DNA from: Cavenderia fasciculata
Lineage: Eukaryota; Evosea; Eumycetozoa; Acytosteliales; Cavenderiaceae
DNA: 64,000 bases
Direction of reading: 5' to 3'
Assembly (NCBI RefSeq): GCF_000203815.1
Contig: NW_004457723.1
Location: 806,001-870,000 of the forward strand
Part shown: positions 1-64,000 of the stretch, piece by piece
Layout of the letters: every line of letters begins with the position of its first letter
How positions within the stretch are numbered: the first letter of the stretch is position 1
Position numbers and translations under genes: made by a program
Notes under the pieces: model-generated
The model's input: only the letters and a program-made list of their open reading frames with translations
The model's database searches: none
Told to the model about the DNA's origin: nothing

Positions 1-696
1 GAATTAATTGCTTGGCTGTCTAGATTATTCGTCACTATTGTCACTCCATCGGCTGTCGAACCTGGTACATTCCCTATTCACAGTCCCAACAATATAACAA
101 TGTTTTTCAAACTCCTTGGTCGTCTGCTTCGTATTGGATACCCAACACATTGGATCACTGGTGTAGTCGAATTATTATTAAGTGGATCATTAACAACTGT
201 TGAACCAACTCGTAAAAACAGAATGATACCTCTATCTCGTGTAGCTCCTCCTCTTTTAAAAATGTTATCAATCACACCATGGTTGATTGAAATTCGTACA
301 CAAGCTGCATTGTGGATGGACAAGTATCAAATTAGATTGTTGGCAGGAAGTATAATTCCTAGTGTGTCTGATATCAAGAGATATGATATTTCAATCAGAG
401 GAACTAGGTCATACTCTGGTCCACCATTCTCATCGGTCATCATGATGGCCATTGAATATCCATCCAATCAAATCTTCTCGCCTTCAAACGGTGCAGACGA
501 TAACCTTAGATTCCAACTTCTTGATGCAACTCGCAACAAAACAACCATTATCACAACCATCTTGTTTGATGGAAAGACAGTATCATTTTGGATGTCTGAA
601 ACAGATTATAACAATCTATTGTCTCAAAATGTCACCATTAAACTATTTAGAAATGATACTTGGAAACCATTTACTGAACCTAAAAGTTTACAATAA
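1..696 (+). CDS. C-terminal part of an unrecognised protein (5' end outside window)
   Basis: The frame is open from the first base of the window to a TAA at 694-696, so the gene begins upstream; the ATG at 100 is internal. About 231 residues are visible. They include a HWITGVVELLL segment, then SITPWLIEIRTQAALWM, and end in a strand-rich stretch (SFWMSETDY, FRNDTWKPF). There is no TM segment or catalytic motif that I recognise. The spacing of the HW and PWLxExRT segments reminds me of the C-terminus of fungal and dictyostelid MYND/DUF4470 proteins, but this is weak recall. A scrambled second copy of the same sequence lies at 1362-1978, so the gene belongs to a locally duplicated family. No intron is needed in the visible part. 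Confidence 0.6.
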   Translation, partial: ELIAWLSRLFVTIVTPSAVEPGTFPIHSPNNITMFFKLLGRLLRIGYPTHWITGVVELLLSGSLTTVEPTRKNRMIPLSRVAPPLLKMLSITPWLIEIRTQAALWMDKYQIRLLAGSIIPSVSDIKRYDISIRGTRSYSGPPFSSVIMMAIEYPSNQIFSPSNGADDNLRFQLLDATRNKTTIITTILFDGKTVSFWMSETDYNNLLSQNVTIKLFRNDTWKPFTEPKSLQ

Positions 697-850
697 ATAA
701 TTAATTAAAAAAAAAACAGTAAAAACAATTAAATATATCTTTTATATTAATATAATTTTTAATTTATTTTTCTCTCACTAACTTTTTTTTTCATTATTTA
801 TGAACAGAAGATCATTCGTTTAAATTAAGATATCTTTGTTTATCGAAGAA

Positions 851-1361
851 ATGTCAAGCAGCGGTAGTAGTAATAATTCAATCGAACAACTGAGAGCATC
901 AGGAAATAAAGTATGTATTATACTTGAATATAATAGCTAGCGATTACTTACTCCTCCTTAATTACAATTGGTCAATCAATTCACAGACAATGATCTTCAA
1001 GACAAATCATTTGATTTTGAAAAGATTAAGAAATCGGTTGATACTTTGGCTCAAGAAGATTGGACTAAAAAGAATGGTTCTGGAAAGGTGAATGCATTGA
1101 CATTACCAAGTCTTATGCCATCAAGATTATCAAATGTAAACGAATACTATGTTGTTGGTCACGACACTCCAAAAAGTGCAATGAGTCCACATGTTGATGG
1201 AGCCGAAGTCAGACCAAACGAAAACGATCCATTGATTATCCCAAGATTAAAAGAGATTGAATCTCAACGTATCCGTTTACGTGACAATCCATCATTATCT
1301 GATTAGCAGTATTGGATAGTGTACGTGACAACAGGGATGAAAGAAAGGCTAGAGGAATGAT
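851..1361 (+). pseudogene. Small two-exon gene of unknown function, apparently decayed
   Basis: Exon 1 starts at the ATG at 851 and reads 20 codons to a good donor (GTATGT) at 911. The coding-looking second exon begins at 971 (GTC AAT CAA...) and is in phase with exon 1 only if the intron ends in TG. The only AG before the coding frame (985-986) gives the wrong phase and an early stop. The frame then stops at 1304-1306, but a different frame immediately continues with coding-like, charged sequence (VLDSVRDNRDERKARG) up to about 1361, where the inverted segment of the next feature begins. I read this as a host gene with a lost acceptor, a frameshift and a cut 3' end. The roughly 130-residue product (LPSLMPSRLSNVNEYYVVGHDTP...) is not one I recognise. 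Confidence 0.5.
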
Positions 1362-1978
1362 TTGATTGGATGGATATTCAATGGCCATCATAATGACCGA
1401 TGAGAATACTGAACCAGAGTGTGACAGAGTTCCCGTGATTGAATCTGTGAGTTTGTTTATTTTTATATCGTATCTCTTGATGGCCGCAGCACTAGGTACA
1501 TTAGCACCCAACAATCTAATTTGATACTTGTCCATCCACAATGCAGCTTGTGTACGAATTTCAACCATCCATGGTGTGATTGATAACTTTTTAAATACAG
1601 GAGCGACACGAGAAACTGGCATGATTCTCTTTTTAGGTGTTGGTTCGACAGTTGTTAATGATCCTGTGAGCAGCAACTCGACCATACCAGAGATCCAAGG
1701 AACTAGGTACAATCCCCATCAACAGTCCAAGCAATATAGCAATGTTTTTCAAACTCCTTGGTCGTCTGCTTCGTGTTGGATACAGGTGGCTTAGATTCCA
1801 TCTTCTCGACCCAGCTCGCAACCAAGTTACCATTCTCACTACCATCTTTTTTGATGGAAAAAATGCATCTTTTTGGATGTCTGAATCTGATTATATCATA
1901 CTTTCATCTCTAAATGCAACTATCAGATTATTTAGAAGTGATTCTTGGAAACCATTTAGTCAAGCTCAAAATTTTTAA
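1362..1978. pseudogene. Scrambled partial copy of the gene at 1-696
   Basis: Three blocks of the first gene recur here in a changed order and orientation. The middle block (PW.SGMVELLL to AIEYPSNQI) is on the minus strand at about 1362-1712. The block that should precede it (MFFKLLGRLLRVGY) follows on the plus strand at about 1715-1781. The C-terminal block (LRFHLLDPARNQ to WKPFSQAQNF) is on the plus strand at about 1787-1978. The middle block has thus been moved upstream of the N-terminal block and flipped. No single open frame spans the copy, so it cannot encode the parent protein. Confidence 0.7.
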
Positions 1979-2029
1979 ATAAATAAATAAATAATATTAC
2001 GGAAAAAAAAAAAACTAAAAAAAAGTAAA

Positions 2030-2345
2030 AAAAAAACTACTGGCTGGACCTTTTTTGTTGGTTTTTTCCAATGAGGATTTGATGAAAATTTATAAAAATA
2101 GGTTTGAAAGATAGTCATGAGTGTAAGGAATAAGAATATAATGGGATATGATCAAAGAAATTAGATTTAGTTGGATAAAAGCCAAAGCTGATTTTTTTGT
2201 CCGGAAAAACAAATTGGAAAAAAAGATATAGGCTGAACATTTTAATAGTTTTTTCCTGTGTGGTTTCAATTTTGAAATCAAAATTGATGAAACTAGGTTA
2301 GAGCGATAGCTTCGAGTGTTTAGAACAAGAATATGAAAAAAAAAA
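2030..2345. repeat. Two diverged tandem copies of a noncoding unit beside the tRNA gene
   Basis: The segment from about 2036 to 2140 (GGCTGGACC...GTTTTTTCC...GATGAAAATT...GTCATGAGTGTAAGGAATAAGAATAT) is echoed at about 2228-2335 (GGCTGAACA...GTTTTTTCC...GATGAAACTAGG...CTTCGAGTGTTTAGAACAAGAATAT). The copies are imperfect and noncoding. They lie directly beyond the 3' end of the tRNA gene. Confidence 0.45.
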
Positions 2346-2365
2346 TTCTTACAGTCAAAAACAAT

Positions 2366-2369
2366 AAAA
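2366..2369 (-). terminator. Pol III terminator of tRNA-Lys
   Basis: A TTTT run on the minus strand begins four bases beyond the tRNA 3' end, as expected for RNA polymerase III termination. Confidence 0.7.
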
Positions 2370-2372
2370 GAT

Positions 2373-2445
2373 AGCCCTATGGGGGGCTCGAACCCCCGAC
2401 CACAAGATTAAGAGTCTTGCGCTCTACCGACTGAGCTAACAAGGC
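2373..2445 (-). tRNA. tRNA-Lys (CUU)
   Basis: The minus strand folds as a 73-base cloverleaf. The acceptor stem is GCCTTGT with ATAGGGC. The D arm holds the A box (TTAGCTCAGTCGGTAGAGC), the anticodon loop is CTCTTAA with anticodon CTT, and the T arm holds the B box (GGTTCGAGCCC). There is no intron. CCA is not encoded. The discriminator base is T. Confidence 0.95.
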
Positions 2446-2651
2446 GTGATGTTTTTCAAAAAAAATTTCACGGGTCTCGACCCGCCCTTGCTTTTTTATC
2501 AATTTTTTGGTTTCCATACCAAATTTTATTTATTTTAATAATTATTTTAATATATTTAATTTTTTCGATAAATATATTTAATTTTTGAATCACTTTCAAA
2601 CCATGAGAGTTTTTCGAATCACTTGTATGTTTAAAGTAATATTAATTAAAA

Positions 2652-4052
2652 ATGAAGATATCAACAACAATAATCATACTTTGTGTAATAGTATCAAGCT
2701 TTTCAGTATCAAGTGAATTGTTATCAATCACTGGATTATTGGGTGGACTGTTGGGTGGTTCATCATCTTCCTCCTCCTCATCTACATCCTCCTCATCCTC
2801 CTCATCATCAACATCAACAGGAGGAGGATCAGGACCTATTATTGATATTGACCTTGGACCAATTAGTTTAGAATTATATTTAGCAATTGGTGATCAAACC
2901 AATAGAAATCTATTCTTGGATTGGACACATCAATACAACAAGACCTATACAACTGCAGAGTTTCAAAAGAGATACAAGTTGTTTGTCAGTAATCTATTAT
3001 TTGTCAACAACTATGCAACGTTAAACCCCAACAGTCAAATGATACTTGGTACAAATGAATTTGCTGATCTTTCACTCCAAGAATTTGTCGACATTAGACT
3101 GACCAAATTCAACATGTCTGAAATCACCGATGACTTGTTTAATCAAAATCAACCAGACAATCAAACATCATCATCATCATCATCCTCATCTCCTCCTTCA
3201 TCTCGACAGATTCTAACGACAGGCCCAATATTCTTGAGTTGGAAGGAATTTGGACTAGTTACTCCAGTTAAAAATCAAGGATCATGTGGTATGGTGTAAA
3301 ACTTGACTAGTTATATTAATTATTAATTGAATTCAATAATAGGTTCATGTTATGCATTCTCTGCAGTTGGAGCGGTTGAAACCTTGTACCTACGTACCTA
3401 TGGAACACAACAAAGTATCGACCTCTCTGAACAAGAATTGGTAGATTGTAGAGACTACAATAATATTGGTTGTGGCGGGGGTTGGATGCACAACGCATTT
3501 AAGCAAATTTTAATTGAAAAAGGAATAACATTATCAAGTATAATACCCTATGTAGGTAGCAGGGATTACATCAACTGTTACAAAGGATTTAAAAAGACCA
3601 AAATTTCAAAATACACAATGGTACCCAGGACCGAAGATGGCCTGAGAGAAGCATTGATGGAAACAGCAGTTTCAGCTGCATTTGATGCAAGTTCTAGGTA
3701 TGTAAAAAAAAAAAAACAAAAGAAAAAGACTTAATTAAATTTAATTTATCAATCAAATAAATAGAGAATTCCAATTGTATCAAAGTGGAATATTTTCATC
3801 ACCAACTTGTGAAAAGCTAGCACCTACACATGCAGTACTTGTTGTTGGATATTACCCAACCTATTGGGTAATTAAAAATTCTTGGGGAAGTATGTATACA
3901 AAAAAAGTTCATCTATATATTCTTATTTATTTATTTATCCATCCATTCTAGCTCAATGGGGAGAACAAGGATTTTTTAAAATGGCAAGAAATACCAATGA
4001 TCAATGTGGTATTGCTCGTTATGCAAGTTATCCAACTCAAATCCATGAATAA
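2652..4052 (+). CDS. Papain-family (C1A) cysteine protease, cathepsin-like preproprotein
   Basis: Four exons (2652-3288, 3343-3697, 3765-3889, 3952-4052) join in phase to give 405 residues. The first ~20 residues are a signal peptide, followed by a Ser-rich stretch (about 37-57). An I29 inhibitor prodomain (about 83-150) has the GTNEFADLS signature. A second Ser run separates prodomain and mature enzyme. The mature part carries the catalytic Cys in NQGSCGSCYAFS (about Cys215), His in THAVLVVGY (about His353) and Asn in NSWG (about Asn369), so it should be active. The third residue after the catalytic Cys region is Tyr rather than the usual Trp (SCYAFS for SCWAFS). It is likely lysosomal or secreted. 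Dictyostelids carry many such proteases, so I assign no symbol. Confidence 0.93.
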
Positions 4053-4195
4053 ATAAAAAGAGTATTTCAACTTGTTGTCTAATTTGTGTTTATGTTTTTT
4101 TATTTTGATTTATATTATTTTAAAAAAAAAAATATGTGTATGTGTGTGTGTGCGAGAGTGTATTTATATATTTAAAAGAGAGGAGGGCCTAATGC

Positions 4196-4255
4196 TTTGA
4201 TTTGATTTGATTTGATTTGATTTGATTTGATTTGATTTGATTTGATTTGATTTAA
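4196..4255. repeat. (TTGAT)n pentanucleotide microsatellite
   Basis: About eleven consecutive TTGAT units lie between the convergent 3' ends of the cysteine protease and sortilin genes. The last units decay to TTTAATTTTGA. Confidence 0.9.
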
Positions 4256-4279
4256 TTTTGATTTAATTTTGATTTAATT

Positions 4280-6703
4280 TTAAAATTCATCATTATTTAA
4301 ATCATTATCATTTAAAATTTGAGCGTCATCATCTTCGATACCAAATTCGTCGTCGGCCAAAGAGTTTGGTCTGATGCCAAGGGAGCTATACTTTTGGTCC
4401 TTGCTGAGACCCAATTTCTTCAAGATCTTTTCCTTGACCTCTGGGTTCTTGTGCAAGAAGAAGAAAATACCAATGCCAGCAAATACCAAGACGAGGATGA
4501 TGATAAATGGAGCGAGCCACTTGTTCTTTTTAAAGACAGACGACGTTGGACAGTTTTTGATGGTTGGCATGAGTTCCGATGAGATGCCATTGATGCAAAC
4601 GTCGCCAGCAATCATACGGTAGCCTCTGCTAATGGCATAGGTAGTGTCGAGTGGACAGTCGGATGGTGGGTCGGCTTGCCAGTCGTTTGGTGGAGTAAAG
4701 TTTGGATCGATAGCACAGATCAACTGACTGTCATTGTAGGAAATGTCAACGAAACCAAGGTCGCACTCAAAGTCATCAAAGGTACATACAGAGTAGATGT
4801 ATTGTGGCTCGGGCAAGACACCGGTGAGAGTGCAAGTCGATCCTTGCTTGATACGGGTATAGTTGATTTGGGCACCAAGAATGTCATTGGTCACAAAATA
4901 TTCGTAATCCTTGGTTGGATCGCAAACTGGGAGACCAATCGTTGAGAAATCGATTGAAAAGGCGTATCCATTACCATTGGCAGTACACAAAATAATAGCG
5001 ACCAATGATGTAGTGTTTGGATCATTTTGAATATCTTGAATATCATACATTACACCAGTAGCAGTATCAAATGTATAATCAATAAATGTTAAACCACCAT
5101 CAATTGAATATCTAAAAAAATAAATAAATAAAAAAATTAAATAAATATATAAAATAAAAATTAAATATATTATTTCCAAACATACGAGATATTATTAGTG
5201 TTGATACCAGTATCAGCATAAACAAGAATGGAACCATAGTTTACAAATTCATAGATGGATGGGTTATCGAAAACTGCATTCCAACTTTGACCACCATCTC
5301 TTGTTAAAAAGGTGCTAATTTTGTTTAATGGAGCAGATGGAGAGATACCATTGTTTACAATACCACTGGCAAATGCAAGACCGGGTGCATGATCATGTGA
5401 ATAGAATGCACCATATCCTCTTTTGGTATAAGTAGTTTGTCCAAAAATATTTAAAGAGTTTTGCTAATAAATTAAAAATAAATAAAAATAAATATAAGTT
5501 GTTTCTTATTATTTCTTTTTTGTTTTGTTTTGTTTTTTGTTTTACCTTGTTTGGATTTGGTAATGGAGCAGCAAGTTGAGCCCAGTTACCACCATTGTTG
5601 TAGGAAATGAGAGATCTCAAGATTGGACTCTTGTTGGCTCCGGCTTGATATGGGTTGGTGACATTGTTGATAATGTAGACACCTGGGAGACCATAGAATG
5701 GAGTGAAATCATAGCTATCGAATCTGTTATCCATGTCGTGATTATGGTTGACATATTGAGCTTGAAGAGTGAAAATGTTACCATAGGAATTTGATACATA
5801 AATGCTTGAATATGGTGGAGAGGTTGCTGTAGACTTTGGTGAAATACCCAACCAAATAGCTCCAGTTGTATCATCCAAAACTGCAAATTCCTATAAAAAA
5901 TAAAAAAAATAAAAGTAAATAACTAATAATAATAATTATTTTCTTTTTTGATTTCTTACATTAGTTTCAACAACTTTACCAAATGGGAATTGACATTGTA
6001 AGAAACCCATTACATTATTGCTGACTGGATCTTGATTTGAACGAACATAGAGACTGGTGCCAGCACCAAAAGTGGCGGCAACATATAAATAATTGTCAGT
6101 AGAGTCGATATCTTTGGCACCATCAATAATACTAGTGGTGGTCTTTCCAAAATCAGATGTATAAATCAATGATGAAGTTCCATCAGCCTTTGTTCCAATG
6201 GCAAAAATACCAACAAGTGATTCATCAGAACTAAAAAGGAAAAGGAAAGAAAATAGGATTAGTAGATTGCAACTCACCTCTTTCTTTCATTACACGTCTA
6301 TCTTTACATACTCGGTACTTGCAGGATCCCAATAAGCTTCTTTAATCTTGAGAGAGGTCAAGATTTGATTCCAAGTGACACCAAAATCGGTAGAGACGTA
6401 GAGGTTCTTGTTGTTATTCATTGCAATCAAATTACCAGTGACTCTAGGGTTGACTTTGAGCGATGTGAGAGCAACATTGATAACATGGAGTAAAAAGGAC
6501 TGACCGCCATCTTGAGAGATGAGCATATAGGTCTTTGGTTGAGTTGGTGGTGAAATGGTCATAACCATCATTGGATTGACAGCGTCAAAGAGAATATCTT
6601 GTACTGGTACACCTTCTCCATTGGGTAATGCCAATTTTTGAAATGTAAAACCAGAATTTACAGATTTGTATAAAAAGTTACTAGTATCTGAAACATAACA
6701 TGT

Positions 6704-6794
<91 letters not shown>

Positions 6795-6996
6795 TATAAA
6801 AAATAATGTTAAAAATACATGATCTATGTATATATAAACTACGACATACTTTAGAATCTACCCAAGTCCAAGCATTCCAATTTATTATTTGTTTGTTGGC
6901 ATTTGAGGGTTGAGGGAAGCCATAAAGCTCGGCACTGACTGATAACAATGCTGCTAGTGCAATCAACACCAACAACAAGTGTTTTGAATTCATCAT
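4280..6996 (-). CDS. Sortilin-like VPS10-domain sorting receptor
   Basis: Six exons on the minus strand (6850-6996, 6312-6703, 5960-6230, 5546-5890, 5186-5463, 4280-5111) join in phase to 754 residues. The N-terminus is a signal peptide (about 1-22). A beta-propeller region with Asp-box motifs (SQDGGQSF, TRDGGQSW, SIDGGLTF) is followed by the Cys-rich 10CC part (CTFDDFECDLGF, GYRMIAGDVC, NCP). One TM helix (about 676-698) leads into a cytosolic tail of about 57 residues holding YSSL, a YxxPhi sorting motif, and acidic clusters. Only one VPS10 domain is present, as in sortilin and unlike yeast Vps10p with two. The expected role is Golgi-to-endolysosome cargo sorting. Its convergent neighbour is a cysteine protease, a plausible kind of cargo, but that link is only inference. 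Confidence 0.93.
6707..6790. repeat. (GA)n dinucleotide run inside sortilin intron 1
   Basis: About 42 uninterrupted GA units. On the sense (minus) strand this is a CT run ending at the 3' splice site TATAG (acceptor before exon 2 at 6703), so it forms the polypyrimidine tract of the intron. Confidence 0.93.
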
Positions 6997-7998
6997 CTTC
7001 TTCTTCTTCTTCTTCTTGTTGAAGTTGCTAATATTAAGAATTAATATAATATATAAAAAGAGTCGAGTGTTAATGTTTGATGTTCATCAAATGCTAGAGA
7101 GAATATAAAAAAAAAAGAAAAAAAAGAAAACTATGATTCTATGATAGATGATGTATTTGATTGATTGAATTGACTACTAATAGTAGTAATATTATGTCTA
7201 TCTCTATTTCTGTCTGTCTGTCTGTCTGTTAATGTAATTCTCTATCTCTCTTTTCTCTCTTCTTCTTCTTCTTGCTTGTTCTACTTTTTGTTGTTGAGCA
7301 AAGAGAGTGAAAAGTGAAGTAGGTAGAGCGCGCAGACAGTAGAGCAGGTAGATGTGTGTGATTGGTTGATGGTGAACTGCTGTAATAGAGTTGTTTTATC
7401 ATCATAGTGGTGGTGGTGGTGGGTAGTGGTAGTGGTGGCTGTCAATGTAGCAGGAAACCCAACCCCTAACATATATACATGGTTTGGTTTGAATTCTATT
7501 TGAGTTTGCAATCATTATTATTTTATGTGTTATGCGTATCTTTAATATCAAAGAATTTCTTTTCTCATCTCTCTATCTCTATCTCTATCTCTATCTGTAT
7601 TGAGGAGAATAGTTGTGAAGTTCATTTCATCTTTTAATCTCTTCCTCTTCCTACTTTGATAATATTGAAATTAAAAAAAAAAGATAAATGTAGTGATAAG
7701 ATAACTAATAGCTATATACTTTACTTTATATATATCTAGATATAATTTATAATATTAATTAATAACAAAGAAGTTTTCAAAAAAACTCTAGTCTTAGTTT
7801 CACAGCAGCAGGAGAGAGGTGATGTCACACCCTCCAAAACTGAGGAATTAAAAACCAGATTTTTTTTTTAATATGACAGAGCAGATCCAAAAACGAAGGA
7901 CGGAATGTTCACTTGCTATTTCGACCTACTTATATATTTGATATCATATCGAAACTTGTGTAGGGTGAGATATCTCCAGCAATAACAAGAGTACTCTG

Positions 7999-8030
<32 letters not shown>

Positions 8031-8107
8031 ACAAAGTTGTATAATTATTTTTTTATTATTGTTAAAACGATGTGTTTACATTATTTATTTATTTTTAGTT
8101 GTTTGTT
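6997..8107. promoter_or_regulatory. Intergenic: sortilin upstream region and 3' flank of the next gene
   Basis: There is no convincing gene. It holds the sortilin upstream region with (CTT)n at 6997-7017, simple CTGT and TCT runs near 7200-7270, TATCTC repeats near 7570-7595, and (ATT)n at about 7998-8028. The open frame on the minus strand at 7281-7511 is low-complexity (His and Thr runs) and unsupported. Confidence 0.5.
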
Positions 8108-9262
8108 TTATGCAGAAGGAGCAGCAAGAGGACCAAGAATATGGTTATTATTTTGTCGATATACTCTTTCACGTGATTCTCTAATGGCTTCACGAGACTT
8201 TACACGCATTTCATGTAGTTTACTTGGATCCATTTGGTCGACGGGTGACTTGTACAGGTTGTCCCAACTCTCGAGATTCTTTGTAAGCGTTTGTTCAAAG
8301 AGTTTGAGGTGTTGTTCAATCTCTAGTTTGACACGATCCTTGTAGTCAAACTCTACTCCATACATCTTGGCAATAATGTGGTCTCGTTGTTCGTCGATTC
8401 TGTCAATGAGGTCATGACCTACGTCCTTGGCTTCATCCCAGATCGATTCACCCAGACGATGGAAATCAATGTTTTGTGGAAGCGGTGAATGGAAACGACC
8501 GCCGTGCAAAGGCATTGGGACGACTGGTGGACGGTTACCAAGATTATCGAGGAATTCTCGAATGGTACGTTGATGCTCCAAATCGACTTGATGTGGATGA
8601 TGAATGTTTGGTTGGTTGTAGATATCTATACGTTCACGTTGATAGAGATGGTAAGAGGTGGATTCTGACTTGTTGGTTACTGTGTATACGTTTTGGGCAG
8701 CAGGTACAGCTTTACTGGTACCCTGGTCAGCCTGGTACGTGCCAACTTCGATGAGTGCGTGAAAGTGGTCTTTAAGCATCGACCACAGTTGCTGTAACTT
8801 TAGAGATGTCTTGTGTGCCAAATGTTCGGTTGCCAGCATTGGTGGTTCAGGAACTGGTTTAAAAACACTGGCATAGAGATTGTAAAAGATGAATGCAACT
8901 AGTATTGGTGCCAACACAGTAAATATCTTTTTAAACAATTCTCGTCCTTGGTGAGCTCGACCGTGACCGTGATGATGATGGTGTCCATGGCGATGATGAC
9001 TCTGTTGTTGTTGTTGTTGTTGTTGTTGACGGGTTTGAGTGGGACGTAGTGGAATACCATCCTCGACCAAATTTTGGTAATCTTCAACCACACTATTTCC
9101 AGCGTGGCTTTGTTGTCGACTAATCAATGGAGGTGACATGATGGTAGTAGTCGACGACGACGATCCACCTATTGAGCTAGATGTTGCAGCCTCATCTGCT
9201 CCACCGCCACCACCCCCACCACCAGCTACTGTCGTTTTTCTTTTATTTATTCGACTAGTCAT
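8108..9262 (-). CDS. Single-pass membrane protein of unknown function
   Basis: One uninterrupted frame of 384 residues. The N-terminal ~110 residues are low-complexity: a Gly run, Ser/Thr runs, a Gln run and a His-rich patch. One strong hydrophobic segment follows at about 113-133 (IFTVLAPILVAFIFYNLYASVF). There is no signal peptide, so the N-terminus is probably cytosolic. The C-terminal ~250 residues are charged and helical (DEQRDHIIAKMYGVEFDYKDR, EIEQHLKLFEQTLTKNLESW, MRVKSREAIRESRERVYRQ) and probably form coiled coil. I do not recognise the family. It runs in the same direction as the sortilin gene downstream. Confidence 0.85.
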   Translation of the reverse strand: MTSRINKRKTTVAGGGGGGGGADEAATSSSIGGSSSSTTTIMSPPLISRQQSHAGNSVVEDYQNLVEDGIPLRPTQTRQQQQQQQQQSHHRHGHHHHHGHGRAHQGRELFKKIFTVLAPILVAFIFYNLYASVFKPVPEPPMLATEHLAHKTSLKLQQLWSMLKDHFHALIEVGTYQADQGTSKAVPAAQNVYTVTNKSESTSYHLYQRERIDIYNQPNIHHPHQVDLEHQRTIREFLDNLGNRPPVVPMPLHGGRFHSPLPQNIDFHRLGESIWDEAKDVGHDLIDRIDEQRDHIIAKMYGVEFDYKDRVKLEIEQHLKLFEQTLTKNLESWDNLYKSPVDQMDPSKLHEMRVKSREAIRESRERVYRQNNNHILGPLAAPSA

Positions 9263-10250
9263 ACTATATTCTATTATTATTATTATTTATTTTTCTTTTA
9301 AAAACATATATATATATATATATATTGAAACAAAAACTACTACTACTACTAGTATTTAAAATATTTTAAAATATTAAATGTGAAATGGGATAGGATGGTT
9401 TGTTCAAATAATAATATTATTTTTTTTTACTATCTATTGTTGAGAGTTGTGAAAAAAAAACTAGTCAAAAAACAATTTGAATGGTGAAAATACTCTATCT
9501 ACTATATAGATCTTATAGATAGATAATTAATTTTCATTACTTTATAATAATTAATTATTTTCCAATTTTGGAAAACTCATAATTTTTTTTTTTTAGATTT
9601 CCATTTTTTTTTTTTTTTTTTTAATAATATTAAATCGAATTTTAGATTATTCTACAAGATTCGATATTCTCTTTCGGTCAGTCGGTTACCCCTAACTGAC
9701 TGATTGATCAACTTTTTTTTTATACTATAACAACTTTCAAGTAAATATTATTTCCCCCTTGAAATGCACATCAGCTCTATCAACCATTTGAGAAAAAATT
9801 AATAAAAAGATTTTGTTTCCATTTGTATTTTTGAAAATTGGAAAATACAATTGTATTGTTTTTTGATATTTTAAATTCAAAATTGATCAATATCTTACCA
9901 ATCCCATTGAATTGACAACAAGAAATTTATAAATAGATGATGTTTGGAATCATACAAATCAGAATTTTTAAAATACTCATTAGAGAAGTTGCAATCGTTC
10001 GCGATGAACGCTAAACATTCTCTTACTTTGCTTTGGCAAATCAAATTTCAAAGGAATGTTGGTAAATATTATAATATAGGCTGATGATTCAAATATTTGG
10101 AAGGTTCAAAATATTTAAAATCAAGTGAGGCAATTAAACCAACAAACCTTTAAAATCAAATATTAAATTAAAGATATATATATATATAAATGAGATTTAT
10201 CAATATGATTGTTATATTATCATTAATATTTACTTTTTATTTTTTACTTC
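9263..10250. promoter_or_regulatory. Intergenic, no gene seen
   Basis: This is upstream sequence of the membrane-protein gene and 3' flank of gcvT. It contains TA and ACT runs at 9307-9354 and T runs at 9589-9622. There is a small hairpin, CGTTCGCGATGAACG, at about 9997-10011. No gene or RNA family is recognised. Confidence 0.5.
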
Positions 10251-11477
10251 TTAAAGTCTTTTGTAATTTGTTTTAACAAATGGCATTACTACAACTTCTC
10301 CTTTAACTGGTTTGTTACGAATAGTAATAGTAACATTAGAACCGGCCTTGGAAGATTCGGTTGGGACGTATCCCATAGAGATGTATTGTTTGGTGACTGG
10401 GGAGACTGTGCCAGAGGTGATCTTGCCGATGGCTTTACCGTCATTGTCGACAATGACAGCACCTTCACGGACTGGAATACCACTTAAGAGTCCAACACGC
10501 TTCTTGGAGACACCTTCTTTGAGTTGTTGTTGAATGATCGATGCACCTGGGAAACCACCTTGTTCACGACGACGCTTGGTGATGAGCCATGCCAAAGATG
10601 CTTCAATTGGAGTGATAGTTTCATCCATATCGTGACCATAGAGACAGAGACCAGCTTCAAGACGCAAGCTGTCACGTGCACCGAGACCGGCTGGCTTGAC
10701 GACAACACCGCTTTCAGCATCGAGCAACATTCTTGTAAATTGTTCGGCGTGTTTGTTTGGTACAGAGATTTCAAAACCGTCTTCACCAGTGTATCCACAA
10801 CGTGTGACGATCAAGTCAATACCGTCAAGTGTCATGTCCATCTGTGTCATAAACTCCATCTTGGAGAGATCGCGACCCAACACTTGGCTGACGATACGTT
10901 CGGTTTCAGGTCCTTGCACAGCAACCAATGCGCTGTCACCCATCAACTCCATGGCAACGTCTTTACCACTGGCACGAAACTCGGCAATCTTGTTGTTCAT
11001 GTGAGCAATGTCCTTATCGGCACAGCCGGCATTCACAACAACGTACAACGAGTCGGCCTTTTTAGTAATCATCGTGTCGTCAATGATACCACCATTCTCG
11101 GTGGTGAATACAGACAACTTTGACTTGTTCTCTTGAGCAGCTTGCAAATCGGCCACTGAAATCGATTCCATAAACTCGATACGGTCGCGACCGTGTAAAC
11201 GCAACTGACCCATATGTGAAACATCAAACAATGCACTCTTTTGACGACAGTGCATGTGCTCGGTCAATACACCGGTTGGATACATCAAAGGCATGTCCCA
11301 ACCACAAAACTCTACCATCTTGGCACCCAAGTCACGATGCAACTTGTTGAGTGCAGTCTTTTTCAAAGGTTGTTGTGTTGTAGTACATTTGAATCTGCTC
11401 GAACAACTAATCGTTCTAACACTACTGCTCATCAAAGTCTTTGATGTTAATTGACTAAATATTGTTACTGATGACAT
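10251..11477 (-). CDS. gcvT: Aminomethyltransferase, T-protein of the glycine cleavage system (mitochondrial)
   Basis: One exon, 408 residues, the usual length for eukaryotic T-protein. The N-terminal ~38 residues are rich in Ser, Thr and Arg with no acidic residue, as expected of a mitochondrial presequence. The body shows family motifs: FCGWDMPL, DVSHMGQ, GGIIDDTMI, GYTGEDGFEI and GLGARDSLRLEAGLCLYG, with the folate-binding Asp in GIIDD. The C-terminus carries the usual GKITSGTVSP and IRNKPVKGEVV. It transfers the methylene group of the aminomethyl-lipoyl H-protein to tetrahydrofolate and releases ammonia. Nothing looks damaged. Confidence 0.97.
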   Translation of the reverse strand: MSSVTIFSQLTSKTLMSSSVRTISCSSRFKCTTTQQPLKKTALNKLHRDLGAKMVEFCGWDMPLMYPTGVLTEHMHCRQKSALFDVSHMGQLRLHGRDRIEFMESISVADLQAAQENKSKLSVFTTENGGIIDDTMITKKADSLYVVVNAGCADKDIAHMNNKIAEFRASGKDVAMELMGDSALVAVQGPETERIVSQVLGRDLSKMEFMTQMDMTLDGIDLIVTRCGYTGEDGFEISVPNKHAEQFTRMLLDAESGVVVKPAGLGARDSLRLEAGLCLYGHDMDETITPIEASLAWLITKRRREQGGFPGASIIQQQLKEGVSKKRVGLLSGIPVREGAVIVDNDGKAIGKITSGTVSPVTKQYISMGYVPTESSKAGSNVTITIRNKPVKGEVVVMPFVKTNYKRL

Positions 11478-11757
11478 TATATCTAATATACAAATATATA
11501 TTAATAAAAATAAATAACAAACACACTCTTCTCTAAATAATCATCAAAGCCGACCAAAAGAGGTAAGAGTTGATGATGAGTTGAAGATCAAAAATTAAAA
11601 AAAAAACAAATAATTTAAATTTAATTTAACACCAACCCCTATAACCAAAGTACTTCATCTTACCCAACATTCGGAGGTGTCATTTTTAATATCTGTATTC
11701 TATCTTCATACATACACATATTTATATATTATTTATTCTTTTATCAATCTAAAAAGG

Positions 11758-12965
11758 ATGTCATTAAAAGAGGTTTTATTATCATTCCTTCAGATCATTC
11801 CTGATCTAATCACATTGACGGTTCAAATCATTGGTTGTCTATTATTCTCCTTTATTTCACCGTTACTTCATCTGATCAATTTATTCAAAGTTAAACAATT
11901 CCCTTCACCTAAAACAATAGTTATGTAAGTTTGATTGATTGATTGATGAATGATAGATTATATATTATAATATAAATATATTATATATCATCGGATTACT
12001 AATAATATTATGGTTACACTCTTTGTAGAACTGGAGCATCAAGTGGAATTGGAAGATCATTGGCAATTCAATATGCTGATAAAGGAAAGGTTATTGCCAT
12101 TACCGGTAGAAACAGAGATAGATTAAATGAAGTTGCCAAGAAAATAGCTGACAAGGGTGCTATCGTTGAGATTGGTGAATTTGATGTAAGCAATCGTTCA
12201 GAGATGTCTAGATGGTTACTTTCACTAGACAAGAGATCTCCAGTCGATCTTGTCATTGCAAATGCCGGAACAAGTGAATTTGTACTTGGTGATGAAGCTG
12301 GCACCTTTGAAGACAGATCCTATCAAATTGTAGAAACCAATGTATTGGGTGTCCTCAATACAATCAATCCACTCCTTCCAATCATGAGACAAAGAAAACA
12401 TGGTCAAATTGTAATCGTTGGTAGTATGTCTACTTATTTCTGTCATGTACTTGCTCATTATGTTGCTTCTAAAGTAAATATACATAATATATACATATTA
12501 TATAGAATAACCAATAACTAATAATATATTAATTATTAATTATTAATTATTAATTTCAATTAGTGTTGGGTACATGGATTAGCAACAACTCTTAGAAAGG
12601 AGTTGGTTCATTATGGAGTTGGAGTTACACTATTGACACCTGGATTTGTTCAAACTGGTATGACCACTTCATTACCATCGTCCATCAAGACACCAATGAT
12701 TATAACGGCCGATCAAAGTGCTGCCATCTTTAAACAAGGTATCTCTGAGAACCGTGCACAAGTCATCGACAATTTTGGAACATCTCTTATTGGTACTATC
12801 GTCCAACGTGTTCCATTGAATCTTAAAGACGCCTATCATGTCATTGCCGAGTATATCTATCCATCTGGAGAATACGATATCTTTGCTAAATCTGACCCCT
12901 CTTCATCGTCTGTTCCTCCAACCACCACTAGCGCTAAAAAAAATCAAAGTAAAAAATCAAAGTAA
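11758..12965 (+). CDS. Short-chain dehydrogenase, 3-ketodihydrosphingosine reductase type
   Basis: Three exons (11758-11924, 12029-12473, 12564-12965) join in phase to 337 residues. A hydrophobic N-terminal segment (about 8-40) looks like a membrane anchor. The Rossmann fold follows, with TGASSGIG at about 57-64, NAG and the active-site YVASK (about Tyr200 and Lys204) with Ser residues about 10-12 upstream. The first intron splits the codon just before TGASSGIG. The layout matches KDSR (yeast Tsc10), which reduces 3-ketosphinganine with NADPH on the ER. The C-terminus is Ser- and Lys-rich (KKNQSKKSK), possibly an ER-type dilysine tail. Other ER-anchored SDRs remain possible. Confidence 0.82.
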
Positions 12966-13138
12966 TTTGATGATGGCGATCCCTCTAGATTCTTAGTTTT
13001 CAAATTATTATTAGTTTAATAAATAAGAGAGATATCTCAATAGATATGTAAATAGAAATAACATTGTATTTTAAAATCAACTTTATAATAATCAATAATC
13101 AAACATCACAAAACAAGAATAGATACAACAACAAACAA

Positions 13139-15270
13139 ATGAGTAGAAGGGCATTAAGTCAAAGAAATGAATTATCAGCAAAAGTTAAAGATACATTAAG
13201 TAAAACACCTACAAAGGGATCGGCTCCTTCTTCATCCACTTCATCATCTAATGATAATCAAACAAGAACAAAGAAAAAGATTATTGTTGAAAGTAGTGAC
13301 GATGATGACGATCAAGATGAGAATGATGAGCCAGTGAAACCTGTAAAGAAATCTACTTCTACCACTACAAAGAATACTTCATCATCAACCAACAAACCAT
13401 CATCAGCTTCATCATCATCATCAACAACTAACAAATCTTCATCATCTTCATCAACAACTAATAAACCATTGTCTTCATCCTCAACTTTAAAACCAATATC
13501 ATCATCATCATCAATAACTAAAACAAAGCCATCATCTGTGGAATCAACTTCTGTTTCATCAAAACCTGTACCGACATTGTCATCGACAACAAGTACTAAA
13601 TCTAAACCTACTGATCAAGTTCAAGTAGAAAGAACCAAAACAAAGGCAAATGAATCAACAACGATTTCCAAAGAAGAGGAAGAATTCAAAAGAATGGTTA
13701 TGAAAAGATATCAAGACGAAGCAAAGAAAAAAGGTTGGTCATTTAATCCAGATAAATCATACAAACATATTGATACCAAATCTATGTCAAAAATGATATT
13801 ATCTCTCATTTTATTGGAAGATCAACAACAACAACAACAAGAGGAAGAGGAACAACAATTATTGGAAAAAGTACACAATGTGAATCTTGGTAATGATTCA
13901 CAAAAACAATCAATTAAACCGACCACTACTCCAAAAGGTGGATTGTCATCACAATTAAAGCAATTGAGGAGATTAAGTTCATCCTCTTCTAATATTATGA
14001 CAATGTTGGAAAATGTACCATTATATGATACAAATCATGAAAAAGTTAAAGTAAAAGAGGAAAAGACAACCACAATCCCAACGAGCACTCTTCCTCCTCC
14101 CCCATCAAAGAATAATAATAGTGTAGATGATTTGATGCAAAATATTAAAAGATTAAGTATTCAACCTAACAACAACAAATCCATAAATTCAACAACACCT
14201 TCTTCTTCTTCACAACAACAAATTAAAATTGAATTTGATGATAGTCCTCATCTTCCAGCAAAACCTAAACATGTGTATGTATATATAGAGAGAACAATAT
14301 TTATTTATTTTTATTGACCATTCCAATTTTAATTAAATTTAGATATATTGATGAAATGAATGGATCGATGGGAAAAGATGATACAAATCCAAATGATATA
14401 TTAAATGTTCCACCTTTAAACAATTTTATAAATGCTACAATACGTCAATATGAAAACTTTATAATGTTTAAAAAGGAATATGCTGCCATTTATTTTGAAA
14501 GAATGAATACTACAATCTTTCAAAATAGATTCCCATCACATCAACAAATGATTGAATTTGAACAACACTCTGGATTAGATAATCCACAACAAAGTGTAGC
14601 ACCAGCAAAAGTATCAATTAAAGAAAATGAATCAAAACAAAGAACCGCCATCATCATATTAAATTTAAATGAAATTAAAACTATTCGTAAGTTTATATAA
14701 ACCGAAATAATAATAATAATAATACCAATCTATTTATATATATTAACTGATTTATATTTATTTATATATTTATTTTATTTAGAAAAAATGGTAAATGTAT
14801 TATGTCATCAAATGTGTCATGCAGCAACATGGATATTTAATGATAGTACGGTTCCACATGGTACACAATTTAAGTATTGGGTACGATTGGCATTGGCTAT
14901 ATACCCCGATTTATCGATTGATCTTTGTGATAATTACAACTCCAACTCTAAATTCCACTACAAGTGTCAAAACAAACAATGTACAGTCACCTTTGGTAGA
15001 CCATCTAAATTGACAGAGACCATTCTGTGTGGTCAATGCAATTCACCTATTGTACCAATGAGTTCGAGTGACTCGACTGGTACTGGCACTGGCAACAACC
15101 ATCTGGTTGACAAATGCGATGACGCTGAATTCAAAGCATTCTACTATGAACATTTAGAGGAAATCGAGAAAAAGTATGGCAAACAAATCCCAAACGAACA
15201 GAAACTTTCAATTGCCAGATTAAAGTTTAAACAATTGGCAAAGATTCAAAAAGTTAAATTAATCAAATAA
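13139..15270 (+). CDS. GCNA-type SprT-like domain protein with HQMCH in place of HEMCH
   Basis: Three exons (13139-14274, 14343-14686, 14783-15270) join in phase to 655 residues. The first ~370 residues are disordered: Ser/Thr runs and an acidic patch (VESSDDDDDQDENDE), as in GCNA. The SprT-like domain follows (YFERMNTTIFQNRF..., VNVLCHQMCHAATWIF, HGTQFKYW) with a four-Cys zinc ribbon (YKCQNKQC...LCGQC). The three expected zinc-binding His residues are present (about 502, 506, 519), but the general-base Glu of HExxH is Gln (CAA at about codon 503). GCNA-family proteins act on DNA-protein crosslinks. As read, this protein could bind zinc but should be poor or inactive as a protease. Confidence 0.88.
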
Positions 15271-16189
15271 AATCAATACTATCTGCTGAATGGATTCTAT
15301 TAAAATTTGTACAACTAATTTAAAAAGCCTTTTGGAACAAGATCGAGAAGAAAACAAAAGTGATGAACATAGATTTTTATTTAAAAAAAAGATAATTTAT
15401 AAATCATGGATGACGGAAGAGAGAGAGAGACCAAAAAAGGTAAAAACTGGGTTCCCGAAAAGACAGCCCTTTGGAAGCCAGGTCGAAAAGTAGACACGAG
15501 GTCGTGTTCAACTTAGGCCAAAAACCAAATTTCACAGCGCATCAATCGATCATGATGATGGCACCCACCCAAGTGTCCTCTGTCAGCGGGCTCTGGCTGG
15601 TTTCACTCTATTACCACACCACTAATAAAACAGCTCAGCTGACAACCACCACATCACCATCGTAATGCGCTTGAAAGCGGTACAACAACAACTATCACAT
15701 CAAGTCAACTCTTACATTCATTAAAAACACACACAACAACAAACAAACAAAGAAATAGAGATTTATCTCTTCGCGAGAGTAAATAACATAAATTCAACTT
15801 AGTTTACTTCTTACCTCTATCCTTGTGTATTTTACTTTAGAAATAATAATAATAATAATAAGGAGAGGAGGAGTTAACCAACCACTACAATTTTGTAATA
15901 TATATATATATCTATTAACATACTAGCAACCAATAATATTGTAAAACTAAAAGAGATAGGTAGAGATCATCTATACCTATACATCCTTTTCATTTTCATT
16001 CAAAATACAGTAGTACCATCCAACGAACCAACGAACCAACCAACTTTACAACAACAACATACAAGATATTTATAATATATTATAATAATAATAATTACTT
16101 TAAACCTTTTTTAAATATCTTCTTCTTTATTCATTCATACTATACTATATTCTACTTCTATTTATCTCTTCTCTCCTCTCTCTCTCAGA
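15271..16189. promoter_or_regulatory. Intergenic, upstream region of the SPX gene
   Basis: No supported gene. The short frames at 15290-15665 lack recognisable features. Further on are simple ACA and AAT runs and, just before the next start codon, a CT-rich stretch (about 16150-16188). Confidence 0.5.
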
Positions 16190-19100
16190 ATGAAATTTTC
16201 AAAATACTTGAATACGGTTAGCATTTGGAATCAACATTGTATACCATACCAAAAACTAAAGAGAAAACTAAGACTATACTTTTCACCAAATGCGCAATCA
16301 CCCATCAACGATCAACGTCCACCTTCCTCTTTAGGATTGTCACCACTACCAACCAATGGTATTTCTAGTGACTCTCCATCATCTCATTCTTCATCATCTT
16401 CTACATTGTCACCATTACATTTAAATATTCCAATACTACACAATGGTAGTGGTAGCAATGGATCTGTTCAAACAAAAGTATCACATAAAGAATTCCTTAC
16501 ATTACTCAAGATTGAAATACAAAAGGTTGATCAATTCATAGTTGACCAGGAAAAGGAATTCTATCAACGATTCTTAAATCTTTTGTCTCGATTCAAAGCT
16601 GTCGATTTCTCATCACCATTCTCTTCGTTTTTGTATCCAATCAATCAAAGTGACCCTAATCATCAAAGAGAGGTCAATCCAATGCTGTCGTTCCAAGCTG
16701 CTTTTGAAGATGTCATCAAACAGTTGGCTGATTTGGACGAGTTTGCCAAGATCAATCGTTGGGCAATTCAAAAGCTTTTGACTACCTATACCAAGAAATA
16801 TATGAAGTCAGAGTCACGTAGTAGAAAGGGTAGTATGGGTGAATCGACAAGCAACAAACCACTACTACCCAATCTCAATGGAAGTGCATTAAAAAATGGT
16901 GATGACTCTAATCCAAATTCTCCAGTTGTATTACATAAAGAGACTACAAATATTACCACCACACCAACCAAACAATTACATCAAAATGATATCGATAAAT
17001 TCTTTAATGAATATGTATCAACATTGGAAATTGGAAATTGTAACAACTTAAAGAAAATAACTTTGGAAATTGAAAGAGAATATCAATTTATTTTATCAAG
17101 TGGTTTAAATTTCATTAATAATCCTTTTATTAATTTATTAAGTGTATGTACATAGTTTATAGTAAATCATGTGATTCAATATCCAACCCGTTGTATTTAT
17201 ATTTATATTTATATTTATATTTGTATATTTTAGGATAAAGAAAAAGAATTATCAAAAATGATTACAGTTCTTTGTCAATCAATTATAAATAATAATTTTA
17301 ATTTATTAAAAGAGTAAGTATAGGTATAGGTATATTACAAGAATATAATCAATCCTCATACATAGATAGATAGATATTAATATATTATTTTTTTATTATT
17401 TTTTTTTAAGGAATATTTTAATAATTAATAATTTAATGAAAGAATTAAATATTAATATTAATACAAATTTAATGTTAAAAGAAGCAATTCATTCATGTAT
17501 ATGTAAAACGATTTATTTGGGTAGTATTGAAATGACAGAATATTTATTTTCAATGTACCAAGACATTGTTAATATCAATTTCCGTGACGAGGTTGATAAA
17601 CAATTTATCCATATAGGCGCAGAGCATGGCCACGCCAACTTGTTGGAATTTATATTAAAACGCGGAGGAAACATTCAATCTAGAGACCATCTGATGCGTA
17701 CTCCATTGCATTTGGCAGCGGCTGGTGGTCATGTGGACGCCGTTCGTCTGTTGGTCGACAGAGGTGCCAAGGTTGACGACTCTGACCGTTCCAAATCAAC
17801 ACCACTTCACTTGGCTAGCCGTAGTCGTGGAGTGACTGCTCCGACAGTGGTAGAGATTTTAATCGAACGTGGTGCATCGCTGGCGACGCCGGCTGTCCAC
17901 GGGAGATTACCAATCCACGAGGCTGCTGCCAAGGGATTGGTCGATAACCTCAAACTTTTACTAATCGATACCGATATCATCGACGCACAAGATAGTTTTG
18001 GTAGAAGTCCATTGATTGAAGCTTCTCGAAATGGTCACAAGGAAGCTGTTCAAATACTTCTCGAGGCAGGTGCAAATGTCGATCGCGTCGATGAAGATCG
18101 TCGCACCTGTCTTCACGAAGCAGCTTCTTGTGGATCATTGGCTACGTTGGAGTTGTTGTTATCAAACATTCGCGATGGTGGTGGTAAAGAGCAGGTGTCT
18201 CGCATTGTCAACCTCCAAGACGACGATGGTTGGACTGCCCTCCACGAAGCAACCTACCAAAATTGGGTACCATGTGCCAAAGTCTTGTTGGAGCATTTTG
18301 CCAACCCATACACTCCAGACAAGGGAGAATGGTCACCCATCGTCCACTCTTTGTATCGTGGAAACATTCAATCGTCACTTGCCATCATCGATTACCTCAA
18401 AGCAAACCCATCCACTGTATTCGAACAACAAAGTAGTGTGCCAAGTACACCAAAAGGATTAAAAGATTCAAATGGACAATTATTTAAAGATGAAAAGGTG
18501 ACCAGTGTTGAACCGCCCGCTCAAGATCTAGCTGGAGGAGAGACAAAATCACCAAAAACTCCCTCAGTCTTGTCAAAGAGTGGAGCTATCAATTTATCAT
18601 CATCTTTATTATCTATTCTAAAAGATAAGGAAATTGAACAGCAACAGCAACAGCAACAACAACAACAAAAGGCAACATCGCCTGTAACAAAAAATAACAA
18701 GATTACCAAATCAATGATATCAACTGTAATATTTAAAATTATATCAAGTGTAAAGAGTGATCAAGGTTACAAGGTTGGCATTATTGGAAATAGAAAGGCA
18801 TTGGGTAAATGGAATCCATTGCATGCACTGTTTTTGGAAAAGGTTGAGACTATTAATGGAGCATCTGGTGAAAGTATTTGGGTGGGTAAGGCATCAGTCC
18901 CAACCAACGTTCAAATCGAATATAAATATATTATTTGTCAAGGCAGTCGTTTGGATAGTTGGGAGACACTGCCAGAGAATAGAAAGTTTACACCAGAGGA
19001 GGAAAACGAACTCATCAATGACGGTACCTTTGGTAGCATTATCGACCCAACCAACGGTGAAATTATCAACACTCTTACCAACCAAACTAACCAACAGACC

Positions 19101-20711
19101 GATCTCCAGGAAAGTTTGGTCAAGGAATACCTTAACAACAACAATGAAAAGTTTATCGAAAAGGGGTACCTCGTAAACGACACGCAAGTTAAAATAAGAT
19201 TTGGAAACATCTTGAGCACCGATCCACAACGACGCATCTTGCAGCCAATCAAAATGTTTACAGCCAACCAAAACCTTCAAGTTGGTAGAGTTGTAGTATC
19301 GCTCTGCACACAACAAAAGTTTGGAAGTGATTCGAATCTATTGGCTGGAACCGATCCAACCCAAATCACACTTCCAATTAGCAAGGATCAGACTATTACC
19401 TTTCAAACACCTAATATCCAGGAACTCTCGATCGTCCAATTCGATCTCTACAAGAGAGGAATGTCGAGCGTGTTGGTTGGTCGTGCCAGTCTTTTGGCCA
19501 AGGACCTGTTGTGCAGAAATAGCTATGTTTGCACATGTCCCATTATGAACTCGACGTTGCAGACGATTGGAGAGTTGACCTTTTTCCCGCTCGTTGTCAG
19601 TCCGTTCCACCATCCACGTATATCTGATGTGCTCTCCAATGTATTTTGGAAGTCGACACTTTTAATTGGTCATCGTGGAGGTGGTGCCGAGAATGCACGA
19701 GCTGTAGGTCGGTACCGTCGTACGCATATCAAGGAGAATACCATTCTCTCCTTTGTCACTGCTGCTTCGCTTGGTGCCCAGTACATCGAGTTTGACGTTC
19801 AATTGTCGCGTGAAAAGATTCCCATCATCTACCACGACTTTGAGGTTGCAACTGGTATTGGCGCCATTAAACTACCACTCAATCGTCTTCCAGTAGCTCA
19901 AATCTCTGAAATTAAAAAGGATCAACAAACTTCAAAATCTCAATCACCAATCAATAATAATAATAGCAATAACAGTGGCGGCGCGGCAACAAAACAAAAC
20001 GCCAACCAACAGGCATCTCAACAACAACTAAAGAAATCAAAATCAATGACAGATTTGACAGTCAGCGAGATTGGATCAGGTAACACCAACATTAGCTCAC
20101 CACCTTTTAATCCACATATGAATACTTCATCATCTGCATTCTCCAATCCAAATGTAGGAATTGGTATTGTAGATACGATGGCAACACTAGAACAGGCATT
20201 CAAATCAGTTCCAGCATCGACAGGATTTAATATTGAAATTAAATATCCAAGTGTTGAAGTTGAGGACATGCTACGTCTCAACAATGTCAATCGTAACGAA
20301 TACGTAGACGCCATTCTCAATGTTGTATTTGATCATGCTGGATCTCGTCCAGTCATCTTTTCATCTTTTGACCCTGATATTTGTCTGCTCTGTTCTCTCA
20401 AGCAACCAAGATACCCGGTCTTTTTCCTAAGCAATGCAGGTCTCAGCCAACACTCTGATCCTCGTTGCAACTCGATTGCCGAAGCCATTCGATTCTCCAA
20501 ATCCTCTCATCTCTTGGGTATTGTCACCAATTCAAGAATCCTAGTCGAAGGTACTCCAATCATTGGTGAAATTAAAATGGCTGGTCTTATGCTCTGTAGT
20601 TGGGGTGCTGAAAATAATGATCCCCAACAAGTTGACCTCCAAGAAACTCTTGGTGTCGATGCAGTCATTGTTGATCATGTTGCCTATGTTTCAAAACATT
20701 ATAATAATTAA
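16190..20711 (+). CDS. SPX - ankyrin - CBM20 - glycerophosphodiester phosphodiesterase (Gde1 type)
   Basis: Three exons (16190-17143, 17234-17313, 17411-20711) join in phase to 1444 residues. The N-terminus is a split SPX domain (MKFSKYLNTVSIWNQHCIPY..., KLKRKLRLYF). Ankyrin repeats follow (RTPLHLAAAGGHVDAVRLLVDRGA and about six more). After a Gln run comes a CBM20 starch-binding-type domain (SVKSDQGYKVGIIGNRKALGKW). The C-terminus is a GDPD catalytic domain with HRGGGAEN, ENTILSF, IEFDVQLS, YHDFE and FNIEIKYP. An Asn/Gln insert interrupts the GDPD domain. The order is that of yeast Gde1p and its relatives, which cleave glycerophosphocholine. SPX domains sense inositol pyrophosphates, so phosphate control is expected. 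It converges on RAB3GAP1 with only 71 bases between stop codons. Confidence 0.93.
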
Positions 20712-20782
20712 AATTATATAATAAAATATATACAATTGTCATATTAATATAAATATAAAACTATAAGCGCATTTATTTATTT

Positions 20783-23700
20783 TTAGAATTGGTCTTCTTC
20801 TGATATGATGGTAGATACACGACATTCAAAAGGAGAAAGAGAAGTATACATTCTATGAGGCATCATTTGAGAATCGCTGAATGGTCTTGGTACATAACTT
20901 CGTGTGATATATTCCTTTACACTTGGTCGAGTGGTAGAAGCATCCTGATACATTCCAAAAATGACATTGGAAACAAATGAGTGTTCGCTTTCTCGTATGT
21001 CACTGTATCCTTGATTGTACAAATTGTTTATGATTCGATCATGTTTTCTAAACTTGGATTTTAATGATGTCAACTTTGATAATGAATTTTCAATCTCTTG
21101 AATACTCTTAAATATTGGTTCATATTCATTCTTTTTACTAAAAGAAAAAGAGAAAATAAATTAGTTAATAAATTAAATTATTTGTAGAGAGATTGTTTTT
21201 TTAATTTACATTTCTTTTGGTATATGTAATGGCCAAAGAGAATTTAAAGATTCAATATATTTATCAATTAATTGTTTCAAATGAGGATGATTCATTCCAA
21301 GACAATATTCATTTGAAATATGTGATGATGATACTTCTGTTGAAAACATTATTGCCAATGATGATAATATTACACTTGTAATTCTAAAGAAATAAAGAAA
21401 TATATTAGTACATTTGGTAGGTCTTATATTTTGTTTTTGTTTTTAGCTTACTGATATAATAAATCTGAAGGATGAACAGATTCTAAATATTGAATTGCTC
21501 TTTGGGCATGTTTGTTAAAATCAAAAAGTGGAGGTTGATCATGTGCGTGAATTGGTTTGGCCTCAACCCATGTCTTTCTCCAAATATTCTTACGATTCAT
21601 TCTTTCACTCAATTTTCCGTCTCGTCCATACCCAGTCAAATGTTTTCTTCCATTTGATTCATCCACCATGATTTCATCCTCGACAATTCCAAATTCCTCT
21701 ACAATGGTTTCAATTTGTGGATCGACTTGCTTTTCAGCTTGTTTGTTTTCATTGTTATTTAAAGGTATCCAATCTCTTGCTGAATGCCATCTAATAAAGT
21801 CTTCAAATACGCAACCCTTGTTTGCATGTTTGAAGGCTTGCATATCAGAGAGAAGGGATGGTGTTTGCATCTTTAATCTGATTTCGTTTGCCTCTTCAGA
21901 ATCACCCAATCTGACCAATTCCTCCAACTGTTCATTTACCAAGTCATCAGTCATTGGACCAAATTCTTGTGTCTTTGGTATAACAATTTCTCTATTTTCA
22001 TATAACAAGTATTGTCCTTTTAGAATTTCTCCATCTATTGCAATGGTTTCATCTGATGATTCCTCTAGTTCCTCCTCTTTAATTGTATTACCATCATCAT
22101 CAATACCATCCAAATCCAAATCATCATCATCCCAACCTTCAGATTTTGAAACTACAACATTTTCCTTTGTTTCCTTTGATGATTCAGATTTTGAAAATTG
22201 ATAATTATTATTATTATTATTTTTACTATTATTAATTGTTTCCTTTTCAATTTTTTTTTGAATACAATAATTTATCTAAAATAAATATAAATAAAAAATA
22301 TTAATAAAATGATCGAATCAACTTTTAATATATATTTACCATTTGTAATTGTTGATAAATTAAACAACTATTCATATTAATATGAGAAGAGGTAAAAGTT
22401 CTTGGAATCAATAAAGAATTTTCCCAATGCCATTTAATTTCACCAATAAACTCTGTCCAAAATAATAAAATACTTGCCAAACTTGAAAAGTTTAAACAAA
22501 TAATACTAAATGAAAAGAATAATGAATCAATTGGACATCTCTTGAATGATGGATTCTAAAAAAAAAAAATTAATATATTAATATTTATAACTTGAAAGAA
22601 TTCTTTAATTTTTGTACATTTACTTACTTTATAATTTGGTAAAAAACTATTTAAAAGATCTTCTGTAATATTATTAAAATGTGATGGATCCTTTTTATCC
22701 TTTTTATCAAAGAATAAATCACGTAAAATGAGATCAATTTCACGATCACTTGGTATTACTGGTGTTCCAATTAAAGATTTTGATAAACTAGATCCCATTG
22801 ATTTCATTAATGATTGTTGTTGTGGAGGTAACTGTTGTTGTGGTTGTTGTTGTTGATTGAATCCAGGTTGTTGTTGTTGACCTGTTAAATTTGGACTATT
22901 TCCAACACTTGAACCTCTTTCTTTTTCTTGATTGACTGTAAAGTTATTACGAATATTATAGTCTGACAATACTTGATAGGTTGAAGTTGTCTTTAAAGAT
23001 TCTGAAAATGCACCAAATACACTGGCCAAACAATTTGACATTTGGAAAAGTGATGAATGAGGCTTTCTAAAAATCGATTTAATAAACCAACTCTTTGATT
23101 CTAATCCACTAATTTCATTCTCCAAAAGATGAATACTTTTTAATGGTGGATACATTACACAAAATTCCAATTCTAAAAAACAAATCATAAAATATATTGT
23201 TAACAAAAAGATTATTAAATTATCTTTCAATATAGACATACGTTCAATTGGATCCATTGGAAAACCCCAACTAAATCTCATTGATTCTAAAATCTTTGGC
23301 ATTGGTGCATCTTCATCTTCATCATCTTCCTCATCGGTACTTTGATTCAATCTATCCTGATTTGTTGATTGTTGTTGATCTTGTTGTTGTTTGTTATGAT
23401 TTAAATCATCAATATATCTCCATTCATATTCATCCCAATCACTCTTTATAAAAGTATATTTTGTTGATATAGTTGATAATGCTAAAAATTGATCCCAATT
23501 TCTATCATCTGGATCTGATGACTAAATTAATTAATAATTATATTAATATTAATAATTAGTTTTCATATATATTTATCTTATTAATTATTCATACCAATTT
23601 AGAATAAAATATACGAAGTTGTTTTTCAATTGATTCATTAATGTTTTGATGATTGTTTAATGTTGAAGGATTGATAGATTCAGTTGCAAATTTGATGGTA

Positions 23701-24531
23701 AAATAATTTGAATCTTTGTTTCTTGACATTGGTGAATACATATATCCAATGAAATTTTCTAATCTCTTTTCATCAAATCCAACAAATGCTGGTATATTTG
23801 TACTAAAACATAAAAGTAATATTAGTAATCTCAAGTCGCACCGACTTTTTATAATGAATGATCTTTATGTTTCTTGTTCTCACCAATTAGCATTATGAAG
23901 AGCAACAGTAAAAGCAGATAGAATAGTTGATAATTCAGATAATCCAGGGCCACTATCCTTTAATGCCAACAAAAGAAAATAACGTCCAACTCCAAACCAA
24001 TTTGAAAAGTTTTCTACTTGATGATGTCTTTGTGTCGATATACTATTGATACTGTCAGCAGGTGCAGTACTAGCATATGGATTAATTGTACTAAACATTA
24101 TAAAATCATTCTTTGCATCCATGAAACCTTTAAATGAGACGACAAAGATATTAATATATAATAAGTCTAAATGAATAAATGAATGTCTTATCATTTGATT
24201 GATATACATTACAATTTGGTTTAACAATATTATTATTATTCTTTGATCTTGCCGATGATGATGATGAAGGTGAAGAAGAGTTTGGTGGTAAAGGAGATCT
24301 ATAAATGAATTGATAGGAGTGTCCATCATATTGAATAGTTGCATCAGATGATGATGTTGAAGCAGCCTCTTTTGATTTTGTACATTTAATGATTAGATTC
24401 TCTAGCTTTGAAATCAGTGTCTCCCAACTACTTGCAATAGTAAAGTCAATGATTTCAAATTGATCATCATGTCCATCACTATTATTAGTATTCATCACTC
24501 CACTACTTGTTTGATGAGTAGTAGTTGACAT
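20783..24531 (-). CDS. Rab3 GTPase-activating protein catalytic subunit (RAB3GAP1)
   Basis: Nine exons on the minus strand (24213-24531, 23884-24127, 23595-23802, 23242-23521, 22628-23172, 22340-22555, 21452-22275, 21210-21383, 20783-21137) join in phase to 1054 residues, near the human length of 981. Family landmarks appear in order: FEIIDFTIASSWETLISKLE at the start, RFSWGFPMDP, IKWHWEN, then the catalytic-region signature GCVFEDFIRWHSARDWIP and GKLSERM...WRKTWVEAKPI, and the C-terminal RPFSDSQMMPHRMY. With RAB3GAP2 this protein acts on Rab3 and as exchange factor for Rab18 at the ER. Gln runs sit in the middle linker. The intron phases give independent support for the exon calls. Confidence 0.93.
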
Positions 24532-24768
24532 TATCTTTCTTTCTTCTCTCTCCTGTATATCTCTATATATCTATGTAACTCTTGTTGAATCAAATATTAT
24601 TATTTTTGAACTTGATTTTTGCAACTACCCACTACAAATAATATTAGTGTGTTTTTCAAAAATATATTATTTTCCCTCTCTTCTTTTTGTTTGTGTGTGT
24701 TACTACTATTATTATTAATAATATTGTGTATTGTTATAAATATATTTTGTTTTAATTTTATTTGTTGT

Positions 24769-26194
24769 TTAATTCTTTTTTACATCTGGTACTGAAACTG
24801 GATTAAAGAAAAGATTTGGACCAAACCAACGACCATTGAGTAGACCGGACCAGTAGGCAGTTGGGAAGAGGTACTTTTTGAGACCCATGGCAAAGTAACT
24901 CTCTTTGGATTGGTCCCATGGAAGACTCTCCTTGGGAATGTTGCCGTAGACAAACTCGGCCAATATGACTTTGTTGCGACTGGTTGTAATGGGGCAACTC
25001 GTGTATCCATCGTACTTGGCGGCGAGTGGCTGGCCATTCTTGTGGCTGATGAGGTTGGCTACGAGGACTGGAGCTTGTTTAGTGATAGCTGCGGCAGTCT
25101 TGGAGGTTGGAATGTTGGAGCAGTCACCAAGCGAGAATACATTCTCATACTTGACATGTTGCAGTGTCTCTTTGTTGACACTGACAAACCCGGTGGCTGG
25201 GTCTGCCAATGGCGAGCTCTTAATCTCGTCAGATGGACCCATCGGAGGAGTGACATGTAACATATCGAATTTAACAACCTTTGGACCTTCAGCAGTCTCA
25301 AATACAGCTTCTTTGGTGTCACCACGTACTTCAACCAAATTATGTTTAAAGTTTGGTTGAACATTACGATCTTTGCAAAGACCGTCAAGTGCATCGGAAT
25401 ACTTTTTAACGGCAAACATGGATACACCAGCCGTGTTGAATTGCACCGATATGTTGTTACGTACACCTTCTGTTCTCCAATAATCATCGGCAAGCCACAT
25501 AATCTTTTGTGGTGCACCTCCACATTTGATGACGGTACTTGGGAATGTAAAGATGGCAACACCTTGCTTCAAATTTTTGATAAAGTCGTATGTCTTTTCG
25601 ACAGAGTCGAATGAGTAGTTACTTGTCACTCCATTCTTTCCCAATGTCTCTTTTAATCCCTTTATCTTGTCCCAATAGATTGTCAAACCTGTAGCAACCA
25701 CCAAATAATCATATGATACCTTTTTTCCACTCTTTAATAATACTGAATTTTCCTACAAACCAAACAAACATCAAAGTCAGTCACAGATATATCATATATA
25801 TTACACTTTCTATACATACATCTGGAATATATTTAATGACAGAATCCTTTTCCCATTTTGTACCTTCTGGAATAAGTGTAGTTTCATCTCTGACGCTATC
25901 CTCCTTTTTGAATAAACCTCCTCCTACCAATGTCCATAATGGTTGATAGTAATGCTTTTCACTTGGTTCCTAAATATAATTAAGATGAGTGTTAGTAAGC
26001 AGTCTATCATTGTGTCTTGTTTGTTGTATTGAATGACATACAATGATTAAAATATCACCATCCTTGTCAAACTTTCTTTGTAGTTGAGAGGCTGTTGCTA
26101 GACCACCAGCACCTCCACCAGCAATAACTATCTTTGTTGCTTGTTTAGGTGGTGATGGTGTGAATGATGTAACAAGTAATTTAACAAATTCCAT
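24769..26194 (-). CDS. Sulfide:quinone oxidoreductase, mitochondrial (SQOR)
   Basis: Three exons (26042-26194, 25820-25969, 24769-25752) join in phase to 428 residues. An N-terminal FAD-binding Rossmann motif (IVIAGGGAGGLATASQL) follows a short basic leader. Other landmarks are YDYLVVATG and the second nucleotide motif region FSLGDCSNIPTSKTAAA. The two redox-active cysteines, in VIKCGGAPQKIMWL (about Cys178) and GYTSCPI (about Cys354), correspond to the human SQOR pair. The C-terminus has amphipathic and aromatic patches for membrane attachment. It oxidises sulfide, passes electrons to quinone and loads the sulfane sulfur on an acceptor. It lies head to head with a persulfide dioxygenase gene, the next enzyme of the route. 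Confidence 0.95.
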
Positions 26195-26572
26195 GACTCT
26201 TTAATATAAATTTAAAAAGAAGAATGATCTTTTGCAGAACTGGTGATGTTCTTCAAAAAGAAGAGGTGCAGCAAAGCAATGAAAACAAACAAAAAAAAAG
26301 TTAATATCTATTTTATCAATTTCACACCTCCGCTTTGAGAGATAATACATTATAACATCACCATCGTCAAAAAGGTATTTATATATTATTATTATTATTA
26401 TATTCTTGTTTATTACTTAGTTTATACTTACGATAAAAGAGAAAACTGTTTAGTGTTTGGTTTATTGTAGTTAGTTTGTTTTATTGTACAAAGTAACAGG
26501 TGTATCTGCAGTAGATATAGATATAGGACAGATAAATTAATTGTATAAGAACGAAAGAGACGAAACTATACA
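26195..26572. promoter_or_regulatory. Shared divergent promoter region of SQOR and persulfide dioxygenase
   Basis: This 378-base gap separates the two start codons of oppositely oriented genes of one pathway, so it must hold both promoters. It is AT-rich with an (ATT)n run at about 26383-26400. I see no element that I can name. Confidence 0.55.
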
Positions 26573-28230
26573 ATGAACTATAGTTTGAGCAGTGTTGGTG
26601 TACTTTTAAAAGTTACCAGACCAACAACAACAGCAACAAAAGTAGTTTTACAAAACAAGAAGTCTATATTGTCGGCTTTGAATAATAGTGGTGGTAGATT
26701 CCATATAGATAGTACTAGTTGTGGTGTCGTCAGCAACAACAATAGATTGTCATTCTATACGAGCTGCCAACAATCTAAATCTACATCACATCTATTAAAT
26801 AGGAACTATCATACAGATAATAAGGGACTCTGGTCAGACTATACACTAAATCAGGTGACATCTAACACAAGATCCCTCTATCAACCAAGAGGCATCGAAC
26901 ACCAACAATCGTTCCATAGAAGCTTCAACAGTAAATATTATCACCGCGTTATTATTATTAATATTAAAAAACCAGACAGATCTTTCAAGATCTCCAACAA
27001 CCTTTGCATTGGGAAGAAGGACCAACGCTTTTTAATTTTTTGTAATTTCGATGTTGCCCGTCTCTCTTTTTCCTCAATACTGGATACGGATTTCTAAATT
27101 AAGATCTCTCCTCCTTCACCTCATCACATCTTATATTATTATTATTATTATTTGTATAATATTATTATAAATTATTTATTTATTTATTAATCATATTTTC
27201 AATTCAAATTAGATAAATATTATTCAACAACTACAACAATTTCAACAACAAATAAGAAGAAAGATAATTTAATAATGGAAAACAAAGCAAATGTATCAAT
27301 ATTTCCAGACAAGGATAGTGCAACTGGACAAGTATTGATAGTTGACGAAAGCACTAAAAAGTGTGCCATTTTAGACTCTGTACTCAACTATGCACAGGGT
27401 AGTGGTCGAACAAGCACCACATCGGTCGACAAGATTGTCGATGCCATCAAAGAGAGAGGATTGACTGTTGAATGGATTTTAGAGTCACATATCCATGCCG
27501 ACCATCTTTCAGCTGCTTTTTATCTTAAAGGTCTTTATCCACAAGCCAAAACTGCTATTGGTGCAGGTACAACTGTCGTTCAAAAAACCTTTAAAACTAT
27601 TTATAATTTAGATCATGATTTCCCTGTTGATGGTAGTCAATTTAATGTTTTATGGAAAGGTAAGTAAAACTATAAATTATATATATATTTAATTAATTAA
27701 ATACTAATGAATTATTATACTTTTTAATTTATTTTTTAGATAATGATACATTTAAAATTGGAAATTTAAATGTACATGTTTATCATACACCAGGACATAC
27801 ACCATCATGTGTATCATATTATATTGAAAATGATAGTGTATTTGTAGGTGATACCATTTTTATGCCAGATGTTGGTACTGCACGTTGTGATTTCCCAAAT
27901 GGTAGTGCTGCCACTCTATTTGAATCGACCAAGAAGATTTTATCGTTACCAGACCATGTCCAAATCTATGTCTGTCACGACTATCCACCTCCAGAGAGAC
28001 AACTTTGCTATGTCACCACAGTGGCAGAAGAAAAAAGTACCAACAAACATCTCAAAGATGGTACGACCAAAGAACAATTCATCGAAATGAGAACTGCTCG
28101 TGATGCCACTCTCTCTACTCCACAACTTCTCATTCCATCTATTCAAGTTAATATTCGTGCTGGTCAATTACCAGAAGCTGAATCAAATGGTATTAGTTAT
28201 ATTAAAATCCCTATTAATTATTTTAAATAA
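26573..28230 (+). CDS. Mitochondrial metallo-beta-lactamase-fold persulfide dioxygenase (ETHE1/Blh type)
   Basis: Three exons (26573-26930, 27213-27659, 27740-28230) join in phase to 431 residues. The first ~135 residues are rich in Ser, Asn and Arg and poor in acids, an unusually long mitochondrial leader. The body carries SHIHADH (about His212, His214, Asp216, His217), HTPGHTPSC, GDTIFMPDVGTARCD and CHDYPP, the metal-binding set of the MBL fold. The closing PSIQVNIRAGQLPEAESNG is typical of the bacterial Blh-like branch. Persulfide dioxygenases turn glutathione persulfide into sulfite. A shorter product from the in-frame ATG at 27275 (exon 2) is possible. No rhodanese domain is attached. 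Confidence 0.9.
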
Positions 28231-28373
28231 ATAAATAAAATAAATAATTAATAAATATAAGTTTTTTAAAAAATAATGGTTGATTATTTATTTATAAACA
28301 AAGATGGGATGGAAGGAAATAAAACTGGTATTATAAGGGTCAAGATAGATAGATAGATATATATATCTTCGAT

Positions 28374-29229
28374 TTAAGATCCAGGTTTTGGTTTTGATTT
28401 AAATAATGAATCGAAAAATTCAGCACGTGATGCTGCCATTACTTGTTCTTCAATTTCATTTTCAGTTTCTCTCCAATCCGATGCAAATAATGAATCTTCA
28501 AATAATTGTCTCTCTAATAATTCCATATCTGATTTTTTAATTGCCTTTTCTATTAATGATTTATCTGCCATCTAAAAAAAAATAAATAAACAAACAAATT
28601 AATATATGTATATATTATTGATTGATTTGCATGTTTAACTTACACCAGGATGAAAATCAGGAAGTCCTAAACCAACACCAACAGAAGGATTATTCATATC
28701 ATGAAGTGAGTCATAGTGATTTCCATTTCTATAATTTAATCTTAATGGAGTGTTTCCCTTGTAGGAACCTTGAAATATATTGATTGGTTCAAGAGTTTTG
28801 TGATAAACCTCTACAGGACGATTGAAAATCTCTGACAAGGCTTGCATTTCAACATTGTTTCCATAGACCTTATCATTTCTCTTTCTTTTTATATATTCAT
28901 CGAAATCCTCTGTAATAAATTGAGAATAATGATCTCTTTCTGCCATCATATACTCCATACATTTTTCTCTAACTTGTCCATGCATTTCTTGGTCTCCATA
29001 AATTTGATCAGCTAAAAAAAAGAAGTAAAAAAATATAGTTTAGGAATCATTATATATAAATTTGATATTATTTGTTTGTTTGTTTTGTAATCAAACTTAC
29101 CTATAGATCTAAATAAACAATTTCCATCTTCTTTCATTCTCTTTAGTACATATCCTTTTTTCTTTTTAATTATATCTTCAAATAACCTTTCATCTTGTAT
29201 TACTTGATTATTATTATTATTCATGGCAA

Positions 29230-29277
<48 letters not shown>

Positions 29278-29459
29278 TGTTTAAAATATTTCTATTTGTA
29301 GTAGTTGTTGGTACTGGTTGTTGTATTGGTGGAGGTTCATATTCATCTGCGCTATTATTCTCTTCATCAGAATGAGAGCTGTGATAATTTGATGGTGGAC
29401 TATTATTACTACTACTACTACTACTACCTCCACTATTCCTATTATTGTTATTATTATTA

Positions 29460-29500
<41 letters not shown>

Positions 29501-29935
29501 ATTACTGTTGTTGCTATTATTGTTGTTATTGTTGCCTCTTCTCTTTTGGTTTGTTTTATTATTATTATTGTTATTTACAGATTGGGTAGGATTATTATTA
29601 TTGTTATTATTATTATTATAGTTTAAAGTAGGATTATAACTACTGCCGCTACCACTAGTAGCAACCATTGAGCCCATACCAACTCCCATTCCACTATTAG
29701 TTATATTTCTACTGCTATTCTTTGGACTAGTGTTACCGCTGGTACTAGTACTTGTTGTACTAGTGGTTGATGTTGATGTGCTACTCGTTGATGTTGTACT
29801 GGTAGTGCTAGTACTTGTTGATGTGTTGTTTACATGTTGATTATTTACATTTTGTACATTATTATTGTTATGATTGTTGTTATTATTATTATTATTCCCT
29901 CCCAATGCTTTTCTTTGTACAACTATTCGAGTCAT
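28374..29935 (-). CDS. OTU-domain deubiquitinase, OTUD5-like
   Basis: Three exons (29101-29935, 28644-29011, 28374-28571) join in phase to 466 residues. The first ~240 residues are low complexity: long Asn runs, Ser/Thr runs and a Gly/Ser patch. The OTU domain starts with the catalytic motif KEDGNCLFRSI (about Asp270, Cys273), continues through QVREKCMEYM and NVEMQALSEIFNRPVEVY, and ends at NGNHYDSL with the catalytic His (about 377). The order and the NHYDS ending match OTUD5 and related OTUs. It removes ubiquitin from proteins. A C-terminal helix (MADKSLIEKAIKKSDMELLERQLFEDSL) may be a ubiquitin-binding helix. It converges on the dioxygenase gene with 143 bases between. Confidence 0.9.
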
Positions 29936-30290
29936 TTTTCTATCTGTTTGTTTTCAAAGAGAGAGAGAGAGAGAGAAGACTATAGTTGTCTGTCTCTCTA
30001 ACCACAACTATAGTTTCCTTTTATATGTTTGATTGAATAGTCTAATTTTGTTTTTGATGAATTCAGCCTAGTCTGACAAAAGAAAGAAAGGATCGATTTA
30101 AAAAAAGATAAATAAATAAAATGTAATAAATAAAATATTAACAAAAACTGTTAATCGAATAATGTAATAGTTTCACCAAGTGGGGGTAGAGTATTTTCAA
30201 ACCACCTATTTTATTTTTTTTTTTTTATTTATTTTTATTTATTAATTATTTATTGTGTCATTAAGGAGGTCGAGTTTTTAATTCTTTAAT
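29936..30290. promoter_or_regulatory. Intergenic, OTU gene upstream region
   Basis: Holds the upstream region of the OTU gene with a short (GA)n near 29957-29975, and the 3' flank of the first Cys-rich gene. No gene is seen. Confidence 0.5.
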
Positions 30291-31958
30291 TTATTTAAAA
30301 GAGAGACATAGAGTAGAGATAATAAATGAAAGAATAAAGATGGTAATAGTTGGTAATAACTTATGTGAAGAGGATGATGATGATGATGGTTGTTGTCCAA
30401 TTGAAAATAGGTTGTTGCTTAAAGGTTCGATGATTTGAGAATTGGGGAGAACTGAAAGCGAACCATCCTGTGATAGGCTACATGACATACCACCAACTCT
30501 ACATGTAACTTGTTGTGTTGCTGTACAGGTGATTTGATGTGCTGCTAAACATATGGTTGTAGAAGTTTGTGTGGCACCTTGACATTGGAATATTCCTGGT
30601 GAACTACAAATACTTTGACCTTGCGATGTACAATTGATGAATGAATCACCATTATAGGTAACTTTGAGTTTACCACGTGTAATACTACAAATCATTTCTT
30701 CTTCTTCTTCACCACTTGACGAGGATTGGGAAGAAGAGGAGGAGGAGGATGATTCAGAGGATTCACTTTGACGTGGACAAACAATGGTATTGATAGGATT
30801 GGCCATTGGACAAGACCAAGTTAAATCAATCTCGTTGGTACATGAATTGACAAGTTGACAATACTCTACACCACATTTAGAGGCAGAACAAGAGTTTAGG
30901 TTGTCAGAGTTTAGTGTGTTTGGATTACACTGGTTTGTACGTAAACAATTATAGTATGATACGGTGGCACTCTTGCATTGATTCCAATGCGTTGGATAGG
31001 GTGAGATACACGTTCCATTATCACGACTTAAACAATCGCAAATTTCAAACATATTATTACATCCAGTGTCATTGGTGCAAGAGGTGGTTACTGGAGTTGG
31101 AGTTGGTAGTTGAGCACAGACACCACCTTCACCGCAGTATAGACCTTTACTAATATCACAAGTTGTCAATTGGAGTAACGACTTTGGTCCGTATGAACAG
31201 TATTGACCAGCACTTTGTTGTGAGAAAAATGGTTGGCATGTACTTGTACTTGTATTATTATTATTTATAGTACACGATGATCCAAGTGGACATGCATTTG
31301 GTGTTAAAGTACAGTCATCATTGAATGCAAGTTGTGGAGAACAAACTGTTACATTGCAGAATGTTCCAAATGGACAGCCTTGTGATGATGGCACATCGTT
31401 GCATTGTTGACCAACTGGTAATACACATTTAGCATTTAAACATTCTAGTCCATATGAACATTGATACGATTCACTACATGAATCATTATATTGACCATAA
31501 TACTAATTATTTTAAAAAAAAAGATTAATATTAATATTATTATTATTACAAAATAATTATTTTAAAAGGAGGACAACTTACAGCTTGGACACACAAGTCA
31601 TTGATACAAGTAAGACCTGGATTGCAACCCCACAAAGATGAGCAGTTACCATTCTCTGGTACAAATGGTGTACAAGTACCATTCATATTGGTTCCATTGG
31701 AAGCATAACAAAAAGAATTGGCACATCTTTGAGATGGAGACATTACTTCACTAGATTGATAATTGAAGAAATTGAATATTAATATTAATATTAATATTAT
31801 TATTTAATTGGTTTGATTAATGAATTGTTATCATACCATGATGAACCAACACTTAGACATTCTGGGAATTCAAATGGACAAGTAAAAGCAGAGGTCAAAG
31901 GAGTGTTGATGGAAAAGATAGCAATGATAGCTAAAAGTAATAATAATATTTTATGCAT
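30291..31958 (-). CDS. Cys-rich secreted protein, array member A, GPI-anchor-like tail
   Basis: Three exons (31837-31958, 31582-31750, 30291-31502) join in phase to 500 residues. It has a signal peptide (MHKILLLLLAIIAIF...), then Cys-rich repeats of the form CPFGTFCN, CSPQL, DDCTL, CPLGSSC, GLYC, CDCLSRDNGTC, and CGVEYC. It ends with a Ser-rich stretch and a hydrophobic tail (LLPTITIFILSFIISTLCLSF), as in GPI-anchored proteins. It is the longest of the array because of an extra C-terminal domain (about 360-460) with CSSPGIFQCQGATQTSTTIC. Intron 1 splits a Cys codon in phase 2 and intron 2 is phase 0, as in all members. I do not know the family's function; a cell-surface role is inferred. Confidence 0.85.
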
Positions 31959-32639
31959 TGTGTTGGTTGAAAGATGAAGCAGAATGGAATGATCATCAAA
32001 CCAAACCATTGATTGCATTTAAATAGGCAATGGTAGGTTCCTCGGGAAACCGAAATGGCCTATTGATCATTTTTTATCTGTTGGAAGAAAATAAAAAACG
32101 AGCGACTACAACAGTTGGTTGTAGTCCTTACCTTATAATCTGCCGATCGCAACAGCATCTGATTGACGTCAGATGGGGTCTATAAACCATGGTCCTCATC
32201 CTCATCGTCACCGTCGGTTCCAAGAAGGTTGATAAAACTTTGTTGTTTTTTTTGATGATCACACGTGCTGCATTTGAGACTTGACTTGTTGTATCAATCT
32301 TTTGAATTGAGTCGGTTGTTTAACTTTTAATCATCAATCTCGATTTACATCTTTGCTGATCCTAGTTGTTGTAACCTACTAATGATCATCAGAATTTGAA
32401 AAAGAGGAGGTAGGTTGTTTTGAAAAAATAAATAAAAAAAAGAAAGGTGAGGTGAAGCTAGCAAGCCCGTCTGTCTCGCTTTATTATTAATATTTTTTAA
32501 TTAGATTTTATTTATTATCTTGTTCAATACACTATTATTTATTTATAAGAGTACTGATATGATACAGTTGAATTAACAATAGAAATAGCAATAGCTAACA
32601 ACTGTTGCCGGTGATCGACCAATTTTATTTATTATTTAT
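31959..32639. promoter_or_regulatory. Spacer between array members A and B, with shared block and a tail relic
   Basis: Upstream region of gene A. A block at about 32335-32378 (TCTTTGCTGATCCTAGTTGT) recurs upstream of gene B at 34387-34432. A second block at about 32443-32600 (AGGTGAAGCTAGCAAG...TTATTATCTTGTTCAATA) recurs below gene E at 36911-37045. The end of that block reads, on the minus strand, like the hydrophobic tail of the family (LAIAISIV), so it is probably a relic 3' end of a lost member. Confidence 0.55.
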
Positions 32640-34067
32640 TTAATTAATGAAGAGTACATATACGAAAGTTGAAATGGCAATAGATAACAGTAAACCCAAT
32701 ACGAATGGTGATGATAAAGAGGGTGATAATGATGGTTCAGAGGAGTCCAGAGAAGAAGAGGAAATGGGACGTGGTCGACAATTAATAGTGTTGATCGGAT
32801 GAGGAGATGGACATTTGAAATCATTATCAGTATTATAACAAGAAATGGAAAGGTTACAGTACTCGACACCACACTTGCTGGCAACACAAGAGTTTAGGTT
32901 GAGATAGTTATCAACTAGAGTGCAACGGTTGTCAGCCAAACAGTCGTAAAAGGACATGGTGGCAGTGGCACATTGACTGTTGACATTATAATTTGTTACG
33001 CATGTACCATTGTTACCCTTGGAGCAATCACAAACCTCGTAAATGTTGCAATCGTCGTCATCGGTGCAGATGGTGGAAGTATTGGTTGAAATGTGGTCAC
33101 ATACACCATTCCTTTTACAGTAGAGACCTTGTGAAGCATTACACGTTGATGCTAGGCCAAAGTCATCATGGTACAAACAAGGTTCACCTAGACCAAGGGA
33201 AAAAAGACGGGTACATCTATGGACACTGCTTGTTGCATTGACTTTGTTGCACAATGATCCATATGGGCATGCGTCCTCTTCATTGATAGAAAGATTACAT
33301 TCATCACCAATAGAAAACTCTGGAGAGCATATCATAGTCGTGATGTTGCTTTGATCGGTTGAATTGATGGTTTGTGTAAAGTTACAGTATGAACCATATG
33401 GGCAACTTGATTTCGAGTCACATTCATAAATAGATGACCCATACATAGAGCTGTCTGGATAATCACATGTGTTTTTGATACTACAATCCAACATCCCAGA
33501 ACATTCGTATACATTTTTACAATAATCACCATATTGAACATACCCCTAAATTTATAAATTGCAATTAAAAATGGTTAACATGAATCATCTTGATTTTAAA
33601 AAATCAATTCATTTTATATTAATAATATTTCTTACCTCTTGATAACAACGGGACCCATAGATACATTCAAGACCTGGTTGGCAACCGCCACGAATATCAT
33701 CATTTTCTTTAGAACATGTTCCTCCCTCTGTTGAGTAGGGAGTACACGTCGCATTCCAATCAGATGTTTCATTCCCTGTTACAGAACAGAAAGAGTCGGC
33801 ACATAGTACAGGAAATCCATGCATGTAATAAAATTCTGGTGTGCTTTATAAAGCCAATAAATAAATAGTAGTTGAAGAAAACGATGCATTAGTACAGAGC
33901 AAATGTATGATTGATAAGTTTTGATTACAAAATAATCGATTGCAATTGTTTGAACATTACCATGTTGATCCTACTTGTACACATCGTGCTGAGCATTCTG
34001 AGGATAAAACATTGGAAACTAGGCCTAGGCTTGCCAAGACCAATATAAACAAAAAAACTTTGATCAT
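32640..34067 (-). CDS. Cys-rich secreted protein, array member B, GPI-anchor-like tail
   Basis: Three exons (33961-34067, 33636-33843, 32640-33545) join in phase to 406 residues. It has a signal peptide (MIKVFLFILVLASLGL). Cys motifs occur in the family order: GYVQYGDYCKNVYEC, CPYGSYCN, GDECNL, CPYGSLCN, LGLGEPC, GLYCKRNGVC, CDCSKGNNGTC, NLNSCVASKCGVEYC. The protein ends with a Ser-rich linker and a hydrophobic stretch (SPFVLGLLLSIAISTFVYVLFI) typical of a GPI signal. Many NxS/T sites suggest heavy glycosylation. Its upstream region carries a motif shared with member F. Confidence 0.87.
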
Positions 34068-34214
34068 CTAATTATAAGATTAAAAAAAAATATGACAAAT
34101 TAAATATTATAATATTATAATATTATTATTATTATAATATTATTATTTCTAGATGAAATTCCATCTTTGATCCCTTACAATTGTAAACATTAAAAAAACC
34201 ATACTAATGATTTG

Positions 34215-34237
34215 GATGTGGGTGATTGATTAAGATC
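34215..34237 (-). promoter_or_regulatory. Conserved upstream motif of array member B
   Basis: GATGTGGGTGATTGATTA plus AGATC, 148 bases upstream of the B start codon. The same motif with one change stands 115 bases upstream of member F (40271-40293), in noncoding sequence that is otherwise diverged. Confidence 0.5.
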
Positions 34238-34501
34238 AAAAAACCCACAAACTATTTTGGCTATTAATACCCAAGTTTTTTTATTTATGGATTTGGTTCT
34301 ATTTAATTAAAACGGGCATTGGCCACTACTTGATGCGGGTTCTGCTCTGCTCTGACTATGCATGAAGAGTCGGTTGTATAACTTTAAATCATAAATCTCA
34401 ATTTATATCTCTGCTGATCCTAGTAGTAATAACCTAATGATCAGAATCGTTGAACAAGAAAAGAAGAAATTTTGTTTTGAAAAAAAAAAATAGAAGGTTC
34501 C

Positions 34502-34925
34502 TTATTTATTATTTGTAAAATATATTATAATATTTAAAAGAGTCCTGATATTTTTGAAACAATAGATAACTGTCGGACAATACATTTGTATTTGATGGTG
34601 ACGATAAAGATGATGATAAAGATGGCAAAGAAGGAGAATCAGAGGAATCAAAGATGATGAGCACGGCCGGTTGTGGTGGTAGTTGTTATCAATTGAGAGT
34701 GTTTTAGGATGGGAAAATGGACAATCTACATCTCTATTGCCACCAATATCAATGATTTCACAAGATGTGGAGTTTTTGCAGCTATACTCTACCCTGCTCT
34801 TTTTGGCATGACAAGAGTTCAAGTTTAGATGATTATCAACTTGACGACAACACGATTGTCATTCAAACATTTGTAGTAGTAATTGGTGGCGTCCAAGCAT
34901 TGACTGTTGTTTAAATTCATTACTA
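34502..34925 (-). pseudogene. Decayed 3' fragment of a Cys-rich array member (C)
   Basis: The minus strand around 34925-34790 reads NNSQCLDATNYYYKCLNDNR..., then in a different frame LNSCHAKKSRVEYSCKNSTSC. These match the NTQCATATLSYYKCLTNNHC and LNSCAASKCGVEYC parts of intact members, with a frameshift between them and a lost Cys. The Ser-rich and tail parts follow, out of frame. The 5' two thirds of the gene are absent. It lies directly downstream of member D, whose stop codon is at 34933. Confidence 0.75.
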
Positions 34926-34932
34926 ACTTTAT

Positions 34933-36283
34933 TTAATAGAGGAATGATACTAAAGAAACAATCAATAAGAATAAAACCAAGATGGTTGGTGATGATAAAG
35001 AGGATGATAAAGAAGGTTCAGTAGAATTGGAATTTGAACCGGAGGATGTATCGTTCATAGAGGATGAAGAAGAGGATGATTGATCGGTTGGGCAAACAAG
35101 ACTGTTGAATATGTCAGTGTCGGCCCAACACTCTGAACCGGGGGGTTTAATTTCTTGATTGTAACAAGAATTTTGGGTGCGACACCATTTGTCCCCACAA
35201 TTTTTGGCAGCACAAGAGTTTAAGTTGAGATAATTAGGAACTGGAGCACAATGATTGTTAGTCAAACATTTGTAATAGGATAGGGTGGCAGTGGCACATT
35301 GTGTGTTGATATACGATACAACGACACATTTACCGTGTGGACCATTGGAGCAATCACAAGTCTCATCAATGTTACAGTCATTGTCGGTGGCGCAGGAAGC
35401 ATTTGATGGTGATGGAATAGAGGCACAGATACCACTACCAGCACCACCGTTGTTACAATAAAGACCTTGTGAGACTGAACATGTCGATTGAGCTGGGTCA
35501 TTTGGATTTGCCGTACACTTTTGACCGACACCTTGAGAATACAATGCAGTGCATCTATAGTCTGTAGAGCTGTATTGATTGCATATTGATCCATATGGAC
35601 ATGGATCATTGCCTTTTGTAGCGCTCCAACTAAACAAGGTGCAATCATCACCAACCATAAGTTGAGGCGAACAGATATTGATTCTTCCGGTTGTGTTACA
35701 GAATTTACCAAATGCACAGACTCGTTCATTAATGCTACACTCGCCAATGAGGGAGCATGCCCCACCGCATGATAACCCTTTGGAGCATTGATAGGCTTGA
35801 GTGCATCGCTCACCAGTTTGTAAATAATCCTATATGTAATTGAAATGATAATAATCAATATATAGTTTATTTTAATATCGGTTATAGAAGTTGCATCTAG
35901 ATACATACAGTTTGAACGCAATTGCCGCCATTACATGAAAGACCCGGATTGCAAATTAAATCACTAGTCCCGCATCTACCATTCTCTTGTATAAAGGTGG
36001 TACATGTACCAATCAAGCTAGAGTTGGAAGAGGGCGCACAGAAAGAGCTGGAACAGATTTGGGTACTGTTGAGTTCACTATTTATAATCAATAGTCAATA
36101 TTTAGTAAAAGATGGGTGATTGATTAATATATTTAGAATATTTATCGATAAAAAAGAATCTTACCATCGCTCACCCACTTGGATACATTGAGCATTTATT
36201 GATGGACATGTGTCGCCTTGGACCTGTGTGATGGATAATAGGCTGCTTATAAAAGCTAAATATAAAAATACTTTGATCTTCAT
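34933..36283 (-). CDS. Cys-rich secreted protein, array member D, GPI-anchor-like tail
   Basis: Three exons (36165-36283, 35909-36077, 34933-35829) join in phase to 394 residues. It has a signal peptide (MKIKVFLYLAFISSLLSI), then the family's Cys pattern: CSSSFCAPSSNSS, CNPGLSCNGGNC, CAFGKFCN, GDDCTL, CPYGSICN, GVGQKC, GLYCNNGGAGSGIC, CDCSNGPHGKC, and NLNSCAAKNCGDKWC (CGVEYC in the others). It ends in a Ser/Asn linker and LFLLIVSLVSFLY, a GPI-type tail. Its first intron holds a degenerate copy of the B/F upstream motif (36111-36128). Confidence 0.87.
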
Positions 36284-37096
36284 TTTGACCAATTGAATTG
36301 TATAGGTGTGTGAGTGTGATTCTAGGTAAAATTATTATTACTATTATTATCTGTTCAATCTCTATCTCTTTAAAAGATTATCTCGAAAAATTGATCAATG
36401 AGGATCTCGTCGAAGAGAACCTAGTTGGGGTTTGCAACCGGTTGATTTGAAAAGCCGTCGAGACGTGTCACAGGTTTCCAAAGGAACTCAAAATTTCCCA
36501 AAGCATTTTTTTCAATTGGTCAAAACGAACAACTCTTACTTCACTATTATTAACTTAACCAGTTAAGTTAAATTTTTTGACTTGAAACCTTGAGTCTTCT
36601 CTTTTGATAATAAAATCTAAATACTGGTTGCAGTTGATACAGATCATGTTGTGACCATTCATTTTCATATAGTCCACCTTATTTTCAAAGTTCAACCTCC
36701 TATTTTGACTCACATAAAGAGTCAGAATTAAATCTTCATCAATCTTCGATACGCAAGCAACCCTTGGGTTCTGTCAAATAAGGTACATATATATAGTATT
36801 TTGCCTTTTTTGGGAACTCCCTTTAGAATAAACAGGTTTTTTTGTTGTGATCATCAATCGATTTACATCCTAGTCGTTGTAACCATTAAAAAATTAAAAT
36901 AAAAAAAATAAAGAAAGGTGAAGCTAGCAAGTTTGTCTAACAGCTGCTCGATTATTATTATTTTAATTAGATTTTATTTATTATCTTGTTCAATATATAT
37001 TATACACTATTATTTATAAGAGTACAATAGAAATAGCAATAGATAACTTGATAAGACCAAAATGATGAAGATGACAATGAAATACTTGACTTGAAT
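36284..37096. promoter_or_regulatory. Spacer between array members D and E
   Basis: Upstream region of D and 3' flank of E. It contains the second copy (36911-37045) of the block seen at 32443-32600. At about 37000-37060 it holds tail-coding sequence of gene E in a frame different from the one that ends at 37097. No other gene is seen. Confidence 0.55.
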
Positions 37097-38413
37097 TTAA
37101 ATCCACGTGATGATTGGTGGTGATGAGTTGGAATCACTCGAGCTCGAATGACTAGGACAAGCAATATTGTAAATGGAATTTGGTAATAGACAAATGGAAA
37201 AATCGTTATCCCTGTAACAAGAATTGGTGAGGTTGCAATACTCGGCGGCACACTTGCTAGCAATACAAGAGTTTAAGTTGTCGGGGTTATTGACTTGAGT
37301 GCAACTGTTGTCGTCCAAACAGTTAAAGTAGGATGTGGTGGCATCTGCACATTCAGAGTTGATAGTAGTTACAACGGAACATGTACCATTGACATCACCT
37401 TTGGAAAGGCATGTACAAACCTCGTTAAAGTTACATTCCGATTGTTTAAACAAGGAGCATGGAGCATTTGATGGTGCTGGAAGTGGGGTACAGACACCAC
37501 CATCCTTTGGACAGTAGAGACCTTGTGAGGCATCACAAGTTGATTGAGTAGGATTCTCGTCTCTTTCGTTGAATAAGGTACACGTTTGACCTAGACCAAG
37601 AGAATACAGTGCAGTGCATACATATGACGTCGAGTCGTTACCGACTTGATTGCATAATGATCCATCTCGACAAGCACCCCATGATATGGCTACTCCTGTG
37701 TTGTACATGGTACAGTCATCACCAATGTCAAGTTGAGGAGTACAGACATCGTTGTTATAATCGGTTCTATTACAAAATGTACCATATGGACATCCTTCTT
37801 GTGCCTCTTCACATGACAGTGGCATTTGACTATTACCAAATGAGCATTGAGAGTTGGAACAAGTTAATCCATAGGAACATTGATAATCTTGAGTACATGA
37901 TTCACCATATTGTGCATAATCCTTAAAAAGATATAATAATATTAATAAATGTTGTAATGATCACCGATTATTATTAATCCGCAAAAAATGATATAGAAAA
38001 AAATTATTAACATACAGATTGGACACATTTACTGTCGTAGCAAGAGAGACCTGGATAACATGATCCCAAGTATTGCTCATCCTCTAAACAGGCACCATTC
38101 TCTGGAATAAAGGCAGTACATGTACCACTCCAGTTAGAACCAAATTTGCAGTAAGAGTTGGAACAGAAATGCAAATCTGATAGATCACTAGTGAATCGTC
38201 AAAAAAAAACAAGGAGAGATCATTAATATATGAAGATTATGATGATGATGACGATGATGATGATGATATGTATAAAGATTTATCTACTTACCATGCATCA
38301 CCAATTAGTCCACATTTCATAGATGCACAATCTGCAGAGGCAAAAACCAATGTGGAAACTAGACCTATAGCTACCAAGGTACCAAATAATAAAACTTTAA
38401 AAAAATTCATCAT
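37097..38413 (-). CDS. Cys-rich secreted protein, array member E, lacking the hydrophobic tail
   Basis: Three exons (38292-38413, 38016-38187, 37097-37921) join in phase to 372 residues. It has a signal peptide (MMNFFKVLLFGTLVAIGL) and the family's Cys pattern (CYPGLSCYDSKC, CPYGTFCN, GDDCTM, LGLGQTC, GLYCPKDGGVC, CTCLSKGDVNGTC, NLNSCIASKCAAEYC). The frame stops after CPSHSSSSDSNSSPPIITWI. Tail-like sequence (FGLIKLSIAISIVLL) continues below in another frame. As read, the product would be secreted and not GPI-anchored. A small insertion or deletion near 37110 would explain this; a short undetected intron is less likely. Confidence 0.8.
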
Positions 38414-38850
38414 TAAAAAGGAATAGAATAGGTAGAAAATGATGTTTTATAAATGACATCCGATCGGATGTTTTAAGTACTTAGCTATTCGTCCCTAGGG
38501 CTAGTTCCTATACTTTTAATTACGAAAAAAAAAAAAAATGAGATTAACACGTCAGCTGATTGCAAGCACCCAGGGCAAAGAGCGATTTATATATCTTTTA
38601 TACCAAGAAGATCGAAAGGATTAAAGCCTGGGCCCACATGAATCGGAGATGTATACTCACTCCTATGCTCTTTATCTACTCTGGCAAAAGAAAAGAAATC
38701 ATAAAAAGAAAGATGGATACTTTAGTTGAACCCACTTTATTTATTTTTCAAGAGTATAAAATAATCCGAATGAGAATAAAAATAATTGATAATTCTACAC
38801 CCTATATAAATATATTACAAATGAAATAGATGGATATCGAGTTTTATTAA
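38414..38850. promoter_or_regulatory. Spacer between array members E and F
   Basis: Upstream region of E and 3' flank of F. A plus-strand open frame at 38560-38829 has no recognisable feature and looks like chance. Nothing else is seen. Confidence 0.5.
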
Positions 38851-40156
38851 TTAGAAAGGAATAATTATTGAAATTGATAATAGTAAAACCAAGACGATTG
38901 AAGGCGAAGATAAAGATGAGGAAAGAGATGGTTCCATGGTTGAATTGGAACTAGAGGAAGATGATGGAATTGAACAAACAAGACTATTGATAAGATTTAC
39001 ATATGGACAATCAACGATAGTTTCTCCTATATCTAAAGAGTAACAGCCTTCTGTATTACAGTATTCGACACCACACTTGCTTGCAGCGCATGAGTTTAAG
39101 TTTACAAGGTTACCGACTTCTACACATTGGTGTTTAGCCAAACAGGTAAAGTAGGACTTGAAAGCGCTGGGGCAATGTGCGTCGAGATTTGGTTTAACTA
39201 CACATTTACCCCATTGAGAATTCTCCAAGCAGACACACATCTCGCTAAAGTTACAGTAACTGTCGTCGAGACACTGATAATTTGATGAAGCTTGTATGGT
39301 GGTACAGACACCATCTTTGTTACAATAAAGACCTGGATTACAAGTTGATAGAGTTAGGGGGTCATTTGGGGTTGAGCTACACGTTTGACCTAGACCAAGA
39401 GAATAGAGTGCAGTGCATCTCGATTTTGTAGAGCTGTATTGGTTGCACATTGATCCATAAGGACATCCGTTTGAATTAATGGTACAGTCTTGACCGATGG
39501 CGAGTTGAGGAGAGCAGATATTGTTGTTTATATCGGTTGTGTTACAGAATTGACCATATGGACAGTTTAGATACTCAGAGACACAACCATCTCTACCTAG
39601 GGCACATTGACCACCGAGACAAATTAATCCTTTTGAACATTGAGAAGATTGAGTGCACGATTCACCATTTTGAGTATATCCCTATATCGGATGAAATAAT
39701 CATTAAATTAGTATGATAGGTGTATGAAGAATGGATCGATTAATCTTTTTACAATTTTATCAATCAATAATTTTAATATCATACATATTGGACACACTTG
39801 CCATCGTAGCACGAAAGACCTGGAGAACAAGCTACACCACCCGATGAACAGTTTCCATTCTCTGGTATAAAGGCAGTACAATTACCAGGCGAGGCATCGG
39901 AATAGAAGCAGTCAGAGTTGACACAAAATTTACTTGCATATAAATCACTAACAAAGTTGATAAAAAAAACAAATTGATTATTAACTTGAATAATGATATT
40001 GATGATGAAGATTTGGTATTGCAGAATGAAAAAAAAATCATCTTACCATTGTCCACCTAATTGGATACACTCTGATTTGGAAGGACATTTCATAGCATTA
40101 ATCGTGGTAGAAATTAGGCATTTAAAAGCAATAAATAATAAAACTTTGAATATCAT
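38851..40156 (-). CDS. Cys-rich secreted protein, array member F, GPI-anchor-like tail
   Basis: Three exons (40047-40156, 39785-39947, 38851-39681) join in phase to 367 residues. It has a signal peptide (MIFKVLLFIAFKCLIST), then CSPGLSCYDGKC, CPYGQFCN, GQDCTI, CPYGSMCN, LGLGQTC, GLYCNKDGVC, CVCLENSQWGKC, NLNSCAASKCGVEYC. It ends with a Ser-rich linker and VLVLLLSISIIIPF. Exon 2 and the start of exon 3 are very close to member G, so F and G are probably the youngest duplicates. Confidence 0.87.
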
Positions 40157-40486
40157 TGTTGAATGGTAGTTAAAGACAAGTAAAATAAATTAAATTGAAA
40201 CTTTTAAACTCGTATTGCCATCATGACAATGTCACATCTGAGAAATTTTAAAACCATACCAAATTATTTAGATGTGGGTGATTGATTAGGATCGGAAAAG
40301 AAAGGGTTGCCCAAAACTATTTTTAACTTTATAGAGTATCTCAATGAAATTGGGATTTCTTGTTTTTATTGATCTCGAGAGACTCACAATGGATCCAATC
40401 AATATTGCAATAACATAGCCTTTTACAAACTAGATCCCAATAGTCTATTTTTTTATATATAATTATTTTAATTAAATCATATTTAT
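40157..40486. promoter_or_regulatory. Spacer between F and G with the shared upstream motif
   Basis: The motif GATGTGGGTGATTGATTA plus GGATC lies at 40271-40293, 115 bases upstream of the F start codon, matching the one upstream of B. The rest is AT-rich and carries no gene. Confidence 0.5.
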
Positions 40487-41788
40487 TTAAAAGAAAAACA
40501 AAGTTGAAACAACAGACAATATTAAAACCAAAATGATTGGTGAGGATAGAGATGATGATAGTGATGGTTCAGTTGAATTTGAACTGGAGGATGTATCGTT
40601 CAAGGAGGAGGAGGAGGATGATGAAGGACTTGAGCAAACAAGACTATTGAAAGGATAAGTTGATGGACAAGAGAGGAGAGAGTCCAAAGCATCTAAATTG
40701 TAACAGATGTCGGTTTTACAGTACTCTACACTACACTTTCTAGAAGCACAAGATTCTAGGTTCATAATGTTACCGACTTCTACGCATTGGTTCTCTGCCA
40801 AACAAGCATAGTAGGCCTTGGTAGCACTGGCGCATTGTGTGTTGAGATTTGATATAACGACACATTTACCTTGTGAATTATTGGGACAGAGACACATCTC
40901 GTTATAGTTACAATCAGTGTCATCTTCACAGAAATCATTTGATGGAGATGGTAAAGGTATACAGTAACCATTGCGACAGTAAAGACCTAGAGTAAAATTA
41001 CAAGTTGTTAGATATTGAGGGTCACCTTCGAAGGTTGGGCTACACATTTGATCTTGATCACGGGAATAGAGTGCAGTGCAGCTAAGGGTTTTAGAGTCGT
41101 AGCTGCATATTGATCCATATGGACATCCGTCTACATAATGTGTACAGTCTTGACCGATGGCGAGCTGAGGAGAGCAGATAGAGGGTGAAACGGTTATGTT
41201 ACAGAATTGACCATATGGACAGGTATTTAGCCCAGAACTACAACGACTATTACCGAGGGAGCATTTACCACTGATACACGATAATCCTTTGGTACATTGA
41301 TATGATTGAGTGCACGAATCACCATTTTGAGTATATCCCTAAAAATAAGAATATAAATTGTCAATTGATTATTAGTTTGGTAGCTAGTTCAACAAATAAT
41401 AAATATAAAATGATTTAAACACCACTTACACATTGGACACACTTGCCATCGTAGCACGAAAGACCTGGAGAACAAGATGCACTACCGGAATCCGATGAAC
41501 AGTTGCCATTCTCTGGTATGTAGGCAGTACAAATACCAGGATAGGTGCCGTTGGTAATAATGCAATCAGAGTTGGCACATAATTGATATGAATCACTAAT
41601 AGTCAATAGTAATAAAAAAAAGAAATAAATCGATTAATAACGTTTGATGATCATTTGTATTACAGAAAAGTATCTTACCATTGTGCACCTACTTGGATAC
41701 ACTCCAAATTTGTATGACATTTGAGAGCATGTACCGTGGTGAAAACTAGACATGTTAAAGTTATAAATAATAAAACTTTGATCATCAT
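40487..41788 (-). CDS. Cys-rich secreted protein, array member G, GPI-anchor-like tail
   Basis: Three exons (41679-41788, 41430-41595, 40487-41338) join in phase to 375 residues. It has a signal peptide (MMIKVLLFITLTCLVF), then CSPGLSCYDGKC, CPYGQFCN, GQDCTH, CPYGSICS, GLYCRNGYC, CLCPNNSQGKC, NLESCASRKCSVEYC. It ends with a Ser/Asn linker and ILVLILSVVSTLFFF as GPI-type tail. The LGLGQTC segment of its relatives is changed to a charged version here (SRDQDQMC). Confidence 0.87.
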
Positions 41789-42064
41789 GATTGAAGTATT
41801 TAATAGATGAACCTGTAGACTAATCTTTAAATTCTATTCTTTTGAAAGTGAACTATCTATTTTATAATAGATAGTGAAGATCTTCACTATTTGAGTAGGC
41901 AGAACGTTCATTGAGGTCAAAACAATTTCTAATAATAAGAATAATATTTGTTTATAAACATTGATAGCCGAAGACGTTTGGCGGGTGATCACGATAGCTT
42001 CAACCAATGAACATCGAGTTGTTCAAAAATATCTTTTTCCAACAAAAATATAATTTTTATTATT
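41789..42064. promoter_or_regulatory. Upstream region of array member G
   Basis: AT-rich spacer with no gene. It contains a partly palindromic stretch, ATCTATTTTATAATAGAT, at about 41857-41874. Confidence 0.4.
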
Positions 42065-42178
42065 TTAAAATAAAGTTGAAATTGCAATTGATAACAGTAA
42101 AACCAAGATGATTGATGGTGATGATATTGATGGTTCCATGGTTGTCGTTTCATTTGAACTGGAATTAGAGGAGTGTGT
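42065..42178 (-). pseudogene. 3' end of an eighth Cys-rich gene (H), cut off by the patchwork
   Basis: The minus strand reads SSNSSSNETTTMEPSISS and then the tail ILVLLLSIAISTLF with a stop at 42065, the C-terminus of the Cys-rich family. Homology ends at about 42175, where a GT-rich sequence and the virus-derived repeat begin. A middle fragment of such a gene, on the same strand, stands at about 54470-54685 on the far side of the patchwork. Confidence 0.75.
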
Positions 42179-42187
42179 GGGTTGGGG

Positions 42188-42405
42188 GTTGGATCGCTGG
42201 CGCTCCCAAAAAAGTTTACAAGAATTCGCCCTTGCAGGGCTCATTATATATTAAATAAGTTAAAATAGTTAATTTTTTAACCTTTATAATTCTATAATTT
42301 TTTAGAATTAATTATTAACTTTTAATATTTTGTAAAAATTATAGAATTATAAAGGTTAAAAAAGTTATTTTGGATTATAAATTCATAATTTTAACCATAA
42401 TTGGA
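42188..42405. repeat. Edge repeat of the viral fossil, copy 1, with an internal hairpin
   Basis: It begins GGATCGCTGGCGCTCCC and continues with AAAAAAGTTTACAAG and GCAGGGCTCATTATATATT, then AT-rich sequence. It matches 45471-45725 in the same orientation. Within copy 1, a ~24-base arm at 42279-42303 is the reverse complement of 42337-42361 (TTATAGAATTATAAAGGTT), so the sequence can form a hairpin or cruciform. Copy 2 keeps only one arm. Confidence 0.8.
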
Positions 42406-42531
42406 TTGGAATTATAGGCAAACATAGTTCATAGAAAATGGATCAATGGAAAAAGATTGGTTGGTATCACAAGGTATTCCACTTCCATCACTATTTTGGA
42501 TTATCAATTGTCCATCTAACATACAACAGAT

Positions 42532-43337
42532 TCAACATGGGTGGATAAATAAAGTTGGAGATTGTTTTTGGTATGTTGACACTGTGACTATTTGAATATT
42601 GGGAGGTCTAAATCTTTCAGGAATAAAAACATCCGTATATACTTCTGAAGCTTCAGCTGTTGCTTGCATTGTCAATGTTGGAGGTGAATCAACACATAAT
42701 GTAACTAATTTACCAATTCTTACGATATGCATTTGGTTGTATGAATAGACATATGATCCTCCAGATACATTGTATTTAAATTGAACCCAATGTGTATAGT
42801 ATTCATAGAAATCCAATGGTGTTGGAATATAACCTGGTATTGGATTGACAAATGATAACTGATTTGTTTCTACAGATGGTGCATTGATAAATAATGATTT
42901 GATTGGTGTAATATTAATTGTTTCTCCAGTAATTTTGTTTGTGGCAAGAGATTCACATTCTATGTTGGAAATATCCAGCAATTGCATACTTACTTTGCCA
43001 TTTATTTCAAGATTATTTACTGTTGTTGTTCCATTAATACCTACACCCGATTGAGGGGTAATTGTATTTGTTTTCATTTCATTTCATTTGATTCAATTGA
43101 TTTGTCTACTTTTAAATTGTCACTAAATGTCTTGTGTCCATTAATTGTTTGATCTATTTCTGTCAATACCACTTGAGCAACCTTTTTAGATCCAATACTT
43201 GGTATGTCTATTGTTGATTGTGATGTTGTATCTACATTTAAAATTACTTGTAAATCTCCAAAAATTATTTGATTGGTTGTATTTTCTAGGACTAGTTGAT
43301 CTGTAATTGTCAATTCATCAACTTGTCCAATGGCCAC
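42532..43337 (-). mobile_element. Viral fossil part: fibre-like proteins (two adjacent frames)
   Basis: Two adjoining minus-strand frames (43074-43337 and 42532-43077). The first has beta-rich repeats of the kind seen in viral and phage fibre shafts (VDELTITDQLVLENTTNQ, IDQTINGHKTFSDNLKV). The second continues with VNNLEINGKVSMQLLDISN and ends in a compact, strand-rich domain that could be a receptor-binding knob (VRIGKLVTLCVDSPPTL, DVFIPERFRPPNIQIV). The fibre role is inferred from the repeat style. A second partial copy of the knob lies at 54215-54425. Confidence 0.55.
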
Positions 43338-43417
43338 ATCTTCAAATTCATTATTATAAATCTACAAATCTTGCTGTCATTTTTCTTTTTATATTAATTA
43401 TTAATCAATATTTAATA

Positions 43418-43729
43418 TTACTTTTTTCTAGCTCCTCTTTTTCTCTTGGCTCCACCATTAATCCCATATTGTGTTCCTCCAGCTTGTGTTCTTTTTCGTC
43501 TTGGTTTTTTTCCATATCCCAATTTATCTGTTACGTCTCCAATCTTGCTAGCATAAGGAACACCAGCATCACCAAGTGCCTTTGCTCCTCGTGATATTAA
43601 TTTGTTTTCTTTGACAAAATCATATGCTCTTTTAAACCAATCTCCAAATCCATCTCCTTGTTGGCCACCCAAACCTGTTGTGTGAATACAAGCTCCATCA
43701 TTTGAAATCCATACTCTGTTCTTGTTCAT
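43418..43729 (-). mobile_element. Viral fossil part: small basic, Gly-rich core/minor-capsid-like protein
   Basis: 103 residues, open throughout. The motif GLGGQQGDGFGDWFKRAYDF is followed by a very basic C-terminus (KKPRRKRTQAGG, GGAKRKRGARKK). Small proteins with a Gly-rich start and a Lys/Arg-rich end are standard in Polinton-like viruses and adenovirus relatives, where they sit inside the capsid or bind DNA. Exact homology is not established. Confidence 0.6.
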
Positions 43730-43751
43730 TTTTCTTTATATATAATTAAAT

Positions 43752-44132
43752 CTATATTTTAATTTCGAGTTGTAAATTAAAATCCTTTCTATAATCTCCA
43801 TTTCTACTTGTGTAAAGAAAATGATATTTCTCTTTGGTTGAAAATGAATAAATCTCTATAAATAATTTAAAAGGAATTGTCAGTGATAGTTCTTCCAACC
43901 AACTATGATCATTGTGAACTGTTGCGCAAAAGATTAAAACATTTGTTTGTTTGTTAGTACATTCATCTATAATCTTTTTAATAACAACAGTCTTGCCGCT
44001 ATTCTTTGGAGCACATACCAATATATTTGCATTTAATTGATTAAATAATTCTGATCCTTTTACATTTTTTGGTGGTTGTGGTAGTTTGATTGGTTCCACA
44101 ATTACATTATTGATTTTTGTTAGCTGTATCAT
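43752..44132 (-). mobile_element. Viral fossil part: A32/FtsK-HerA-type packaging ATPase
   Basis: Starts MIQLTKINNVIVEPIKLP and carries a P-loop (NILVCAPKNSGKTVVIKKI), then a hydrophobic strand (NVLIFCATVHNDHSW). This start and spacing are typical of the packaging ATPases of Polinton-like viruses, virophages and giant viruses. The remaining sequence is shorter than the family's usual ~250 residues. Confidence 0.75.
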
Positions 44133-44151
44133 TTTTATATATATGTTGATT

Positions 44152-44511
44152 TTAAAATTTGGTAAATTGAAATACAGCTGCAAATTCCAATTCATTTTCC
44201 AAATAATTGTTGTTTTGATCCACACATTCAAAATAATAAGCTCCTTGTATAATGGCCCCACTTTTGTTTGTAAAATGTAAATTACAATTGGTGGTGGATA
44301 TTTTTGAAAAGGAAAAAAGGTTGTTGTCACTAATCAATGAAGTTCTAATTGTGCACACATCCCCAATATGAAGTGTTCCATCCAAACTATAGAGTTTTAA
44401 TGTAATAAGATCTGGAACAAAATCTAAATTAATTTGAACCATCAACCTTGCATGACCACCAGGAATGATACCACTAATTGGGATTGTTTTAATAATTGTC
44501 AACATCACTTC
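44152..44511 (-). mobile_element. Viral fossil part: unrecognised strand-rich protein
   Basis: A minus-strand frame with GGHARLMVQINLDFVPDLITLKLYSLDG and TNKSGAIIQGAYYFECVDQNNN. I recognise no family. Its position beside the packaging ATPase suggests a structural role. The sequence homologous to the host NTPase begins at about 44512, so its far end is probably lost. Confidence 0.4.
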
Positions 44512-45455
44512 CCACGGGATACAATTCACTAGCGGGGATAGAGGTAAAAACCATTTGGAGGGCATATTGACGTACATTACGAGGGGCTTTTACTCTGGTT
44601 TTGGTGGAACTCTTCTTACCATTGGGGTCAGTTTGTGTTTTGAGCTCCACATAATCTTGTTGAGGGAACGACTCGAAGCGTTCGGGAGGGACGACAAAAA
44701 TGAGGTGGAATGTGGTATACTTGGTAGATGCATCACCCGTTGTTGTTGTGGATGTATCACCAGTTGTTGTTGTTGTTGATGCATCACCCGTTGTTGTTGT
44801 TGTTGTTGTTGATGCATCAGCCATTGTTGGTGTTTTGTTGGATCTATTGGGGTTAAGGGATCAAGGTTATAAGTGATATGAGTGAGTTCTTTAAAAGAGA
44901 CAGGGTGTTGGTTGGTTTTGGTGATTTGAAATAGATATTTTCCTGCAAAGGAATCAATTGCTGGGAAGTTCAAATCGGTTGGTCTAACATAGGTTTCTGG
45001 TGGGAAACGATTGTCAGAGTTACGTCTTTCAACTAGCTCGGCAGTATTCTTTACAGAGCCAAAATTTGTGGGGAAAAAGTGAAGGTGGCTTTCGCAAAGA
45101 TTGTCTTCTTCTTCTTCAAGTGATCTGATAATATATCTGCCTCCATTACTAAGAGTCTGGTGAGACAGCTGCTCAAAGAGTAAACCGCCAATCTGAGTTG
45201 TACCAACCAAAGAAATTTTTTTGATAACTTCTTCCCTCCAATTCCAATAGAATCTTTGAACCATCTTTTCTTTGACGTAGTTGGAAGCGAAGGAGACTCG
45301 TGGCACCGAAAAATCTGGACAGTTTGGTTCGACGTCCAAATGAATCACTATGTGACTTCCTGACTGTGGTGAGTCTGGCATGTTGATACTACTAACGCAT
45401 GCTTCAAGGTCTGTACAGGAGATGGCATTGACGAGAAGTCCTTGATCAGATACAG
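44512..45455 (-). pseudogene. 3' fragment of a Crinkler/RHS-type NTPase gene, inside the viral fossil
   Basis: The minus strand is clearly homologous to the last exon of the gene at 49431-53861 (FYWNWREEVIKKISLVGTTQ, LLFEQLSHQTLSNGGRYI, RPTDLNFPAIDSFAGKYLFQ). Gln-rich expansions sit where the other copy has Thr/Ala repeats. Homology starts at about 45450 and ends at about 44512, with virus-derived sequence on both sides. No N-terminal or P-loop part is present, so it is a remnant. Confidence 0.8.
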
Positions 45456-45470
45456 TGTGTGTCTCGGGTG

Positions 45471-45725
45471 TTTGGATCGCTGCGCTCCCAAAAAAGTTTA
45501 CAAGCATTCGCACTTGCAGGGCTCATTATATATTAAATAAGTTAAAATAGTTAATTTATTTTTAGAAATATTTATTTTTATTGTATTTTATTATTTTTTA
45601 GAATTAATTATTAACTTTTAATATTTTGGATAGAATTATAAAGGTTAAAAAAGTTAAAATTATTTTGGAAAAATAGAAAAATATTGGTTTGATTTAGATT
45701 TTGGATTATAATTTCATAATTTTAA
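45471..45725. repeat. Edge repeat of the viral fossil, copy 2
   Basis: A direct copy of 42188-42405, with a few substitutions in the first 90 bases and small insertions in the AT-rich remainder. It is preceded by GTGTGTCTCGGGTGT, which resembles GTGTGTGGGTTGGGGGT before copy 1. It lies between the NTPase fragment and the helicase. Confidence 0.8.
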
Positions 45726-45780
45726 CTTTATAATTTGGATAGAAAATTGATATAAATTATTTCTTTCCAATATATATAAA

Positions 45781-47051
45781 ATGGAAAAATTAATATTTGG
45801 ATCAAATTTGGAAAATAATTTCAACTTGGAAACATTACAAAAAATGTGCTACCAGTGTACATCCAATGATAATTACCAAGACATTATTCATTATATCAAG
45901 CAATACTTTGTGAAATTGCATGATACACCAACGATAAAGGGAATGGATGGAGAACAAAGATTTATTTCATTGGCATATGAAGATGCTAAAAAACAATTCT
46001 TTTTAAATTCATTGGTGTGCAAAGTAAATGGAAATGACAATCAAATAAGAAAATGGTTCTTTGATGTTGATTGTGAAAGATATTCTACTACAATGGATCC
46101 AAAAAAACCAAAAGTATTTATAGAAAACCAAATAAAATATCTAAATATGTTTCATGGATTTAAATTTACTGATAGAAAAGAGTTTGACAAAAAAATGGTA
46201 GATCCAATTGCAGAAGCAATAGCAAAGGAAGGAGTAGAATTTCTTTGGAATCACATTGATATTGTCCTTTGTTCAAACAACCAAGAAGAGTATAAATATT
46301 TAAAAGGTCATACTGCCAAGGTTGTGTCTGGAAAGAAACAAGAAACAATGGTTTATCTAAGAGGTGTCCAAGGTGCAGGAAAGTCCTCTTTAATAGAAAT
46401 AATTACTGCTTCTATTGGACACAATGTAGTTTATACTTATCTGATCCACATATTTGTCTTCCAAATGCACACAACGAAGATATTGTTGGTAAAACTGTAA
46501 TTGTATTTGAAGAGATTCCAGTAAAATCTAGTAATGATTGGAACCAATTTTCAAGTGCACAAAAGCACTTTATTACTGGTAAAACAATAAAGATTAATCC
46601 AAAACATAAAAACCAATACTTTATACCCAATATGATTAGTGGATATGCTATTTCTAATCAATGGGCAATTAAAGTAGAAAATGGTGATAGAAGATATTTC
46701 ATTCCCACAATATCTAAATGCAAAGTTGGTGACACTGAGTATTTTAAGAAATTGTACTCTTTTATACACAACGATTTGGTAATGGAAGCATTTTACTGGG
46801 AATGTATTGTTATTGAAAAAACCAATCCATTCAATGAGAGATTGATTCCAGATACCATACGTAAAAATGAAATATTAAATGATCATTTGATTTCTATTTA
46901 TGAATTTATCAAAAATAAATATGTTTTAAAAGGGTTGGGTATCGAAAAAATAACAAGAATGGCTTTGTATAAATGGTATGAAGATTATTGTAAAACAAAT
47001 AAAATTAAAACAATTCCAAAGAATGAAGCTTATATCACTCCAACCACTTGA
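45781..47051 (+). mobile_element. Viral fossil part: superfamily 3 (D5-like) replicative helicase
   Basis: The start codon at 45781 follows the edge repeat. The sequence holds the Walker A motif YLRGVQGAGKSSLIEI, an acidic Walker B-type motif in VIVFEEIPV, and the SF3 pair ISNQWAIKVENGDRRYF. This is the helicase half of the primase-helicase of Polinton-like viruses. The part is broken, so no intact protein can be made from it. Confidence 0.8.
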
Positions 47052-47420
47052 TTCTTTAAATGGTATACCATTGTATCTATTTAATAAAAATTTAATTGCA
47101 TGATAACCGCATGTTGTACTATTTGATGCTTGAGCAATGACTTTGTTTACTTTGAATTTTAAATAATAATCTGGATTGATTTCATCAATTAAATCTTTTA
47201 ATTGTTTCATAAAATCATCGGTTGGTTCTTGACCAAATGAATCATAATACTCTACTGATTTATCTTTATCTGCGTCAATATATACTGCAACCCAATGACT
47301 TCCTGGTTTGTTGTGTGGATCCAAATTCATAATAAATGACATCTTGTCTTTTGGTTCCAATAAATTTAATTGGTCACTTGCTATTACTCTTTCAAATCCC
47401 TTTCTATGATATGGTTTCAT
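46926..47420 (-). mobile_element. Viral fossil part: adenovirus-type (Ulp1-fold) maturation protease
   Basis: The minus-strand sequence has KPGSHWVAVYIDADKDK with the catalytic His, EYYDSFGQEPTDDF with the Asp, and SNSTTCGYHAIKFLLNRY with the catalytic Cys, the order found in adenain and in Polinton proteases. Its 3' end overlaps the end of the convergent helicase part. Confidence 0.8.
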
Positions 47421-47466
47421 TATTCTTTCAATTTCGCTATCATAAAGACCTTTGTTTGATCTTCCA

Positions 47467-48375
47467 CTACCAATCTTTTGTTTTTTTTTTCAAATCTTGA
47501 GCAAATGATACAATTAAATCAATGACACTAATTCTTTGATTCTTTACCATGTCTTTTAATTCATTTCCTAAATTTGTAGATAGTTTAGTAGAGGTCATTG
47601 TTGAATTTAAATACTCTTTTACAAAATCATTTGTAGCTGTTAGATTGTTTCTTGGGACCATTTCTATTAAATCATTTGGTAAAATTTGATCAACCATTAT
47701 TTGTTGTTGCTGTTCTGTTTGTTTTGCTTGATTTACTTGATTTGCTTGAATTGTTCTTTCCAATTCCAAAAGATTCTTTTCTTTCATTTCATTGTTCATA
47801 TCTATAATTGATTGTAATTGTTCATCTATTTGTCTTGTATTTTCATACTTGCCTTCCAATTCTTGTATTCTCTTTTCTGTCAACTTTTGATTGTAAAGTA
47901 TTTCCATTGATCTATCATCTTTTTCTTGTCTTCTCTTTAATTTCTCCTCCTTTGCTTCAAACAACATTGACAATCTCTTTTCCAATTGATCAAATCTATC
48001 ATTTTCTTTTTTTAGAATTGGTATCTCTTGCTGATCATCTTTTGTTAGATCAATGATCTTTTTCTTTGTTTCTTTATCCAATTCTTGTTGATTCTTGAGT
48101 ACAGACTCTCTAAAGTTGGCATCCTGTATTGATTTGATCATGGCAACTTCATTTGGATTTGACCAAGCCAATACAGGGCTGCTTTCTTTAGAGAGCTGTT
48201 GTTGTTGTTTCCTCTCATCATCTAATGCTTCTCTAATCAACTTTCTAATCAATTTTTTATCATTCTTTTTTGATCTAATGTAAACTCTATCTACTCCATG
48301 TTGTATGTATCGTCCTCTTTTATCTTTTTTTAATCTTAATGGTCTCTGTTTTTGCTTCTTGCCTCCAATCATCAT
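47467..48375 (-). mobile_element. Viral fossil part: long charged coiled-coil protein
   Basis: 302 open residues. The start is very basic (KKQKRPLRLKKDKRGRY). A Glu/Lys/Gln-rich coiled coil follows (DQLEKRLSMLFEAKEEKLKRR, NEMKEKNLLELERTIQ). It lies directly upstream of the protease part, on the same strand. In Polinton-like viruses proteins in this place are often large and poorly conserved; I assign no function. Confidence 0.55.
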
Positions 48376-48498
48376 CTTGTATTATTATACAATATAATTA
48401 TATTTAAAACTTCATAATCATTTTATTCTTTATAATATCTGATTCTTTAATACTATTTATAGGTTGTTGTTTTATCTCTTTCTCTACAACTTCATCGT

Positions 48499-48738
48499 TT
48501 ACAATGAAATTATTTTTTTGTTCATTTGTTCAAAGTCTTTTTTGTTATTATCTATTACTATTCTTTTCTTTTTTACAGGAGCTTTGTTTTTTGTTCTTTT
48601 CTTTGTATTATCATTATCAGAATCATTATCAGAATCACTATCATAGATTATAAATTGATTTTTTCTCGCATCACGTGCTTTTTTTAGATTTAGAGCAGAT
48701 GTAATTGATCTTTTATCTTTTTTTATATCTTGATCCAT
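48499..48738 (-). mobile_element. Viral fossil part: small Lys/Asp-rich protein
   Basis: 79 residues, Lys-rich at both ends with an acidic Ser/Asp/Asn repeat in the middle (IYDSDSDNDSDNDN). No family is recognised. It is assigned to the element by position only. Confidence 0.4.
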
Positions 48739-48979
48739 TCTCTTTATTATATATATATATATAGAATAATTTATTATATTACTATTTTTACACTACTTTT
48801 ATAATACTTTTTCACTACTTTATTTAAAGACAAAATAGCGACAGCAAATCACTTTTATTAGAGTAATAGTAAATTATAGTAATTTTATAATAATGTTTTA
48901 CTAATTATATATAAAAGTATGTTGATTACACATAAAAAGATATTCTATAAATTCACACAATAGAATCAGTGGTACTAAT

Positions 48980-49370
48980 TCTAAATTTAAATATAATATT
49001 ATATATTATCCTCAAGACAGGTTTGACAGAGTGGCATTATTACAAGCGACAATACCAAAATCATTTAATACAGTTGGAAGAGGATTAAATACTTTTGAGT
49101 TGATTGAAGATGATCAATCAACTATTATTTCTATTCCTGTTGGTAATTATTCTAGAAAATCATTACAAGACACATTGGAAAAGCAATTGAATGCAGTGTC
49201 ACCAAACAATGTCAAATATGCAATTAGTTGGCCGACATCACAACAACCAAATACTATATTTACTTGTGCGTCAACAAGATCCAGAATATTCAACCAATCG
49301 TTTCTTTTACTAGTAACAATCTTTTGTTTCGTCATTTAGGTCTTAATAAAGATTCAACAACCACCCACCG
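48980..49370 (+). mobile_element. Viral fossil part: penton/minor-capsid-like protein, partial
   Basis: The plus strand reads GTNSKFKYNIIYYPQDRFDRV, then LLQATIPKSFNTVGRGLNTFEL and IISIPVGNYSRKSLQDTLEKQLN. The IPKSF and GNYS motifs with this spacing are those I associate with penton-like proteins of Polinton-like viruses and virophages. The 3' part is missing; the host NTPase gene's end follows at 49431. Confidence 0.6.
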
Positions 49371-49430
49371 GATTCTTAATATCCATTATATGTTTGTGTT
49401 GTTTGGTTTGTGTTAAAAAAAATATATATT

Positions 49431-52400
49431 TTATTTTACAATTGTTTTTGGATCAGAATTAATTATTGCATCCTCACCGCTTATCACAGGATACAAGACA
49501 GAGGGGGGGACAGAGCTAAAAGCCATTTTGAGTGCATATTGATGCACATTTTGAGGGGCTTTTACTTTGTTTTTGGTGGTGGTCTTCTTGCCAGGGTTAT
49601 TGGCGTCAGGTTGTGTTTTGGCTTCCACATATTCTTGGCGAGGGAACGAATCAAAGCGATGAGGAGGGACGACAAAAAAGAGGTGGAATTGGGTACCAGC
49701 TGTTGTGGATGCATCAGTTGTTGTTGTTGCTGTTGTTGTTGTGGTTGTATCTGTTGTGGTTGCAGCGGGGTTTTTTGTAGATGGATCAAGATGGAAAGTG
49801 ATAAAATTGAGCTCTTTAAAAGAGACAGGATGGTTGGTTTTGGTGATTTGAAATAAATATTGTCCCATAAACGAATCAACTGCTGGGAAGTTTAAATCGG
49901 TTGGTCTAACATAGGTGTCAGGTGGGAAACGATTTTTGGAGGCAAGTCTAGAAGCTAGCTCGGTGGTACCCTGAATCGAGTCGCATTTGGCGGGGGCAAA
50001 GTGAAGGTATTCGCCCAGATTGCCTTTCCCATCAAGTGATCTGATATGAAATTCACCGCCATTAATAAGAGTCTGGTGAGACAGCTGCTCAAAGAGCAAA
50101 CCTTCGATCTGACTTGTGCCAACTAGAGAAACTTTTCTGATAACTTCTTCCCTCCAATTCCAATAGAATCTTTGAACCAGCTTTTCTTTGACGTAGTTGG
50201 AAGCGAACGAGACTCGTTGGCGCACAAAATCTGTGCCTGGTTCGGCGTCCAAATGAATCACTTTGTGACTTCCAGACTCTGGAGAGTCTGGCATGTTAAT
50301 ACTGCTAATGCATGCTTCAAGGTTTGTACTGGAGATTGCATTGACGAGAAGTTCTTGATCAGGTCTACTGATTTTATCAAGTACATATCTAAAGAATTAA
50401 GGAGAAAGTAAGGAATAGGTCAACAATGAATGGTACATAATTATAACTATATATTTTCGCATACCTAGGTATTCCACCCCATCTAAAGTATCGACTTTGA
50501 ACATCTTGAATTGGATGATCAAATATCAAGCAGTTTGAAGCCAGAATCTCCAATGATGACCATAGTGGCATGATAATTCGACTTGTTTTTCCATCCTGAA
50601 GAAAAAAAAAGAATTGATTAGAACGAGTTTTAGAATCAATTAATTAATGGAATTAACGAACCTTCATGTACTCCTCATAATTTGACTTGTTTGGTGACGA
50701 CACAATCAAAGTGGGTCTTTTGGATGGCAGTGGGCGCTGACCATCAACGAGGTAAAGAGATGATGAATCTGGTCGAAGAAGGATATCCTTGAAAGAGGAT
50801 CTATCTCCTTGGTGAACGATTGGACTCCCATCCTCGGTATAAGTAAAGTGGTAGACGGGTGCATCAACAACATCGTATATTATTGATTTGACTAAAGGGT
50901 CGCTTCTCTTGCGGTACAGGTAGTAGAAAAGAAATACTGATTTGCCGATACCAGGATTTCCTTTTACCAGTACAATTGAACCTTGACCATGAAGAGCTTG
51001 GTGATTGCTGATGATATCATACACAGGGATATAACAATCTCGTACATAAATCTTGTTGTATTTCTCTCTCTTTGTTGGGAATAGTGACTCACTCAATTTG
51101 AGACAACAAATTGTCGAATCAGAATCCAGAGTAGATTCTCCAAGAGAGACTTTTTGTTTCACTGCTTCCTCAACTATTTCGGCCATGTTAAGTTTATTCC
51201 AAAATATATTCACATTTGGATCAGATACTAAAAAGAGTGAGAGTTAAATTAGTATGCCATACAATGGAAGTATGAAATGTTTTAAAAAAGGAATGCGATA
51301 GGAAGAAAGTTGTAAAAAGATGATAGTGATTTTTAATTATCTGATGGATATAGGAAGTGCTGTTAACCGGATAGGTGAGTGAAACAAACTAATAAAAGGT
51401 AGAGGTTTTGAGTGTCCAGTGATATGAATGGTTGATATAATATTAGGAATGGTTGGAGATGGATTGACCAACAACAATGAGGCAAGTGAGGGGCCTATAA
51501 TGTGAGGAACAAACAAGCAAAACAAAATGACTAGATTTGAATGATGGTGATCGGTTGATGCACCAATTAGATATGTTTGACAAAAGGAGTGGATAAGATG
51601 GAAAAGAGATGGGTGATAAAAATAAAAGGATGTAGAGCGATAGAGAGTGGTGTAGCTTGGTGAATGGACAATGGTATTTGATTTGGATCAAAGGATTATA
51701 AATATATCAACGAACACAAGAGGTCAATGATATGTAAAGATGAACAAGCAAAACTAAATGACAAATGTTTGGTTGTACAACAATGAAGCAAGTGGTTAAA
51801 AGGAAAGAGATGGGTGGTGCATTGGTAATGAAAAAAAAAAGATAATCAAAAGAAATGGTGCAAAAAAGAGGAGCAATGATAGTGATTTTTAATTATTTGA
51901 TGGATATAGGAAGTGTTGTTAACCGGATAGGTGAGTGAAACAAACTAATAAAAGGTAGAGGTTTTGAGTGTCCAGTGATATTAATAGTGGTTGATAATAT
52001 TAGGAATGGTTGGAAATGGATTGACCAACAACACTGAGGCAAGCGAAGGGCCTGTAATATGAGAACAAACTAAACAAAATGACAAAATGACAAGTGATGG
52101 TGATTGGTCGATGGACAATGGTATTTGATTTGGGTCAAAGGATTATAAATATATCAATGAACAAAAGGTCGATGATATAAAATATGAACAAACAAAATGG
52201 CAAATGTTTAGTGTTTGGTTGGTACCGTCCAACAATGAAGCAAGTGGTTAAAAGGAAAGAGATGGGTGGTGCATTGATTGGTAATGAAAACAAAAAGAGG
52301 AGCAATGATAGTGATTGCAACATTGGTAATGAAGAAAATGTAAGGTTTCAAAAGGGAGAGAATTACAAATGAAAAAAATTGGTGAGGGATGACAGTAGAG

Positions 52401-53861
52401 AGGAAATGGTATGAAAGATAGTGCAATAGTGATTGTGACTGGTTACCTTGTAGGGGAGAAGGGTGGGGTCCCTTTTGAAACTGTTTAAACTAACAAATAG
52501 TTCACTACCGTAGATAGGCGAGTATTCCTTGAACAAATCACATGGCCACTTTACAAGAGACTCTCCTTTGGGTAAAGATTTGGTGTTGGAATCAAAATCA
52601 AAGATTGCTCCTGGTTTTAGTCTGCGTTGTGACTTGAAATATCCTATCCAAGAATCGATGTCTGTAAAATCCCATTCATTTGGGTCTAAATAGAATAGAA
52701 TAGAATAGAATAGAATAGAATAGAATAGAATAGAATAGAATAGAATAGAATAGAATAGAATAGAATAGAATAGAATAGAATAGAATAGAATAGAATAGAA
52801 TAGAATAGAATAGAATAGAATAGAATAGAATAGAATAGAATAGAATAGAATAGAATAGAATAGAATAGAATAGAATAGAATAGAATAGAATAGAATAGAA
52901 TAGAATAGAATAGAATAGAAACAGAGGGTCATTAATTTTTTCAGGTCAAGGAACTAGAACAAAAAACATACCCTTTTCTCTCCAGCCATTATCCATTTCT
53001 TGAATATTTGTTTGATATAATATTATAGTAAGTAAGTTGCAAATAAGATAAGGGAATATAAACAAGAATAAAAAAGGTTCACGGCGAAATGAACAAGAGA
53101 TTGAGTGAATGAATATTGAAAAGATGATGACGATGGTGAAGACGATTTCTCTTATGGATAACTGATGGATAGATAAATATGAAATATGTGGATAATAAAT
53201 GGCAAAAAAAGAACAAATAAAATGTATCAGAAAGAATACATAGTGAACTGCTGCGTATGAGTTCTTTTTATCATCAGACTCCAAAAAAAAAAAAGATTAT
53301 ACTAGTAATTATAAACAAAAAATAAAATGTGTGGTTTTATTTTAAATATTAATAAAATCATTGGAAGATGGGTGAGCGATGATCATCAGACATGACTTTA
53401 ATATTAGGGTTGATGGTTGTGATTAATAGATGACTTGAACCACAACACAGAGTGACTAAACGAGAGAAACGAGAATAATGATGGGTGGTGGTAGTGGAGG
53501 GAATCTGACGAATGACAATCATGTGCGAACAACAAGACGAATATGAGTGGTTAAATAGTAGATAGATGTATCATTACTTACCTCTACTGCTGTGCTGATG
53601 TGATAGCGATTGTTGAATTAAAAGTTGTTGAACAGCCAGATAGAGCTTCTTTGCAGGTGCTACGACTATGCCACATTTACCAAAATCAGCCTCTGTAAAC
53701 ACTGCTATACTCTCTCCATCTACATCATTATCAAGAAGCATCTGGGCATATTCTTCTCTTACTCGAACTTCTTTTGTAGCCCATTCTTTTACTTGTTTTG
53801 CTGACCATCGTTTGAAATCGCTTTGTGATGCAATTTCTGTTATTGACAAAGCATTATACAT
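49431..53861 (-). CDS. SAM-domain, Crinkler/RHS-type P-loop NTPase
   Basis: Minus-strand exons seen: 53582-53861, 52972-52998, 52447-52685, 50662-51227, 50466-50596, 49431-50388. Exon 1 encodes a SAM domain (WSAKQVKEWATKEVRV, DGESIAVFTEADFGKCGI). The third exon (EWDFTDIDSWIGYFKSQ) may be a header. A P-loop NTPase follows (VLVKGNPGIGKSVFLFYYLY) with the WGGIPR motif, then the C-terminal FYWNWREEV, GLLFEQLSHQTLINGGEF and DLNFPAVDSF. This architecture is that of Crinkler and retrotransposon-hot-spot proteins. One exon junction (around the 1.2 kb intron) is unresolved, so a small exon may be missed or the gene may be damaged. Function in dictyostelids is unknown. Confidence 0.75.
51310..52320. 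repeat. Two tandem ~0.5 kb units inside one NTPase-gene intron
   Basis: Sequence from about 51321 (GATAGTGATTTTTAATTAT, GTTAACCGGATAGGTGAGTG) recurs from about 51879 with the same order of blocks. ACAATGAAGCAAGTGG with GAAAGAGATGGGTGGTGCAT occurs at about 51780 and 52232. Unit 2 is shorter by about 115 bases. A third partial start (GAGGAGCAATGATAGTG) occurs at about 52300. No coding evidence. Confidence 0.75.
52687..52920. repeat. (TAGAA)n pentanucleotide satellite in an NTPase-gene intron
   Basis: About 47 perfect copies of TAGAA, starting at the 3' splice site (the acceptor is TTTAG before 52685 on the minus strand). On the sense strand the run is TTCTA. All lies within one intron. Confidence 0.95.
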
Positions 53862-53978
53862 GTTATGATTAAAAGAGATGTCGTAAGATAATAGAAAACA
53901 TGGGTTCTCCTTTTAATGTTGTTGTTGTTGTTGTTGTTGGTATTGAAATTCTTTGTTTGAAACACTCTGACACCACTT

Positions 53979-54002
53979 TTTTTTTTTTTTTTTTTTTTTT
54001 TT
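53979..54002. repeat. T homopolymer upstream of the NTPase gene
   Basis: About 24 consecutive T residues, 120 bases upstream of the start codon of the minus-strand NTPase gene; just before it is a (TTG)n run at 53921-53940. Confidence 0.9.
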
Positions 54003-54214
54003 CATTCTCTTGAAAACAACAAGACCGACTCTTTGTCTTATGTGAACAAAGATTAGTACTCCTATAGATTCAGCTCAACTTTGAACGATAACAGCAATTT
54101 ATATTTAATATACCAACATTCTATGATGACAGTAACATTCAACCTATTACATACAACATTGATAATCAATGTTTTGTCTATTGTAATTGCTAGAACCACT
54201 CTCACTAAAGCATT

Positions 54215-54425
54215 CTCGTTTATCATCCAATCCATGTTATATTTCAACTTTGTATGTCTATTCATACAACCAAATCCATTTTGTAAGAATTGGTAAACTG
54301 GTTACACTCTGTGTTGATTCACCTCCAACCTTGACAATGCAAACTACAGATTCAGAAGTATATACGGATGTTTTTATTCCTGAAAGATTTAGACCTCCCA
54401 ATATTCAAATACCAAAAACAATCTC
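54215..54425 (+). mobile_element. Second, partial copy of the viral fibre-like knob
   Basis: The plus strand reads VRIGKLVTLCVDSPPTLTMQ and EVYTDVFIPERFRPPNIQI, nearly the same as the minus-strand knob at 42532-42750. It is in opposite orientation to that copy, short and broken, and ends about 20 bases before the GT-rich sequence at 54430. It marks the right side of the patchwork. Confidence 0.8.
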
Positions 54426-54429
54426 CAAC

Positions 54430-54853
54430 GCCCAACCCACACACAGAGGATGCAGTAATGCCAACAAGAAAAACCATTTTCCTCTGAAATGGAACAAGAT
54501 TGTCCTAGACCAAGAGAATTGAGAGCTATACATGAGTAAGTATCGTTGGTGTTTTTGTTGCACATTCCATGTGGACATGAATTTGGATAAGTGGTGCAAT
54601 CCACGGCCGTGTCATTACCTATCGAGTATTGAGGCAGGCAGACTGGTGCTACAAATTCACTGCCGGTGCCACAGAATATCTGCATTACTTATCCCCCCTT
54701 TTTTCTACACGTGTACATGTACAGAGGTATGTTCAAAATGGAGGTTCATGCACACATACTGATCAATGTCAAATTGGGTTAAACTGTGTTAACTCCTTGT
54801 GTACTATAGTCGTTAGTAATGCAGAATATCAATATCATATTATTTTATTGTGA
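54430..54853. pseudogene. Fragments of a Cys-rich array gene in opposite orientations
   Basis: The minus strand at about 54685-54470 reads CLPQYSIGNDTAVDC, CPHGMCNKNTNDTYSCIAL and LGLGQSC, the middle of a family member. Directly beside it, the plus strand at about 54729-54820 reads RYVQNGGSCTHTDQCQIGLNCVNSLC, the exon-3 start of such a gene, preceded by an acceptor-like TGTACAG. The two pieces should be on one strand, so part of the gene has been flipped. The minus-strand piece faces the C-terminal piece at 42065-42178. Confidence 0.7.
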
Positions 54854-54893
54854 GACTCACAACACTGAACCACTGCCCTGCATACCCTACTTG

Positions 54894-56080
54894 TTAGTCA
54901 TGCTGGTTCAGATCGTCATCTACTAGTGCGTGGTAAGGATACCGATCCTTACAAAATGTACGAATTGATCTATGTCTTTGAGTATTTTGTGATTTCTTCT
55001 CGAGAAAAGATTCACCATTTTCTTTGACAAGTGGACCTAGTGATGAATGAATTTTACTCCATACACTAGTATAGTGTTCCACTGTGGCTTGGCTTGGTTC
55101 TGGAAGGATTTGCTGGCTATGTCCTAGAGAATCAATTAAAAATCCAAATAATTCATTCCATGGTACACAAAGAGTATATACACCACCATTGACAATAGAT
55201 TTACTGTTGATCTCAACTTGTCTATTATAGCTTGAGAGTAATAACCTAGCCTAAATTCGTTGAGAACAATTCTGATAAATAATAATAAAAAGATTATTAA
55301 TAATCTTTAAACATTTGACTGATTGATTGATCATACCTTTTCCAACGATCTTCATTCTCTAGAACAGAGATTTCAAATTGTCTAGTGATTTTTTTATAAA
55401 AAGAGGTGTATTTGATAATAAACTTTGTTTTTTTGGGTTCAATGACAACATAGTCCCCTGACGTGGGTGTTTGATCAAAGGGGAGATGAGGTTCATCCCT
55501 TTTCCAAATACCAATAGCTAAAAAGTTATACAAAAGTTTGAGATGGATTTGGATCGACATCCATGATATTCCTGGTTGAAATCTCTCCAATATGATATCA
55601 AATTCGTCAATATTATTATTATCCAACTCGTTTTCCACATCTCGATGGATAACGTCCATCTGTTGATCAGTGACGTTTCCTCTTCCTCCTGCTCTTAAAA
55701 GACTATCTTCCAAACCAAGATTTAAAATTAATTCACGATTTTCATCTGTCTGTCTAGTAAATATTCTAATCTCTAATGTTGATTTGAAAGATGAATGTTG
55801 GGTTAATTAATGTAAGCTAGCTTTTTTGAAGAAAAATATTTATAGATAGTTCTTTTTATACATACGAGGAGTAAACTCTTCAACACAACCACGTAATTCA
55901 TAAAACACCAAATAACCATTTGGGGTGCGCCTTTCAAAACAATCAATGGTCACCTGTAAGAGGACTGACCCTTCCAATTCTAAATCAACCAGATCATCGT
56001 TAAACTTGTAAGTTTCTTTCATTTTCTCTAACCATTCACGTGTATCATCTTTAGACCAATATTTAGGATCTTCAAGAAAG
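54894..56080 (-). pseudogene. Broken gene with SAM-like N-terminus, unknown function
   Basis: Exon A (55866 to about 56080) reads YWSKDDTREWLEKMKETYKFNDDLV and EGSVLLQVTIDCFERR, a SAM-like pattern. Exon B (55337-55772) joins it in phase and reads DSLLRAGGRGNVTDQQMDV, ERFQPGISWMSIQIHL and FIIKYTSFYKKITRQFEISV. The third exon starts in phase at about 55275 (IVLNEFRLGYY), but coding-like sequence soon switches frame (VEINSKSIVNGGVYTLCVPW to NQHD, stop at 54894). The 5' start is unclear: the AAGGATATTTAGGAT region near 56075-56100 contains a short tandem duplication. It may be a relative of the SAM/NTPase gene next door, but no P-loop is present. I do not recognise the middle part. Confidence 0.55.
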
Positions 56081-56780
56081 GATATTTAGGATTTTCAAGA
56101 AAAGAATTGAATAAATAAATAATGAAAGAGACTGATGTTCGAATCATGATCCACAACATACGTTTTTGATTCCAAAGTAAATTTGTAGTATTACTATTGA
56201 TCAATAAATCAGCTGATTATGATAATCATAATAAAAATATAATAATAAAATTATTTTGAAGCAAGACAAACCTCTCTCACTTTCTCTCTCATTTGGTTAG
56301 TTTAGAAAGAAATAGAGATAAATAATAATAATAATAATTAAGTAGATACGACGAAAGTATTGAGTAAATTAGATCTACCGTCATACATTTCGATACCACA
56401 AGATTATTATGTTGCTCCGACTTTTATTTGAAACTAAAATTTTTTGGGGATTGTCTCAAACTATCTGTTTTGTGGTGGGTAGTTGTTTGGTGACCACCCC
56501 ACTTTTAAGTGTCAACAAGACGACGTCGAATCATGATGGTTCGGTTGAATAGCCGCTCTCGTTTGTATTTCTTATATTAACGACACCGCTGTGTTTTGGA
56601 TCCAAAAAAAGATCCTGAACAAAAATGTATTTTGGTACACTACCCAACTTTTAAGAATGAATCCAAACAATCCTATCCTATCCTTTGGTTCATTCATTCA
56701 TTCTTAGTTATTTAATCAACAAACCATTACATATATTATTATCCATTCATTATTATTATTCTTTTAAAAAAAAAAACAAC
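56081..56780. promoter_or_regulatory. Intergenic, no gene seen
   Basis: Upstream region of the small GPI-type protein gene. It contains (ATA)n near 56324-56337 and AT-rich sequence. The stretch at 56420-56660 is less AT-rich but has no open frame of note. Confidence 0.5.
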
Positions 56781-57281
56781 ATGTATAGATCACAATCATT
56801 TTCGTTATTATTGGTATTATTATTCACAATCATTAGTATTGCAGTAGGAGCCAATATCATACCAGATGGAGAGTATGGCGGTACTATTGATTCAGGTAGT
56901 TGTAATGAGACCACTGTCCCATTTGTCATCAACTTTCAAAGTGGAGCATTTAGCACAAAGGGTGGATCAGGTCTCTCTTCAGCTGTAATCTACACCAGCC
57001 AAGTCTACAATGAATCAATCGGTCAAAACGACACCAATATCCTCTCATTGGGTCAAGACAACTGCGTACTCTTTACCTATGACACAACTAGCAAGAACGT
57101 TACATTGTACTTCCCACTAAATGCTCCAGGTTGCAATACAGAGACTGTTTGCGCAGGTGCCTATGTAGCCAGTGCTACCTTTGGCAAGTCAGTCGACCTT
57201 GACAGTTCTTCAGCATCAACCATCTCGATCATCTCCTCTGCCATCTTTGCTACATTTATCCTTTTATTCTCTCTTGTCTAA
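56781..57281 (+). CDS. Small secreted protein with GPI-anchor-like tail
   Basis: One exon of 166 residues from the ATG at 56781; an A-run directly precedes this ATG, as is common in dictyostelid leaders. An upstream in-frame ATG would add an unlikely leader. Signal peptide at 1-24 (SFSLLLVLLFTIISIAVGA). The mature part has about four Cys, several NxS/T sites (NETT, NESI, NDTN) and strand-rich sequence (PDGEYGGTIDSGSC, NVTLYFPLN). The C-terminus is Ser-rich then hydrophobic (ISIISSAIFATFILLFSLV), a GPI signal. No known family is recognised. Confidence 0.85.
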   Translation: MYRSQSFSLLLVLLFTIISIAVGANIIPDGEYGGTIDSGSCNETTVPFVINFQSGAFSTKGGSGLSSAVIYTSQVYNESIGQNDTNILSLGQDNCVLFTYDTTSKNVTLYFPLNAPGCNTETVCAGAYVASATFGKSVDLDSSSASTISIISSAIFATFILLFSLV

Positions 57282-57583
57282 GGGTTTAAACTATAAAACT
57301 AAACTATATTCTGTTGTATCATAACCAATTAAAAATAAACAAACAAACAAATATAACTACTTATTTATTCAAAAAATAACTAAAGTAAATAATGAATCGA
57401 ATTTTGCATCAAACTTGAGGTTCATTCACTCATCTCGATCTCATTTCATTCTTTTATTAATCTTTTTTTTTGTAAATAACATAACAACATACATACATTC
57501 ATTATCATCATCAATCATTGTATTATAGTCATATAAATATATTAAAGTAATATCGCGTAATAATCATTATAACATTATTAGAC
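57282..57583. promoter_or_regulatory. Intergenic, upstream of the phosphatase gene
   Basis: AT-rich, about 300 bases, with no gene. It must hold the terminator of the preceding gene and the promoter of the next. Confidence 0.45.
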
Positions 57584-58313
<730 letters not shown>

Positions 58314-59484
58314 TTAATTAATACATATATGTACATGATCAAGAATAAAGTAAATTGGAATCAAGTAAAAAGAATTCTATTTCAAAACCAATTAAATACT
58401 AGAGGTTCCTGGTCAGAAGGACAAACCTTTGACCAAAACAGCGGAGTGACCATCTAGGATATTTTAAAAGAAAAAAATCCAAGGAGCGCCTTTCCTTACC
58501 ACGCGATTAAAACAGCTTTGCAAGGGTTGTTTTATTGGATGGACTGAACCTGAACCAAGACAAACAAAACAGAAGAGATTCTATTTCGTCATAGTAGATG
58601 TTTGAATGAATGATTCATTTGCATCATCATCATCATCATCAACAATATTGTCTTTGTCTCTTGTGCGACTAGAATAGGAAAAGTTGATTGTATGTATCAT
58701 CATCATCATCATCGTCGTAATCGTCATGGTCAACCTTGTTGTTTTATTATCCTTTAAATGTCTTTGTGTTGTTATTTATATAAATATAAATAATTGTTAT
58801 ATTTAGGTTAAGTGACAAACAACAAAAAAAGAATTAAAATCAAATTACAATTTCAATAACATAACAACAACATCATCAATCATGTCATGTCATGTCATGT
58901 GATAACATAATATATATATATATATCAATAGATATTAGTACTATTCTAGCATAGAGTTGGCAGTCATAAAACAGGATGGATTGAAGTGATCACCCCCACT
59001 TGTCACTACATTCATCACACGAACCCCCCCACCCCCAATTGTTAGTTTCTCTTTCGTTCTAACAATCACATACACCAACAAGATTATAATTGGTGGATTA
59101 TCATGATATGATGTATTTATTCTAATAGTCAACAACAACAACAAAAACAACAGTAGTCTATCTATTTATATGTGTGCATCAGTTCAATCAGTCAGTAAAT
59201 AGATATTATTATCTATTATCCAATTGATTCCATCAATTCGCATTTGAATAATACTAATTCCTCTTTTACCTAGTTTAAGAGTGGTCATCCATACATCACC
59301 ATCTCACCTCAATCAATAAGGTAATCGCTACCCATCTCTTGCTTTGCAATATATACAGACTGTCTGAGATTCTATTCTGCTGGCTGCCCGCCCCCTGGAA
59401 TAATACAAACATATATTATTCAAGTTTAATGATTCTTTTTCGTAAAAGGTATATATCATAATCAACTCTATGGTAGAGAGTAAG

Positions 59485-59524
<40 letters not shown>

Positions 59525-59997
59525 AGTCAATAGTGAGGAATATAGTACTATAATAATAACAATTAAATTAATTATTATTTATTATTATTATTTCCAAACA
59601 ACAATTATTAATAATAATAACAATAGTAATAATAATCTATTAAAAGGTATGAATGGTTTGTGTAGTCTGTTTGCAAAGACAAGAGAGTAGAGTGTAGAGG
59701 AGAATTTCTCAAATGCCGAATCGGCACTCTCTATCGATTGTCATATGGCAATCACTACCAATCTCCGCGCACTCACGAGATAGATAGATAGATACTTGCA
59801 ATCACATCATCATTATCATAATTATCATCATACCCGCGGTCATCTAACAAAAAAAAAACAATCTAATTTACCATTTTTAGTTTAATCTAAAAGATTGATA
59901 GAGATATATAGATTATTATTTAATATTAATTAATTAATTGTAATTGTAACTGTAATAGCTGTAATATAATAATAATAATTTGGAAACCATACCTACC
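58314..59997. promoter_or_regulatory. Long intergenic region upstream of the LIM gene
   Basis: No gene is supported over 1.7 kb. It contains a less AT-rich island at about 58400-58560 with two short hairpins, (CAT)n runs near 58625 and 58700, (CATGT)n near 58880, (TA)n near 58912-58922, a C-rich patch near 59025-59038, and a (GA)n run at about 59490-59520. The minus-strand frame at 58941-59150 is unsupported. Confidence 0.5.
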
Positions 59998-62900
59998 ATG
60001 TCTACAAAAACATTGGTTTTAAACAAGGAAGGTGGAGGAGGAGAACCAACCAATCCAAAATGTGTAAATTGTGGTGAATTTTGTGAAGGACAAACTTTTG
60101 AAGCCTTTGGAAACAGCTATCATCCAAGTTGTTTTTGTTGTGCTGGTTGTAAAAGGACCTTTCCAACTGGTAGATTCTTGAATATTAATAGGAAACCATA
60201 TTGGTATGTGTGACAAACAAAATATTATAGGTATTAGAATAAGATGATCATATTTATTTATAAAGAATCATTTGTTATTTTTAATTTTGTAGTGATGGAT
60301 GTGGTAGACAAGCATTTATTCAAGCTCAGTTGGGAGGTAATTCTCCATTGTCAAAGGGAAAACAAAATGGTGGTGGTGCTGGCAATGCAACTGCAACCTC
60401 TCCAAAGTCTAGACGTAAAGACATATCTTCTCCAGTATCATCATCACAATCACCAAATGCCAACAACAAAGAGGAGAAACAGTATTCCAAGACATCATCG
60501 GAACAAGAGAGAATCATTAAAGATGAATTAAACAAAATTGAAAAAAGATACTCTGGTCAAACTGTTGATGAAGCTGAAACAAGTTGGGTTAATCAGAATG
60601 CAAACAACAATAACAACAGTAACAGTACAACAAGCTCACCATTATCATGTAGTGGAAGTGGTGGAAGTAGAAAATCAACACCACTTCAAGGTGCCAACAA
60701 TGCCAATTCCAACAGCAATACTCAAAGATTATCAAAAAGATTTGAATCAATTTCAATTAGTGAAGATGATAATAATAGTAATGGTAACAACAACAATAAT
60801 AACAATGGTGGAGGAGGACTTAGTAGAGCAAGTAGTATATCTAAATTTGATAGAGAAAGATATGAATTTTTAAATTCATCAACTAGTAGCAATAGTATTA
60901 GTAGTGAAGGTAGTACTCCTCCACAATCTCTATCTCGTGTTCAATCATTTAGAGATGATACAAGTACTTCATCCATCTCCAGTGGTAATAATATTAATAA
61001 TAATATTAATAATAATAATGGTATCAAGAGAAATAGTGTAACATTGTCAATGAAACGTGATATCGAGGAGAGAGAGCAAAGGGAAAAAGAAGAAAGGGAA
61101 AAAAGAGATTATGAAATATCCATGAACAACAACACCTCTACAAACAGATTATCATTGTCTGTTGGAAAAATGGATGGATCAAAATTTAATTTCTTAAATT
61201 CAACTTCATCCCCTTCATTATCCAATAACCTCAACCTCAACAACTATAATAATAATAATAATAATTCTGGTAACATGTTGACAAAAAGATCAAGTGTATC
61301 AATTTATAAAAAGGAACTTGAAGAAAAGGAAAGAGAAGAAAGAGAGGAACGTGAAAGAAAACAAAGAGATAGACAAAGTGTTTCTAAATTTGATAGTACA
61401 AGATTGGATTTCCTCAATCAATCTACTTCTCCATTAAATGTCTCTCCACCACTTACATCGTCGTCGTCGTCACCTGCTCCTCTTCCAATTGGTCCAACCA
61501 ATTTCTTGTCAAGATCCAATTCAACTCGTAATAGTATTTCCCTCAAAGACCAAAAAGAGGCTGAAAGAAAAGAAATGGAAGAGAAAAGGGAACGTGAAAG
61601 AAAAGAAAGGGATAGATTATCAGTTACCAAATTTGATAGTACTAGATTGGATTTCCTTAATCAACCTCAACCTCAACCCCAACCTCAACCATCCTCATCC
61701 TCATCACCAATTACTAGACAACAATCTGTTCAATCATTTGATAGAAATAGTATGTCATTGGATGTCAACAACAACAAAAGAAATAGTGTATCATTTTCAA
61801 TTATCAAAAATATTGAAGATAGAGAATCATCATCATCATCATCATCTTATGAATTAAGTGGTAATAGTAGACAATCAGTTGGAAGAATTGATAGTTCAAG
61901 ATTTGAGTTTCTTACACCACCAAGTGTCTCACCAAACATCAATTCAACTTCACCCAAGGTTACTTCACCACCCAACTCACAGTCTGTCAACAAGAGATCT
62001 AGTATCACATTGGCCTATAAAAAAGAAATTGAAGAACGTGAAAGAAAACAAAAGGATAGACAAAGTGCAAGTAAATTTGATAGTACAAGATTGGATTTCC
62101 TCAATCAAACTAGTTTATCTACTCCTCCCACTACTACCAATACCACTACTACTCCTTTGGTCAGTCCAAAGTCACCTGTACTTTTTGAAAGTAGAAAGAG
62201 TTCAACATTGACATTACTACTTGAAAAAGAGGAAAGGGAAAGACAAGAAGCTGAAAAGAGGGAAAAAGAGTTGGCATTGGAGAGAGAAAGACAAGAGGCC
62301 GAGAAAAAGGAAAAGGAGTTGGCCAAGGAAAGAGAACGTGTCAAGCTGTTGGAAGTACAAGTAGAAGCTGAAAAGGATAAACAAAGAAAACTACTTGATG
62401 AAAAGAACAAACAAATGGCAAAGGAGAAAGAGGAATTGGAGAAAAAGAAACAACAATTGGCAGTGGAGCAATTGGAATATGAAAAGAAAAGAGAACAAGA
62501 GAGATTGGAAAAGGAGAGATTGAGAGTATTGGAAGAGCAAAAGAGAGATCAGGAGAGACTGGAAAAGGAGAATGAAAGACAATTGGAACAACAAAGAAGA
62601 GAAATGGAGAGATTGGAAAAGGAAAATGAAAGATTGCAATGGGAGAGAGAAAGACAACTAGACGACCAAAGAAGAGAACAAGAGAGAAGGGATAGGGAAC
62701 GAGAGAGACAATTAGATGACCAACGAAGAGAACAAGAACGATTGGAAAAGGAAAATGAAAGATTGGATCGTGAAAGACAAAGAAAGGAACAAGAATTGGA
62801 GGAATACAACAGACTTCAAGAAGACATTCGGTTGAGAAAAGAGGAGCGTCAAAGACGACTAGATAAACAACTAGAAGAAGAGGAACGTGACCGTCAAAGA

Positions 62901-63857
62901 AGAGCTGAAGAAAGACAACGTCGCAAAGAACAAATGCAAAGAGAGTTGGAGGAAGAAGAACGAAAACTGGCATTGGAAAGGGAAAAAAGACGTGCTCAAA
63001 AGGAGGAACGTGAAAGAAGATATCAAGAAGAAATGGCTGCCCTTGAAAGAGAAAGAGAGGAACAAAAAAGACGTAGAGAACAACTACAGCAAAGAGATCA
63101 ACAACAGAATCCAAGTATTAGAGTTCAACATGTAAAATCAAATCATTCAGATATTATGTATAATACTGTTAATAGTACTAGTAGTATAAGTGAATTGGAT
63201 AAATTGTCCAATTTGTATTATCAATCTAGCGCACCATCAATCAACACATTTTTAAAAGAACATGATATTAGTGTACCGTCAACTCCAAATGCTGGTATTA
63301 CTCCATCTCAAAGTTTGTATTCTATAGCTTCCAGTACTCTATCATCATCTCCAATATTGTCACCAAGATCAGGTGAAAAGATTGATAGTGATCATCATCA
63401 TTCATTGTCGATTGGGAATCATGCCACTTCACCCAATCAAGCATCTGTCATTTCATCCAACCTTGATTATGACCATTCTTCAATTCACTCTGTCGATGGT
63501 CAAGATCTTGCAATCAAGTATGGTCACCACCACCACTATGGTACTGTCAATAGTGTCAGTGCTGTCAGTTCAGTCTCTACTACATCTGAGCTTGGATCAT
63601 ATAGAAATAACACCAACAATAATAATCAAAACACTGGTGATATGGAACAAAAAAGAAGAATTGAAAAAATGAAACAAGAAAGAATCAAAAGAGAAGAAGA
63701 GGAAGAAAGAAGAGAAGAAGAAGCGAGAAGGATCAGACAAGAAGAAAGACAAAGAAAAAGAGATGAAATGAAGAGAGAACTAGAATTGGAAGAGAAAAAA
63801 ATTGATCAACAAAGACAAGAAAGATTGGCTAAATTAAAAAGTGGTGGAGTCTTTTAA
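59998..63857 (+). CDS. LIM-domain protein with internal repeats and long coiled coil
   Basis: Two exons (59998-60203, 60293-63857) join in phase to 1256 residues. One LIM zinc domain lies at the N-terminus (CVNCGEFCEGQTF, HPSCFCCAGC, then CDGC across the intron). The next ~600 residues are Ser/Asn-rich and hold about six copies of a paired module: RxSVxxxxKxEIEEREREE followed by DRQSVSKFDSTRLDFLNQ. A Glu/Arg/Lys-rich coiled coil of about 250 residues follows, then a Ser-rich stretch and a second short charged helix at the end (EQKRRIEKMKQERIKREEEE). It is likely a cytoskeletal or signalling scaffold. I cannot match it to a named dictyostelid LIM protein. Confidence 0.9.
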
Positions 63858-64000
63858 AATGATCATTTTTTGAAATAAATAAATAAATATTTGATTATTA
63901 TTATTATGTATATATTTTTTGGTGTTTAATTTATATTTGTTATTATTGTGAAAGTAAACCTTCTTTTATAAATTTATTGGCAAATGGAGAACCTTTGGAA
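63858..64000. other. 3' flank of the LIM gene
   Basis: AT-rich sequence after the stop codon, with AATAAATAAATAAATA soon after the coding end as likely polyadenylation signal. No other gene begins before the window ends. Confidence 0.5.

Follow-up and report, generated by a model that had tools for sequence, protein, structure and literature searches.

A 64,000-nucleotide stretch of Cavenderia fasciculata DNA (the window, whose own numbering is used throughout) holds virus-type genes in two blocks, 42173-44500 and 45455-49360, and each block abuts the 3' end of a Crinkler/RHS-type NTPase sequence (at 44489-44500 and 49361-49431, respectively), as the first-pass annotation had described. RHS genes in trypanosomes attract retroposons. 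The question raised by this locus is whether the NTPase genes likewise attract insertions, or whether a virus-like element picked one up and carried it.

Outer element, second element and NTPase gene of the window

Positions 42173-54444 form one inserted element, here called E1, which is bounded by terminal repeats and a 6-bp target duplication, AGAGGA (Table 1), and the ends proposed earlier (42175-54450) match the element and its target duplication to within a few bases. E1 is very probably a Polinton-like provirus element of a 'cargo type', in which a capsid/packaging module is accompanied by a swappable SAM-NTPase gene and the helicase-integrase arm is absent. In this type, shared GTGTGTG repeats enclose the capsid/packaging module, and just inside one end lies a gene, predicted to be spliced, whose SAM header stays constant and whose NTPase module varies. 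The major capsid gene is absent from the window, though it was found in relatives.

Table 1. Features of the inserted element and of the second element within it.
Feature	Position	Strand	Remarks
Left target-site duplication AGAGGA	42167..42172	.	identical six bases at 54445-54450
E1 terminal inverted repeat, fibre-side end	42173..42406	+	begins GTGTGTG
Fibre-like gene, split across two frames	42532..43361	-	sub-threshold BppL_N match only; single open 330-aa frame in C21
Basic core-like protein	43418..43735	-	place conserved in C8, C11, C13, C21; no profile match
Packaging ATPase, ~400 internal bases missing	43752..44150	-	junction near 43893-43895; compared with C21, C13, C11, C8
Small conserved gene labelled 'spike' (no profile support), cut at 44500	44151..44500	-	126 aa in C21
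3' part of Crinkler-RHS-like NTPase gene, assigned to E1	44489..45454	-	~99% to C11
E2 terminal repeat, begins within NTPase coding sequence	45455..45740	+	NTPase sequence on left side only
E2 SF3-type helicase gene, frame broken	45742..47034	+	DUF5906 1e-10
Adenain/Ulp1-type protease reading frame	46926..47489	-	homologous part ~47051-47489; Peptidase_C48 3.2e-11, above cut-off
Coiled-coil-like gene (our own label)	47467..48381	-	fused in one frame with protease in C8 (481 aa)
Penton-like gene, cut at 49360	48926..49360	+	302-aa frame in C8
SAM-domain and Crinkler-RHS-like NTPase cargo gene	49431..53861	-	exons predicted
Inverted copy of fibre gene 3' end	54253..54411	+	adjoins cargo-side terminus, as in C21 and C13
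Right terminal repeat of E1, final 20 bases only	54425..54444	-	remainder deleted
Right target-site duplication AGAGGA	54445..54450	.	

The virus identities given to the genes in the first-pass annotation held for the helicase and protease, by profile matches, and for the packaging ATPase through the C8 relative only, where it was above cut-off (Pox_A32 23.7 bits, cut-off 22.8). The fibre match was sub-threshold; the core-like protein had no match in Pfam or PHROGs, the penton-like gene had no Pfam match above cut-off and no PDB match, and these last two labels rest on the fixed place of the genes in other copies. PHROGs and PADLOC returned nothing decisive for the parts scanned.

The predicted exons of the cargo gene lie at 53861-53582 (SAM), 52685-52447, 51227-50662 (P-loop), 50595-50465 and 50388-49431; under a simple model exon 2 runs into exon 3 out of frame, and exons 3-5 are open and in frame. 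The Crinkler-RHS (CR) type NTPase module aligns with source-named Crinkler proteins, with an invariant NPG.GK, and its RHSP Pfam match was below cut-off (E 0.06). The N-terminus of the gene consists of SAM domains and not of the Crinkler header PF20147, which is found in Crinkler-headed fungal proteins among the relatives (P0012, P0059). The C-terminal part gave no convincing Pfam match to a nuclease or toxin domain, and PDB sequence searches with the NTPase, the capsid candidate, the C21 module and the penton-like protein returned no useful relative.

The two NTPase copies of the window share 76% identity over 972 aligned bases. Outside a low-complexity stretch, the left 3' fragment and the C11 gene are ~99% identical; the terminal repeat of E2, the second element, truncates this fragment. 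The right 3' part represents another variant (74% identity across residues 25-225). Copying of the 3' part by the element, as had been suggested, is not the simplest explanation, and a single simple insertion was also rejected as the cause of the duplicated 3' part. At 44489 the 'spike' gene joins the NTPase 3' part through a deletion at a 7-bp microhomology, GACAATT, and the E2 helicase runs directly into the protease end owing to another deletion (47031-47034). We infer that E2, an element of helicase type, may have inserted into the NTPase gene of E1, and that later deletions and recombination would have given both virus-NTPase contacts, the second being E2 nested in this gene plus further rearrangement. 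This history of the window is tentative, because the E2 insertion is visible on one side only and exon 4 of E1 is just ~93% identical to C11.

Related elements elsewhere in the genome

Identical 6-bp flanks, a Polinton trait, were found at four of five opposed repeat pairs (AGAGGA in the window, AAATGC in C21, CCTCTT in C13 and GTTGGT in C8); the C11 pair had no matching target duplication. Two of these, C21 (12,873 bp) and C13 (12,083 bp), are further complete insertions with a SAM-NTPase gene in the same slot, in the order repeat, fibre tail, SAM-NTPase, protease remnant, coil, 48k, penton, MCP, spike, ATPase, core, fibre and repeat. The earlier suggestion that the element had picked up such a gene is supported by its presence between terminal repeats in the window element, C21, C13 and C11, the cargo being of Crinkler type in the window and C11 and of nSTAND5/DAP3 type in C21 and C13. 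Behind the SAM exon at least four kinds of module were found across copies (by best profile match, some below cut-off), and in C9 and C4 a module occupies the slot, yet no SAM first exon was found. Scans of cargo-type loci found no helicase, integrase (rve) or 646-aa sequence apart from 646-aa remnants in C12a and C11. The NTPase gene is cargo of a mobile virus-like element, in which it apparently replaces the replication genes.

Genome-wide, the same SAM-domain first exon lay just inside the repeat at 11 of 22 terminal-repeat places (counted within 3 kb inside the repeat on the inward-reading strand, the strand being part of the filter), and at these 11 places the DNA match of the exon was 76-909 bp from that of the repeat. 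The same-strand repeat was missing at 9 of 21 SAM-exon matches, not counting the window, and the loci in C20 and C14:1249k had no viral match within ~10 kb; SAM-NTPase genes may therefore exist as host genes too. The opposite-strand repeats listed were other element ends, or C5.

C21 and C13 have in common the loss of recognisable protease sequence (protease-region alignment columns 100-400: 212/212 for C13-C21, 103/206 for C13-window) and have different target duplications and flanks, and thus two sites were reached by a defective element. When C21 is compared with C13, the stretch running from the NTPase module to the intergenic region is 99.6-100% identical, compared with 94.6-98.6% from the protease remnant to the core, 90.9% in the fibre and 91.6-94.6% in the repeats, a mosaic pattern that fits module exchange between copies. 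The dN/dS of the cargo is uninformative for this pair because there are almost no changes.

The related 16-kb element C8 has the repeats and capsid module in common with the cargo type, but in the arm where the latter has the SAM-NTPase gene it bears a helicase, an integrase and a 646-aa gene. Its common part with C13, C21, C1 and C9 is only the repeat (where present) and the DNA from ~8.9-9.3 kb onward. The C8 integrase is one open 370-aa frame (rve 34.5 bits, cut-off 32.6; Chromo 26.6 bits, cut-off 25.1), and integrases of C8-type elements may move the cargo-type elements in trans. The capsid candidate is a 448-aa C8 protein without a Pfam match above cut-off or a PDB match; its relatives in other dictyostelids include one to which UniRef gives the name major capsid protein. 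Among the proteins that turned up in the analysis were some from Acytostelium, Tieghemostelium and Heterostelium. When viral contigs were scanned with the capsid and NTPase alignments, 48 and 73 stretches matched the patterns, but none was confirmed as a relative, and free relatives with this cargo were thus not found.

Host insertion site, passenger or cargo

That Crinkler/RHS-type NTPase genes are host genes which attract virus insertions, as their trypanosome namesakes do with retroposons, could be argued from the E2 terminal repeat, which does begin within NTPase coding sequence at 45455, and from those Crinkler-type genes of the genome that have no virus neighbours. However, the cut NTPase gene is itself cargo, a hot spot cannot be claimed from a single element next to a single cut NTPase gene (n=1), and the NTPase genes of C21, C13 and the window are inside, not outside, the terminal repeats and target duplications. 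In a genome-wide count, with SAM-only matches left out of the virus marks, just 4 of 13 Crinkler-type matches were within 5 kb of a mark: those of the window and C11, inside repeat pairs; that of C7b, behind a SAM exon and one repeat, where the stretch retrieved showed no capsid gene; and C1:604243, which lies 4.9 kb from a capsid match and is not assigned to an element. For the other nine, the nearest virus mark was more than 100 kb away or the contig carried none. With cargo inside target duplications and most Crinkler-type matches far from virus marks, the proposal that such genes attract insertions was rejected as highly improbable. Even less credible is a random pile-up of unrelated fragments, or an assembly or repeat artefact: multiple internal deletions and broken frames might give that impression, but the target duplication at the outer ends is exact and the gene order is the same in copies on other contigs. 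An assembly artefact, which the first-pass annotation had raised, is unlikely because the arrangement recurs on those contigs with matching repeats and different target duplications.

A stronger competitor, although we consider it unlikely, is that an ancestral element captured the SAM-NTPase gene, which is a passenger that brings no benefit and owes its module variety to ordinary recombination with related host genes. Module relatives do occur away from virus marks (C21:1192997, 68% to the C21/C13 module; C1:1384055, 56% to the C9 module; C5:3267683, 45%), and the C5 relative had no DNA match to the window across 10 kb. Against this, the SAM header is nearly unchanged (pN/pS 0.43 over 78 codons in nine copies, 0.49 when C13b and ragged ends are added) while the module behind it varies, and the slot turns up again in elements from which other genes have gone. 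The passenger alternative keeps some plausibility because the apparent constraint on SAM could date from before capture. If the NTPase gene is instead functional cargo, it may act as an effector in conflicts between viruses, elements and host. A wider proposal, which we regard as possible though short of probable, is that these are capsid-bearing eukaryotic satellites, that is, replication-deficient, trans-mobilised Polinton-like elements with a dedicated cargo slot in which the SAM header is constant and the Crinkler/STAND-type conflict NTPases can be exchanged. Such a slot would be a viral counterpart of phage-satellite defence islands, and Polinton-like elements would be a vehicle for the spread of Crinkler-type effectors between eukaryotes.

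Comparison with known systems

Polintons and Polinton-like viruses were treated by Yutin et al. 2013 (PMC3671162), among them a D. fasciculatum element, and in a 2015 metagenome study (PMC4642659). The elements described here are like them in terminal inverted repeats with a 6-bp target duplication, an rve integrase with chromodomain (C8), an adenain/Ulp1-type protease (window), an A32-type packaging ATPase (C8) and a capsid candidate. They are unlike a canonical Polinton in that no match to a protein-primed DNA polymerase B was found among the 13 C8 frames scanned, and the cargo type differs from both groups in carrying a SAM-NTPase gene without the replication and integration arm. Such cargo is not mentioned for Polinton-like elements in the available text of PMC3671162 and PMC4642659; 'crinkler' and 'sterile alpha' are absent from the main text of the former, and the main text of a 2023 protist EVE paper (PMC10120064) mentions Amoebozoa and does not contain 'dictyostel', 'cavenderia' or 'cargo'. 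No paper joining Cavenderia fasciculata and Polinton was found in the literature search. Within the literature searched, SAM-NTPase cargo appears to be undescribed.

Crinkler-RHS proteins (Zhang et al. 2016, as covered in the available text of review PMC5289972) consist of a header and variable C-terminal modules, including NTPase modules. The cargo gene is alike in its header, variable modules and NTPase module, but here the header is a SAM domain and the gene is inside a virus-like element, and cargo elements would be a concrete vehicle for the header-module shuffling of these proteins. For Phytophthora sojae, the available text of a 2013 paper (PMC3726527) reports Polinton as the most abundant repeat in the flanks of 63 duplicated CRN genes, and proposes transposable elements as possible carriers of gene copies or as aids to unequal crossover; a Polinton-Crinkler association with transposon carriage is thus already in print. 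That report concerned repeat-masker matches in 2-kb flanks, whereas the C. fasciculata gene sits between the terminal repeats of elements bounded by target duplications, where its slot recurs and its modules differ, an element structure which may lie behind associations of that kind.

A puzzling neighbourhood thereby becomes a testable unit, a virus-like mobile element with Crinkler-type and related NTPases as differing cargo. P4-type phage satellites carry variable defence or effector cargo, and the likeness to them is in the fixed cargo slot, the varied conflict-type genes and a presumed dependence on a related helper. The present elements differ in being eukaryotic and in having retained capsid genes and lost replication genes, helper dependence being presumed only. 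The finding also suggests that eukaryotic capsid-encoding elements can be satellites which swap replication genes for accessory genes, like phage satellites.

The virus-type locus and its terminal repeats

The first-pass annotation described two blocks of virus-type genes in the window, each touching the 3' end of an NTPase sequence, and both blocks and contacts are real, with several of the genes having broken reading frames. The helicase and protease are supported by Pfam, as is the packaging ATPase (above cut-off, via a relative of the element on contig C8); for the fibre-like gene the support is weak, and the core-like and penton-like genes are recognised by conserved place only.

The genome of C. 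fasciculata, formerly Dictyostelium fasciculatum, comprises 21 contigs (31.0 Mb), and the window corresponds to C7:806001-870000. In a search of this genome the terminal repeat occurs in at least 22 places (23 rows, one being an overlapping sub-match). Its outer edge, GTGTGTG, is sharp in the 11 termini inspected, including the right end of the C11 element, which is 2 bases short. Five opposed repeat pairs were examined, and 6-bp flanks are identical in four: the window (AGAGGA), C21 (AAATGC), C13 (CCTCTT) and C8 (GTTGGT). The flanks of the C11 pair were also compared and no identical 6-bp flanks were found. Both flanks of the window element resemble an array of cysteine-rich genes, so it seems to have landed in one array member. 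Left and right repeats are near-identical in C13 (241/245 aligned bases), C21 (247/249) and C8 (247/248), and these insertions therefore look recent.

Features of the window and related loci, and modules in the cargo slot. E1 is the outer element and E2 a second, helicase-type element that would have inserted into its NTPase gene. The survey of modules left out the C14:3465k and C12:1156 loci; nSTAND5, KAP and nSTAND3 matches are below the Pfam cut-off, while DUF6826 passes it; DAP3 passes it in C21 and falls marginally short in C2.
Locus	Position	Feature
Window	42173-42406	E1 left repeat; second copy starts at 45455
Window	54444	E1 right repeat, down to its last 20 bases
Window	42081-42172	left flank; resembles 38867-38958 (cysteine-rich array)
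Window	54494-54601	right flank; resembles 39379-39489 (cysteine-rich array)
Window	about 32600-42172 and 54451-54850	host genes, cysteine-rich and secreted-type, arrayed in tandem on either side of the element
Window	49431 to about 50400	right NTPase 3' part
Window	51320-52316	adjoining intron stretch; diverged internal duplications, present again in many loci
Window	52690-52925	intron of SAM-NTPase gene; long tandem array, 5-bp unit
Window	54894-56085	just beyond right end; further gene with SAM/Pointed domain (3.5e-7), no clear family for the rest by profile search
C7	59255-65204	more distant element relative; helicase 35%, capsid 59-72% identical
C20	111271-114608	diverged SAM exon, then Crinkler-type module related to that of C9
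Window, C11		Crinkler-type module behind SAM exon
C7b		diverged Crinkler-type module behind SAM exon
C21, C13		nSTAND5/DAP3-type module, 99% identical to each other
C2		relative of the C21/C13 module, 37-39% identity
C1		weak KAP-type module; later exons common to C13b
C14a		DUF6826 module; 44% fragment in C5
C9		516-aa frame in slot after copy of window gene's second exon; fungal relatives include Crinkler-headed proteins; SAM first exon not found
C4		Crinkler-type module in slot, adjoining protease; SAM first exon not found
C12a, C12b, C18		scanned, no recognisable module

The NTPase gene as cargo

The NTPase gene is cargo of the element. Complete elements on C21 (12.9 kb) and C13 (12.1 kb) share one order: terminal repeat, inverted fibre tail, SAM-NTPase gene, protease remnant, coil, 48k, penton, capsid, spike, ATPase, core, fibre and terminal repeat. 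Among the 22 repeat places listed, 11 have the first (SAM) exon of this gene less than 3 kb inside the repeat on the inward-reading strand. The modules behind it vary (see table), and some kinds may be related P-loop families.

In a genome search, 22 of 118 rows overlapped the SAM exon, and 21 of these were examined, the remaining one being a 28-bp inverted sub-match inside that of C13b. A full repeat stands upstream in 11 of them, the window retains a 20-bp remnant, and in nine there is no repeat on the same strand. Among these nine, C5:1305k lies some 2.3 kb from a repeat on the opposite strand. Surroundings were sampled at three others; a coil fragment and a KAP-like module were seen near C12:946.6k, and no viral match was found within about 10 kb at C20 or C14:1249k. 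The C20 gene, with no terminal repeat either in the 10 kb searched (106001-116000), could be a host progenitor, a domesticated copy or an old relic.

The first-pass annotation had also offered the reading that such NTPase genes attract insertions. Among 13 Crinkler-type matches in the genome, those of the window and C11 lie inside repeat pairs, that of C7b is preceded by a SAM exon and a single repeat, and C1:604243 is 4.9 kb from a capsid match. For the other nine, the nearest virus mark is more than 100 kb away or the contig has none, counting only marks among the matches listed, within 10 kb of which lies 1.9% of the genome. This count gives no support for an insertion preference.

The C8 element (16,154 bp) has in its left arm frames for a helicase (578 aa), an rve-chromodomain integrase (370 aa) and a third protein (646 aa). 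DNA matches of cargo-type elements to C8 are confined to the terminal repeat and to the part that begins at about 8.9-9.3 kb, where C13 and C21 match up to the end of C8 and C1 and C9 match in part. Remnants of the 646-aa gene persist in C12a and C11 (70 bases in the latter), consistent with the cargo having taken the place of this arm. An inverted copy of the fibre gene 3' end adjoins the cargo-side repeat in seven elements (C14a, C12b, C7b, C2, C13b, C13a and C21) and was not seen at the C11 cargo end or the C8 helicase end; copying of the fibre-side end may be the origin of the cargo-side end. A protein from C12, deposited as putative glutathione S-transferase, includes a segment with 75% identity to the viral capsid protein; it is probably a mis-joined gene model, presumably located at the capsid matches at 133.5-134.8 kb.

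History of the window and exchange between elements

The spike gene of E1 is joined to the NTPase 3' end at a GACAATT junction, where the stretch from spike to protease would have been lost by deletion. The window P-loop exon differs from that of C11 in 1 of 195 codons, and the left NTPase 3' fragment, which ends at the E2 terminal repeat, shares about 99% identity with C11 if a low-complexity stretch is left aside. For exon 4 the figure is about 93%. The E1 gene would then have resembled that of C11 before being cut by E2, which has deletions of its own. As the right NTPase 3' part is another variant, recombination would have to have replaced the right half of E2 and part of the E1 gene.

C21 and C13 are 99.6-100% identical from the NTPase module to the intergenic region and 99.2% in the SAM exon, with 94.6-98.6% from protease remnant to core, 90.9% in the fibre, 91.6-94.6% in the repeats, 94.7% in later introns and a first intron that is largely unalignable. 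Such a mosaic is expected from module exchange, other histories being possible. Both have lost recognisable protease sequence and they differ in flanks and target duplications, which means that a defective element arrived at another site; it would have moved in trans.

Possible function and known systems

The SAM exon has a pN/pS of 0.43 (nine copies, 78 codons) or 0.49 (ten copies, untrimmed), which suggests constraint; for viral genes of C8 versus C21 it is 0.19-0.32. Conflict systems are known to include NTPases of these kinds. That the elements are satellites carrying conflict effectors is a tentative reading, rather less than an even prospect, and that the SAM-NTPase gene is a passenger is almost as plausible. 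A toxin interpretation of Crinkler-RHS proteins is reported in a review (PMC5289972). No description of SAM-NTPase cargo in such elements was found in the literature searched. Already in print are dictyostelid Polintons (PMC3671162, PMC4642659) and, in Phytophthora sojae, an association of Polintons with Crinklers for which carriage by transposons was suggested (PMC3726527).
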